Below, piece after piece: positions 1-64,000 of a DNA stretch of 64,000 nt; position 1 is the stretch's first letter; every line of letters begins with the position of its first letter. The position numbers and the translations under genes were made by a program. Origin of the DNA: Ischnura elegans (Eukaryota > Arthropoda > Insecta > Odonata > Coenagrionidae); assembly GCF_921293095.1 (NCBI RefSeq), contig NC_060258.1, positions 1,736,001 through 1,800,000 on the forward strand, read 5' to 3'. A model generated the notes under the pieces. That model had not been told where the DNA came from and searched no databases. It was given only the letters and a program-made list of their open reading frames with translations.

Positions 1-2075
1 GTAAGCTTCCTGGTGATGGGGCGGCTTCGCCGCCCAAGGTTTACATGTGTCCCCCCGTGACGTCGACTCCTCGGAACGGCTTCACCGTTCCTCGTCTGTG
101 GGCGGCTTTGCCGCCCAAGGGTTATCGGCGCCCTCCCCCCTCGTAAGACACCCATTCGGCTGCACCACGTGTTGGAGCGGATTTACCGCCCGAGGGTTTT
201 CGGAGGTTTTCCGCGCCTCTGACTACTCGGAATGGCTCCGTCGTTCCTGGGGCGGGGGCAGCTTCGCCGCCAGGGTTTTCACTCCTCACAGAGCAATGCG
301 TTCTACCAGCTATGCCCCATCGTTTACAAATGCTACCGGGGGATAATGAGGCAGAATCTTGACGCATGCTAGCCGTGATTGTGGCATTTTAGCTTATGAC
401 GATGTTTTGAAGGCGGTCCGGGGGTTAACAGGTTTTTTTTTGAGTGTACTGGCAACGGTCACAATCATCGAAATAAATTCCTTAGCGATGAGTCATAGGA
501 GAAGGGAATTACTGCTAAAATATGCGAAAACACCGAAGAACATGCTATAAAAAAAAAAAAAAGAATTTTTTCCCCGGTGTTATAGGAAGCCACTTGAAAT
601 TTCGAGGGGTTTTCTTGCATAAAAGGTCTTTATTTGCCTACAGTAGAAATTCCAGCGATCTAGCTTTAGGGGAACAATTAATTTTCCCGTAGTGCTCACA
701 TTTATATTACCAATTCGGTGTTCTCCACATAGCGGTGCATAGGCGCTGTAATAAGGCATTACTCGTGTGAATTTCGTAGCCGTACTTTATGGGGAAGTGG
801 TTTAAAAAAATCGCTTTTAGGTGTCCTTGTCCTGGAAGCCCTTTTTTTTATCTACTATTTTGTTAAGAAATGTACATTTAAAAATTTGAAGTTTTATTGC
901 GGGTGTGTAAATGGGGCAGGATATTTTAACATGACGCGTAAATATAGCCGACACAATTCCCAGTCCGAATAAATAAAAAGCGATACAACTGGGATGAATG
1001 GTACACGAAATATACGACTTATTAAGTAATTTTTATTTTTTTGGGGGGGTCACAGGGGGTTTTCGGGGGACTTAAAGTGCTTGTTCTGTATAACGCGGCA
1101 TCGTTTACCTCGGATAAAAATTTCGGCTCTGTAGCTGTAGTGTAAGCATGCTTTTTCGACGGTGTCACCCGTTGAAATTAAATATTCTGCGTTCTCCTGG
1201 TAGCGGCGCGTAGGGGCACAAGAAAGACGTCAATCACCTGAATTTGGTGTCCGTACCACGTCGGGAAGTGGTAAAAAAAAATTCCGAAAAATTTAAAATC
1301 GTGTGTTGAGGGAATGCAAACTTCACGGCGGATGTGTTGTAAGTTACCAAACGTTGTAGGAGTCGCAAATTCAATGAAAATACATAATCGTTAATTACTC
1401 GAAGTTTGATTAACATGCGGATATCAAAGGATAGCCAAAAAATTAAGAAATAAATCTAGTGTCTTGCATCAAATTGAATTGGTCCTACGATTATTGCAAA
1501 TTGGTCAAAAAAATTCCCAAAGTGAGCCCATAAGAAAAGCATTGGAAATTTTAAATTGTTAAAAAAATACTTTTAAACAAAAAATTGCAAAGGCAACCAC
1601 ACCAAAAAATCAACCAAAAAATCTAGTGTCTCATACGTTAGGGACTTATTCCTACAACGATTATAAGTTAGTTTTAAAAAAATCCAAAGATAGGCCCATA
1701 AGAAAAGCATTGGAAATTTAAAAAAATTATAAAAAATACTTTTAATCAAAATATGGCAAATTGTTTCACATCAAAAAATCGTGCAAAAAATCTAGTTTCC
1801 GTCAGTGACATTTCATGTTCCCGTGACATTTTCAAGTAGGCAAAAAATGGAATATATTTTAGTCCCATAAGGCTCCAATGTTAATTCGGATCGATATATC
1901 TCGAAAACCGATCGACTTTTTCGAGTTTTCGGACTTTTCCCCCCGATGAATATTTTTTCTTCACGACCCGTAAAAATTTCGCCTTCCCAGCACGTCCGGA
2001 AGTGGTCGGGAATTTGTATACGTGAATCAGTGAGGCAGTGAGCTATCTGTCACACATCGGGTTGTATATAATATA
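1..2075. repeat. Array unit 1, cut by the window edge
   Basis: This partial unit matches 6524-8598 and 9763-11840 nearly base for base, with a few length changes in A-runs and isolated substitutions. It holds the last copies of the GC hairpin block (to about 340) and the whole AT-rich block. Small open frames here recur in the other units and look fortuitous. Confidence 0.85.
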
Positions 2076-3189
2076 GACTCGCGGCGCACCGCGCGCTCGT
2101 TAAGGGGCTCCGCCCCTTAAAAACCCGGTTCCGGCTTCGCCGTCTACAATTGTGATCGTTCGAAGATTTTTTGTTTGAATAATCTCACCTAAGCTAGGGG
2201 CCGGCTTTGACGGCCAGGGGGTAAGGAAGCGCCCTACTCATTCCTTGGAACGGCTTCTCCCTTCCTCGTTGAGAGGCGGCTTCGCCGCCCAGGGGTTGAG
2301 TGTGCCCCCCCGGGGCTACTCCGCTCAATACTCGGAATGGCTTCGCCGTACCTCGTCTGGGGTCGGCATAGCCGCACAGAGGGCGAGGGAATTTCGGAAC
2401 TTTTTCACCGTTATTCGTTTAAGGGGCGGCTTCGCCGCCCAGGGGTGGATAGAGCCCACAGCGGCTGTGCCGCTTGAACATCGGGGTGGCTTCGCCCCCC
2501 GGGGGTACGGAAGCTCCCCCTCGCCTACGCCAGTTACTCTTTGGAACGTCTTCTCCGCCTTGGGGATGAAGGGCCTCCCGCGGCTACTCCGCTTAGTCCT
2601 CATAAATGGTCTTTGTTCAATGTCCAATTCAGTGTTCTCCACATAGCGGTGCATAGGCGCTATAATAAGGTATAACTTATGTGAATTTCGTAGCCGTACC
2701 TTATGGGGTAGTGGTTTAAAAAAATCGCTTTTAGGTGTCCATGTCCTGGAACCCCTTTTATTACTCTACTATTTTGTTAAGAAATGTACATTAAAAAATT
2801 TGAAGTTTTACTGCGGGTGTGTAATTGGGACAGGATAATTGAAAATGACGGGTAAATATAGCCGACACAATTCCCATTCGGAATCAATAAAAACAATACA
2901 ATTGGGATGAATGGTACACGAAATATAAGACTTATTAAGTAATTTTTATTTTTTTGGGGGGGTCACAGGGGGTTTTCGGGGGACCTAAAGTGCTTGTTCT
3001 GTATAACGCGGCATCGTTTACCTTGGATAAAAATTTCGGCTCTGTAGCTGTAGTGTAAGCATGCTTTTTCGACGGTGTCACCCGGTAAAATTAAATATTC
3101 TGCGTTCTCCTGGTTGCGGCAGGTAGGGGCACGAGAAAGACGTCACTGACATGAATTTGGTGTCCATATCACGGCGTAATAGTTGCGAC

Positions 3190-4030
3190 AAGTACGCATA
3201 AAAGAAGAGTTAATGGGAAGTATTTCATTTTTTGCAGGGGGTTCCAACGGAATACGGAGGGTTTTATACTTGTGTTAAACCAGTGGTCACAAATCGTTCT
3301 AAAAATTTCGTGCTGATAAGTCGTAGGGGTCCGAAATAGAGGCGGAATTTTGACGATTCTTTTACCCGGAGAGGTGATTTAGTAGAAATTTTTTGGGAGG
3401 TTTCACGGGGTTAGCGGGGGTTTTAATAAGTAGTAGTGGCACCGGCTAAATTGTGACGGAAACTACTCGGAAAGGCGACTTTAAAATTTTATTTATTTTT
3501 CGGTGAGGTTCCAGGAGGTTATCGGGGGGTTTCTGGTATTTTTCCCGAATGGTTTACGGTGGCCCGCCTTCACCAAACATTCCGGATCTAGAGCTCAGAG
3601 GGGACGGGTAGTGCGGCGTAATGTTTGCGAGAAGTTCCCAAATAGGAGACTTAATGGCACATTTTACATTTGGGGGGATTTCAGGGGATACCGGGGGTTT
3701 ATATGTGTGTACTCCAGGCGGTCGCCATCCGTTCACATAAATTGCGTGGGGATGAGTCGTTGGGGTAAGAACCAGCGGTGGAATAGTCACGAAAAGTACC
3801 CAAAAAGGTAGACTTATATGCAAAATTTTATTTATTGGGGGGTGTATGTGGGTTTATCGGGGGTTTATAGGTTTTTACTGCCCGGGGTCATCAATCGTCC
3901 ACATCAATTCCGTAGCGACGAGTAGTAAGGCTTGGAAATGCGGCGGAATCGTGACGAAAAGTACCCGAAAAGGCTAATTATATGCAAATTTTAATTTTTT
4001 AGGGGTTTTCAGGGGGTTTAAAAATGACGA
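3190..4030. repeat. ~165-bp degenerate subrepeats in unit 2
   Basis: A motif of the type GAAAAGTACCC followed by AAAAGG recurs near 3785 and 3955, with weaker versions near 3190, 3355, 3470 and 3625. Between copies lie runs such as GGGGGTTT. Spacing is about 110 to 170 bp. No coding function is suggested. Confidence 0.6.
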
Positions 4031-4189
4031 TAATATATGGTCACATTCATTTACTATCATATCTAAGAGAAGTTGCCCCTATGACATCCATATTTCGAGA
4101 GTAAAACAATAAAAAGTAAATCTCTCCCCGGAAAAAATTAGTAGTGCCCGCATGTTTTATTTTTTCGCGGTAATATCGATAAAATCATT

Positions 4190-5215
4190 TATTAAATATT
4201 TATGTTTTCTGAAAGATAATACATAGTTGTATGTGACTACAAAGTTTGAAAGAAATCGGTGAGGTTTAAATTGACAAATTCCTGTGTTAATCTTTTGGAA
4301 GTGGTAATTTTCGGTGATTTTCGGAATATTTTAATATTTTTCAGATTAACCAAGGACGAGGAAAGATAATTGTTGCCTACATTTCGTAGACAATGTAATG
4401 AACATATATAATAATCATTGCCGATGTCCAACTCACAAATTTAGGCCGACGGCTGTGGAAAGTATGAAATATTTTCCGAGAAATTAATTTTTGGACGCCA
4501 TTTTGAAAGCGTTGAACTTATGAACTAACTTAAAAAATAACATAAATAGGTGGCGACAGTTATTGGCTTTTACAATGTACAACAACGGTTCGTGTGATGG
4601 AAATGCATCGCCTGTATAGCGACCTATAGTAAACGGACTCCCGGGAAAAAATGGGAAGTGTCAGCCATTTTTAATTTTTTGCTGGTTTTTGGATGGTAAT
4701 ATTGTAAAACTGTTTACATTTTCTAAAACAAAATGCATAGCTCTATGTATATATTAAGTCTAAACGAAATCAGTCGTGTAAAACTGGATGAAATCTTGTG
4801 TTAATCTTTTGGAAATTGTACTTTTTGGTGATTTTTGGCATATTTTAATTTTTTTCTCGGCAACCAATAATTACAAAACAAATATTTGACAAAGTTAAAT
4901 TAAGAATCATGTAAGCATATATAATAATTATTTTCGTTGTGCAACAGCCAAAATTAGGACGATGGCAGCAGAAAGTATGAAAATGTTTCCGAAAAATAAT
5001 TTTTTGGACGCCATTTTTGCGAAGTTTTACTTAACATTCAGCTAAAAACAATACATAAAAACGTGGCAGCATTTATTGGCTTTCTAAATATACAACAACT
5101 TTTCGTGTAGCACGCACTATTTGCGCGCAGTAAAATAAAAACCGAAAGACGGTCCCCGGAAAAAGGGCGATTTCGGCCATTTTGTCGTCCTAGCGACGAC
5201 ACGTGGTGGAAACTT
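4190..5215. repeat. Two ~514-bp subrepeats in unit 2
   Basis: The phrase TGTGTTAATCTTTTGGA occurs at about 4283 and 4797, and surrounding text aligns over several hundred bases, including two stretches ending GGACGCCATTTT. Divergence is substantial. These subrepeats are absent from the other units and help explain why this unit is distinct. Confidence 0.6.
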
Positions 5216-5358
5216 CCGGTTTTCGGATTTTTCCTCCGAATCATTTCGGGTTCCCCGCACGCGTGCCAAATTTCAGCTCTCCAACATGTTTAGAAGTGGT
5301 CTAGAGTTTGTATCCATGAGTGAGTGAGTGAGGCACACATCCGGCTGTATATAGATAA

Positions 5359-6695
5359 GACTCGCCGCGCTGCGCGCGCTCGTTAGGGGGCTACGCCCCC
5401 TAAAACCCCCCCGCATCCGGCTTCGCCGGCTGCCCCTACCGGACGGCTTCGCCGTCCCGCCCTCGACCTCTCGGAACGGCTTCGCCGTTCCTCGTCCGGG
5501 GTCGGCTTCGCCGCCCAGATATTGAGGTAGCTCTCTGACGGAGACCCGCTAGTACCTCGCAACGGCTTCGCCTTTAATCGTGAAAGGGCGGCTTCGGCGC
5601 CCAAGGGTTACCCGAGTCCCCCCGAGGCGTCGACTCCTGGGAACGGCATCGCCCTTCCTCGTGATGGGGCGGCTTCGCCGCCCAAGGTTAACTGTGTTCC
5701 CCCGAGCCATCGACTCCTCGGAACGGCTTCGCCGTTCCTCGCCTGTGGGCGGCTTCGCCGCCCAAGGGTTACCGGCGCCCTCCCCCCGTAAACTTCCTCG
5801 TGATGGGGCGGCTTCGCCGCCCAAGGTTTACTGTTTCCCCCCGAGCCATCGACTCCTCAGAACGGCTTCGCCGTTCTTCGTCTATGGGCGGCTTCGCCGC
5901 CCAATGGTTATCGGCGCCCTCCCCCCGTAAGCCTCCTCGTGATGGGGCGGCTTCGCCGCCCAAGGTTTGCATGTGCTCCCCCGGGAAGTCGACTCCTCGA
6001 AACGGCCTCGCCCTCCTCGTGATGGGGCTGCTTCGCCGCCCAAGGTTAACTGTGTTTCCCCACGAGCCATAGACGTGGCTCGTGGGAGCATCGACGTTTC
6101 AGCGTGGGAGGGCGGCTTCGCCGCCCAAGGGTCATCCGAGTCCCCCGGAGGGGTCGACTCCTGGGATCGGCATCGCCCTTCCTCGTGTTGGGGCGGCTTC
6201 GCCGCCCAAGGTTCACCTGGGTCCCCCCCAGCCGTCGACTCCTCGGAACGGCGAACCCGTTCCGAGGAGTTCGCTTCGGAAAGGGTTATCGGCGCCCTCC
6301 CCCCGTAAGCTCTCTGGTGATGGGGCGGCTTCGCCGCCCAAATTAACATATGTCCCCCCCGGGATGTCGACTCCTCGGAACGGCTTCGCCGTTGCTTGCC
6401 TCAGGGCGGCTTCGCCGCCCAAGGTTTACTGTGTCCCACCGAGCCGTCGACTCCTCGGAACGGCTTCGCCGTTCCTCGTCTGTGGGCGGCTTTGCCGCCC
6501 AAGGGTTATCGGCGCCCTCCCCCCGTAAGCTTCCTGGTGATGGGGCGGCTTCGCCGCCCAAGGTTTACATGTGTCCCCCCGTGACGTCGACTCCTCGGAA
6601 CGGCTTCACCGTTCCTCGTCTGTGGGCGGCTTTGCCGCCCAAGGGTTATCGGCGCCCTCCCCCCTCGTAAGACACCCATTCGGCTGCACCACGTG
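5359..6695. repeat. GC-rich block of covarying palindromes (unit 3)
   Basis: The block is built from cassettes of roughly 120-150 bp with short perfect inverted repeats. Many share the core GGCTTCGCC, a stem with a three-base TTC loop. Flanks change on both sides together: GGGC with GCCC, GAAC with GTTC, GGAC with GTCC, CC with GG. Related stems with TAC or TCC loops occur at the unit start. Between hairpins lie recurring strings such as GTCGACTCC and GGCGCCCTCCCCCC. The paired changes suggest structure is kept or arms are copied by a hairpin-correcting process. Open frames here are fortuitous. Confidence 0.8.
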
Positions 6696-7964
6696 TTGGA
6701 GCGGATTTACCGCCCGAGGGTTTTCGGAGGTTTTCCGCGCCTCTGACTACTCGGAATGGCTCCGTCGTTCCTGGGGCGGGGGCAGCTTCGCCGCCAGGGT
6801 TTTCACTCCTCACAGAGCAATGCGTTCTACCAGCTATGCCCCATCGTTTACAAATGCTACCGGGGGATAATGAGGCAGAATCTTGACGCATGCTAGCCGT
6901 GATTGTGGCATTTTAGCTTATGACGATGTTTTGAAGGCGGTCCGGGGGTTAACAGGTTTTTTTTTGAGTGTACTGGCAACGGTCACAATCATCGAAATAA
7001 ATTCCTTAGCGATGAGTCATAGGAGAAGGGAATTACTGCTAAAATATGCGAAAACACCGAAGAACATGCTATAAAAAAAAAAAAAGAATTTTTTCCCCGG
7101 TGTTATAGGAAGCCACTTGAAATTTCGAGGGGTTTTCTTGCATAAAAGGTCTTTATTTGCCTACAGTAGAAATTCCAGCGATCTAGCTTTAGGGGAACAA
7201 TTAATTTTCCCGTAGTGCTCACATTTATATTACCAATTCGGTGTTCTCCACATAGCGGTGCATAGGCGCTGTAATAAGGCATTACTCGTGTGAATTTCGT
7301 AGCCGTACTTTATGGGGAAGTGGTTTAAAAAAATCGCTTTTAGGTGTCCTTGTCCTGGAAGCCCTTTTTTTTATCTACTATTTTGTTAAGAAATGTACAT
7401 TTAAAAATTTGAAGTTTTATTGCGGGTGTGTAAATGGGGCAGGATATTTTAACATGACGCGTAAATATAGCCGACACAATTCCCAGTCCGAATAAATAAA
7501 AAGCGATACAACTGGGATGAATGGTACACGAAATATACGACTTATTAAGTAATTTTTATTTTTTTGGGGGGGTCACAGGGGGTTTTCGGGGGACTTAAAG
7601 TGCTTGTTCTGTATAACGCGGCATCGTTTACCTCGGATAAAAATTTCGGCTCTGTAGCTGTAGTGTAAGCATGCTTTTTCGACGGTGTCACCCGTTGAAA
7701 TTAAATATTCTGCGTTCTCCTGGTAGCGGCGCGTAGGGGCACAAGAAAGACGTCAATCACCTGAATTTGGTGTCCGTACCACGTCGGGAAGTGGTAAAAA
7801 AAAATTCCGAAAAATTTAAAATCGTGTGTTGAGGGAATGCAAACTTCACGGCGGATGTGTTGTAAGTTACCAAACGTTGTAGGAGTCGCAAATTCAATGA
7901 AAATACATAATCGTTAATTACTCGAAGTTTGATTAACATGCGGATATCAAAGGATAGCCAAAAA

Positions 7965-8310
7965 ATTAAGAAAAAAATCTAGTGTCTTGCATCAAATTGA
8001 ATTGGTCCTACGATTATTGCAAATTGGTCAAAAAAATTCCCAAAGTGAGCCCATAAGAAAAGCATTGGAAATTTTAAATTGTTAAAAAAATACTTTTAAA
8101 CAAAAAATTGCAAAGGCAACCACACCAAAAAATCAACCAAAAAATCTAATGTCTCATACGTTAGGGACTTATTCCTACAACGATTATAAGTTAGTTTTAA
8201 AAAAATCCAAAGATAGGCCCATAAGAAAAGCATTGGAAATTTAAAAAAATTATAAAAAATACTTTTAATCAAAATATGGCAAATTGTTTCACATCAAAAA
8301 ATCGTGCAAA
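7965..8310. repeat. ~170-bp AT-rich subrepeats in unit 3
   Basis: The phrase CCCATAAGAAAAGCATTGG occurs twice, about 170 bp apart, each time preceded by an AATCTA-GTCTC/TTG stretch. The same pair occurs in units 1 and 4. They are simple internal duplications in the AT-rich half. Confidence 0.65.
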
Positions 8311-8598
8311 AAATCTAGTTTCCGTCAGTGACATTTCATGTTCCCGTGACATTTTCAAGTAGGCAAAAAATGGAATATATTTTAGTCCCATAAGGCTCCA
8401 ATGTTAATTCGGATCGATATATCTCGAAAACCGATCGACTTTTTCGAGTTTTCGGACTTTTCCCCCCGATGAATATTTTTTCTTCACGACCCGTAAAAAT
8501 TTCGCCTTCCCAGCACGTCCGGAAGTGGTCGGGAATTTGTATACGTGAATCAGTGAGGCAGTGAGCTATCTGTCACACATCGGGTTGTATATAATATA

Positions 8599-11500
8599 GA
8601 CTCGCCGCGCTGCGCGCGCTCGTTAGGGGGCTACGCCCCCTAAAACCCCCCCGCATCCGGCTTCGCCGGCTGCCCCTACCGGACGGCTTCGCCGTCCCGC
8701 CCTCGACCTCTCGGAACGGCTTCGCCGTTCCTCGTCCGGGGTCGGCTTCGCCGCCCAGATATTGAGGTAGCTCTCTGACGGAGACCCGCTAGTACCTCGC
8801 AACGGCTTCGCCTTTAATCGTGAAAGGGCGGCTTCGGCGCCCAAGGGTTACCCGAGTCCCCCCGAGGCGTCGACTCCTGGGAACGGCATCGCCCTTCCTC
8901 GTGATGGGGCGGCTTCGCCGCCCAAGGTTAACTGTGTTCCCCCGAGCCATCGACTCCTCGGAACGGCTTCGCCGTTCCTCGCCTGTGGGCGGCTTCGCCG
9001 CCCAAGGGTTACCGGCGCCCTCCCCCCGTAAACTTCCTCGTGATGGGGCGGCTTCGCCGCCCAAGGTTTACTGTTTCCCCCCGAGCCATCGACTCCTCAG
9101 AACGGCTTCGCCGTTCTTCGTCTATGGGCGGCTTCGCCGCCCAATGGTTATCGGCGCCCTCCCCCCGTAAGCCTCCTCGTGATGGGGCGGCTTCGCCGCC
9201 CAAGGTTTGCATGTGCTCCCCCGGGAAGTCGACTCCTCGAAACGGCCTCGCCCTCCTCGTGATGGGGCTGCTTCGCCGCCCAAGGTTAACTGTGTTTCCC
9301 CACGAGCCATAGACGTGGCTCGTGGGAGCATCGACGTTTCAGCGTGGGAGGGCGGCTTCGCCGCCCAAGGGTCATCCGAGTCCCCCGGAGGGGTCGACTC
9401 CTGGGATCGGCATCGCCCTTCCTCGTGTTGGGGCGGCTTCGCCGCCCAAGGTTCACCTGGGTCCCCCCCAGCCGTCGACTCCTCGGAACGGCGAACCCGT
9501 TCCGAGGAGTTCGCTTCGGAAAGGGTTATCGGCGCCCTCCCCCCGTAAGCTCTCTGGTGATGGGGCGGCTTCGCCGCCCAAATTAACATATGTCCCCCCG
9601 GGATGTCGACTCCTCGGAACGGCTTCGCCGTTGCTTGCCTCAGGGCGGCTTCGCCGCCCAAGGTTTACTGTGTCCCACCGAGCCGTCGACTCCTCGGAAC
9701 GGCTTCGCCGTTCCTCGTCTGTGGGCGGCTTTGCCGCCCAAGGGTTATCGGCGCCCTCCCCCCGTAAGCTTCCTGGTGATGGGGCGGCTTCGCCGCCCAA
9801 GGTTTACATGTGTCCCCCCGTGACGTCGACTCCTCGGAACGGCTTCACCGTTCCTCGTCTGTGGGCGGCTTTGCCGCCCAAGGGTTATCGGCGCCCTCCC
9901 CCCTCGTAAGACACCCATTCGGCTGCACCACGTGTTGGAGCGGATTTACCGCCCGAGGGTTTTCGGAGGTTTTCCGCGCCTCTGACTACTCGGAATGGCT
10001 CCGTCGTTCCTGGGGCGGGGGCAGCTTCGCCGCCAGGGTTTTCACTCCTCACAGAGCAATGCGTTCTACCAGCTATGCCCCATCGTTTACAAATGCTACC
10101 GGGGGATAATGAGGCAGAATCTTGACGCATGCTAGCCGTGATTGTGGCATTTTAGCTTATGACGATGTTTTGAAGGCGGTCCGGGGGTTAACAGGTTTTT
10201 TTTTGAGTGTACTGGCAACGGTCACAATCATCGAAATAAATTCCTTAGCGATGAGTCATAGGAGAAGGGAATTACTGCTAAAATATGCGAAAACACCGAA
10301 GAACATGCTATAAAAAAAAAAAAAAGAATTTTTTCCCCGGTGTTATAGGAAGCCACTTGAAATTTCGAGGGGTTTTCTTGCATAAAAGGTCTTTATTTGC
10401 CTACAGTAGAAATTCCAGCGATCTAGCTTTAGGGGAACAATTAATTTTCCCGTAGTGCTCACATTTATATTACCAATTCGGTGTTCTCCACATAGCGGTG
10501 CATAGGCGCTGTAATAAGGCATTACTCGTGTGAATTTCGTAGCCGTACTTTATGGGGAAGTGGTTTAAAAAAATCGCTTTTAGGTGTCCTTGTCCTGGAA
10601 GCCCTTTTTTTTATCTACTATTTTGTTAAGAAATGTACATTTAAAAATTTGAAGTTTTATTGCGGGTGTGTAAATGGGGCAGGATATTTTAACATGACGC
10701 GTAAATATAGCCGACACAATTCCCAGTCCGAATAAATAAAAAGCGATACAACTGGGATGAATGGTACACGAAATATACGACTTATTAAGTAATTTTTATT
10801 TTTTTGGGGGGGTCACAGGGGGTTTTCGGGGGACTTAAAGTGCTTGTTCTGTATAACGCGGCATCGTTTACCTCGGATAAAAATTTCGGCTCTGTAGCTG
10901 TAGTGTAAGCATGCTTTTTCGACGGTGTCACCCGTTGAAATTAAATATTCTGCGTTCTCCTGGTAGCGGCGCGTAGGGGCACAAGAAAGACGTCAATCAC
11001 CTGAATTTGGTGTCCGTACCACGTCGGGAAGTGGTAAAAAAAAATTCCGAAAAATTTAAAATCGTGTGTTGAGGGAATGCAAACTTCACGGCGGATGTGT
11101 TGTAAGTTACCAAACGTTGTAGGAGTCGCAAATTCAATGAAAATACATAATCGTTAATTACTCGAAGTTCGATTAACATGCGGATATCAAAGGATAGCCA
11201 AAAAATTAAGAAAAAAATCTAGTGTCTTGCATCAAATTGAATTGGTCCTACGATTATTGCAAATTGGTCAAAAAAATTCCCAAAGTGAGCCCATAAGAAA
11301 AGCATTGGAAATTTTAAATTGTTAAAAAAATACTTTTAAACAAAAAATTGCAAAGGCAACCACACCAAAAAATCAACCAAAAAATCTAGTGTCTCATACG
11401 TTAGGGACTTATTCCTACAACGATTATAAGTTAGTTTTAAAAAAATCCAAAGATAGGCCCATAAGAAAAGCATTGGAAATTTAAAAAAATTATAAAAAAT

Positions 11501-11840
11501 ACTTTTAATCAAAATATGGCAAATTGTTTCACATCAAAAAATCGTGCAAAAAATCTAGTTTCCGTCAGTGACATTTCATGTTCCCGTGACATTTTCAAGT
11601 AGGCAAAAAATGGAATATATTTTAGTCCCATAAGGCTCCAATGTTAATTCGGATCGATATATCTCGAAAACCGATCGACTTTTTCGAGTTTTCGGACTTT
11701 TCCCCCCGATGAATATTTTTTCTTCACGACCCGTAAAAATTTCGCCTTCCCAGCACGTCCGGAAGTGGTCGGGAATTTGTATACGTGAATCAGTGAGGCA
11801 GTGAGCTATCTGTCACACATCGGGTTGTATATAATATAGA
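8599..11840. repeat. Array unit 4, complete, at right edge of array
   Basis: A complete unit of about 3.24 kb whose right end (TATATAATATAGA) is a true array edge. Beyond it lies the 3' UTR of LINE A. On the minus strand the junction reads TTGTA followed by TCTATATTATATAC, so insertion between A and T is possible. The unit has a GC hairpin block (to about 10105) and an AT-rich block as in unit 3. Confidence 0.85.
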
Positions 11841-11924
11841 TACAATAGATTAAAAGTTACATCGTCAGTGTGGATACACAAAATACATTTTTTTCATTTA
11901 AAAACAAGAAAACAAATAAAATTC

Positions 11925-13713
11925 TTATGTAAACACTTCCGTTATAAATTTTTTATTACTTGTAGACATTGGTATGTGTTGAATTTGTGTTAGGAATTCT
12001 TTTTTTTCTAGTTTATTTTCTTTTATTAACGAAATGTAGGTTGCGATCAAATTTATTAAAATATTTCTGTTCACAGTAGGGAAAATGTTAAATTTTATAT
12101 ATAGTAGGTCTTTGTCCGTGATACTCCCGCCTCCAAATATATCCCAAGTTCTATACACTAATTTTATTTTCTTCCAGATTGTTCTGTCCTGTTTGCAGTT
12201 TAGTAATTTGTGTTCTGTTGTGTCTGTTAATGTACATTCATCACAGGTAGGTGAGGGTAATAGCTTTACTTTGTGTTTCATTTCGTTTGTTATATTAATC
12301 TTATTTATAACTTCAAATAAATTACTTTTGTACACTATTTTACTTTTTAGGTCGTGGAAATTCTTCCATGACCTCATGCCAGGGGGTGGGTATTCACTAT
12401 TTTTACCTACTTCCATTATGTATTTGTCGTATCTTTGCTTTACAGTTGTGAGATTGTATTTTACACTTTCCCTAAATTCTTTGATTTGTGTTTTTGTGTT
12501 TTTTAGGAAAGCAAATTTATTGCCATGTTCCAGTGCTGATTCTAAAGTGTGTATTCTGGATTTCTTTTGGGAGTGATATATCTTGTAGCTATTCATTCTG
12601 ATTAAGTGTGCTTTGGGGTAAACCTCTTCTAATTTTAGGCCTCCCTTGTTTTGTTCGAGGTATAGCCTTTTTTTTCACTTTTTATGATGTATCCTGTCCA
12701 TATAAAGTTGTTTGTAGCTTTAATTACCTTCGCGTTTATCTTCCTAGGCATAGGCCAGACATGTGCCGTATACCATAGGATGGGATATATTTGTTGATTG
12801 ATTATTTTTATTCTTATCATCAGGGGCGCGTTCATTTGGCCAAACACGAAACAGTTGTTGCACCAGCCGAAGCGCCTGTTCCCAGTTTCCCTTTATCATG
12901 TTGGGTACGCTCTTTTCCCAATTGAGACCTAGAATTTTTGTTTTCGTCACTTCCTCCCATGGCATTGTGTCCTTTATTTTTTCTGTTTTGTGTAAGTTTA
13001 GTATTTTGGTTTTTTGTTTGTTCAGGTATATTCCAGCTGTTTCAAACTGTTTAAATATTTCTTGTGTTTGTGTTACTTGTTCTGCATTTTTCGTGAAAAT
13101 GGTGATGTCATCAGCGTAAGCGATTGCAGAATATCGCTCGCCTCTTCTGATAGTTCCAATTCCGCTGTTGTGAATTTCTTTAAGTATTGGGTCTAATGCA
13201 ATTGTGAATAAGAGCATGGATAATGGGCAACCTTGTCTGACTGAATTGTAAATTGAAAAAGCCGTGGAGGTGTTTCTGTTGATTCTAATTTGTCCTTTGA
13301 TGTTTTTGTAAATGTTTTCTATTGTTTGTGTCAGTTGTTCCGGTAGTTTCATTTTGTTCATGATTTTTATGATCCACTCTATTCTAATTAAATCAAAGGC
13401 TTTTTCTAAGTCTATTGCTATTAGTACTGGTAGTGTATCTGTTGGGCCTGGTGTTGAGACCATTAGATCTCTTAGTAATGTAATTGCGTCTATTGTATTC
13501 TTTTGTTGGGTTCCTGCGTATTGATGTGTGTATAATAGTGGATGTACTATGGATTCTAGTTTACTTTTTAAAATGTGTGTGTATATTTTATAATCGGTAT
13601 TTAACAGAGATATTGGCCTGAATTGTTCTATTTTAGTTGGGGTTTTTACTTTTGGTATGGGTGTGATAGTGGCTATTGTCATTTGTTCGGTGATGCCGTG
13701 TTTATGTATGTGA
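11925..13713 (-). pseudogene. LINE A ORF2, 3' half: RT core and C-terminal knuckle
   Basis: After the piggyBac-like insertion the RT resumes with RPISLLNTDYKIYTHILK, LIAIDLEKAFDLIR, SVRQGCPLSMLLFTIALDP and the catalytic AYADDI near 13100. The thumb region and a C-terminal CX2CX7HX4C-type knuckle (CDECTLTDTTEHKLLNC, about 12235-12185) follow, ending at 11925. No RNase H follows. Frame changes occur near 12750 and 12600. This would be RT for target-primed reverse transcription; it is inactive as it stands. Confidence 0.85.
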
Positions 13714-13717
13714 TTAA

Positions 13718-13930
13718 CACTAGAACTACCGATGGAGTCATTTTGACTCCTCGCCATTTTTATTTCTCTGCCCTGTCTAAAATTTTCCGAATTCCGGCCT
13801 GAAATTCCGTGACTTTTATTCATTTTCGACACAAAATAAGGCTGTGCGATCAAAATAATTCTAGAAAATAAAATAGTGCACGTTTTTCAAAATTTACCTT
13901 TAACTACCAAAGGGAGTCATTTTGACTCCC
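13718..13930 (+). repeat. piggyBac-like left end with two subterminal palindromes
   Basis: CACTAG is followed at once by AACTACCGA and the palindrome GGAGTCATTTTGACTCC (about 13734-13750). A second copy, CTACCAAAGGGAGTC and onward, lies at about 13905-13930. Repeated subterminal motifs are typical transposase-binding sites; that role is inferred. Confidence 0.75.
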
Positions 13931-14576
13931 TAATGTATTTTGCTTGTCTTTTCACCAAATAGTAATATTTATACGAGTTTTTATCTCTTCTTATGTCAAT
14001 AATAATTAATATAAATCAATCAAAGGCTTAAATATGCAATTATTTTCCTTTTGGCTCATATTTGCGAGACTTTGAAAGCATTTCTTATTTTACGGGTCTG
14101 TGTTTGGATCTACAAACTATGTGAATGTCCTGATATTATTTTACCTTGCGATAAAGTGGTGAATATGCAATTCATAGCATTTTCAAATCCATGTGTTTAG
14201 AATCCGTTGTGTCTGTCCCTCCTCCGTTACCCCTTCCTTCTCGCCGCCTACCTTTGCCGCCGCCCGCTAATACTGTGCATTGCGCTGCAGCACTTATATT
14301 TCAGCCTTGACTGCGTGGAAGTTGATTTTCAAATATGAAACAGTACCTCTGATATACCGATTCCCCAGAAAAATTGATATACTGATGAGCCAGGAAAATA
14401 AATCAGTAGAATGAAATAAAGTTACTGTCCTAGCACGTTCGGCTCTGACAGCGCTGGCTGCCGGGTGCCGCACAGGAAAACCGTGCGCTGTCCTTTGCAT
14501 TAGTGAATCCAGTGAACTCTCGAGTGGACTGCAAAACTCTTATGAAGCAAGGATTTCATTTTTCCTGACTGGGAGT

Positions 14577-15545
14577 ATGGCTAGAAGAAGTAGGCGAAAG
14601 CGTGAAGAAGTCCTATCTATGTTCCATTCTACACCGGAAGGTGAATCGGAACGCGAAACAAAAGATCATTTCGGCTGTGACGAAGTCGAGGATTTTATTC
14701 CTCAAAACGTTTCTAGTGAGTCTGAAGATTCAGACAAAACGCGCGCGAAATATAAGCAGTAATTTACATTTACTTTCCCTTTCATGGGTAGTTACAAAAA
14801 AAGGTATTATATACGATTATTTATCGATTCGTTTATACTGACTCACATAAAGCGATGTACAATTGTGGAACCACGTGTAATTAGGTATATTTCACTCTGT
14901 ACATTCCTTCTAATCCGAACAAATACGGCCATGAATATTGGCTACCCGTTGACAAGGAGAACAAATATCTTGCAAATGCCTTCCCTTATGTTGGAAAAGG
15001 TAATTCACTTCATGCAGATTGCCGTTTAGCAGTACTGAAACCAATGCAACCATTTCTGAAAAAGGGCGAAATGTTACTGTATATAATTACTTTACCTCAG
15101 TCAAACTCGCTGAAAAGCAAAAAAATCCAGGGTACTAGCATTGTGGGAAAGGTAAATAAAAGAGAATAGAAGAACCAAAAGAGATGAAATCACAAATATG
15201 CCACAAGAACGTCTACTCAGTGATAGCCTATCTACTCGTTGGAAAATACTCCCGACTTAGCCGGTGTTCATGGATAGTGTACAATGAGACTACCTAAAAC
15301 ATTTCGCGCAAGACGTTTTAGATAAAGCTCGTCACAGAGTTGGCTGATCCTCATGTTAGATGTAGATAAAAGCGTTGCGTGTCCAATGCCGCAGATTCTT
15401 CTGACGGGTTTCTGCAAAAAAATTATTTCCAGGCAAAACGAAAGTGCAAAAATAATCTATCAGTTGGGAATTGTAAGACCTGCCAAAAGTTTTTGTGTGG
15501 GCAATGAAAATGAACGACAATGCTTGAACTCTAAAGCACCTTAGA
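14577..15545 (+). pseudogene. Decayed piggyBac-like transposase
   Basis: A 61-residue piece at 14577 (MARRSRRKREEVLSM onward) is acidic in its second half, like the N-terminus of PGBD transposases. Downstream pieces shift frame. Around 14920-15000 the text reads roughly NKYGHEYWLPVDKE, like the conserved catalytic-core region. At about 15425-15490 a cluster with spacing CX2CX4C (NCKTCQKFLC) resembles the C-terminal cysteine-rich domain. Several stops and frame changes make it nonfunctional. The family call rests on these short resemblances plus the TTAA site. Confidence 0.55.
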
Positions 15546-15884
15546 CAAATGCGTGGCGTATCAAATGCACTTTTTTGCTTTAGTTAATTATCTTCCCAAC
15601 TACCATGTAGCCTAAGTAATATTTTTGATCATTCAAACAATATGATAAAATGTGTTGAAAAGTCTACGTTTGCTGTTTTATCCAATTCCTCCATTATAAT
15701 TCTAATAAAACAACAAAACATGTAAGAAAAAAGAATTTCAAAGCAACACTGTCGAATCTCGCATTTAAAAAAAATATTTTTTTTTGTTAAAACGACGTCT
15801 GAAATATTGCAATCATTAACAAAAATGATAAACTAATGCAATCTATCAATAAAAACAGACATAAACAGCAAAAATACACAATAA

Positions 15885-15952
15885 TAAGGTAGGAGTCAAA
15901 ATGACTCCATTCGGTAGTTCTAGGGGGGGTTACAAGTCCGGTATTCCTAGTG
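15885..15952 (-). repeat. piggyBac-like right end
   Basis: On the minus strand it reads CACTAGGAATACCGG, a C-run, then CTAGAACTACCGAATGG and the TTTTGACTCC palindrome. Compared with the left end, about 25 bp separate the outer tip from the inner CTAGAACTACC copy, so the two ends are asymmetric. This looks like a nested or duplicated tip. Confidence 0.7.
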
Positions 15953-15956
15953 TTAA

Positions 15957-17358
15957 ATAGTTTCAGCAGAGCTGGCTTGAGTAAGGACCAGAAGGTAAGG
16001 TAAAATTCGTATGTAAGGCCATCTGCGCCCGGTGCCTTCCCTTTTTTCAGTTTTGGTTTTACTGCTTCAAGTTCTTCGTTCGTTATTACGTGTTTGTATT
16101 TCGCTCTGTCCTCGTCTGTTAACTGTTGAGTGTCTTGGAGTGGGGGGGAGGAAGCCTCGTCCCACTCTCCAAACCGGTTGTAAATGGCTTTGTAATAGTT
16201 GGTCGCGGTTTCGAGGAAAGCCTCCGCTTCTCCTCGGCCCGCGCCTACCTCCTTGGGAGTTGTCGTGTGTTTTAACTCAATAGTTTTTTTGAGTGTAGCG
16301 AGGCTTATTGGGCCCCAGTTGTCTTTATAAATTTCTTTTAGCCATTTTTTTGTGGCGTATTTTTCTATTTCTAGTTTCTTTATTTGAGCTTTAAGTTTAG
16401 TGATTTCTGTTTGGTCTATTTCGTTTTTGTTTTTTTTTGTATCATTTCGTTTAGGATTTCTCTGTAGAATTGTAATGTTTTTGTTTTTGTCCAGTTGTCT
16501 TGATGTGTTATGCATTTAATTTCTTTCGTAATTCTGGGTTTAAAGATTGTTTCCCACCATTTGGAGATGTTGTCGTCAATTGACGGATGGTTTAATAGTT
16601 GTCTTATCTTTTTTTCAATGTTTTTAACTGCTTCTTCATTTTCCAGTATATTTGAGTCTATTTTCCAGCATGAGTTTTTTGTTTTTTCTGTAATTGTTTG
16701 GTCTGTGTGTATCCTGATGGAAATTGCATTGTGATCTGACGTAGTCATTGGGATGTTTTTGTATTGTTTTATTTTTGTTTTTAGCATTGCGGACGTAAAT
16801 ATGTAGTCTATTCGGGTGTTTGAGTTTTTACCAAATCTGGTGAATTTTGGGGTTTGCGTAGTATCTAATAAACCTGCAAGCAGGCCTGAAATTAGAAACC
16901 TGATAATTTATTTTATTTCTGTTTGAACTGCTGTCTTGGGCTCTATAAATAGAGTTAAAATCTCCGGCCAATATTGCTTTTTTATGAAAACAGTTTACAT
17001 AGGGTATTATTTCTTCGTTAAATATTTTATCTCTATCCTTCCGTCCTTCCGCTCCGGAGGGGGCATAAACATTAATAATGAAGATGTCTTCTACCTGTAT
17101 GCTCATAATCCTCCCTGAGTCATGTCGTCGGCAGTTGGTCGTATGCAAACCTTTTCTAACGCATATACTAATTCCCAGGTTATGTTCTGAGTGGTTTTCA
17201 AAAATATTAAATTTTGGATTGGACCATTTTGATTCTTTATGTACCTCTTGTAATAAGATAACGTCAGCTTTTACGTCATTCAATACACCCCACACCAAAT
17301 TGATTTTGGCTGGGTTGATGATCCCTGCCGTGTTAAACGTTACTAATGTAATGTCCAT
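15957..17358 (-). pseudogene. LINE A ORF2, 5' half: endonuclease to RT start
   Basis: It begins MDITLVTFNTAGI, a typical start of an APE-type endonuclease. Further motifs are LLQEVH, INVYAPSG and LAGDFN within the first 135 residues, and TTSDHNA after a frame change. It continues into the pre-RT region and the RT fingers, with KLKKGKAPGADGLTYEFY near 16000-16050. Coding runs through at least three frames, so it is a pseudogene. The piggyBac-like insertion follows directly at a TTAA. Confidence 0.85.
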
Positions 17359-17432
17359 GATAACTTATCAGGAAATCGATAATATACAAAAATATAAAAA
17401 AAACACATATATATAGGAAAAAAAATCTTTCT

Positions 17433-17513
17433 CTCTTCTGGGTTTGAACCCTCTATGATCAATAGTTCATATCCAAATCCAAGCACTTTTCCACTGTGCC
17501 AAACGGGCACTTG
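17433..17513 (-). other. tRNA-like module between ORF1 and ORF2 of LINE A
   Basis: On the LINE's sense strand it has an A box, TTTGGCACAGTGG, and a B box, GGGTTCAAACCC (17440-17451), about 40 bp apart, as in a tRNA gene. It sits about 80 bp before the ORF2 start. LINE C has a different tRNA-like module in the equivalent place. It could be a captured tRNA-derived SINE, a Pol III promoter, or a structured leader for ORF2. The boxes are seen; the role is unknown. Confidence 0.6.
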
Positions 17514-17639
17514 GAGACACAGGCTATTTTTACTTTTTCCTTTTACCTTTTGTTCTTGGATGGGGGGAGAACCGGTTTCGGCTGTCTCGCCGAGCTGGTT
17601 TCTCTCCGACGTTCCGTGGGCGTTTTCTCGTAACGGGAG

Positions 17640-17715
17640 TTCTAAAAATAACTCTCGTCGCCTGCTGGTCTGGCCTCTGCAGCACGGGCTGCCAACCTTT
17701 GAGTGTTGAAGCCGC
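17640..17715 (-). other. Conserved inter-ORF block shared with LINE C
   Basis: On the sense strand this contains AAGGTTGGCAGCCCGTGCTG, then CAGAGGCC, followed some 30 bp later by TTATTTTTAGA. The same order occurs in LINE C at 37668-37735. GGCAGC and GCTGC can pair across CCGT, giving a small hairpin. It survives while neighbouring spacer DNA differs, so it may be functional RNA structure. Confidence 0.55.
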
Positions 17716-17863
17716 AGTCTATCAGCGTCAGACTCCTCATGCCATGCTTTACTCCTGCTTTCTTCAACCTGTGAAATAAAGAGAGACATTTTTTTGGGAT
17801 AATTGCCCTTCGTCTCTTCCCCCCCTCCCTTCACTTTGCAGTAAGCCTGCATTCTCTTTTTTT

Positions 17864-19318
17864 TCACTGCGAGTCTGAGTCTGAGTTTTTCCTCCAATCA
17901 CGGAGGTGTTTGTCTTTTTTCTTTTTGATTTCACTCGTCTTAGATGTCGATTTCGAGATCGATAGTCCTCGTTGTGGTTTATGTCTTTCACTAATTCCTC
18001 TAATTAAAGATCTCGATCGTCCTTCTCTCTCACTGTCACTATCGCATTGTCTCTTTGTGATGTGGCTCACGGACGGTTCACTCGGTAAAACCATGCTGAA
18101 CACATTTCCTTCCGTGTCAGCACATTTGAGGCTGATATCCTCATATGGATCTTTGTTCTTATTCTGATTAGCTATCATCGTGTCAATGTTTGTATCAGCA
18201 ATTGAGCGATCGTCTATTATTATTATGTTGTCCTCCGGATTTGTTGGTACTGGCGTTGATGTGAATATTATTATCTCTTCTCCAACGCCTTCCTTCTGAC
18301 TCGTGTTGCCTTGTTCGTCTTTGTCAGTTCCCTTCTTCTTCCTGGTTCGGTGTTTTCTTGTTTTCTTCTTTCCTTCTTTCTTCGAAGTGCTTTCTTCGGA
18401 ATCTTTCTCCTCCTCCATGGAGATTTCAGAGTCGGAGCTTGTGGCAGTAGTTTTTGTTTCCCTGCTTTCTGTTGCGTTTCCTACGTTTCCTGATGAGTTT
18501 CCATGTTTATTGTTTTCTTCTCCTTCTGCTGGGCTCTTTTCTGCTGCTACTTTCCCTGCAGTTTCACCACTCGTACCGTTTATGTTGGCAGGCCTGTCTG
18601 TCCTTTCTCTTCCTTCTTGTCTGGTCTCCGCCTCCTCTATCATCATCGCCTCTTGTATTGCTCCCTCTTCCATCTCCGTCTGTTCTTTTCCGATTTCCAT
18701 ATCTTCGATTGGGGCCTCCATGCCTCTTACTCGCTGAGCATATGATTGTCTACCCCCTTGCAGGAGCAGAGGACAAGCTATTCTCAGATGATCTGTTGCA
18801 CCGCACCTTGAGCAGGTGGCTTTCTGTCCGTTGTAATAGATCGCGGCTCTGTATCTCGCTACAGTTATGTAGGATGGTATCTCTTTTTCAAGCTCCATCT
18901 TCACACTCCTGGCACCGGTATAAGCTCCTGCAAGGGTCTTAGGCCCCACCCATTTGTTCATTTGATAGTCTAACACCTTGCCGTATGGTTCTAGGGCTTT
19001 AACTATCTCCTCTTTCGGCACCTCAATGTTGAGAAGGTGTACCTTTACCATGGTTATCTTCTTACTAGCCGATGTGATGAGGACCCTCCTGTTTTTCCAT
19101 ACTATCCATTCTCCATCCTTCAATATGTCGTCCATTAATTCTTCCGTTCTCAGTTTCAGAAACACCGTCTTTCTTCTGTTTGTTATAATTACCGCTACAG
19201 CGTCTTCTGCTTTCACCCCGAGCTCCGACATGATTAGCTCATGGATCTCAAGGGGTTGCGGCCCTTCTTCGTTATTCGGGAATTGTATACATACAGTATT
19301 CACCTTTTGATACTCCAT
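17864..19318 (-). CDS. LINE A ORF1, nucleic-acid-binding protein (484 aa, open)
   Basis: ORF1 proteins of this type coat LINE RNA. The N-terminal part (residues about 1-190) aligns with LINE C ORF1 and, more distantly, with ORF1 of LINEs B and D. A CX2CX4HX4C zinc knuckle (CSRCGATDHLRIAC) lies near residues 170-183. The C-terminal half is charged and low complexity, rich in E, K, T and S, and probably disordered. The start chosen begins MEYQKVNTV, matching LINE C. The frame is uninterrupted, which is unusual for this window, although ORF2 of the same element is badly broken. Confidence 0.85.
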   Translation of the reverse strand: MEYQKVNTVCIQFPNNEEGPQPLEIHELIMSELGVKAEDAVAVIITNRRKTVFLKLRTEELMDDILKDGEWIVWKNRRVLITSASKKITMVKVHLLNIEVPKEEIVKALEPYGKVLDYQMNKWVGPKTLAGAYTGARSVKMELEKEIPSYITVARYRAAIYYNGQKATCSRCGATDHLRIACPLLLQGGRQSYAQRVRGMEAPIEDMEIGKEQTEMEEGAIQEAMMIEEAETRQEGRERTDRPANINGTSGETAGKVAAEKSPAEGEENNKHGNSSGNVGNATESRETKTTATSSDSEISMEEEKDSEESTSKKEGKKKTRKHRTRKKKGTDKDEQGNTSQKEGVGEEIIIFTSTPVPTNPEDNIIIIDDRSIADTNIDTMIANQNKNKDPYEDISLKCADTEGNVFSMVLPSEPSVSHITKRQCDSDSEREGRSRSLIRGISERHKPQRGLSISKSTSKTSEIKKKKDKHLRDWRKNSDSDSQ

Positions 19319-19369
19319 TTCTAAATCACTGGGTTGAATTCAAACTTATTCTTCGTAAGAAATTACGGA

Positions 19370-19403
19370 AGACAGGTTGCGTGTAAAACACGCAAGTCTG
19401 TCT
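19370..19403 (-). other. Hairpin upstream of LINE A ORF1
   Basis: AGACAG plus TTGCGTGT pairs with ACACGCAA plus CTGTCT across an AAA loop, with a small interruption. It lies about 50 bp before the ORF1 start. LINE C has ACGTGTGACACACGT at 36109-36123 in the matching position. Confidence 0.55.
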
Positions 19404-19479
19404 TAGCACCCTCCGCCTTACACTCCTTCCACTCAATTTCAAAGCGCACTTTCACTAGGAAGCCCGAGTAGCCTCGGCT

Positions 19480-19508
19480 CCCGGCGATCGCGAGCACGAT
19501 CGCCGGGG
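19480..19508 (-). other. 5' UTR GGCGATCG hairpin of LINE A
   Basis: CCCGGCGATCG pairs with CGATCGCCGGG across a six-base loop. Equivalent GGCGAT-type hairpins occur in the 5' UTRs of LINEs B, C and D, with different loops and arm lengths. Confidence 0.65.
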
Positions 19509-19589
19509 AGCAGTCGTCCTTGAGACCGTCGGTTGACGCAAAACAATTGCCTATCGGACCTCTCCGTAAAACATTTCCGTCCGCTTTGT

Positions 19590-19605
19590 GTATTCAACGT
19601 GGTAT
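19590..19605 (-). pseudogene. 5S rRNA fragment between LINEs E and A
   Basis: On the minus strand the 16 bp read ATACCACGTTGAATAC, matching arthropod 5S rRNA positions about 11-26. LINE E's 3' end lies on one side and LINE A's 5' end on the other. It corresponds to the 17-bp piece at 35927-35943 between LINEs B and C. It is too short to judge alone but is convincing by its repeated context. Confidence 0.75.
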
Positions 19606-19651
19606 TTTTTTCCACAGAGTTTTCCCTCTTTTATTTTTTATATAAAACGTT

Positions 19652-19738
19652 TGGAGGTCTGGGGATTCGAACGTCCGGCCACACACACTGCTCACCTCTT
19701 CTCCTCAGCCGGAATCCGATCCACCAGGCTACCGCAGC
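19652..19738 (-). other. tRNA-like module in LINE E 3' UTR, distal
   Basis: A box TAGCCTGGTGG (19721-19731) and B box GTTCGAATCCCC (19661-19672), with about 50 bp between them. It closely resembles the modules at 19939-20020 and 42156-42243, all sharing TAGCCT-GTGGATCG and GTTCGA-TCCCCAG. It lies on the sense strand of the LINE. Confidence 0.6.
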
Positions 19739-19938
19739 TCTTGCATTTACAACAGGAAAAAACTGACAAAATGCTTTTCAAGATCCATTTGGGCATTTTA
19801 AAGAGTTCTTTTCCAATTTAAACATTTATTACTTACAAAGAATAGAATTGTAGCATGTATTATTTCCACCTTGTAATTAAGTATCACATTTATCGCATTT
19901 CACTGAGATAATCTCCACGATTAAATTTTTATCCTGGG

Positions 19939-20020
19939 GACCTGGGGATTCGAACACCAGCCCAACTCACTCTCCCCTACTCACCAGTCGGTAGTCGATC
20001 CACCAGGCTACCCAGGGCGA
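19939..20020 (-). other. tRNA-like module in LINE E 3' UTR, proximal
   Basis: The second copy in the same 3' UTR has A box TAGCCTGGTGGATCG and B box GTTCGAATCCCC, with CCTGG and CCAGG strings at the outer edges able to pair. It has diverged from the distal copy, so the duplication is not recent. Confidence 0.6.
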
Positions 20021-20296
20021 CACAAACACATCACGTAACCACCCATTTCATTATTCTCACTCTATTGTGGTCTCTTTGTCCGTGACAAAACACTTTTCTA
20101 ACCACCAACCACAATTTCAAGAGACATCAGAATATACAGGAAAAACACTTACGATTATACTAAATTAAAATAAATAATTCATTTCATAAATACCCAACAC
20201 TGAACTGTATGGACAGATATATATAGATCAAATATTATATTCAGAGAGGTACAAACGATAATACAATAAAATTCCTTTTCCCAGAACAAAACACAA

Positions 20297-20719
20297 TTAA
20301 CATTGGTAAATTTGAATCAGGAAATCCCTTGCATCTTTGTTCAGTGCTTTAAATTCATCCTCTTTTACATTCTTATTCACTACAACATTCCATTTCAAAA
20401 TTTCATAACAATATCCTGCAATAATAAAAACCATTATCTCTGTCTTATACGATGGAAACAATAGGAAATCTATTTTTATCAGTCTGATACCATCTATATC
20501 ATTTTCACCAAATAAGTTTAAAGTTCTGAACGTTTTTTTTATTTTGTCCCATTCATTTTTTATCTTAGGGCATGTTATAAATTTATGTCTTAGTTCCTCA
20601 AGGGTATTGCAGTTTTCACAATTCCCTGTTCTGTCCAAACCTATTTTTTGAAGTTTTTCTTTTGTAGCTGCCAACTCATTTATCACATTGAAAATTGCCG
20701 GTTTGTAATCTATTGGCAT
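20297..20719 (-). pseudogene. LINE E ORF2 C-terminal fragment
   Basis: About 140 residues, including a zinc knuckle of the form CENCNTLEELRHKFITC and the motif IKIDFLLFPSYKTEIMVFII. These match the C-terminal layout of LINE A, B and C ORF2 (knuckle, then NFxLFPS and a hydrophobic stretch). The upstream RT is missing. The true end of the frame is the stop at 20297. Confidence 0.7.
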
Positions 20720-20822
20720 AGAAACTTTTTTAGATTACCCCAGTTTGGCAGTTGAGATAAGTTCTGTGATATTGAGCTTATAATCTTCCCTACTGTTTTT
20801 GTCCTTTCGTACGTGAGATGTA

Positions 20823-21574
20823 CAGTCACTTTCAAAAGTTTTAGGACAAAGTTTGTGGCGCCACTTCTTCTTCTCAAGAAAATTTAGTTTCCCTTACTCC
20901 ATTTGTTTTCCTTGCTCACGCACTGCAAATATTTCGCTTCCATGTGAAGATATATGAACAAAGAGGGAGAAGTTACTTGCTAAATTTATCGTTTTGTTTC
21001 GATCTTTGATGGATTTAATGATTAATTTCGTGTGCATACTCTGTGTCCTTGCTCCGGTTTTCACTGCTGGTCCGATATTATGTATTATAAAGACCTCAAC
21101 GTCAGAAGTCATGGTGGCGTAGTGAAGTTAATGCGACGTCGTCATAGTAAAGGTTGTTGGATCGATTCCCCTGCTCGGAATTAAGATCTCAACATTTTTT
21201 TCCTTGGTAACTCCTTTTGTATTAAATAATGGATTTCAAATAATTTAAATTCGCTCTAACCGTTATATACTTTTTTAATGATAAATGGTAATATACCTAC
21301 AAGTTAAGAATTGGGCAAGGGTTGACGTATCATTTTAATGGATTGCTAGAACACATTTTGAACGTTAGGGATTTGCAAAAGGGGTAACCGTAACCCGACG
21401 GTAAGGGGCGCATTCAAACCCAGCGTTGGTATTAACTTAATGATTTTAGATTGGCGATGAAGTTTCATACATAGCAGTTGATTATTGCATTTGATTAATT
21501 GGTTTAGAAAGCTGTTGATTATTATGATTTTCTGCAATGAGCACCATGCTTCATCACACGTCTCTTAAGACGGG
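20823..21574 (+). repeat. Repeat R copy 1, Tc1/mariner-like left end
   Basis: It starts TACAGTCACTTTCAAAAG, in the style of a Tc1-like terminal repeat after a TA target. It matches 30292-31044 over about 750 bp with few changes. No matching inverted end was found downstream, so this is the 5' part or a truncated copy. It carries a tRNA-like module at 21112-21178. No transposase coding was seen. Confidence 0.65.
21112..21178 (+). other. tRNA-like module in repeat R copy 1
   Basis: A box TGGCGTAGTGAAGTTAATG and B box TTGGATCGATTCCCC, spaced like a tRNA. The same module is in copy 2 at 30582-30648. Probably a tRNA-derived SINE head or pseudogene that predates duplication of R. Confidence 0.5.
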
Positions 21575-22598
21575 TGATAAAGCAGTGTTCATCACCACAA
21601 ACCTCAGTCTAGGGCTTCGAAATAGAGATTCGAAATTAAACTTTTAAACGCACTATTTATAAAAATTCCCTGGGCAGGACCCCCGGTATGGGCTTCCCTA
21701 ATATTTTTTTATGAGACGGCACCCCTGCATATATATCATTATTAAAGATGGCGGAAATAAGGAACACGCCAATATTTGAATCCTCTTTCAAGTACTGTGT
21801 TAAGGCGAACGACAAATAACTTCACTTGCGCGTTCAGAGCACGTTAAAAAAGATAGGGAGTAGAGAAAGCTGGCATCGGCTTTCTCTTGTTCTTAACGAA
21901 AGGCGCCAAGGGTCTGAACGTCACATGCGACGGACAGATATTTTGTACTTGCAGTGTTACCCACACACCACACAGGATGGGAACGACATTCAACAGAAAA
22001 ATGTCCACCACCACCAGATTTTTTAAAAAAGCCCTCGGAGAGTATTACCTATGCACTGTCAAAACGAAAATCTGTCTCCGTGAAATTACCCACTCATGCT
22101 ATACACTTACCGAAGCAGGCATATAGCGCTAGAGGGTAGTAGAGCTCAATAACCCACTGCAACTCTTAAATAGTTTCAAGTTTTCCTAACTTAACTGAGA
22201 ATCGTTCAACAGATAAACCTTTAAATATTGAAAAATGAAAACTAAAGCACTGAAGTAAATTCTATTACCATGACAAATTATAAAATGAATCCCAGGTAAG
22301 TTAAATTTGTGGTTATCAATCATCTCTCCCCGAATGATCAAATAAAAATGACTTAAAGTGAAAATAATAATTAAATAAATAATCAAAAATAATTACTAGC
22401 GAACCCAAAACTTATGGAAAACTTTAAAATTGTTAATTTTATTTCCGTGTTTTGTTCAGTACATACGCATAAAAAATAATTGTAAATTTTCGTAAAAATC
22501 TTTTATCGACCAATAAAAGTAAAAAAATCAAAATATGATACAAAAATGGCAAAGCTTGCAAATTATTCTTCGGTAGGCGTAAGTGTTGGTTTATCTAA
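21575..22598. other. No recognisable feature
   Basis: AT-rich DNA with short fortuitous open frames. Some of it (from 21575) is the flank of repeat R copy 1 and differs from the flank of copy 2. Confidence 0.5.
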
Positions 22599-22602
22599 TT
22601 AA

Positions 22603-23752
22603 TAGCGAGTATTACCGCCATTATTTTCTATGACCGCCTCCAATCTGGAGCTCATAGAACGAACTAAATTCTTGCTCACCTGAGGACGGCGTCCAATCGA
22701 TTGCCATATTTGGCGCACATGACCATCTAGCGCATCCAGATTGCGCTCATTCCCAATGTCCCATTCTCTCACCACTACACTCCAAAGGTTTTCTATGGGA
22801 TTCAAGTCTGGGGAATTAGATGGCCATGGCAAAACATGAATCCGTGGATGCTCCTCAAAAAAATTAGAAACTATATTTGCCTTATGGATTGGGCAATTGT
22901 ACTGGACGAAAGTCACTTCCTCGCCAGGCGGAACGACCGTTTCAATATACGGCAGAAGATGGTTCGTCAGGATACCCACGTACTCCTCTGCATTCAGTCT
23001 TGGAGACGTGGAAATTATAGGCCCGGGCCCTGCAGCAGTCATTGCACCCCAATAACCGTCATTGCACCCCAATAACTTTTGCTGAGCCGTCCTGAGTTAT
23101 TCCTTGTAAGGATGTGCCGCTGATCGTATCTATGAACGTAATATGTTCATGTTGTATTAATCAATTCCATCATGATTGACAAAACAAAAGAAATAAATAT
23201 TAGCAATTTCAGAAATGAAAGAAATGCTTTCATACCGTGTATTCCTTGTTCTATTCTTCCTTCCTGATTGCTGCGAAAAGTTTTTTCGTCCGCGAAAATC
23301 GTCAAGTCCCAAAAAACCTGGTCGTTTACTAAATTATTTCTGCTAAAAAACAACCTCGAATGCTTCTGCTGCTCAGTTAAGAAAGGCTTTAGGGCAGGTT
23401 TGTGGTGTTGTATGCCATGCGCAATCACCCGCCTTCTAATTGTTGCGTAGCTGCAACCAAATTGCACCTCCCTGGAACTCGCAGCTACTCCACCAACACT
23501 GAGAGGTTTACCCTCAATCAAATGGCGAATCCTGTTGCCCTCCAAATCGTTGGTGGCCCGAGGTCTGCCGCTTCTTCGCCCGTCCTTCAGGGATTCGTCG
23601 CCTTCCATAAAACGCCGTACCCAGTAATACACGGTATTCCGGGACAAATTGAGCTGGCCAGCTACTTGGGCAACTGTTTTACCGCCCACCACCATGCCAA
23701 TTATCTGTCCGCGTAAGGCTGGACTCAACCGCGTGATCCTCTGCTCTTCCAT
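22603..23752 (-). pseudogene. Tc1-like DD34E transposase, decayed
   Basis: The N-terminal helix-turn-helix region (TVAQVAGQLNLSRNTVYYWV) and a GRPR-type linker (GRRSGRPRAT) are typical of Tc1 transposases. The first catalytic Asp lies in LTIFADEKTF. The region of the second reads FVQYNCPIHKA, with Tyr where Asp is expected. The third site is NSPDLNPIENLW, with Glu. The start chosen is MEEQRITRL. Between 23235 and 23130 is a 106-bp insert with GT and AG borders that looks like an intron. A 19-bp tandem duplication near 23041-23080 and a stop also break the frame. Terminal repeats were not identified. Confidence 0.8.
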
Positions 23753-23912
23753 AGCCCAGAAGTTCAAGACTGGTTCTGAATTATCGATGAAGTTGTTTCT
23801 GAACCACGTGCTTTTCTTTAGTTCGCTGCTCCATAGTACACGGTTCTCAGGTCTTGTTCCCATGATTACCACTTCAAAACCATGGATATCTTCCATTCCC
23901 ACTCATTAGTAA

Positions 23913-23984
23913 TTCGCGGCATGGATAAGTGGTTAGAGCGTTAGTTTGCTGATCTGGAGTCTTAGGTTCGTATCCCCACCGAAG
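23913..23984 (+). other. tRNA-like sequence beside the Tc1 transposase
   Basis: It has A box ATAAGTGGTTAGAGCG and B box AGGTTCGTATCCCC, with an outer TTCG-CGG and CCACCGAA pairing possibility. A T-rich tail follows. It may be a tRNA-derived SINE or tRNA pseudogene; a working tRNA is less likely given weak arm pairing by eye. Confidence 0.45.
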
Positions 23985-23999
23985 CTAATATTTTTTCTT

Positions 24000-26446
24000 T
24001 TGAAAATTTTAATTTCAGCGTATTTACTGTCATAATATTATTCAGTAGATACTCATAATTTATAAAGGGCTTAATTTGTTTTTTTTGCAAGCTGACCCGG
24101 CGAACTTCGCACCGCCTAGCAATCAATGAAAATTTATTTGAAATAAATCAACATTCAGCCCTGATGATGAGTGCCGAGACGGTACTTGAAACGTTGGCCG
24201 TTATAAAAACATTAACCCGGTGGGAATCCCGAGAAGAGTTTACCCACATTATTCGCCGAGAAAGTGTAAAATCATATTTCACAATGAACATTTTGGTTAT
24301 AGCATTTATAAATAATGAGCGGCGGAACCGATTTGAATCATTTTTGACTTATTATAATATCGTAAGGAAAAAATTCAATAAAACTACAACAATTAGTATT
24401 GCAATTGCTTGTCAGAAAGGCATTTTCTCTATCTACATAGGGTTGACCAGGGCATGTTACGCAGAATTTCTTTCTGTGAATTTTCTAATTTTTATTTTTA
24501 ACTTATCAAAAATTTGAGTCCGCGCCCGCGAAGAAAATATTCCAACGCCCACGCAGCGTCGCGGATACAAGAGCTGCAGGCCGATCCCCTCCCCGCTCGC
24601 TTCTACCCCTCCCACGCCTCCAATACAGCAAAATTCATCCCGCGTATGCTGCTAGGAGGTCATTTATCTTTGATAATATAAATCGGAAGATGGTAGAAGG
24701 TAATAAAGAAAGCTTAGTGAGACGACTTGTCCCTTATTAGGCGCCTCGTCGGGGTTAAACAAATCGATGTTACCAACTTTTAGAGAAGTGATGAAATATT
24801 TTCATATCCGAGAACGCAGGAAAGGAGCCTATTAGGCATTTTGCGGCTAAACGGTGGCAGATACGTCATAATGCACGAAATATTTGCCCTTGTAGGGCAG
24901 TAACTCGGCAAAATGTATAGAAAATGACCATAAAATACTATATTTTTCGAATTTCGACCTTCCCCCCCCTAAATTGCATTTGAGCGAGGGTTAGGGATCC
25001 TCCTAGAGGTCTCAAAATTTTCAGGCCTTATTTTTGATCGGTCCCACAACTTTTTTTCATTGGGCCAGATGAATTTGAAAAAAATCGATTTTTCCGATCC
25101 GCCCTACTGAACGTCGCTCAGTTGCCACCAGCCAATCCCTCCCCATTTCCCCCTCACCTCCACCTACCCCTTCAACCTCCCTCCACCCTAAACTCCACAG
25201 GAGAAATCAGCAGTCCTCTCTCACTCATTGAGAATGGTGGGTCACCCCATAGAAACGTCTGAAAAACATTTTGTGAGTGTCCCTTTTTTAGTGTTTCTAT
25301 GTTATTTATTTATTTAATCTAAGTATATTTATATTCATAAAAAAGTCGTAAATCGTGTTAGTTACACTATTTATAACTCGAGAACGGCTACATATATTTG
25401 AAGGATTTTCTAGATGAATAGATTTTTTTGGATTCGTATCAACCTCGAATAGCAGAATTAACATTTAAAAATAATATCAGTTCATGGAAGAAATTAATAT
25501 GGATGCTAGTGGACATTTTTAGGAATTGGCAACACTTCAACAGCTCAAGTTCAAGTCCGTCATTCTACTTACTACATGATCTGTTTTGTTTTTACCAATT
25601 TAATGACTGAGCCTCATAAAAATTTTTCACTATCGGTAAAGGCCGTGTTCTTGTCGACGAATCGAGCGGATTTATTTCATATCCTCGGCATTTTTGCAAT
25701 TTCGTTTGATCGAAAGACAAACTCCTCAACAAAGTGCTCTTGAACATGACTGATGAACACAATAATCACAAGTTTTAGAGCGAGCGAGCAATTTTGGCGG
25801 GTCAGGACGAAGATGTGGATTACTTCTTCAAAACTTCGAAATTTGCAAATAATTGGTAATCTGCATTTACTCAAATCTATTGACTGTGTCAACAACTATC
25901 CATCTGCATTTTTAAACTTCTTAGATGTGACTACTGGCTTACCACCGCACAATATACAGCTGAAGGTTGACTCGGTGGTCATGAACCTTTGAAACCTAAA
26001 ATATGCGATGGAACATGTAAGGTGATAAAAAACCGATAATCATTGTGATTCACGCGGTTATATTCAAAGGAAAATTCAAAGATGAGGATATTCTCATTCC
26101 AAGGATTCCCATGATCCCATTTGATATGCCCTATGAGTTCAAATAAATTCATATTTCGGCCTCGTGTTTCATTCGCGATGATGATTAGCTAATTACTATG
26201 TCAACCGTTGAGTGTTTGTAGTCTGAACTAAGGAAATCCATGTTTTTCTCATGAACAATTATATGTGTCATGTTCAGTGTTGGTAAACTATCCGCTTCAT
26301 TTGTTCGTGCGTCTAATAACAAAGCAAAAACTGTTGTATATCAGAAGGTGCTATTGCAGAATAAACACAAATGTGTAGTGTACACTCGGGTTCGTTTACA
26401 TACGGGGCACGTTTACGGAGTGCACTTTTACCAAACCGAGTTATAA
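24000..26446. other. No gene recognised; one ribozyme-like motif
   Basis: A long AT-rich stretch without a convincing coding frame. A hammerhead-like core lies at 24161-24192 (listed separately). Short C-rich patches near 24540-24620 and 25130-25200 are unremarkable. Confidence 0.4.
24161..24192 (+). other. Possible hammerhead ribozyme core
   Basis: CTGATGA is followed by an eight-pair stem (GAGTGCCG with CGGTACTT, including two G-T pairs, loop AGA) and then GAAAC. This matches the core order of hammerhead ribozymes, which are known in Penelope-like elements and retrozymes. One extra T sits before the stem, and stems I and III are not obvious. It may be a decayed copy or chance. Confidence 0.3.
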
Positions 26447-26655
26447 ATGGCTCGCCACAATTTGGACCATTAGAAACCTTTGGAGTGTAGTGGTGAGAGA
26501 ATGGGACATTGGGAATGAGCGCAATCTGGATGCGCTAGATGGTCATGTGCGCCAAATATGGCAATCGATTGGACGCCGTCCTAAGGTGTGCGAGAATTTA
26601 GTTCGTTCAATGAGCTCCAGACTGGAGGCGGTCATAGAAAATAATGGCGGTCGGA
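26447..26655 (+). pseudogene. Tc1-like transposase C-terminal fragment
   Basis: It matches the C-terminus of the transposase at 22603-23752 but lies on the opposite strand. It includes VREWDIGNERNLDALDG and SMSSRLEAVIENNGG with only a few differences. The preceding text (ATTAGAAACCTTTGGAG) covers the ENLW region with a change. It ends exactly where the satellite unit starts. Confidence 0.75.
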
Positions 26656-28615
26656 TTTTGGTCAAAATACTTTTAAACCGTTCGGAATATCCTAATTATT
26701 ATTAAAGTAGAGATTCTGTTTGATTAAATTTCAAGTTTCGAAAATATTTTATGATTTTTGTTCGCAATACACCCAGGACACACATTGAAAAAGATCCATC
26801 TTAAGTAATGTAAATATTTCTCGTTGGATTTTAATCAGAATACTTTGAAAACGTTTGCAATATCCTAATAATTATTCTAGTAGGGTTTCAGTGCGATTAA
26901 TTTTCAATTTTCGAAAATATTTTATGATTTTTGTTTGCCATACACCCAGGACACCCATTCAAAAAAAACCATCTTGAGTTTAAAAAGTATTTATCGTCGG
27001 ATTTTGGTCAAAATACTTTTAAAACGTTTGCAATATTACAATAATTATTTAAGTTGAGTTAAGTTGTGATTAAGGTTCAAGTTTCGAAAATATTTCATGA
27101 TTTGTGGTGGCCATGCACCCAGGACACATTCAAAAGGAACCATCTTGAGATAAAGAAGTATTCTCTCCTCGGTTTTCGATAAGAAAACTTTTAAAACATT
27201 TGCAGTATCCTAGTTATTATGTAAGAGGAGTTTCAATGTGATTAAATTTCAAGTTTCGAAAATATTTCATGATTTGTGTTTGCCATACACCCAGGACACA
27301 CATTCAAAAAGAACCATCTTGCTAAAAAAAGGTATCTCTCGTTGGATTTTGATCAGAATGCTTTCAAAACGTACGAAATATCCTAATAATTATTTAAGTA
27401 GAGTTTCATTGTGAATGATTTTCAAGTTTCAAGAAAATATTTCATGATTTGTGGTTGTCATGCACCCAAGAAAGAATTCAAAATCAGCCAACCGGTGTTA
27501 AATATTATTTCTCATCGGATTTAGGTCAGATTACTTTTAAAACGTTTGAAATGACTCAGTAGAGTGTTATTGTGACAGAATTTCAACTTCCGGAGATATC
27601 GTAGGATTTTTGGTTGCATTCCACCCAGGAAACACCTTTCAAAATCAGAAAGATTTTGTTCGTATGCGTGATTAAATGCTCTTTAAGAATTGAAAATAGT
27701 TATGTAGATTTTCTGTGCGACTGATTTACAACTTTTAAAAATATTGTAGTAAATGTTGATGGCGTACACCTAGAAGAACTTTCAACGGGAACATTCTACC
27801 TTAGGAACTGTCTTATCAGGCGATTTCGACCAGAAAGTTTTGTAAAGAACGCGTCGAGAGTATATTCGAATAACCCTAACCACTTCTTTCTCGAGAAATG
27901 ATTGTTTTGCGTATTAAATTCTTATTATCATCACCTGCAGTTATGGAAAGTCACCACAGGGGTTCCGCGTTTGAAAAGACCACGTTAATTATCAGACGTT
28001 TTGAACGGGGGGGCGGTAGACTAGTGGTTAGCGTGTTGGATTCCCACGCGGGGGTCCCGGGTTCGATTCCCGGCCGCGGCCGTCGGAAAAAATGCGAAAA
28101 ATTAGGGCGTTAAGATTGGGTTCGTTAGAGTCAGGTCGATTAGAACGTATGTCGGTAAGGTAGTCTCAGGTGCCTCCAGTGTTCAGTGCCGGGTGCGAAC
28201 CCTGGTCCCTGATTTGACACCTTTTCCCCTCGGGGACCCGGGTTCTCATCCCGGCCACTATTTCATAAGTAATGCAATTTTGTTGCATTTTTTTACGCAG
28301 GCTCTCGGTGGCAAAGAACGTACGTATCGATGAGCGACGATGTTGCCACCACACGGCATTCGAGGGAGTTACAAAGATCGCGGAAGTGACAAGTGAGAGT
28401 GATTTTACGGGAATTTTCCTTTTCCTTTCCCTACGGCGCTTGATATTCGTAGGTCTCATTCATAGCGTGATCGTACTGGTACCGCAGTCCCACCCAGTTG
28501 TAGCATCCTCTTTTTTCGTGATCCTTAATTCAGTCCTTGCAGGTCCGACTCTGGACTTTGATATTTACAATAAATACTTAATCAACCATCTTGAGTTAAA
28601 AAAGTATTTCTCGTC
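26655..28615. repeat. 1.96-kb composite repeat, copy 1
   Basis: The first ~1.1 kb consists of about six monomers of near 173 bp, recognised by CACCCAGGACA at about 26770, 26946, 27117 and 27290, and degenerate copies near 27465 and 27611. A unique segment, a tRNA-like module (28011-28082) and a fold-back-like segment follow. It continues beyond 28320 with about 270 bp absent from copy 2. Confidence 0.75.
28011..28082 (+). other. tRNA-Gly-like sequence, copy 1
   Basis: It contains GACTAGTGGTTAGCG (A box) and GGGTTCGATTCCCGG (B box, perfect T arm). The 3' half, CCACGCGGGGGTCCCGGG, resembles eukaryotic tRNA-Gly. Ends GGGCGG and CCGCGGCC allow partial acceptor pairing, but the anticodon stem pairs poorly, so it is probably a tRNA-derived pseudogene or SINE head. 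Confidence 0.5.
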
Positions 28616-29966
28616 GGATTTTGGTCAAAATACTTTTAAACCGTTCGGAATATCCTAATAATTATTAAAATAGAGTTTATGTGTGATTAAATTTCAAGTT
28701 TCGAAAATATTTCATGATTTTTGTTCGCAATACACCCAGGACACACATTGAAAAAGATCCATCTTAAGTAATGTAAATATTTCTCGTCGGATTTTAATCA
28801 GAATACTTTGAAAACGTTTGCAATATCCTAATTATTATTCAAGTAGGGTTTCAGTGCGATTAATTTCCAATTTTCGAAAATATTTTATGATTTTTGTTTT
28901 CCATACACCCAGGACACCAATTCAAAAAGAACCATCTTGAGTTTAAAAAGTATTTATCGTCGGGTTTTGGTCAGAATTTTTTTAAAACGTTTGAAATATT
29001 ACAATAATTATTAAGGTTGAGTTTAAGTGTGATTCAGGTTCAAGTTTCGAAAATATTTCATGATTTGTGGTTGTCATACACCCAGGACACACATTCAAAA
29101 GGAACCATCTTGAGATAAAGAAGTATTCTCTCCTCGGTTTTCGATCAGAATACTTTTAAAACATTTGCAGTATCCTAGTTATTATGTAAGAGGAGTTTCA
29201 ATGTGATTAAATTTCAAGTTTCGAAAATATTTCATGATTTGTGTTTGCCCAGGACACACATTCAAAAAGAACCATCTTGCTAAAAAAAGGTATCTCTCGT
29301 TGGATTTTGATCAGAATGCTTTCAAAACGTACGAAATATCCTAATAATTATTTAAGTAGAGTTTCATTGTGAATGAGTTTCAAGTTTCAAGAAAATATTT
29401 CATGATTGGTGGTTGTCATGCACACAAGAAAGAATTCAAAATCAGCCAACCGGTGTTAAATATTATTTCTCATCGGATTTTGGTCAGATTACTTTTAAAA
29501 CGTTTGAAATGACTCAGTAGAGTGTTATTGTGACAGAATTTCAACTTCGGGAGATATCGTAGGATTTTTGGTTGCGTTCCACCCAGGAAAGACCTTTCAA
29601 AATCAGAAAGATTTTGTTCGTATGCGTGATTAAATGTTCTTTAAGAATTGAAAATAGTTATGTAGATTTTCTGTGCGACTGATTTACAACTTTTAAAAAT
29701 ATTGTAGTAAATGTTGATGGCGTACACCTAGAAAAAATTTCAACGGGAACATTCTACCTTAGGATCTGTCTTATCAGGTGATTTCGACCTGAAAGTTTTG
29801 TAAAGAACGCGTCGAGAGTATATTCGAATAACCCTAACCACTTCTTTCTCGATAAATGATTGTTTTGCGTATTAAGTTCTTATTATCATCACCTACAGTT
29901 ATGGAAAGTCACCACAGGGGTTCCGCGTTTGAAAAGACCACGTTAATTATCAGACGTTTTGAACGG

Positions 29967-30038
29967 GGGGCGGTAGACTAGTGGTTAGCGTGTTGGATTC
30001 CCACGCGGGGGTCCCGGGTTCGATTCCCGGCCGCGGCC
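29967..30038 (+). other. tRNA-Gly-like sequence, copy 2
   Basis: Essentially identical to 28011-28082, with the same perfect T arm and weak anticodon stem. Its conservation against more diverged flanks is slight, so selection cannot be argued from two copies. Confidence 0.5.
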
Positions 30039-30122
30039 GTCGGAAAAAATGCGAAAAATTAGGGCGTTAAGATTGGGTTCGTTAGAGTCAGGCGATCAGA
30101 ACGTATGTCGGTTAGGTAGTCT

Positions 30123-30230
30123 CAGGTGCCTCCAGTGTTCAGTGGCCGGGTGCGAACCCGGGTCCCTGAGTTGACACCTTTTCCGGGGACCCGGGTTCTC
30201 ATCCCAGCCACTGAACACTGGAGGCACCTG
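30123..30230. repeat. Fold-back element with 24-bp perfect arms
   Basis: The arms at 30123-30146 and 30207-30230 are perfect inverted repeats (outer tip CAGGTGCCTCCAGTG). Inside, both arms continue with B-box-like text facing each other (GGGTGCGAACCCGGG and CCCGGGTTCTCATCCC). Copy 1 keeps the left arm and the inner facing text (28152-28262) but lacks the outer part of the right arm. Confidence 0.65.
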
Positions 30231-30291
30231 GAGGAGGCTGGAGGCATTTTGTTGCATTTTTTTACGCAGGCTCTCGGTGGCAAAGAACGTA

Positions 30292-31043
30292 CAGTCACTT
30301 TCAAAAGTTTTAGGACAAAGTTTGTGGCGCCACTTCTGCTTCTCAAGAAAATTTAGTTTCCCTTACTCCATTTGTTTTCCTTGCTCACGCACTGCAAATA
30401 TTTTGCTTCCATGTGAAGATATATGAACAAAGAGGGAGAAGTTACTTGCTAAATTTATCGTTTTCTTTCGATCTTTGATGGATTTAAAGATTAATTTCGT
30501 GTGCATACTGTGTGTTCTTGCTACGGTTTTCACTGCTGGTCCGATATTATGCATCATAAAGACCTCAACGTCAGACGTCGTGGTGGCGTAGTGGAGTTAA
30601 TGCGACGTCGTCATAGTAAAGGTTGTTGGATCGATTCCCCTGCTCGGAATTAAGATCTCAACATTTTTTTCCTTGGTAACTCCTTTTGTATTAAATAATG
30701 GATTTCAAATAATTTAAACTCGCTCTAACCGTTTTATACTTTTTTAAATGGTAAATGGTAATATACCTACAAGATAAGAATTGGGCAAGGGTTGACGTAT
30801 CATTTTAATGGATTGCTAGAACACATTTTGAACGTTAGGGATTTGCAAAAGGGGTAACCGTAACCCGACGGTAAGGGGCGCATTCAAACCCAGCGTTGGT
30901 ATTAACTTAATGATTTTAGATTGGCGATGAAGTTTCATACATAGCAGTTGATTATTGCATTTGATTAATTGGTTTAGAAAGCTGTTGATTATTATGATTT
31001 TCTGCAATGAGCACCATGCTTCATCACACGTCTCTTGAGACGG
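30292..31043 (+). repeat. Repeat R copy 2, inserted at TA, ends at the 5S gene
   Basis: It starts after TA at 30290-30291. The empty site GCAAAGAACGTACGTATCG is present at 28312 in composite copy 1. R runs without a visible right terminal repeat to 31043, where the 5S rRNA start follows directly. It includes a tRNA-like module at 30582-30648 with a cleaner A box (TGGCGTAGTGGAGTTAATG). Confidence 0.65.
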
Positions 31044-31055
31044 GCCAACGGCCAT
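31044..31055 (+). pseudogene. 5S rRNA gene 1, first 12 bp
   Basis: GCCAACGGCCAT is the start of arthropod 5S rRNA. LINE B follows. With the pieces at 35927-35943 and 42419-42515 it makes one 5S gene of about 118-120 bp after removing target duplications. Confidence 0.8.
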
Positions 31056-31138
31056 CCCTCGAGAGCGGACGTGTTTTGGCTGCACTCCCGGGAAGCCCGA
31101 ACACCTGAACTCTCCCGGCCGATAAGGCCGCTCCGACC

Positions 31139-31165
31139 GCCGATCTCGGTTCGCCGGCGATCGGC
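31139..31165 (+). other. 5' UTR GGCGATCG-type hairpin of LINE B
   Basis: GCCGATC pairs with GATCGGC across 13 bp that contain CGCCGGC. It lies about 85 bp from the LINE 5' end, in the place of similar hairpins in A, C and D. Confidence 0.5.
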
Positions 31166-31438
31166 ACTTGTTTTTTTCCGAACGTGTTTTGACGAACTCT
31201 TCAACATGTGATTTTGGCGTTGTGTTTTTGTGTCGAGGTGCTGACGGACGTTTCGTGTGACTGTTTTTTCCTTTTTTGTGCTATTTCCACAAGAAGTGTG
31301 TTTCTTTTTTCACGTGCTCGGTGAGTGGCAGAGGGTGCCACTATTCCTGCCTGCGCGCAGTCTGCGCCGGGCAGGGCTACTGACCGCACATGTGTTTTCT
31401 ACAAGTGTTTCTGCCCCCCCCAAAGTTCCATACGCACC

Positions 31439-32831
31439 ATGGAGGTGCAAAGAGTCAACACCCTTGTCATCGCTACCGATGACAAGAGTCGCTTTCCAAC
31501 GCCGCTAGAGGTCCACCTCTTCGTGAGGAGTACATTGGGCCTCGCGGCTGAAGAAGTCGTCGGCGTACAAATCGCCTTTAATCGAAGGATTATTTACTTG
31601 AAGTTGAAGGATGACGCAACCCTCAAAAGAATTCTGGAGAAGAGAACCAGGACGCTGCCCTTCCCTACGAACGCGGCGCGCGTCATGGACGCCACAATTG
31701 ACTCGGCGGAGGAGGCACCGGTCCTAGTGAAGGTAATGTGCCTCCCGCTTGAAATGCCTATCTCGGCGGTTATCGAGGAATTAAAGAGATTTGGTGACGT
31801 AAAGGCCTGCTGGGAGGGAGTATGGCGGGGAAAGGATGTCCTTTCGGGCACAAAAACAGGCACATTTTTCGCTAAGGTCGCTGTAAAGACGAACATCCCG
31901 TCTTACTTAGGCATCCGTGGGCACCGGGCCCTCGTATTATACGAAGGACAAAAGAAGACGTGCGCCCGGTGCCACGAAGAAGGTCATCTCCGGCGCAATT
32001 GCCCGCGAAATGACATCGGCCGCCGTTTTGCGGACGTCGCGGGAGCCGCAACTGCCGCCCCTGCCGAGGACGAGGAACTAGTTGCCGACATTGCCGGCCA
32101 GCTGGCCCTCATGGAGGATGACCCGGCTGTTTCCGGTGCCCTGCCCTCCAAACGACCCCCTTCCCCCTCTGCTATTGTCCCCGAGAGTGCCGCTGATTTT
32201 GCTAAGAAACAAAAGACGCACGACGGCACTGGCGACGGGACCTATTCGGCACCAGCCGGAAAGTTCCCCCCCCCTCCCCCAACGCGTGAAGGCCCCGGCC
32301 AGGGAAGAAAGGCAGCACATTGTGGCTTCCGTGACCGTGGTCCCCCCCCCCGAAGAATCCGCCTCGGACGACGAGGCAGTGGAAATTTCCGCTGCCACGG
32401 CCGTAGACGACACTGACTACGCCATCAAGGACAGCCCTTCTCAAATGGCAAGTGAACCAATTGAAATAAGCCTGGTTTCTTCCCCAACCTCGTCCGTGGC
32501 TTCCCTTTCCCCCCACCCCTCCCTCTCAGACCTCTCCCACATCAGCGAGAGTGCCCCCATCCCTTCCCCCACCCCCACCACCCAGGATGGGACGACGGTG
32601 GCCGACGAGACCGCCCCTTCCACTTCCAAGGCGGCCGACCCTCCCAGCGGGGGGGTAAGTGGCAGCGAGGCGGAGACGACGCCTGAACACAGCGGGAGTG
32701 ACGAGCCGACAAGCGACGCAGCGGAGACTTCCTCACGCCGCAGCCGCTCGCGATCGGGGTCCGCAAAAAGAAGATCGCGGCGAAAGAAAATGACGATCGC
32801 GCTCCGCAGCATGCCTGTTGACAGTTCGTAA
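31439..32831 (+). pseudogene. LINE B ORF1, RNA-binding protein, frameshifted once
   Basis: The start MEVQRVNTLVIATDD matches LINE D (MEINRTNTIVITTEE). Residues about 1-190 align with D. A CCHC knuckle, CARCHEEGHLRRNC, lies near residues 175-190. The C-terminal half is rich in P, S, T and E and probably disordered, ending in an R/S/K-rich tail. The frame changes once, in a C-run near 32270, after which the second frame continues to 32831. Otherwise the protein would be about 460 residues. Confidence 0.8.
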
Positions 32832-32856
32832 GTGTACTTGCCCACTGGCTTCCACA

Positions 32857-35585
32857 ATGATCTTTTTAACTCTAAATATTGCGGGGGTCCTTAACCCCCT
32901 TAAGATAAGCGTCATTATAAATTTTTTAAAATTTCATAATGTTGACGTTGCATGTTTACAGGAAACCATGGAGGGGGTGATCTGGCCTGACCCCCTCTAC
33001 CGGTCCTTCACCAATTGTGATGGGCCGGGCCGTGGCACAACTATTTTAGTTAAGACCGGCATTCCGGTTAGTAGTGTAAGATTCCACCCCTCTGGGAGAA
33101 TTACTTCCCTGCGTGTTTTAGATGTCCATGTGGTAAACGTCTACGCTCCCGCACATGTTGAGCGGAGGGTGGACAGGGATATATTTTTAAATGAAACACT
33201 GTTGCCATATTTGCATGTTTTTACAGGGAAAGCCATCCTCGCGGGGGATTTTAATTGTATTTATCGCGGGGAGGATCGCGAGTCTTCCCGGGGGAGGGTG
33301 GAGCCTCCGAGCCGGGCTTTTAAAGTTCTTATTGATTCCGTGTGTTTAACGGATACTTTTTTAGATTTTAATTCCGCCACCGTGCCTTTTACACGCACGG
33401 GCCCAACCTCGAGATCGAGAATAGACTTTCTGTTTTTATCTAAAGCCCTGAAATCCCTTCCCAGAACCCCTAATTTATTGCCGGTGTCCATTTCGGACCA
33501 CTGTGCCCTTTCCCTTGACCTCTCCCTTCCCCTCCCCCCCCTAACCCCGTCACCCCCACCTCCCGTTCTTGGTGCTTCGACACTCGTCTCCTGGAGGTGA
33601 GCGAGTGTCGCGAGGAAATCCGGGCGAAGGTCGCTCAGCTGGCTGACGCCTTCGACCCGGATAGTGATGTTGTGAAATGGTGGGAGGATGTTTTTAAGCC
33701 CAAAGTTATTTTAATGCTGCGCAACATCACGAGGCAGTGGCTAAGGGCCAAACAAAGGACGATTACTTTTTATCGTCAGGCACTCAAGGAGTTGATCCTT
33801 ACTGACCAGAGGCCCAGTAATTTCTATGCTATGCTGCGTGAACTAAAGAAAATCATTCTAAATCACGAGCTTGAGCGTTACTCCCCTCGCTTGTGGCAAA
33901 GGGAGTTGGAGCGAGATGGGTGGGGCCCTCTCACTCTTTCTGAGTTGAAACGAGTCATTAAAATCAAAAACAGAGCCGCCACTGCCTCTATTAAGCGACT
34001 TCTGCCTGAGGCAGAGAACCATTTTAAACGCACCTACGACCGCTACCCTGCCTGGAGTGAGGAGCTTTGCCCCCCACTCCCTGTCCTGCTCACCCTCACA
34101 GAAAGAGACTCTCTCGAGCTCGAGAGCGCGATCCAAGGGGAGGAGGTGGAGCTGGTTCTTCGCTCCCTCCCCAAGGGTAAGTCACCCGGCTCGGACGGCT
34201 TGCCGTATGAGTTTTATTCTGCATGCTGGGATATTTTATCACCCGTGTTGACGCGGATTTTTAATGTTTTTTATCTGTCCGGCGGCGAGTTGGCTCCAAG
34301 TCAGCGGACCGCCGTGATTACTTTGTTGCCAAAGACTGATCGGCCTAAGTCGTGTAACGATCTGCGGCCGATCGCCCTCCTTAACTGTGATGTTAAAATT
34401 TTTACTCGCATTTTAAAATCTAGAATCTCGGCCGTTGCCGATTTGATTTTACACAAATTCCAGTATGCGGTATCTAGTTTAAGAAGCATCCTGGATGCAA
34501 CGGCTTTGTTACGAGATCTTTTAAGAGTCAAGATCCTAGGTATATGGTGGGAGAAATCAGTTCCCGCCATGCTCGACCGTAATTGGGGAGAGGTCCTTAA
34601 GACCATAAGATTTAATGTGGGTAAATATACTTGTGTTTCCCTGCCCCTGACGGCGAGGGTTGGAATCATAAATACTTTGATTTATCCCAAGATTTGGTAT
34701 GTGGCACACACTTTCCCATTGACACGAATACACCACGCACAACTGATTAAACACACAAACAATATGATATGGCATAAAATGCCGCGTAAAGTTAGACGGC
34801 AACAGTTGTATCTTACTCGGAGTAAGGGGGGGCTTGACCTAATTAATGCCGACTTAAAATCGCGGGTTATCTTTTGTAAGATAACTTTCAGGGTTCTGGG
34901 TGGGGACTCGCCGGAGAGGAGTGCGTTGTTGAAGGCCGCTTGGGCCGCCGGCAGCGCCGCCTCGCACGAGTTTAAAAGATCGCTCGCATCAGCGCGGGCG
35001 ATCGCCGATCTTGTTCGCCCGGGCGAGGCATTCCAAGTCAAGCGTTTGTACGCGAGGGTTTTAGGGGAAGGGGAGGGAGGCCCTGCGCCCCCCTCCGCCA
35101 ACTCGTGGAGGAACTGGGCGGCATGTGGGGTGGAAGAGAGGGTGGCAAGCGCGATGTTCGGCGTGATTGCGGGCCTTCTGCCCACAAGGGTTAATCTATT
35201 TAATATGAAGGTTGCCACCTCGCCTCTCTGCCCTGCATGTAACCACATGGACGACCTGCCACACCATGTCCTCGGCTGTGGAGATAGTCCGAGGGCATGG
35301 AAGGCAATTAAATCGATTTTATTTTTTTTAGATTCCTTTGGAAGTTGTGCCCGGCTGGATGATTTTAATCTAATGACGCTTAATTTTAAACTCTTTCCTT
35401 CCTTCAAAAACTATGTTCTTTCGGCCATAATAAGTAAATTCATCTTTCTTCTTCTTAATAAAAAGCCAGTGGGTAAAGGCCTTTTGGGCTTCGTCACTAC
35501 GGCGTCGTTTGCGGGCGCTCTACCGCACTTCCGGAATTTCCTTAAGGAAATATTTCTGGAAGTTGTTGAGTTCGACCCCGGCTAG
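32857..35585 (+). pseudogene. LINE B ORF2: endonuclease plus RT remnant
   Basis: Starts MIFLTLNIAGVLNPLKI. Endonuclease motifs ACLQETM, VNVYAPAH, LAGDFNCIY and ISDHCAL lie within the first 220 residues. A frame change near 33595 leads into the pre-RT and RT (GKSPGSDGLPYEFYSACW, RPIALLNCDVKIFTRILK). At about 34528 the text jumps from ALLRDL to KILGIWWEKS, skipping the part with the YADD-type site that LINE D keeps. The thumb and a C-terminal knuckle (CPACNHMDDLPHHVLGC) follow, ending at 35585. No RNase H. Confidence 0.85.
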
Positions 35586-35926
35586 GCTGCCAACAAAAAA
35601 AAAAAAAAAGTGTGTGAGTTTCTACCCCATTCCAGAAAAAAAAATAAACAAGTGAAATGACATTGACTTTTTCATCCTAGAAGATATGGGCCTGATATGT
35701 TTTTGACTTTTTGTCCTCACATTAAGCACCCCAGTGCCGTTTGGGGTTCATAGCAAGTTTGCCCATTTATTTTTTATGTCTTTTCAAATAACTTTCTCAA
35801 TTTATTTGTATTTTCTTTGGCCAGAGATGCCTTTTTATTTTATTTTTTATTGCTTTTCTTTCATTTTCTAAAGTGTTTTGAAATTTGTTGTACTCTGTGA
35901 ATTATGACTAATAAAACCTTGTGAAT

Positions 35927-35943
35927 CATACCACGTTGAATAC
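35927..35943 (+). pseudogene. 5S rRNA gene 1, middle piece
   Basis: CATACCACGTTGAATAC, 5S positions about 10-26, squeezed between the 3' end of LINE B and the 5' end of LINE C. Its last five bases, AATAC, are repeated at 42419-42423 after LINE C. Confidence 0.85.
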
Positions 35944-36023
35944 GCGAGGCGAGAGGACGTGTAGAGAGAGAGCTCCCGATCGTGTTTTGTTTTTCGTGGA
36001 TTTCGGAGAACCGGTTCGGAAAG

Positions 36024-36053
36024 CCCCGGCGATCGCACCCTGCGATCGCCGGG
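36024..36053 (+). other. 5' UTR GGCGATCG hairpin of LINE C
   Basis: CCCGGCGATCGCA pairs perfectly with TGCGATCGCCGGG across CCC, a 13-bp stem. It corresponds to 19480-19508 in LINE A, with different loop and inner pairs. Confidence 0.7.
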
Positions 36054-36108
36054 AGCCTTGCTGAGTGCGGGCTCGGACAGTTTTGCGACCTTGTGACGCG
36101 ACTAAAAA

Positions 36109-36123
36109 ACGTGTGACACACGT
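36109..36123 (+). other. Hairpin upstream of LINE C ORF1
   Basis: ACGTGT and ACACGT pair across GAC. It is about 45 bp before the ORF1 start, as in LINE A. Confidence 0.45.
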
Positions 36124-36169
36124 AAGTGTGTTTTAACAAGTTTAAACTCTAGTGCAACAGGGGTTAGCC

Positions 36170-37479
36170 ATGGAATACCCAAAGGTCAACACCCTATGTT
36201 TGGAGTTTGAGAAGAATTTTGAAGCACCACAGCCCCTAGAGATCCATGATTTCATCATGTCAGAGCTCGGGGTTCGATCCGAAGAGGCAGTAGCGGTAGT
36301 AATAACAAACAAAAGAAGAACGGTTTTTTTTTGAAATTGAAGACGGAGGGAAAAATGGAAGAAATACTCGCCGCAGGCGAGTCAAGGAAGATGGGCAACA
36401 GGGAGGTTAAGATCACATCGGCGAGTAGAAGAGTGACAATTGTTAAAGTTCACCTGCTGAATATCGAGGTACCGAGGGAGGAGGTGTTGAAGGCACTTGC
36501 GCCTTACGGAAAGATAATCGACTACCAATTAAACACTTGGGCTGGTCCCAAAGCGTTAGCGGGCACTTACACGGGTGCCCGCAGCGTCAAAATGGAGTTG
36601 ACAAAAGACATCCCGTCGTATCTACAGGTGGCTAGATACAGAGCAGCAATATATTATTACGGGCAAAAGCCGACGTGCTCTAGGTGTGGGGAGACATCAC
36701 ATTTGAGGATAAACTGCCCACTTATACTAAGTGTGGGCACCAACTCTACATACGCCGAGAGGGTGAGGGGGGAAGATCCAATGGAAGTGAGTGACATAGG
36801 TAAAGAACAGACTCAAATGGAAGAAGAAGTGGAGAGAGCGGTGCGGGAGCAAAGCGAGAACACGCAGGAAGAAGAAGAAACCAAGGGGGGAAACATCCCG
36901 GCGGTGGAAGAGCAACAAGGGACTGAGAACAAAGTAGACAAGAGTGACATCGAAGAAGTTTCGGGGGGGAGTGGAAAAACAGAGGGTGCAGGAGCTACTC
37001 CGGAAGCAGTGAATATGGAGTCGGACAATAACACAACACGAAGAAGACGAAAAAGAAACAGCGGAAGGCGAGGCAAAAGAAAAAATTCAACGTCGCCGAC
37101 AGGGTCGGGAGGAGGCACAGAAGAGGGAGAAAGGAACATAGACGACTCTTCGTCAAACACATCAAATGCTGAAATGGAGGTCGAGGAAATAATTATAGAA
37201 GACGAAGAAGACAAGGAAGAAGAGACCGAAACGAAAGAGGGATGGACCGTTCCCAAGACCTCATTCCCCGTGCCGAAAGGTTTTACTTTCACCATGGGGA
37301 GGGAGACTGACGAAGAAACAACAGAAGAAGAAGAAGAACCAGGAGCAACAAGAAGGGGGCAGATGAGTTTACATAGACTGACAAAACTACAAAGTGAAAC
37401 AGAAACACTTAAAAAAGCATTTCTTAAACAGAACACTGATTCCGAAAAGAGAGAGCCAAATAAAACGAAAAAACACTAG
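36170..37479 (+). pseudogene. LINE C ORF1, one frameshift
   Basis: Starts MEYPKVNTLCLEF and aligns with LINE A ORF1 through the first 190 residues. The knuckle CSRCGETSHLRINC lies at about 36675-36716. The C-terminal part is acidic, with KRRRKRNSGRR basic stretches. One frame change in a T-run near 36330 separates the first 54 residues from the rest. Full length would be about 435 residues. Confidence 0.82.
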
Positions 37480-37659
37480 GCACAACAGAAATGAAAGACA
37501 GAAAATCACACATAAATTCGGGGGGGTTGGGGGAAAAAGGAAAAGTACGCTGTACTGATATCAATTTCTCAAAATTTATTACAGGACAAAAGATGCAGCC
37601 TTGCCAGGGGAGCGGAAACGGGAGCACGAAGTCCGGTGAATCGACGAGAGCTGAGATTC

Positions 37660-37740
37660 TACACACCAAGGTTGGCAGCCCGTGCTGCAGAGGCCGGAGC
37701 AACACGACACCGAGGGCTATTTTTAGCCTCAGAGTCGGAG
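37660..37740 (+). other. Conserved inter-ORF block shared with LINE A
   Basis: Contains AAGGTTGGCAGCCCGTGCTG, CAGAGGCC and, further on, GCTATTTTTAGCCTCAGAG, in the same order as LINE A 17715-17640. In C the last string forms its own stem, GGCTATTTTTAGCC. Confidence 0.55.
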
Positions 37741-38021
37741 AAATCCCGTTACGTGACCCACTTCGGTGCGAGGAATGTCGAGCAGCGGGAACAAAGCAGG
37801 CTGACACATCACAATGGCGAAGCAAAGGCAAGAAACGAGAATGTGTTTTGATAAGATACAACTATGCACTAATGTTTAAAATAGAAAATGCAAATCGGGT
37901 TTTATCTGTATGTTCGATGTTAATGACCATAAGGTATTCCTATTACGGGTTCAATTTAAAAACAAATGAACACGAAAAAGTAAGAGGGAGTTTTAAGACC
38001 AAAAATATAGTGTTTGCCTCA

Positions 38022-38100
38022 TGTGCCCAGTTAGCCCAGGGGATGTGTCGCGGGCTACTGCCAAGACCTGTGGGAAAACGCAGGTTCGAACCCAGGCAAG
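38022..38100 (+). other. tRNA-like module 1 in LINE C spacer
   Basis: A box 38031-38042, perfect B box GGTTCGAACCC at 38083-38093. The arms pair only partly by eye. It recurs at 38277-38355 and 38532-38610. Confidence 0.6.
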
Positions 38101-38276
38101 GACTTTCAAAGATGTGTTGTTTACGCTCAATTTTCTTTCTAAACTTTGTATCTTCCTTTTGTCCTTTATTGGTATTAATGACCATAAGGTGTTCTTATTA
38201 CGAGCTCAATTTAAAAACAAATGAACACGAAAAAGTAAGAGGAAGTTTTAAGACCAAAAATACAGTGTTTGCCTCA

Positions 38277-38355
38277 TGCGCCCAGTTAGCCCAGGGGATG
38301 TGTCGCGGGCTACTGCCAAGACCTGTGGGAAAACGCAGGTTCGAACCCAAGCAAG
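38277..38355 (+). other. tRNA-like module 2 in LINE C spacer
   Basis: Second copy, 255 bp downstream of the first, with both boxes unchanged. Confidence 0.6.
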
Positions 38356-38531
38356 GACTTTCAAAGATGTGTTTTTTACGCTCAATTTCCTTTCTAAATT
38401 TTGTATCTTCCTTTTGTCTTTTATTGGTATTAATGGCCATAAGGTGTTCCTATTACGAGCTCAATTTAAAAACAAATGAACACGAAAAAGTAAGAGGAAG
38501 TTTTAAGACCAAAAATACAGTGTTTGCCTCA

Positions 38532-38610
38532 TGCGCCCAGTTAGCCCAGGAGATGTGTCGCGGGATACTGCCAAGACCTGTGGGAAAACGCAGGTTCGAA
38601 CCCAGGCAAG
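38532..38610 (+). other. tRNA-like module 3 in LINE C spacer
   Basis: Third copy. Its A box has one change (CCAGGAGATG). The B box is intact and lies about 125 bp before the ORF2 start. Confidence 0.6.
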
Positions 38611-38730
38611 GACTTTCAAAGATGTATTTTTTACGCTCAATTTTCCTACTAAATTTTGTATCTTCTTTTTGTCTGTTATTGGTTTTCTCCTTTTCACGAT
38701 ATGATGGTAAACTTATATCACGTCAAAACA

Positions 38731-41700
38731 TTCATGAAAATCGTAACATTTAACACAGCGGGTATTATAAATCCTGCAAAAATAAACATAGTGATAAACA
38801 CATTTAAAACACTACAAGCAGATGTAATATTATTACAAGAAATCCATAGAGACGCTGTCTGGGCTGATCCCTGTTATAAAACTTACGAAAATTTTGGAGA
38901 TGGCCCTTTGGGAATTTGCATCTTAATGAAACACGCACTACCAGGAACGAATATAAGATACCATGAATCCGGAAGGATCCTGAGCATCATGCACAAAGAC
39001 ACAACGATAATAAACGCCTACGCACCATCAGGATGTGAAAAACGTAAAGAAAGGGAGATCTTCTTCATGGAAACTTTAACTCCTTATATGCAATGCTTTC
39101 ACAAAAAAGCGATTTTGGGAGGAGACCTAAACGCAATCTACAGGAAAAATGATAGCAGTGCAAACACAGAACAGACCAAATACCAAATTTCTCAACCTCT
39201 TAAAACCCTAGTAAACAGTACACAGGCAATTGACACCGCATTACATATAAACGGAGACAACCCCGGATACACAAGAGCAGGTCATACATCTCAAAACAGG
39301 ATAGACTATATATTTACCTGAAAGCAGCTAAAACAGAACATTTTAAACCTACAAACACACCCGATGTCCACATCCGACCACTCAGCGCTAATTCTCACCT
39401 TAAATAACCAAACCTCAGCCACCGTGAAGAAGAGACCAAGAACATGGAGGATGGATGATAGGATACTCAAATCACCAGAAGCCCGGAAGGAAATAAGCAT
39501 CCAAATTTTGAGGCTCCTCAACCACCCAGCAGTAGATGGTGATACGGCCATCTGGTGGGAAAAAACTTTCAAACCCAGCATCACCAAACTCTTGCAGAAG
39601 ACAACAAAGGAGATGTACGAAGCAGAAACAAACACAATAAACTTCTACCGGGAATTACTAACAGACAAAATCAACAATAACGGAAGCAAGGAATATGACA
39701 CAATAAAAAACCTAAAACAAAAAATACTGGAACTAGAGATAAAAAAATATGCAGCTAGGGGATGGCAAAAAGAAATTGAAAAGGACGACTGGGGACCTAT
39801 AACCCTCGCCACGCTAAAGAAAAGCATAGAGATAAAACAACTCACCCAACCCACCCTCGAAGACGGGAGAGAGATGAGCCCAGCAGATTTCATCGACGCA
39901 GCGGAAGAACATTTTAAACAACAATATAATAAATACAATCTATGGAATAATAGTTACATACCGCCTGACACGATACACGAACAACTAACCCCGGAAATCA
40001 AAGACCAATACAACCACAAAATAACCGAACATGATATAGAAGACGTAAGGGATAAACTGAAGAAAGGAAGATCCCCTGGCCCGGACGGCATCCCTTATGA
40101 GTTTTACCTCACATTCTGGAAAGAACTCAAACCAGCCCTCACCAAGATATTAAACCACCTACAGGAGAACGGCCCAACAGAAAGCATGAAGATGGCAATA
40201 ATAACTTTAATACCTAAGATAAGAAACCCGAAAAAGGTACAAGATTATAGACCTATATCACTCTTGAACACAGATTATAAAATATACGCACACATATTAA
40301 AAAACAAAATAGAACCTCTAACCACGCAGCTCCTACACCATAATCAATATGCTGGAATCAAAAATCGAAAAGTAACAGAAGCAACCACAACCCTCAGGGA
40401 TATACTGATCTCAGCCCCAGGAGTCACGGATACTAGACCAGGTATCCTTGCAATAGATCTAGAAAAAGCCTTCGATAACATACGTGTTGAATGGATTCTA
40501 CATAACATGGAGAAAATGAACCTGCCCACCACACTAATAAAATCTGTGAAGAACATATACTCAAACATCTCCGCGCGGATCCGATACCGTGATACCTTTT
40601 CCAAAAAATTCACAGTTACAAACTCAGTGCGGCAAGGATGCCCACTGTCAATGCTACTATATGCAATAGCACTGGACCCTATCATCAGAGAATTCAACAA
40701 AAAGAAAATTGGAACACACAGAAGAGGAGAACTCTGATCCACAATTGTCTATGCAGATGACATCACAATACTCACAAAATCCGAGGAAGAATTACAAACA
40801 ACAAACGAAATCTTAAAGAAATACCAAACAATAGGCATCAAGATTAATAGAACAAAATCAAAACTCCTTCCTATAAAACAAATTGAGAACACTCACAATT
40901 GGACCATTGCAAACTCTATAAAAATTTTAGGCATGATCTGGGAAAAAGACATAAACGCAACCATTAACAAAAACTGGAATGTAGCAACCAATATAATAAA
41001 GTGGCAGTGTGGAAGCCTATATTTTGAACAGCTCCCGATTGCAGCGAGAGTGAAAATAGTAAACCAGCAGATTTACCCTATTCTCTGGTTCTACGCTAGC
41101 ACTTGGCCACTCCCAAATAAGCACAATGCAACAATAATAAAAACCACAAATAACTTCATCTGGAAAGGCTACATAATAAAAGCACCAAGACCTAGACTTT
41201 ACATGCCATACGAAAAAGGAGGCCTAAAACTAGAGGATGCCAGCACAAAAGCTAAAATCATTTATCTAAATAACTTATGCAAAATATACAACACAGGAAA
41301 TAGAACAAGAATCAACATACTGGATAGCGCAATAGATCATGGTAGTAGGAACCCACATTTGAAAAATGTCAAGGCAGAGATCAAGAAACAACGTGACAAA
41401 ACAGGATACGCATACAAGACAGTTAAGGAAGAATACGCAAAAGAGATAGAAGACAGAAGTAAAACCCTGGGGACCCCACTACCAGGGGCCAGAGCCTGGG
41501 GAAACTTTGGAAAAGCAAAGCTGACAACGGAACAAAGAAGCCATCTCTTCGGCATTATGAGCAAGACTAATGTGACAAACGAAATGAGGTACAAGTGCGG
41601 CATCACAAAATCTCCAACCTGTGAAAAATGTCAAGACACAGAAGACGTTGAACACAAAATTCTAGGCTGTACAAGGAAAAACATCTTCTGGCACAGGTTA

Positions 41701-41958
41701 AAGGCCATACATAAGAAATGGGACACCTTTGGAGGAGGGAACATATCCAACAAGGACTTGATGAACTTAAATTTCCACATCTTCCCGTCTTCGAAGAGAG
41801 ATGCCCTTGTCGGTTTAATTGCCACCTTCATAAAAGTAAGTCTAGAGGAGAAAATCAGAAAGAGTAATTACATAAGCCGAATTACAGATTACATCAACAA
41901 CATACCATACACAGACATTAGACATGAATTGAAACAGGAGTTTATACCATTATTTTAA
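38731..41958 (+). pseudogene. LINE C ORF2, near-intact endonuclease-RT (~1075 aa)
   Basis: One reading frame from MKIVTFNTAGI to the end, interrupted only by TGA at 39319-39321 and TGA at 40735-40737. Endonuclease: LLQEIH, INAYAPSG, LGGDLNAIY, STSDHSAL. RT: KLKKGRSPGPDGIPYEFY, RPISLLNTDYKIYAHILK, LAIDLEKAFDNIR, SVRQGCPLSMLLYAIALDP and catalytic YADDI just after the second stop. The C-terminal knuckle is CEKCQDTEDVEHKILGC near 41620-41670. No RNase H. The second TGA falls where LINE A has CGA or similar (Arg), fitting decay at a CpG. Confidence 0.9.
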
Positions 41959-42155
41959 AACATCCTTTAAACACTGCATCCTTTTCTCGAAGGGAAATTT
42001 CAATTTTAATAAATATTTTAAATGTGTGACTGTGTTGAGCTAAATGCTGAATATGTTATTTTATTTTTCACGATTTTTGTATAGTGTTTTGTAATCTCGT
42101 AATATGTGAATTTGTGAAAATTTTTGTTGCTCGGGTTACTATCCCGAATATAAGA

Positions 42156-42243
42156 GCAGTGCTAGCCTAGTGGATCGACGTCCGGCTGGTGAGGGGAGAG
42201 TTTGCTGTGTTCGGCCGGACGTTCGAGTCCCCAGGCCTGTGGG
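42156..42243 (+). other. tRNA-like module in LINE C 3' UTR
   Basis: A box TAGCCTAGTGGATCG (from 42163) and B box GTTCGAGTCCCC (from 42221). It is the same type as the two modules in LINE E's 3' UTR and lies about 175 bp before the LINE end. Poly-A-like runs follow. Confidence 0.6.
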
Positions 42244-42418
42244 AAAGGAAAAAAAAAAAAGAGAAAGAATTTTGTTTTTGGATGATCGCAAACCTAGTGG
42301 TATCATATGTCCTTTATGTCTTGTTTATAAAAAGAAGTCTAATTTCAAATGTTAAAAAAAAAAAAAATTTTTGTCTGTAATGTTTTGTGGAAAAGAACAA
42401 TAAAAAAAATTTTGAATC

Positions 42419-42515
42419 AATACACCGGTTCTCGTCCGATCACCGAAGTTAAGCTACGTCGGGCCCGGATAGTACTTGGATGGGTGACCGCCTGGGAACA
42501 CCGGGTTCTATTGGT
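42419..42515 (+). pseudogene. 5S rRNA gene 1, 3' part
   Basis: From AATAC the sequence runs ACCGGTTCTCGTCCGATCAC, through GGGCCCGGATAGTACTTGG, to GGGAACACCGGGTTCTATTGG. This covers the expected Pol III internal control region (A block, intermediate element, C block) but is cut from its start by two LINEs. Several bases near the end differ from the copy at 49558-49655. Confidence 0.9.
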
Positions 42516-42517
42516 AT

Positions 42518-43686
42518 CACTTTTTAATTTTTTCTCCTTATCATAATGAGAACGAATTACACTTTTCCGTCGAAATTTATGCATAGAAGGGTTTGCATAA
42601 CATTTTGTTTTACGCACAATGGAAATACTCCCATTTCCTACGAAAGAAACCATTTCAAGTCGCACCGTTCACTATTACCTGTTTTGGCGTTGGGAGAGAA
42701 AAATGAAATCACAAAAAATATGTACACTGCGAAAAATATTTTTTTCCACGAAAGATGAAGACGATTTTGCACACATTGCATTATAAGCAAATATTTCTGT
42801 ATCAGATGTGCTGCATTCTTAATCCATTTCATCAGAAACCAGCCTTTACACCGTCAAGCCCGGATAATGTAGATGAAGAAATTGGAACGCCAAAGATTAC
42901 CTTCCTCGAAATTACTCCCTTACGAGAAAACTCCTTTTCCTATCCGCATAACATAATCTCCTACTGCCGACAAATTTCTTTCAATAAATGAGTGCATAAT
43001 TTGTGCTATATCGATCATAAAACAGTCGAACAACAACAGGAGACATTTACCAAGCCATTAAAGCTGAAATAAATCGCCATTACACCTACAAGCACATGGT
43101 TTCTATAGACATTTTTCAGACACTTATGTTCAAAGATGGAAATGGGAGAGAGATGAATTACATCAAGGAAAATGTATCAATATGGGGAAAAACATTTTGT
43201 TCCACGAACAATGGAAACGATTTTTTACACGTTGCTTAACCAACAAATAGCATAAAACCATCAAGCCCGGAAAATGTAGATGAAGAAATTGGAACGCCAA
43301 TATATGTTTCTAAACATTATTCCCTTAGAGGAATACTCACTTTTAATATACGCATTACATAATTGCCAACTACTTTCTTTCGATAAATGAATCGTCTGTT
43401 ACATAGATCACGAAACAGTCGAACAACCGGAGACATTTACCAAGCGATTGAAGCTGAAGTAAATCGCCGCTACACCAACAAGCACACCGTTAATGCAGAC
43501 ATTTTTCATAAACAAATTTTCAAAGATAGACTGCATGAAATGCCGGAATAGAGAATTGCTTAAGCAACACGCAACTGAAAATGATAACTATTGAACAGAA
43601 ATGAATGCAAATACAATCGCGAAGAAACCAGATCTCCCGTCGACTCTCAAGTCATGATAACTTTTTAAGGATTCCGTCATGTACTC
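42518..43686 (+). other. 5S rDNA intergenic spacer
   Basis: The DNA between two 5S genes in the same orientation. Its first ~90 bp (GAGAACGAATTACACTTTTCC onward) align with the start of the spacer after gene 2 (49686 onward). It contains a duplicated segment of about 407-bp period (TCAAGCCCGGATAATG at about 42854 and a variant at 43261). No gene is seen. Confidence 0.7.
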
Positions 43687-43697
43687 GCCAACGGCAT
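43687..43697 (+). pseudogene. 5S rRNA gene 2, first ~11 bp
   Basis: GCCAACGGCAT, one C short of the usual start. LINE D follows at the same 5S position as LINE B in gene 1. Confidence 0.7.
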
Positions 43698-43789
43698 CTT
43701 GAACAGAGCGGACGTGTTTTGAGTGCTCGGATAGTCCGAACCCAAGATAAGACTCCCGGCCGGGAGGCCAACCTCGGCCACCCGCGCGA

Positions 43790-43818
43790 GGCGACTATCG
43801 CCCGTTCTGGCGATCGTC
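43790..43818 (+). other. 5' UTR GGCGATCG-type hairpin of LINE D
   Basis: GCGACTATCGCC faces GGCGATCGTC across CGTTCT, pairing with one mismatch or bulge. A second palindrome, CTCCCGGCCGGGAG, is at 43753-43766. Confidence 0.55.
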
Positions 43819-44116
43819 TTTTTTTTCTGTGTTTGACGATCCGGAAATTTTTTCCGAAGCAACCATGTGATTTTGTGATTTTCTTCTACTGACCTACGGG
43901 CTATAGTTAGCCATAGTGAAACAGTTTTTTTTTTGTTTTCTTTAGTTATTCTACGAGTGGTGTTTTAGTTACATTTTTGTGTTTGGCGAGTAGCGGAGTG
44001 TGCCCGCCCCTGCCTGCGCGCAGTCTACGCCGGGCAGGTTTCTCATCAGTGATCTCTTTTTCTTTCTCCCCATTTTGTTTGGTGATCTTCCCCCCCAATG
44101 TGCTCATATAAGTGTG

Positions 44117-45564
44117 ATGATGGAAATCAATCGCACTAACACGATCGTCATAACGACGGAGGAAACGGCGAGATTCGCTACGCCGCTGGAGGCGCACCTT
44201 TTTTTCAAGAAGACGTTGGGCCTCGCGGTGGAGGATGTCGACGGGATACAAATCGGCTACAACCGAAGGAATATCTATCGGAAGCTAAAAAATGAAAATA
44301 TTATGAAGAAGATTTTAGAGACGAAGACGAAAACGCTGCCATTTCCCACCCAGGAGGGGAAAATTATGACGGCTAATATAGACTCCACGGACGACGCCCC
44401 AGTCTTGGTCAAAATCATGTGCCTGCCGCTCGAGATGCCCATCGCGGTGGTCACCGACGAGCTCAGGCGTTTTGGCGAAATCAAGTCATGCTGGGAAGGG
44501 GTGTGGAGGTGCAAGGACCTCCTCGGTGGCACCAGAACCGGCACCTTTTTGTGAAAATGGTGATTAAAGCAAACATCCCCTCCTACCTCAATTTCAGAGG
44601 CCACAGGGCCCTGATACTTTACGAGGGGCAAAAGAAAACATGTGACCGGTGCCACGAGGAGGGCCACATTCGTAAGAACTGCCCGCGAAACGACTTTGGA
44701 AGACGTTTTGCGGATGTGGCGGCCCGTTCCCCCTCTGCACCCGCTGACGATGAAGAGATAACGGCTGATATCGCCCAGCAACTGTCTACGATGGAGGAAG
44801 AACCGTCGAAGCCTGTCCCCCAGAACCCGAAGAGACCCCCTTCCCCGGCTGACATCGTCCCTGAACTCAACCCCGAGAGCACCAAAAAGCAAAAAAAAGC
44901 TGACGATGCCCCAAAGGTCCCATACTCTACGCCCATAGAACTTCCCCCTCTCCCCCAACGAGTGCCGGCCCCTGACCATGCGGAGCGTCATGTCTTCGCG
45001 TCTGTTCGGGTCATCGAGTCTCCTGACCAGCCGTCCGATGACGAGGGCGACCTAAAGCCCCCCAAGGAAGTGCCGACTGACACCAGTGGTGCGGAACCAA
45101 CCTCAGAGCACGTGGAGGATTACGCAGTGGAACATGAGGGTGAAACAATCGAAGATCCTTTTACCCCGGACGAGGCAATTACCATCAGCCTCGTCACTTC
45201 CACTTCCCCCTCCACCTCCCCTATCTCCCTTTCCCCTCACAGCTCCCTCTCCGACCTCTCGCATGTCAGCGAGAGCGACCCCATCCCATCCCTAACCCTC
45301 AACACGGCGGAGCCAGGCGACCGGCAGGCGACGACCTCCCCCTCACGCTTGCCGTCCCGGGGGGCTGTCCATCCCAGCGGGAGCCTAAGTGGCAGTGATG
45401 GCGAGCCGGAGCGGGGTGTGAGAGAAGGTGGAAGCAGCCAAGAGCAGCCGACGGGTGGCCACGGGCGACGCAGCCGATCCCATAGCGGGTCGTCGAGACG
45501 AAAAAGAACGAACAAACAAAAGAAGAACGACGTGCACTCCCAACCAAGTTCACCCCTCACGTAA
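44117..45564 (+). pseudogene. LINE D ORF1, one frameshift
   Basis: Two ATG codons in a row at 44117 and 44120, then MEINRTNTIVITTEE. It aligns with LINE B ORF1. The frame changes near 44552 (GTRTGTFL, then VKMVIKANIPSYLN). The knuckle CDRCHEEGHIRKNC is near 44643-44684. The C-terminal half is rich in P, S, E and D, ending with an R/K/S tail. Full length would be about 480 residues. Confidence 0.8.
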
Positions 45565-45587
45565 GTTCGTCTTCCCACTGGCCTGTA

Positions 45588-48500
45588 ATGAAAATTCTCT
45601 CTTTAAACATTGCGGGGATTTATAATCTCCTTAAGATAAATTTAATTCTGAATTAAATTAAAACACAAAACATAGACATTGCATGTTTACAAGAGTCATT
45701 AGAGGGGATCGTTTGGCCTGACCCCCTCTACCGGTCCTTCGCCAATTGCGACGGGCCGGGCCGAGGTACAACTGTTTTAATTAAATCCGGGCTTCCGGTA
45801 AGCAATATTAGATTCCACCCCTCAGGGAGAATAACCTCCCTAACGGTATTTGATATCCATGTGGTAAACGTCTACGCTCCTGCGCATGTTGAGCGGAGGG
45901 TGGACAGGGATTTGTTTTTAAATGAAACACTGTTGCCGTATTTACATGTTTTACTGGGAAAGCCATTCTCGCGGGGGATTTTAATTGTACTTATCGCGGC
46001 GAAGATCGTCAATCTTCCCGCGCTCGTGTCGAACCTCCGAGCCGGGCTTTTAAAATTTCAATAGATTCTGTGTGTTTAACAAATAGTTTTTTAAATTCTA
46101 ATTCCGACACCAAACCATTCACGCGCACGGGCCCAACAACGCGCTCGAGAATTGATTTCATCTTTCTATCCAGAGCCCTTAAATCCTTTCCTGGAACCCC
46201 TTATTTATTGCCAATGTCCCTCTCCGACCACTGTGCCCTAATCTTAGACCTCTCCCTACCCCTACCCTCCCCCACCCCGGTCACTCCTAATACAACTCCT
46301 TTCTGGCGTTTAGATACTCGCCTCTTAGAAATGCCTGAGTACACGGAGTTAATTAGGGCGAAGATAGTTCAGCTGGCTGACTCCTTCGACCCAAACAAGG
46401 ATGTAATCATATGGTGGGAGAATTTTTTCAAGCCCAAGGCTACCCTCCTGTTGAAAAAAATGTCCAGGCAGTGGAGAAAACGAAAAGAGGCCACAATCAA
46501 ATTCTATAGGTCGGCTTTGGAAGAAATCATTACCTTGCCTCGCCGGCCTGATAATTATTACGCCATGGTGCGAGAACTAAAAGGCATCATTCTATCGCAC
46601 GTAATCGCTCGCTACTCTCCTCGCACCTGGCAGCGGGAGATAGACAAGGAGGAATGGGGCCCGCTGTCCCTCTCCGAACTCAAGCGAGTGATAAAAAAAA
46701 TAGACACTCCACTGCAAACATAGATCGCCTCTTAAGCGAGGCGGAGGGACATTTTAAAGGCATTTACGACCGCTACTCTGCTTGGAGTGATGCACACTGC
46801 CCCCCACTCCCCGTCCTACCCACGCTCCCGCATGATGAATCTCTCGAGCTCGAAAGCGCGATCCGAGGGGAGGAGGTTGAGTTAGTCCTCCGCTCCCTCC
46901 CCAAGGGTAAGTCACCCGGCTCGGATGGGCTCCCCTACGAGTTTTATACTGCATGCTGGGATATTTTAACTCCCGTATTGACGCGGATTTTTAATTTTTT
47001 ATGCTTCCGGCGGCGAGCTGGCTCCAAGTCAGCGGAACGCTGTGATTACTTTACTGCCAAAGAAAGATCGGCCGAAGTCGTACAACTATTTACGGCCGAT
47101 CGTTTTACTAAACTGTGATATTAAAATTTTTATTCGAATTTTAAAAAACAGATTCTCGGCCGTTGCCGATTCGATTTTAGATAAATCCCAGTATTCAGTC
47201 CCTAAAGAACGTAGCATCCTGGATGCTTCGGCTTTGCTGAGAGATCATTTTATCACGCCAAACGAAAATTTCTTTTATTGTGTCTTAGCTATGGATATTA
47301 GCAAAGCCTTTGATTTTATAAGGATCGAGTTTATTTTAACTGCTTTAAAACGAATGGCTTTTCCTGACGTTTTTATTAATGTAATTAAATTATTATACAC
47401 AGAAGCCACGGCGTGTCTTCGGGTTTGGGGAGGGTTTTCAGGGCCCTTTTCAATTCAGAATTCAGTCCGTCAGGGGTGGCCCTTTCCATGGCTCTCTTTG
47501 CAGAGGCCATGGACCCTCTAATTAGAGGATTACAGCTGGCGGGGTTGGCATTGAGCGTTTTGGCTCAAAGTTTACCGAAATTGTGTTCGCCGATGACATT
47601 ACTCTTTCCATCGACGACCACTAGCAGATGGCAACTCCTCGTGAAGTAATCGAGGAGTACACGGCGGGGGAGTGGAAATTAACCACGTAAAAAGTAAGGC
47701 AATCGTCTTACAAGGGACACCCCCGTCTAATCCCTGCTGGAAGGTGACGCAGGATCCAGTCAAAATTCTCGGTATATGATGGGAGAAGCCAATCCTCGCC
47801 ATGCTCGAGCATAATTGGGATGAGGTCCTTAAGACAATAAAGTTTAATATTGGTAAATATACTTGTCTCCCCCTGCCCCTGATGGCTAGGGTTAAATTAA
47901 TTAATACTTTGATTTATCCGAAGATCTGGTTCGTGGCACACATATGGCCACATACACGAAAACACCATGCACAAGTCGTTACACTCACAAATAACATGGT
48001 GTGGCATAAAATGCTACGCAAGGAGAAACGGCAACAGCTGTATTTTGGTCAAGATAAGGGGGGCTTGACTTGATAAATGCCGAAGTAAAATCTCGAGTGA
48101 TCTATTGCAAGATCGCTTTTAGGATTCTGGGTCGGGACTCGCCGGAGAGGAGTGCGTTGTTCAAGGCGCCATGGGCCGCCGGCAGCGCCGCCTCTCACGA
48201 GTTAAGAAGATCGCTCGTATCAGCGCGGGCGGTCGCCGATTTTATTTGCCCGGGCGAGGCATTCACAGTCAAGCGCTTGTACGAACGGGTTTTAAGGGGA
48301 GGTGAGGGGGGTTCTGCGCCACCCTCCGCCAACTCGTGGAGGAACTGGGCGGCATGCAGGGTGGAGGAGTGTGTCGCTAGTAATATGTTTGGCGTGATTG
48401 CGGACCTTCAGCTCACGAGGGTAAGTTTACATATGATGGGACTGCCTGACACTCCCCTCTGTCCTGTGTGTTACCACATGGACGATATGCCCCACCATGT

Positions 48501-48813
48501 CCTTTGCTGTGGGGATGGTCCGAGGGCATGGAAGGCTACCAGAGATATTTTTTTATTTAGACTCCGTTTTTTGTTGTGGCCGGCTTGATGATTTCAAACT
48601 TCTGACTCTAAATTTTAAATTATTTCCTTCTTTTAAAACAAATACTCTTTCTGCCATCATCTCTAAATTTTTTTCTTAACTCTGCATAAAAAGCCAGTGG
48701 GAGAAGGACTATTACGTTTTATGATGTGTGCACCACTATCTGGTGCACCGCCGAACTCTCGTTCATATCTGAAAAATGTTTTTATTGACATTGTTGATCA
48801 TGATCCTGGGTAG
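45588..48813 (+). pseudogene. LINE D ORF2, decayed endonuclease-RT
   Basis: Starts MKILSLNIAGIYN. Motifs recognisable in order: VNVYAPAH, SLSDHCAL, GKSPGSDGLPYEFYTACW, AMDISKAFDFIR, NSVRQG, VFADDI near 47588, GIWWEK-like GI/WEKP near 47770, and a C-terminal knuckle CPVCYHMDDMPHHVLCC near 48460-48510. It is spread over all three frames with stops. It shows what LINE B has lost (from about 47240 to 47760). Confidence 0.82.
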
Positions 48814-49159
48814 TGTTATACCCAAACTGGAATAAAACAAAAACATTCCTAGTGCTAAACTTGAACTCATTAAATAGTGATCTCCTTACCACTAAATTCC
48901 TATGAACTGTATTTTTAGACTGCAATCCCATATGAAAGATTCTTTTTCTATGCTCATTTTTTGCTTATTATTGTGCTCATTCCTTTCCTTTCTTTTTGCT
49001 CCTTCAGGGCTTATAAAACAAAAACAAGCAATTGTTAACGCCTTCAGATTTTGAATTGTTTTTTATATGCAATTCTCCTTTCTTTTTTATTTAAGCAATA
49101 TTCGTTTCTCATGAATTTATGTACTTTTTAAAAACTTGAAATAATAAATACCTTGAATA

Positions 49160-49557
49160 AAAAAAACGGCTAAGTGGTTACCGCATGCGGCCATTGAGAT
49201 GTAGATAATAAGTTCGATTCTCACATGCAACATTATTTGTTCTGTATTTTTGATTTTTAAAATTCTGGTTTATTTTCTCTTTCTTCATTTTATGGTTTTC
49301 ACTTGACTAACTTATTTTCTGTACCAAATAAAAACAATATTTATATTTATTTAGATAAGTGTACTGTATTATAATAAAAAAATTGATGTAATGACATATA
49401 CCTATTTTTTTCTTTTTTGTTTTCGCAAACTACACATTACAAATCCAACGTATGTGACAACTTTGTTTAAATTAATGATGAAAACCAAACCCATTGAAAA
49501 TACCTTTGTATATTGTTTTATAAAGAAAAGATACCAATAAAAAAATATTTGAAACAA
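49160..49557 (+). mobile_element. LINE F: 3' UTR fragment of an A/C-type LINE
   Basis: It ends CAATAAAAAAATATTTGAAACAAT directly before 5S ACCGGTTC, close to the end of LINE C (CAATAAAAAAAATTTTGAATC before AATACACCGG). It begins with a tRNA-like module. There is no coding part, so it would be a strongly 5'-truncated insertion at 5S position about 26. The identification rests on the end sequence and position. Confidence 0.5.
49165..49230 (+). other. tRNA-like module in LINE F fragment
   Basis: A box GGCTAAGTGGTTACCG and B box AAGTTCGATTCTC. It differs from the LINE C 3' module, so different tRNA-derived sequences occupy the same place in related 3' UTRs. Confidence 0.5.
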
Positions 49558-49655
49558 TAAACCGGTTCGATCTCGTCCGATCACCGAAGTTAAGCAACGT
49601 CGGGCCCGGATAGTACTTGGATGGGAGACCGCCTGGGAACACCGGGTGCTGTTGG
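49558..49655 (+). pseudogene. 5S rRNA gene 2, 3' part
   Basis: ACCGGTT, an extra CGAT, then CTCGTCCGATCACCGAAG and the rest to GGTGCTGTTGGTAT. Better conserved at the 3' end than gene 1. The internal control region is nearly complete. The start is separated from it by 5.9 kb of LINE DNA. Confidence 0.88.
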
Positions 49656-49657
49656 TA

Positions 49658-49751
49658 TAACATATTCATTTTTTTCCAAACCCTAAGGAGAACGAATCAC
49701 ACTTTTCCGTCGAAATTTGTACCTAGAAAGGTGTGCATCTTAACGCCTCGC
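49658..49751 (+). other. Start of next 5S spacer, truncated
   Basis: Aligns with 42518-42610 (GAGAACGAATCACACTTTTCC, GTCGAAATTTG). It breaks off at about 49742, where LINE ORF1 sequence begins. Confidence 0.65.
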
Positions 49752-50095
49752 GGGCACGAGAACTGGAACCTTCTTTGCAAAAATAGTGATAAAAACCAAC
49801 ATTCCTTCACATCTGAATATTAACGGTCACCGTACTCTTATTTTTTATGAAGGACAAAAGAAGACCATGTGCCCGCTGCCATGAAGAGGGTCACATCCGG
49901 ACTGCCCAAAGACTGCCCAAGAAACGAAATCGGCAGACGTTTCGCGGATGTGGCGACTTCGGCTGTCTCTGCACATGCCGACGATGAAGAGACGGTGGCG
50001 GACATAGCCCAGCAGCTATCATTAACGGAGGCCGATCGCAACAAACATCGCTCCAGCCGTGAAGAGGCTCCCCTCCCCCTCCGAAATGTATCACT
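49752..50095 (+). pseudogene. Orphan LINE ORF1 fragment (B/D lineage)
   Basis: Encodes roughly RTGTFFAKIVIKTNIPSHLN and EGQKKT, then the knuckle region in another frame (CARCHEEGHIR). This corresponds to residues about 130-250 of LINE B/D ORF1. Both ends are abrupt and no other part of that LINE is nearby, so it is a rearrangement fragment. Confidence 0.75.
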
Positions 50096-50233
50096 TATTT
50101 GAATGTTACTAGGCGCTTATTTTGTTGCTAGTTACTCGGATTCCTCAATTGATTTGAGCCTACCTCGTATTAAAGCCTGAAATCATCTATTTAAATCGTG
50201 AAATTTACAATTTATTTTTTCCCTACATTACAG

Positions 50234-50426
50234 GAAACAGGTATTGAGAGAATTAGCTGTGTTCAAGCAACTACAGCTGGGAATAGTGAATCAATTCAAG
50301 CAATACTTGATGCGGTTTGCAACACAAAAACGTCGAGCAATACCATAAAATTTTCCACAGCGGACGATGGAATATATGGAGCAATTGATTGGATCTCTTG
50401 GCAATGAGTCGGTGAAGAGTGATACG
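50234..50426 (+). pseudogene. Exon-like piece 1 of a DUF4806-like gene
   Basis: A polypyrimidine tract and CAG precede 50234, and GTAGGC follows 50426, so borders look like splice sites. The frame reading KQVLRELAVFKQLQLGIVNQ and then NFPQRTMEYMEQLIGSLGNE resembles the coiled start and first helices of DUF4806 proteins, with one in-frame TAA between. It pairs with the piece at 61514-61678. DUF4806 is often found in expanded, transposon-linked insect families, so host status is uncertain. Function unknown. Confidence 0.45.
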
Positions 50427-50622
50427 GTAGGCCTGTTTTTAAGTCCTAGTTTATTATGTTTCATTTAATATTCATGCTTCAGATGTCTTTTTGACTTGTT
50501 AGTTTACTATAAACTTCATGAAAATAATTTTGTGGCATCAAGTTAGGGCTGAACCTGGCCAAAAAATCATGAAATTAATATTGTAGGCTTGTTCGCATGA
50601 AAGTAGTTATGCCTAACTCATT

Positions 50623-50913
50623 TGTTGCGTATTACAAAAAATAAAGGCACGTTAGCTCCTTTCTGAATAAAGATTTAATACTTGACCAATAAAGTAAGGC
50701 GGACGAGACGTCGCGGAGTACATGGAGAGAAGAGTTCTTTACAGCTCTGAGGTAGGCGAGAGAGAGAGAGAGAGAGCCGAGCGGACAGGTGCTCACCGCA
50801 ACGTGAGGTGCGCTAACAAACTGCGCCGTAGTCTTCCCCTAGCGGCGAGAGCAGGGACTAAAAATCCCGCAAGGGCGCACAATTGAAAACCAAAAAAAAA
50901 AAAATCTGCAACA
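50623..50913 (-). repeat. BEL LTR, 3' copy
   Basis: Direct repeat of 61177-61468, with TG and CA ends and a GA-rich microsatellite inside. Confidence 0.9.
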
Positions 50914-51080
50914 TACCGCCCGCCTCGTCCATGACGAAACAATACATTTGATACATTTGAAAAAAGAGAAACATTTAAACGAAAGAAAAGGAACCTTATC
51001 AAACAACAACAACAACAACAAAAAAAATGCCGCCCGCCGTGAAAAAACATTTTTTACAGAGGTATCAGAAAAAAAACAAA

Positions 51081-52610
51081 TTACATTTCTTCAAAAGTCA
51101 TCTTCTGGTCTCCAATCACTCTTCGGAGATGATGTTTCACAGATTTGACTCCGGCTTCCCACAGGCCGCCGAAGTGAGGTGCATACGGAGGATTGAAAAT
51201 CCAATCAGTCCCACAGGTGCTGAGATCTCCCGAAGCTTTTTCGTAGAAGGAGGAAGCTGCTTTAAATAGGCTTCTCAGTTCCCTGTCAGCACCTCTAAAG
51301 TTGGTGGCGTTGTCGCTGAAAAGTTTCAAACAACGGCCTCTCCTCGAAATAAATCTGCGAAAGGCAAGAGTGAAAGCATTAGAGGACAGATCAGAGACAC
51401 ATTCCAAATGAACTGCTTTTGTGGACATACAAACAAATAGGCAAATATAGCCCTTACAACATTTATGTCCTCGACCCTTCGTAGTTCTCAGAAGTACAGG
51501 GCCAGCAAAATCCACACTCGAAAAGGAAAAGGCCTTTTGGGGCTTCAGTCTCTCCACAGGTAGGTCCCCCATCAGCTGATGCGCAGATTTAGTGCGGAAT
51601 TTGGCACAGACACCACACTGTCTTATTACTTGTTTTACCAGAACCCGGTTTCGGATTATCCAGTACTTTTGAGCAAGGTGGCAACGGGTGAGTTGTTGTC
51701 CCCCATGAAGCGTCGCTGCATGAGCATGCCGAGCAAGTAACAGTGCAAGATGGCATTGCTTGGCGATGATTATGGGATGTCTCTCGTCATATGACAAGAC
51801 AGCGTTCTTTAATCTGCCACCCACTCTGATGATTCCTTTCTCGTCGAGGAAGGGTTGCAAAGGCAAGAGAGGTGAGGACTTGGGCAGAGGCTTGGAGCTT
51901 TTGAAGCAGTCAAATTCTAGTCCAAAATATCGAGACTGCGAGCATTTAATCAGGCAATCTAAGGCAGCGGCACGCTCCTCGGCAGTTATGTGGCCAAGGC
52001 GTGCACGATCTTTGTTCCTGCAATTATACAAAAATCTTAAACAAAAGGAAATTATCCTTAGCAAACGTAAAATACAAGAATATTTAAGGAAAATGTCACC
52101 AAAGTCTGACGCTTGAGCGACATGACATGTCAGTTTCTCTGCACCCTTTAGCTCCACATTTTCGGAGCCATCCGAAACTGTAGGTTCTCTGCTCCAGGCT
52201 GTCTCCTCTTTTGCAAGCCAATGTGGTCCATTCCACCACAAAGGATGCCGAATGAGTTCATCAGGGTCAATTCCTCGGGTGGCTGCATCGGCTGGGTTGT
52301 GGGCGGTACAAACGTACCTCCAGCTGACCATGGGCAGGGCTGACTGGATTTCAGAAACTCTGTGTGCCACGAATGGTTTCCACTTGGACGCGTGGCCTCG
52401 GATCCAGGAGAGGGTGACCTTGGAGTCAGTCCATGCGAAGACAGCAGGAACCTTTTCCAGGCGGAGTCCACCGATGAGCTTTACTAAAAGACAAGTTAGT
52501 AGCACAGCAGCACACAATTCTAGTCTGGGGACACTAATTGTTTTAACTGGGGCCACTTTAGTCTTCGCTACTAACAAATTTACTGATACTCCATGCGTTC
52601 GGTCTGACAC
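51081..52610 (-). pseudogene. BEL fossil: RNase H and integrase region
   Basis: Retroelement RNase H text followed by an integrase zinc-binding and core domain, in the order typical of BEL/Pao Pol. Part of the fossil at 50623-61468. Confidence 0.85.
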
Positions 52611-52771
52611 ACGTATGTAAACTGCAGCCGCATAGGCACGTAGTAGTAGTGTTTATTTTATAGGGTGCGTCGGCGGCTAAGGCCATTTTGCACCACTCAC
52701 TGACTGGTATTGATCAAGGGGATTAGGCCCGTTCTGAAATTAACGTGTCAATAATTTACAAGAGGTATCAT

Positions 52772-55700
52772 TTATATTTTATTGAAAAGTCGAGTTGAGT
52801 GTAGGAATGCTATCAGTCGGGAAATGTTTTCGGGAGTGTCTCCTAGTACCTCAGCTAGGTTGACTCCGAGGTTGTGATTCACCCGTGCAGTACGATATCT
52901 TGCACAGTCCGTCAGGATATGTCGCACTGTTAGTGGACAATCGCAATTTAAGCATTGGGGCTGTATTCTGTCTTCGGTGAAGAGGTATGAATGGGTTAAT
53001 AAGCAGTGACCAATTCTTAAGCGTGTTAAAACCACTTCCTCCCTGCGGACATTTCTTATAGAGGTCTGCCACGCAGTTATTACGGGCTTTATTTCCCGAC
53101 GTTTGTTATTTTGGATTTCGAGCCATTGCGTCTTCCAATTTTGTCTAATCATACCCCTCATGGCATTCCCTAAATCTTCCGCTGGCATTAACTGAAAATC
53201 TTTATCCGGAGACCTGAGCGCATCTTTGGCTGCAGAGTCTGCTTTCTCATTCCCTGGTATGCCCACATGTCCAGGGACCCAAGCGAAGCTTATAGTGGTC
53301 CCTTTTTTACTCAGGGATAACAGAGTGCTTTGTATGTCCTGAACAATGGGGTGACAAGGAGAATAAAGAGATATGGATTGGAGAACACTGTAAGAATCTG
53401 TACAGATCATAAATGACGCAACACTGTTTTTAATGGATCGGAGAGCAATCCTAATGGCAGTGAGCTCAGCCGTAAAAATGGAACAGTACGGATGCAATTT
53501 TGCCTTAAGGACTCCATGATATGGGGATACCACAGCGCACCCACAGGCGGTATCCGATTTCGAACCGTCAGTGTATACGAACGTAGATTCGGAGTTTTCG
53601 GCGCGGAATTCCTTGAAAAGTTGTTGGTATTCTCCCGGCATAGTAGTAGATTTAGAGCAGCGAGTAAGATCAAGTCTCAAAGCTGGCCGGGGAATTAACC
53701 ACGGCGGCACGTTGCTGTACCCAGTGGGGTACGTGGCGGGCAAGGTAAAATTGCGTTCTGCGATTAGGTTTCTGAAGCGAACACTAAGAGGTTTAGTCGA
53801 TCTTGTCTTTCGGTTAAAAAGGTCTAAAAGCAGTGGGTGAGAAATAATGTTAAAACAGGGGTGGTTCGGCGCGGATAAAATTTTTGTGGCATAATTGCAC
53901 ATCAACGTCTCTCTGCGATTGACAAGGGGAGGCTCTCCTGTATCGGCGTAAATGCTCAAGACAGGGGAGGTCCTGAAGGCACCGGTTGCTAAACGCAGTC
54001 CCGTATTATGAACCGTCGAGAGCGGTTTCATGTAGGTCTCACGGGCGGATGAGTACACAATCGATCCGTAGTCTAGCCTTGAACGTACTAATGCTCGATA
54101 CAGCATAAGCATTGAGGTACGATCCGCGCCCCATGTCGAATGTGACAGAAACCGTAAAATGTTCAGAACTTTGAAGCATTTGTCTCTTAGAGCTCGGAAA
54201 TGTTCGCGCCAATTCAGGCGCCGGTCCAATGTCATACCCAGAAATCGGGCGTTCTCAACGTAAAGAAGCTCATTACCATTGAGATATAGGGACGGTGGGG
54301 CTTGTACACCCCGTCCTCGGTAAAAGTGAATGCATTTCGTTTTCTCAGTAGAGAAACGGAATCCATTCCTCTGAGACCAAACGGAGAGCTTATTCAGAGT
54401 CAGCTGGATCAGCTTAGAGGCATTCGTTAATTTTGATGACCTGCAGAAAATAGCGAGGTCATCAACAAACAAGGAGCCCATAACTGGGGAGCGGATACAC
54501 TCGGTCACATCGTTTATCGCAATGGCAAATAGGGTCACGCTCAGTACGGACCCCTGGGGTACTCCATTTTCTTGTGGATATAAGGTAGATAGATATTCAC
54601 ATATTCTAACTTTAAAAACTCGGGCATACAGAAAATTTTTAATGAAAATAGGTAGATTTCCTTTAAACCCCCATTCATCAAGTGTCTTCAGAATTTTGTA
54701 CCGCCAAACACGGTCATACGCTTTCTCTAAGTCGAAGAACACGCCAATTACGTTTTGCCGCAAGAGAAATGCTTCCTGAATGAGACTGTCAGTCCTGACG
54801 AGATGGTCGGAGGTTGACCTACCCCGTCGAAAGCCGCACTGGATATCCGAAAGAAGGTTCCGCCGCTCCAACCACCAAACGAGACGACGGTTGACCATTC
54901 TTTCCATCACCTTGCATACGCAGCTGGTGAGAGATATCGGTCTATAGTTGTTTGGGTCCGATCCATCTTTTCCTTGTTTAAGGATGGGTACGACTATGGA
55001 CTCCCTCCAAGGGTCTGGAAAACTACCCTCTGACCAAATTTGGTTAAGGGATCGCAGCATATGGGGGAGTGCTTCTTTGGGAAGATTTCTTAGAAAAGCG
55101 TTATGCACCTTATCTATTCCTGGTGAGCCGTCACGGGATTCGAGGATGGCGGAGGTCAACTCCCACAGAGAAAAGGGGTCGTTGTAAACCTCGCCAGAGT
55201 CTCTCGGGTTAAAGGTAAGAGGTATCGTCTCATTCTGCTCTTTCAGTGTTCTAAATGGTTCGTCGTAGCTGCCGTTACGACTCGTCTCCGCAAGTCGACG
55301 TCCAAAGCACTCGCTTATTTCGGGAGGTGTCGTCAGAACTCGGTCAGTCTCCTTCAAGGATGAAATTGCAGGGTTGTGGTTAGAGCCAGAGATGCTTTTA
55401 ATCTTCCTCCAGATGTTGGATATGGGAGTCCTGTGGTTTATAGAACACACAAACTCCTCCCATGAAGCTTTCTTGGCCTCCTTAACCACTTGCCAAGCTT
55501 TCGCTCTGAGGCGCCGGAAGGCGGTGAGATTTGTCGCCGTAGGATATTTGCTAAAGATTCGGAGTGCCCTCTTTCGCACCTGTATAGCTTTTGCGCACTC
55601 CTCGTTCCACCAAGGAACTGTGGGCCTGTGAGATTTGCATTTAGAACGGGGTACGGTGGAATTTGCGGCTTCTAGAATGTTATCTGTGAGTACTTTTATG

Positions 55701-56477
55701 TTCCCCACACCATTCACATTGTCGTCGTGGTTAAAATAAAAATTTCTTTTAAAAAGAGACCAATTGGCCTTGCGGACAACCCAATTGCTTGGTTGAGTCG
55801 GACGGTGGATAAAACCGCCACCTTTAGTTATTAAAATAGGGTAGTGGTCGCTACCGCATAAATCTTTATGTACGGACCACTAAAGCCTAGGCATTAGGCC
55901 ACCTGTCGTAGGCCATACTTAAGTCGATACACGAGAAGGTACCGTTGAAGCTGTTGAATCGAGTTTTTTCACCGGTGTTTAGTAAAAACAAGTTAAGGTC
56001 ATTGATAAAATTTGTGACTATGTGTCCCCTTTGATTGCACTGAGTTCTTGTGCTACCCCATAGGGTGTCGTGTGCGTTGAAGTCACCCATTAAAACATAG
56101 GGCCGAGGTAACTGACGAACGAGGGATTCTAAATTAACTCGACTCACAGGTGCACCTTCCGGCAGATATACGTTGCAGAGAGTAATTGCCTCGGGTGCGT
56201 GTACTGTCACTGCAATTGCCTGCAGCGGAGTGTCCAATTGCACTCGTGAGGTGTATAGGGCCTCCCGAATAGCAATTGCCACTCCACCCTGGGCTCGCTG
56301 ACCACTGGTGTCGTCATGTCTAAAAAATTTAAAACCTTTTAAAACGGTCTTGTCTGTCAGCTTAAAATGCGTCTCTTGCAGGCAGATGCAGACGGGGTTA
56401 TAGTCTCTAATTAAAACAACCAGCTCTTCCTTGTGCCTATAAAAACCATTCATATTCCATTGTAGAATAAAATACAT
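52772..56477 (-). pseudogene. I-clade ORF2: endonuclease, RT, RNase H
   Basis: Starts MYFILQWNMNGFYRHKEEL. Endonuclease motifs: CLQETHF, NVYLPEG, LMGDFNAHD, and GSDHYPI after a frame change near 55890. RT: NNYRPISLTSCVCKVMERM, FFDLEKAYDRVW, NGVPQGSVLSVTLF and catalytic FVDDLAIF near 54470. RNase H: FVYTDGSKSD (near 53600), ELTAIRIAL, CTDSYSVLQS, and GHVGIPGNEKADSAAKDA near 53230. The C-terminal knuckle is CLNCDCPLTVRHILTDC near 52920. From 55717 onward the frame is open for 981 residues. Activity would be target-primed reverse transcription. Confidence 0.92.
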
Positions 56478-56552
56478 GGTTTAAATTGTTAAAATAAATA
56501 AATAAATATGTTAAAATCTGGAAATGTACGTATGTACACAGTGAGCGGAGGA

Positions 56553-57725
56553 TCAACGTTTTAACCGCTGTTTCCTCTGCTTTATCCTGGCCTGGAACAC
56601 TTCTGTGTCCGAGACACAGAGGTCTTCTTCCATGGCATCATATTGTGCATCTTTAGAGGATGTGGGTGGGGGTGTTTTATCCCGCTTATTCCCAGCATCC
56701 TCAGAAGTAGATTTTGGGTTTTTCTTAGGGGAAACCGCCTTAGAATGACTTTTCCTGTCTGTGACTTTATTAATTTGCTTTTCTGTTTTTTTTGGTTCTC
56801 GTATGGGCATCTTCGTGCTCTCAATGCGAAAATCATTATAAGTCTGAGTAGAGATGGTACATGTAGTTTTTTTAGTGGTGGTTGCGACTATTTGCGAATA
56901 CGATTTTGAAAATGTTGGGGCCATCTGTGACCGGTATTTCATTCGTGCCTCGGAATAGGGGATTCTTTCCAGGGTCTTTATTTCCACTATCTTCCTTTCA
57001 TCTTTCATGACGGGACAATCTCAGGAGTACGATGGATGCGTGCCCTCGCAGTTGACGCAGAAAGGCTCCGATGAACATTTCTCACCGTCATGCTTGTCCT
57101 TGCCACAGCTCGGGCAGGTGTTGTTGCCCTCACATCGCGGTGCGATGTGGCCGAATTTTTGGCATTGAAAACAACGCATCGGGTTGGGAAAGAAAGGTCT
57201 CACAGGTACCGATTCATATCCTAGGTAGACTTTGCTCGGGATTTTATCCAAACCGAACGTGAGGATTACCGAGGTAGTATTAATCACTTCACCGTTACGC
57301 TTCGTTGTAAGTCGTCGACAATCAATGACACCCTGGGAAGCCATCTCCTTCTTAATTTCGTCTGGTTCGACATATAGTAGGTCGTAGTGGCTTATCACAC
57401 CCCTAGATGTATTTAGAGTACGGTGGATCTCGACATTGATTGGTATATCGTGCAACTTTTCTACTTTTAACAATTTTTCGGCTTGTACGTTATTGGCTGT
57501 TTCGATTAATAGGGAACCATCTCTAAGTTTCTTTACTGAGTTTGGCTCTCCTGGAATGATGGCTTGAAGTGCTTTTTTAATGAAGAAGGGAGAAACCTTT
57601 TTCAAATTTTCGCCGTCCTTGGAGCATTTCAATGACAGAAACCGTTTTGCTCTTTCGAATAACTGTTCTCCTCCGCCCGTGTCCGGGCGGGATCTCTTTG
57701 GTGGAGGAAGAATTTCAGACTCCAT
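56553..57725 (-). pseudogene. I-clade ORF1, triple zinc-knuckle protein, one stop
   Basis: Starts MESEILPPPKRSRPD. An RRM-like central part is followed by knuckles CFQCQKFGHIAPRC, CPSCGKDKHDGEKC and a third, CVNCEGTHPSYS-DC, which is split by an in-frame TGA at 57021-57023. The frame then continues (VMKDERKIVEIKTLERI) to 56553 with a basic, low-complexity tail. It would package LINE RNA. A single substitution separates it from an open frame of about 390 codons. Confidence 0.88.
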
Positions 57726-58344
57726 ACTACGTTATATTTCATCCCCTGGGCTCCCCACCCACCACGGAGCCACACATTCGGGACGCCACACCGAGATTCG
57801 GTGTGGTCGCCAGGGCTACCCAAGGGACATAGGAACCTTCGAAAGGGGGTCTCTTTCGGGTTAGAACCTCCAGCGCGGGGGCCCTCCGAACCCACACGCC
57901 TTCAGCCGCCCTACGGAGACCCCCATATCTTCAGCACTAACCCGTCCTGGCGTACGCTCGGAAGGAGCCGCCAAGCTCCCCAGCCGCCAGGAGCCGATTG
58001 ACCGAGCTGGGCTCTTCTCGGCCGCCCGTTTTGCGGGGAATCCAGGGCCGAAGTGGGGTGTTGAACTCCGGCCCATACCGGGTATCCGACGCCCAGCTGG
58101 GTGCCGGAGAGCTCACCCACCAGGATCCCCTTCTCCCCCACGTACGGGTCTCCACGCACGGCAAACACGTGGGTGATTCTGGACGCCAGATCTTACGGCT
58201 ACTCAGAGCAGCAGTCACATGCTGTCTGGACACTATCCGAGCGAGCGACGGGGTTTTTTTAAGAGCTTGTCTCCTCGGTGGGCTCGGGTCCGTGGGGGCG
58301 CGACTCCCCAAAGGAAGAGATAACTCTCCTCCCCCCGTGCGGGG
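57726..58344 (-). promoter_or_regulatory. 5' UTR of the I-clade LINE
   Basis: GC-rich 620 bp without a credible frame, between the target duplication and ORF1. Full-length LINEs of this type carry an internal Pol II promoter here. No specific site was identified. Confidence 0.55.
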
Positions 58345-58355
58345 GCATAGGCACG

Positions 58356-59942
58356 TTCTGAGGCATCACTAAACCCATGAAAAGTAACATTTGACAAATT
58401 TTCATTTGAAAATTGATTCCAACGAGGAACACTTAATAATTCTAGCTTGATTGAAGATTGAGTTGCTAAGCGCTTCTCAGACATATGAAATAATCTTAAT
58501 ACGGATGATCGTGAAGAAGCTAAATTAGAAACATCCGCTTTTAGAGGCAAACGCACAACATAACGTCCATCTGAATTTCTTGTATGCGTTTCCTTGAAAT
58601 GATTTTCACAGCGAGTGTCCTCTTCTGACATTGGAGATTCTGAGGGAACCTCCTCCACTTCCCAAAATCTTTGCATTTCAGCTGTTAGGTTATTGTAAGC
58701 TTCAATATGCATTAAGGTCACGGAATTTTTAACCAGACAGTCCTCAGAAGAGCATTCCACTGGACCTAACAATACCCATCCAAACGGTGTTAGCCTAGCG
58801 TTAGGAGAGCCGGCGGGCCCTTGGCGGAAACCATCTAAAAATAGGGGTCCGCAAACATCTGCTCCCAGTATGAGGTCAATTTTTGATGGGATTGCAAAGT
58901 CAGGGTCAGCAAGCGTTATGTCAGTTAAGTGAGGCCAATGTTCACGTTGAACATAATTAGACGGAATCAAAGAGGTTAACTTTCTAAGAACTAAAGCTTG
59001 TACTTTGAGTTCAAATCGAGGATCAAAACTTGAAAGAATACGTAAGTTCACTGCACTGGTTGAAACACCAGTTTCACACCCATGAACACCCGTAACCGGA
59101 ACATTTACAATTGTCTTTCTGAGCTGTAAAGTTTGAACGACCCACTCTGAAACAAAAGAGGAATCAGAAGCAGTGTCCATCAAAGCTCGAACTGTAAGCA
59201 ATTTTCCAGACGGGGCTTCAATGTTAACGCAAACTGTGGCTAAAAGAACAACCCTTTTTGTAACCACCGAGCAACTAGATGCTCCTGCCTGTTCCATGGG
59301 TACGGAAGCTGGAGGAACTAAGGCCGGTGACTCGGAAACAAAATAACTGTTCGTAGGAAATTGAGTTGTTCCTTCTGTCCTAGGGGGAAAGCACTGATGA
59401 AGTAAGGTATGATGTTTCTGATTACACACCAAACATCGGCCAACAGATTTGCAAAGTCTTGTCCCATGCTGTTTAGATAGGCAATTAAAGCAAAGTGAAT
59501 GTTTATGAACCTGTTCTTTGCGTTCATTTGGCATCATACTTTTAAACACAGAGCAGTAGCTCAAAGGATGCCCATTGGAGCATAAGAGGCATCGCAAGGT
59601 GCTCTTGTGTGATCGCTTAGTGGATGACGTATGAACTAACGATCGCGTTTTAGATCTTTGGTTACTAGAAAAATCACGTCTGGCTTCGCTTTGAGATGCA
59701 GAAGTACTTGCAGAATCTAACTCCTTCGACGCGTCCAGGGCATGAATTCTAGTCTCCAAAAAAATAGAAAATCCCTCGAATTTAGGAACAGTATTCATGT
59801 CTGTTTGTGACAACTCCCACATCAGACGAGTAGACGAATCTAATTTTCTTGTCAGAAGAAACACAAACCATTCGTCCCACTGTTCAACCGGTTTGCCAAG
59901 ATTTTGAAAAGCTATTACAGTCTGACGAAACTGATCTAACAC
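58356..59942 (-). pseudogene. BEL fossil: Gag end, protease and Pol part
   Basis: Zinc-knuckle text, an aspartic-protease-like region and the following part of Pol, consistent with BEL/Pao. Part of the fossil at 50623-61468. Its right-to-left course is cut at 58355 by the nested LINE. Confidence 0.82.
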
Positions 59943-59966
59943 CCTTTTTAGTTCAGCGGAGGTGGG

Positions 59967-60617
59967 CTATTGCACAGGAGAGAGTTCAAATAAATTCTTC
60001 ATATGAATATTAGAAAGAATTCTTTTACTCCCATAGCGCTGCTCAAGATCATTCCATGCGCCCTGATAATTAGCACTGGTAACAGGTGTATTTTCAATCA
60101 CTTCTGCGGCACTACCACGCAAATGAGTTTTCAAATAAAGTAATTTGTGCACATCAGACAGATCTGGCACTTCATGTACTAGTTTTTTAAATTGATCGCG
60201 AAAACTCTCCCACTCCAACACATTACCCGAAAAAGTAGGCAATTTAATTTTCGGAAGTTGCGAATGAATACTGACACGCGATATATCACCCGATGCGTCA
60301 TGCTTGACGTCGGTTGGAGCACATAAGGAATTCAAACACGAGGCTATATTAGAACACGCGTCAATGTAATGCTCTTCTATTTTAGAGAAAATATCTTCAG
60401 AAACGTAGGTAGTCTTGGCTACCTCGGGTTTCTCTAGCAGTGCGTAGTGCTTTGACAAGAAATCATCCCAGTACGAAGAAATTAATATTTTTCGCTGTTC
60501 TAGGACAGTGCACGAGAGATTATCAACCCCTCGTTTTAAAGTATTAGCCCAAAATCTTGAAATTAATTCTCCTCTCTTTAATTGAGATTGAATAAGTTTT
60601 TCAAGTTCCTCAGACAT
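59967..60617 (-). pseudogene. BEL fossil: Gag-like region
   Basis: About 216 residues resembling the retrotransposon Gag (DUF1759-type) of BEL elements. Between it and the terminal repeat at 61177 lies an untranslated leader of about 560 bp. Confidence 0.8.
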
Positions 60618-61176
60618 AGCGTTAAGCTAAATTGACACGGTCATTCAGATTAAAGGAACTTAATATGAAGACTGAGGTGAATGGGAAGCACATAAGGTCC
60701 CATTGGAAGGCACAATTCAGTCCCGTAGTTCAGAAAATGTTCTCAATCAAGTTTTCAAGGTCGGCATGAAAGTGGCCGTCGACGTTAGTATCATAACTCC
60801 CTACGCCAAAAAGTGACTCAGAACAAGTGTTGAGAATGAAGCACTTCAAGTCAATGAATAATATTTGATGCAAAAGTTCACACGTGACTCAATAGAAGCA
60901 ATATCCACGTTGAGGTTTAAATGAAAGTTCACTTAAGTTCACATAAAAGAAAGTTCTTACCGAAAATTTCACTTGAAATTAGGGCAGGCACACTGCTGAA
61001 GAGGAAGAAAGACGTTTTCTTTTCTTCGTAGATTCAGGAAGCAGAAGACAGGAACCAGCAATGGTGGATCAGGAACAACGTGGTCTCTTGAAGTCGACGT
61101 TATTAATAGAAATTATTAATCGGCAAGTTTTACTTCTCTCCTACCGCGATCTCAATCCGGCCCGAAGGACCAAAAA

Positions 61177-61468
61177 TGTTGCGTATTACAAAAAATAAAG
61201 GCACGTTAGCTCCTTTCTGAATAAAGATTTAATACTTGACCAATAAAGTAAGGCGGACGAGACGTCGCGGAGTACATGGAGAGAAGAGTTCTTTACAGCT
61301 CTGAGGTAGGCGAGAGAGAGAGAGAGAGAGAGCCGAGCGGACAGGTGCTCACCGCAACGTGAGGTGCGCTAACAAACTGCGCCGTAGTCTTCCCCTAGCG
61401 GCGAGAGCAGGGACTAAAAAGCCCGCAAGGGCGCACAATTGAAAAAAAAAAAAAAAAAATCTGCAACA
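61177..61468 (-). repeat. BEL LTR, 5' copy
   Basis: Direct repeat of 50623-50913. Differences seen are limited to microsatellite and A-run length and a base or so elsewhere. Confidence 0.9.
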
Positions 61469-61513
61469 TCATTTATGGATTACTCTTTACCATGTAGTTT
61501 ATTTATTTTACAG

Positions 61514-61678
61514 GTAACTTATTAGAGTCGTGTAGGGGGAGTTCATCTTGAAGTTGTAACAAAAAGAATATTGACACGGTTTATGACTGACAATGTTGCA
61601 TCTCAACTCAGCTGGGATGGGGCAGAGAAGAAAAGAACATTGGCAGGCCTGTTGTTGGTGGATGTGATCCTAACTTAG
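61514..61678 (+). pseudogene. Exon-like piece 2 of a DUF4806-like gene
   Basis: Follows an acceptor-like TATTTATTTTACAG (an alternative acceptor is ATTAG at about 61525). The frame reads GVHLEVVTKRILTRFMTDNV, then SQLSWDGAEKKRTLAGLLL, ending at TAG 61676-61678. This resembles the conserved C-terminal part of DUF4806 (a helix with TN-A, then NW-G-GKKAF). It is in the same orientation as 50234-50426, so the BEL fossil would lie in the intron between them. Confidence 0.5.
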
Positions 61679-61889
61679 TTTGATAGAGTATCCAGCAACC
61701 CTTAAAACCAAGCATTCTTAAGGAAGTTTTAAGTCCTGAGGAACTCAGGGAATATTTGCATTTCTCTGAAAACCCTTGGAAATAGTTTGGCAACCAATTA
61801 ATTCTGGGGAAGAAAACAATCTTGTCACCTCGCTTGTCCCAGTGCAGCGCTATGCTCAGCTCATCGTATGTAGTATCGTATGTATCTTC

Positions 61890-62122
61890 ACCATCGCAAT
61901 CGATGATGTAGTGGAATGTATTAAAGAACCGGTACCGGGATCATTATTTGTGGACGATCTGGCGATATTCTGCCGATCGTCTAAAGTCGCCATTGCAGGA
62001 AGGCAATTACAAATGACCATTAACAGGCTGTACTCGTGGTCTCAGCGAAATGGATTCCGGTTCTCGGCCGAGAAAACTAAGTTCCTGCACTTTCACCGTT
62101 TCCGAGGTATTCATATACCTTG
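61890..62122 (+). pseudogene. I-clade RT fragment
   Basis: Encodes TIAIDDVVECIKEPVPGSLF, VDDLAIFCRSSK and WSQRNGFRFSAEKTKFLHF, very like the RT of the LINE at 52641-58344 but with many changes and on the other strand. Only the catalytic region remains, so it is an old truncated relative. Confidence 0.85.
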
Positions 62123-64000
62123 TGGCGTTACGTCGTTAAATATTGCAGATTGTGCACGTAAGCCCCAGGCATAGGGAACTTCAATCGTCGGTCACTAGCT
62201 GGTTCAGGGAAAGACTCCACAAACAAGAAATCAGCACTCAAGAAACAATTGTCAAAAAATTAACGAAATATTTTAAATCAATATCTATTAGAAGTAGAAA
62301 TATTCAAATCAGAATAACTTCAGAAAACAACTGTGATAACTAATGATCTCATAGGAAACATTATCAAACTAAGTACAATCTGTATAATTTTGCTAAAATC
62401 ATCCACATCAGTCACACCATCCGTCCACCACAAGTACCCGAGCAAAAGAGAGGGCTTGCCTACTCCGAGACCTGTCAGGGTGTAGGGGATAGACAGAGTG
62501 GGGTTGGGTGTTGGAGGGAGAGAGAGATGTTATAGGACAACGGTAGTACTTCTCACTCTAAACTGCATACTTGTGCATCAGCAGCCTTTTCCCTTTGATT
62601 GCCAAAGAGTAAGTATTCCTCCGCCGTACTACCTATACAAGTCTTGATCTCCACGTATTGCTGGTTCGGTTGGCAGATTTAGCAGAGTTTCGGAGACAAG
62701 AGTTCCGAGACTTAGTCTTTGAGTCGAAGGGCCTTTGCGCGAAAAACCTTAGGACCGCTAAGAACTTTTTGCGCAAAGTTCTGCAGATAAGTTCGGAGGA
62801 ATTTCTGGGGGGGTCCAGAAATTTTGGGGGGTACACTAAAAATGCCACACAGGTATGTATTCCAAGACCTGGATGGGGAAAATCATCAAGCTTGGATGCA
62901 ATCATGTAACCTCTAGGTTGGAAGTTGAACACTTTACCCACTTCCGCTGTGGCTAGCAAATGGAGAAGCATTACGCACCAAGGTGTGCCGAATAAACTGG
63001 TCGTGTCAGCCATTTTATTGTAGTTGGTCACTAAAATCTTGTGCCAACATGCTTTTGGCTCTCACGTTCCCTGGTCCAGAGGAAGAGGGGGCTGGATTGT
63101 GGCCTCATCTGGGCCAGGTAAAAGAAATAAATCAAATGTGAAAGAGAAAGTTTTATTGTAATTATTTATAAGCATTTGCAATATTATTGCTGTTTTATTA
63201 TTATTTGACCTTTTTTGATTGGTACTCAGCATCACATTCTAGTTTGCTCTGAAAGAGGAGAATGAAGATGACCTATGATTGAAGGGAACTCTCCTGTGCT
63301 CTACACGTCAGATCCAGCCGGAATTTCAAGTAATGCGTCAGACCCATTGGCCACTGATGACCTGGTGAGTGTAGGTACTTCTGCTTTGTTTTGCGCAGTT
63401 TTTCCACCACACAAATTCAGTCCTCCATGGATTAATCCTATATCATTTAATCATGAATCACACGATTTTTCGTTAATTGCGAGTGATCACTTTAGCAATC
63501 ACTCTGTTTGTCAAATCGAGTGATGACTCTGTGGTGAGCATCGTGTGCAATTGTTTTTTGGGATCACTCCAGTGATGAGGTTTGCCATCAGTTTTTCCAT
63601 CACTCGTTTGGTGCTTTTTCCGTTGCTGTAACCGTCACTGACACCTCTTATCAGCCAATCGGAATGCATGCCCATATGGAGCCATGGCAGTGCAATGTTT
63701 GAAAATCATGGGAACGACGTAGAGCTGTGCATGAGATGATGCGAAAAGTGACAGCAGGAGGGACTTCGTGATTCAGAAAAAAGGTCACGCGAGCGAACAC
63801 TTTTCTGGAAAAGGGATCACTTCCCACACAGCACACTCAAAATTTATGCCGTGTAAAAGTTGCATAAATGGATAGGCATTATATGCAAACAATATTCCGT
63901 CGATTATGCACATAACATGCGAATAATATGCACATTATATTTTGTAAAGGATCAATATGACGTAAAATATAAGAGGGGGTGGGGGTATACAAGTGGTACC
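62123..64000. other. No secure gene
   Basis: Mixed AT-rich DNA. There are short G-runs near 62805-62835, and a region rich in ATCACT and AGTGAT strings at 63480-63620. Opposite-strand frames at 62633-63031 have no recognisable domain. One weak exon candidate at 63275-63363 is listed separately. Confidence 0.4.
63275..63363 (+). other. Weak candidate exon
   Basis: A short frame (GNSPVLYTSDPAGISSNASD, then PLATDDL) ends exactly at a good donor, CTGGTGAGT. The upstream side has an acceptor-like TACTCAG at about 63230 but stops lie between in that frame. No family recognised. It could be the next exon of the interrupted gene or chance. Confidence 0.2.

Follow-up and report, generated by a model that had tools for sequence, protein, structure and literature searches.

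The 5S rRNA gene of Ischnura elegans is the target of a clade of LINEs with AP-type endonucleases that appears to be specialised on this gene, which itself lies in histone-gene repeats. Several families from three lineages occupy two sites in the gene, after positions 12 and 26, and one of the lineages has members at both. The genome holds 5S genes in every state, empty, occupied at 12, at 26 or at both, and several young families share one gene within the histone repeats. The arrangement of motifs around the junctions suggests that a pol II core promoter is probably split between the 5S gene, which would provide the initiator, and the LINE, which would provide the MTE and DPE elements.

The window is the whole stretch of 64,000 nucleotides that was analysed (C13:1736001-1800000 in the 1.72-Gb assembly of 110 contigs). 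In its 5S genes, LINEs B and D and the 3' end of LINE E join the 5S sequence after position 12, and LINEs A and C and the 3' end of F join it after position 26. The first-pass annotation had proposed a plan for each of these loci, and all were borne out. On the plus strand, gene 1 begins with 5S 1-12 (31044..31055; direct reading and pattern search), followed by the decayed LINE B of the B/D lineage at position 12 (31056..35926; direct reading and an Exo_endo_phos match), 5S 10-26 as CATACCACGTTGAATAC between LINEs B and C (35927..35943; reading and pattern), LINE C at position 26 (35944..42418; direct reading and an RVT_1 match) and 5S 22-119 (42419..42516; reading and RF00001). The repeated target letters of gene 1 are CAT (10-12) and AATAC (22-26), and the ORF2 of LINE C is a single frame interrupted by two in-frame stops. 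Gene 2, on the same strand, starts with a 5S 5' end that is one base short, GCCAACGGCAT (43687..43697; direct reading), and continues with the decayed LINE D at position 12 (43698..49158; its 3' end set by likeness to the end of B), the LINE-like 3' end F, which joins 5S at about 22 (49159..49555; judged by eye against the 3' end of C), and 5S from about 22 to the end (49556..49657; reading and RF00001). The 3' parts of both genes are matched by the Rfam family RF00001. Because gene 2 lacks 5S 12-26 between LINE D and F, the 3' junction of D and the 5' end of F are not visible. The motif GGACGTG is found on the plus strand near the starts of LINE B (31067-31073), LINE C (35955-35961) and LINE D (43710-43716).

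The minus-strand locus holds a 3' fragment of LINE E with the ORF2 C-terminus and 3' UTR (19605..20819; reading), 5S 12-26 as TACCACGTTGAATAC between E and A (19590..19604; reading and pattern) and LINE A, which is inserted at position 26 and keeps its 5' end (11850..19589; reading). LINE A is interrupted by unrelated DNA at about 13.7-15.9 kb and its 3' end is lost at the edge of a satellite; the 5' junction of E is not visible and a 755-bp repeat adjoins the fragment. This repeat is present at 20820-21574 and 30289-31044 (97.6% alike), truncating LINE E and adjoining the 5' end of the 5S piece of gene 1. The satellite-like array occupies positions 1-11850 of the window with a period of 3,240 bp and GGCGGCTTCGCCGCC hairpins. 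The LINE copies of the window are decayed, unlike the near-identical copies in the arrays.

The window also contains a B/D-type ORF1 fragment directly downstream of the 5S of gene 2 (49746-50020), pieces of a Pao/BEL-type LTR element on the minus strand (51081-60623; Peptidase_A17, RT, RNase H and DUF1759) and a Tc1/mariner-like transposase with helix-turn-helix matches (23147-23899, minus strand). The interval between ORF1 and ORF2 of LINE C carries three tandem 255-bp repeats (37920-38684) that are 93-95% alike. Blocks with A-box and B-box-like letters resembling tRNA were noticed in the 3' UTRs of C (42152-42238, plus strand), of E, which has two (19655-19742 and about 19930-20010, minus strand), and of the LINE of locus L022 (about 2020-2100). 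Those of C and E are similar to each other by BLAST, and none of the blocks was identified as a tRNA gene. ARAGORN found no tRNA in the window, and with relaxed settings the candidates listed included only poor overlapping ones in the 3' UTR of C.

The occupancy of 5S genes across the genome was monitored with a 17-mer of 5S 10-26, which gave 91 matches with up to one mismatch against 9 for the reversed control. The pattern requires an intact 5S 10-26 and about 60 nt beyond were read; insertions inside 5S 10-26 or far downstream are invisible to it. Of the 91 matches, 72 were assigned to a class, with small contigs contributing 38 and large scaffolds 34; the 19 left out were six CATACCACGTTGAATCC sites in contigs C60, C74 and C97 and 13 on large scaffolds. 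A genome search with the RF00001 model gave at least 47 hits for 5S. Among the 38 array genes of the small contigs, 30 were read and eight were taken as empty from full-length 115.5-bit RF00001 hits, bringing the empty genes to 20 (12 read, 8 inferred). A LINE at position 12 was found in 11 (six E-type and five D-type) and a LINE at position 26 in seven (five C, one C' and one H), and none of the 38 was doubly occupied, an absence that is no more than suggestive (P 0.07 if the 11 and the 7 are independent). On large scaffolds, 15 of the 34 loci carry LINEs at both positions (two in the window, L045, L048, L052 and L072-L081); in eight of these 15 the position-12 LINE was judged from its 60-nt A-rich end only, and seven match B or E of the window. 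The other scaffold loci comprise six with a LINE at 26 only (L040, L046, L047, L049, L050, L051), one with a LINE at 12 only (L022), two empty genes (L019, L039), three partial 5S sequences (L041-L043), one unrelated sequence (L084) and six LINE starts outside 5S genes (L038, L082, L083, L085-L087). Two of the partial sequences, L042 and L043, share a break after about 5S 40 into the same other sequence (tacgctactcaataaagt...), and may represent a 5S-headed repeat.

The insertion of LINEs inside 5S genes at two fixed positions, as first proposed for the window, thus agrees both with the window junctions and with the 72 classified genome matches. After position 12 the 3' side of the 5S resumes at 10 to 12, and after position 26 it resumes at 22 where seen; junctions scattered along the 5S, which would have spoken against fixed sites, were not seen within the reach of the pattern. 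The claim that one 5S gene can hold two different LINEs was likewise confirmed at many loci. The further claim, that this is so at every 5S locus, stood for the decayed loci of the window and failed genome-wide, where 20 of the 38 array genes are empty. As the double genes are found on scaffolds and none in the arrays, double occupancy appears to be a trait of dispersed, mostly old copies.

Within a family, the array LINE ends at position 12 agree at 97-99.9%. When about 1.5 kb of the 3' ends is compared, identity is 98.6-99.5% among the five D-type copies (L027, L029-L032), which finish in GAAT|CATACC, and 97.3-99.9% among the six E-type copies (L028, L033-L037), which finish in a run of A followed by TACC. 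Young D-type and E-type elements, of which one copy each was read at the 5' end, start with ACCGGACGGACGTGT after GCCAACGGCCAT, with array spacer upstream. Among the 11 array genes occupied at 12, all but the gene at C79:51214 show the succession of GCCAACGGCCAT, 7 nt and GGACGTG, about 5.8 kb before the 3' junction, and so these 10 LINEs look full length. Where enough flank was read, the array 5S genes have an H2B motif about 1.1 kb upstream, and motifs of H1, H3, H4 and H2A were found in L011, L014 and L025. This histone-repeat setting was seen in L001-L008, L010, L011, L014, L021, L025, L026, L053-L064, L066 and L067, and a histone 3' stem-loop was matched below cut-off in L055 and L056. 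In several histone repeats there is another 5S gene, of variant sequence, at a distance of 10,183 bp. Linkage to 45S rRNA was not found in ten array loci. The 28S-specific R1/R2 elements were considered as candidates and rejected, the insertions being in 5S and no large rRNA match being present in the window or the ten array loci.

The domains of the inserted elements were searched and their relationships were worked out from two trees. PF03372 (Exo_endo_phos, AP-type endonuclease) was found in pieces of B and D and RVT_1 in A and C, as well as in B below cut-off. This combination of AP-type endonuclease and RT is one that the Tx1 clade (L1 group) has too, a clade without a reference in the RT tree. 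The best solved relative of C was LINE-1 ORF2p, and for B the structure 8c8j, an entry named RNA-directed DNA polymerase, came just ahead of LINE-1 ORF2p. A putative zinc knuckle (CCHC), CxxCxxxxHxxxxC, was read by eye in the ORF1 of A, B and D; Pfam gave no family for the ORF1 pieces. The named database relatives came from Aedes, Periplaneta and Ladona, and one designated ‘Putative tx1-3 aae’ of Aedes albopictus (27%) was within the best 120 database hits; these names and the 5S sequence are consistent with an arthropod origin of the DNA. The scans of IMG/VR with the RT of C and with the junction plus DPE pattern found nothing.

In the RT tree, the seven LINEs included from the window and the arrays all group in one clade, apart from 103 database relatives, with a support of 0.995; the 103 are the relatives kept from 120 after dropping those with 600 or fewer aligned residues, and E was left out with its 118 aligned residues. 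The ORF1 tree, from which L038 (33 residues) was left out, divides the elements into three lineages, B/D at position 12, A/C at position 26 and E2 (12) together with H (26), with dividing splits of 0.98-1.0. Both trees were made from alignments anchored to one sequence and were rooted at the midpoint. The first-pass annotation had counted two lineages, and the trees correct this to three, with the E2/H lineage present at both positions; H and E2 are 50-52% alike. These relations indicate that the insertion site has changed at least twice.

The 5' ends of the LINEs were compared with core promoter motifs, using Drosophila rules for the Inr, DPE, MTE and +24 position, which may not be those of the host. 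The DPE-like motif was scored as RGWYVT and the initiator as YYANWYY. RGWYVT was present at LINE base 12 in 25 of the 28 distinct position-26 5' ends that remained after L084, which is not a LINE, was removed from 29; the exceptions were window A, L051 and L087. With stricter removal of duplicates it was present at base 12 in 21 of 24 ends, and of the 30 offsets tried, none of the remaining 29 gave a full match. The motif varies as GGACGT, GGTCGT, GGTTGT, GGATGT and AGACGT, and the LINE starts that carry it span lineages about 30% alike in ORF1. Base 12 of the LINE is +28 when A11 of the 5S is +1, and 5S 9-15, CCATACC, agrees with YYANWYY at 7 of 7 letters, the sole such match in 13 nt of spacer and 5S 1-31. 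The MTE consensus fits best at base 2 (+18), where the match is partial with a mean of 8.08 of 12 in the 24 ends, and G was found at +24 in 19 of these. In addition, the first 35 nt of most position-26 families contain a second conserved, GAGCTCC-like block, which follows the DPE-like motif at a distance of about 10 nt.

When the gap was left free between 0 and 30, all 13 genome hits at position 26 had gap 11, with 0 hits for the control. The search at position 12 gave 29 hits against 0 for the control: gap 7 in 13 hits, including the array families and the L022 element, gap 11 in 12 hits, of which eight were shown in letters and four of these are the start of B, and four further hits that are all position-26 LINEs, with no other gaps otherwise. 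The gap of 7 sets +1 at A(-7) of the array spacer, in ACATATC, which agrees with the initiator at 6 of 7 letters and is one of three such 6-of-7 sites in the scanned stretch. The gap of 11 sets +1 at -3, which is A in both window copies and stands in poor context (AGACGGG, GTACTCG).

We propose that endonuclease cleavage would fix both sites and that a split pol II core promoter would keep them. At position 26, the 5S would give the initiator CCATACC with A+1 at 5S A11, and the LINE would give a DPE at +28, an MTE-like stretch from +18 and the G at +24. The LINE RNA would then have 5S 11-26 at its start, identical to the target immediately before the insertion point, and such a start could help in placing the 5' junction. 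For the young position-12 families, the DPE spacing would set +1 on the spacer A(-7), which is the weaker part of the proposal. Since a B-type LINE at 12 leaves TCATACC, the position-26 LINE of such a double gene keeps its initiator; E-type LINEs at 12 leave AAATACC and spoil the initiator of the second LINE, and such doubles are nonetheless common, which counts against the proposal. As the promoter would be whole only at the right insertion point, target choice and promoter function would become one constraint. If the target completes the promoter, copies elsewhere would be silent unless the 5S leader comes along, and selection would thereby enforce the site. What keeps site-specific LINEs faithful to a single base of a single gene is a question still open in the field. 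The split promoter, if true, would account for the retention of these sites, for the convergence of divergent lineages on them, and for the presence in one small gene of two LINEs, both perhaps transcribed.

LINE starts outside 5S genes bear on this proposal. In L082, L083, L085, L086 and L087, the start of a position-26 LINE is preceded by 5S 11-26, and the 60 nt upstream of this leader, read in five of the six outside starts, are non-5S and unlike a LINE end. In the sixth, L038, a leader of 5S 10-26 stands behind 1.5 kb with no 5S or match to the LINEs at hand. The pattern by which these copies were found detects longer leaders and not ones shorter than 5S 11-26. Leaders of this length would arise from LINE RNA that began at A11 and was copied elsewhere.

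The same observations could come from ordinary site-specific LINEs, in which both sites are set by nothing but the endonuclease, the conserved 5' motif acts in the RNA (packaging, translation or a ribozyme), and the outside leaders derive from RNA that was begun further upstream or processed close to position 11. We consider this possible though distinctly less probable than the split promoter. AP-type site-specific LINEs are known that have no promoter supplied by the target, and the GAGCTCC-like block is not accounted for by the promoter model. The motif, however, varies in the way that the DPE consensus permits and has the canonical spacing to a perfect initiator, and when eight loci containing LINE starts were scanned with Rfam, no ribozyme was among the five matches (E up to 1).

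Segmental duplication of a small number of doubly occupied genes could also have produced most of the double genes. Over 2.9 kb, B|C of the window agrees with that of L048 at 98.3%, B in L045 and in L052 is 98% alike up to the junction, and E|A of the window and L078 and L079 are alike on both sides, as such copying would have it. Yet L045 and L052 have another position-26 LINE after the same B, about 60% alike to C in amino acids, and L072-L077, L080 and L081 add further pairings, with one upstream end joined to different LINE starts (L073, L081), which makes duplication an improbable source of most doubles. An artefact of assembly or chance might be feared because the arrays sit in small unplaced contigs; it is hardly credible when identical junctions recur in many contigs and on large scaffolds, and when the 91 matches face 9 in the control and the 13 and 29 gapped hits face 0 and 0. 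The split promoter at two fixed 5S sites is the reading that we prefer.

Mutsu, a LINE that targets 5S genes, is reportedly the subject of papers by Kojima and Fujiwara in 2004 and by Locati et al. in 2017. Those main papers aside, the portions of the literature on Mutsu, Dada-5S and Tribolium that we drew on mention neither several lineages at two 5S positions nor a promoter shared with the target. In the excerpts that describe it, Mutsu is a zebrafish LINE, about 5.5 kb long and with two ORFs, whose targets are 5S rRNA genes (PMC11202950, PMC3706591). The LINEs of I. elegans resemble it in targeting this gene, inside which they insert at fixed sites, and they may differ from it in their three lineages, two positions, some double genes and apparent completion of a promoter. 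The Jockey-like LINEs of Tribolium freemani are, from the part of the report used here, also regularly associated with insect 5S genes, where they interrupt satellite arrays between the genes, whereas those of I. elegans lie inside the gene at a fixed base (PMC11202950). Keno and Utopia are given in the section consulted as two unrelated LINE groups at the same site of a small RNA gene, that for U2 snRNA; their target is another one, Utopia has a restriction-like endonuclease, and the I. elegans LINEs form one clade (PMC4640811). Dada-5S of fish also targets 5S, and is described in the extract at hand as a group of DNA transposons that have a transposase and duplicate 6-7 bp of the target, unlike the LINEs found here (PMC8869645). 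According to the portion seen of a study on LINE promoters, insect LINEs often use a DPE, usually at about +28 to +32, and the 5' ends of Drosophila jockey, Doc, F and I and of Trypanosoma L1Tc have it at about +25 to +32; these elements start at their own first bases, whereas the initiator of the I. elegans LINEs would lie in the host gene (PMC4748587).
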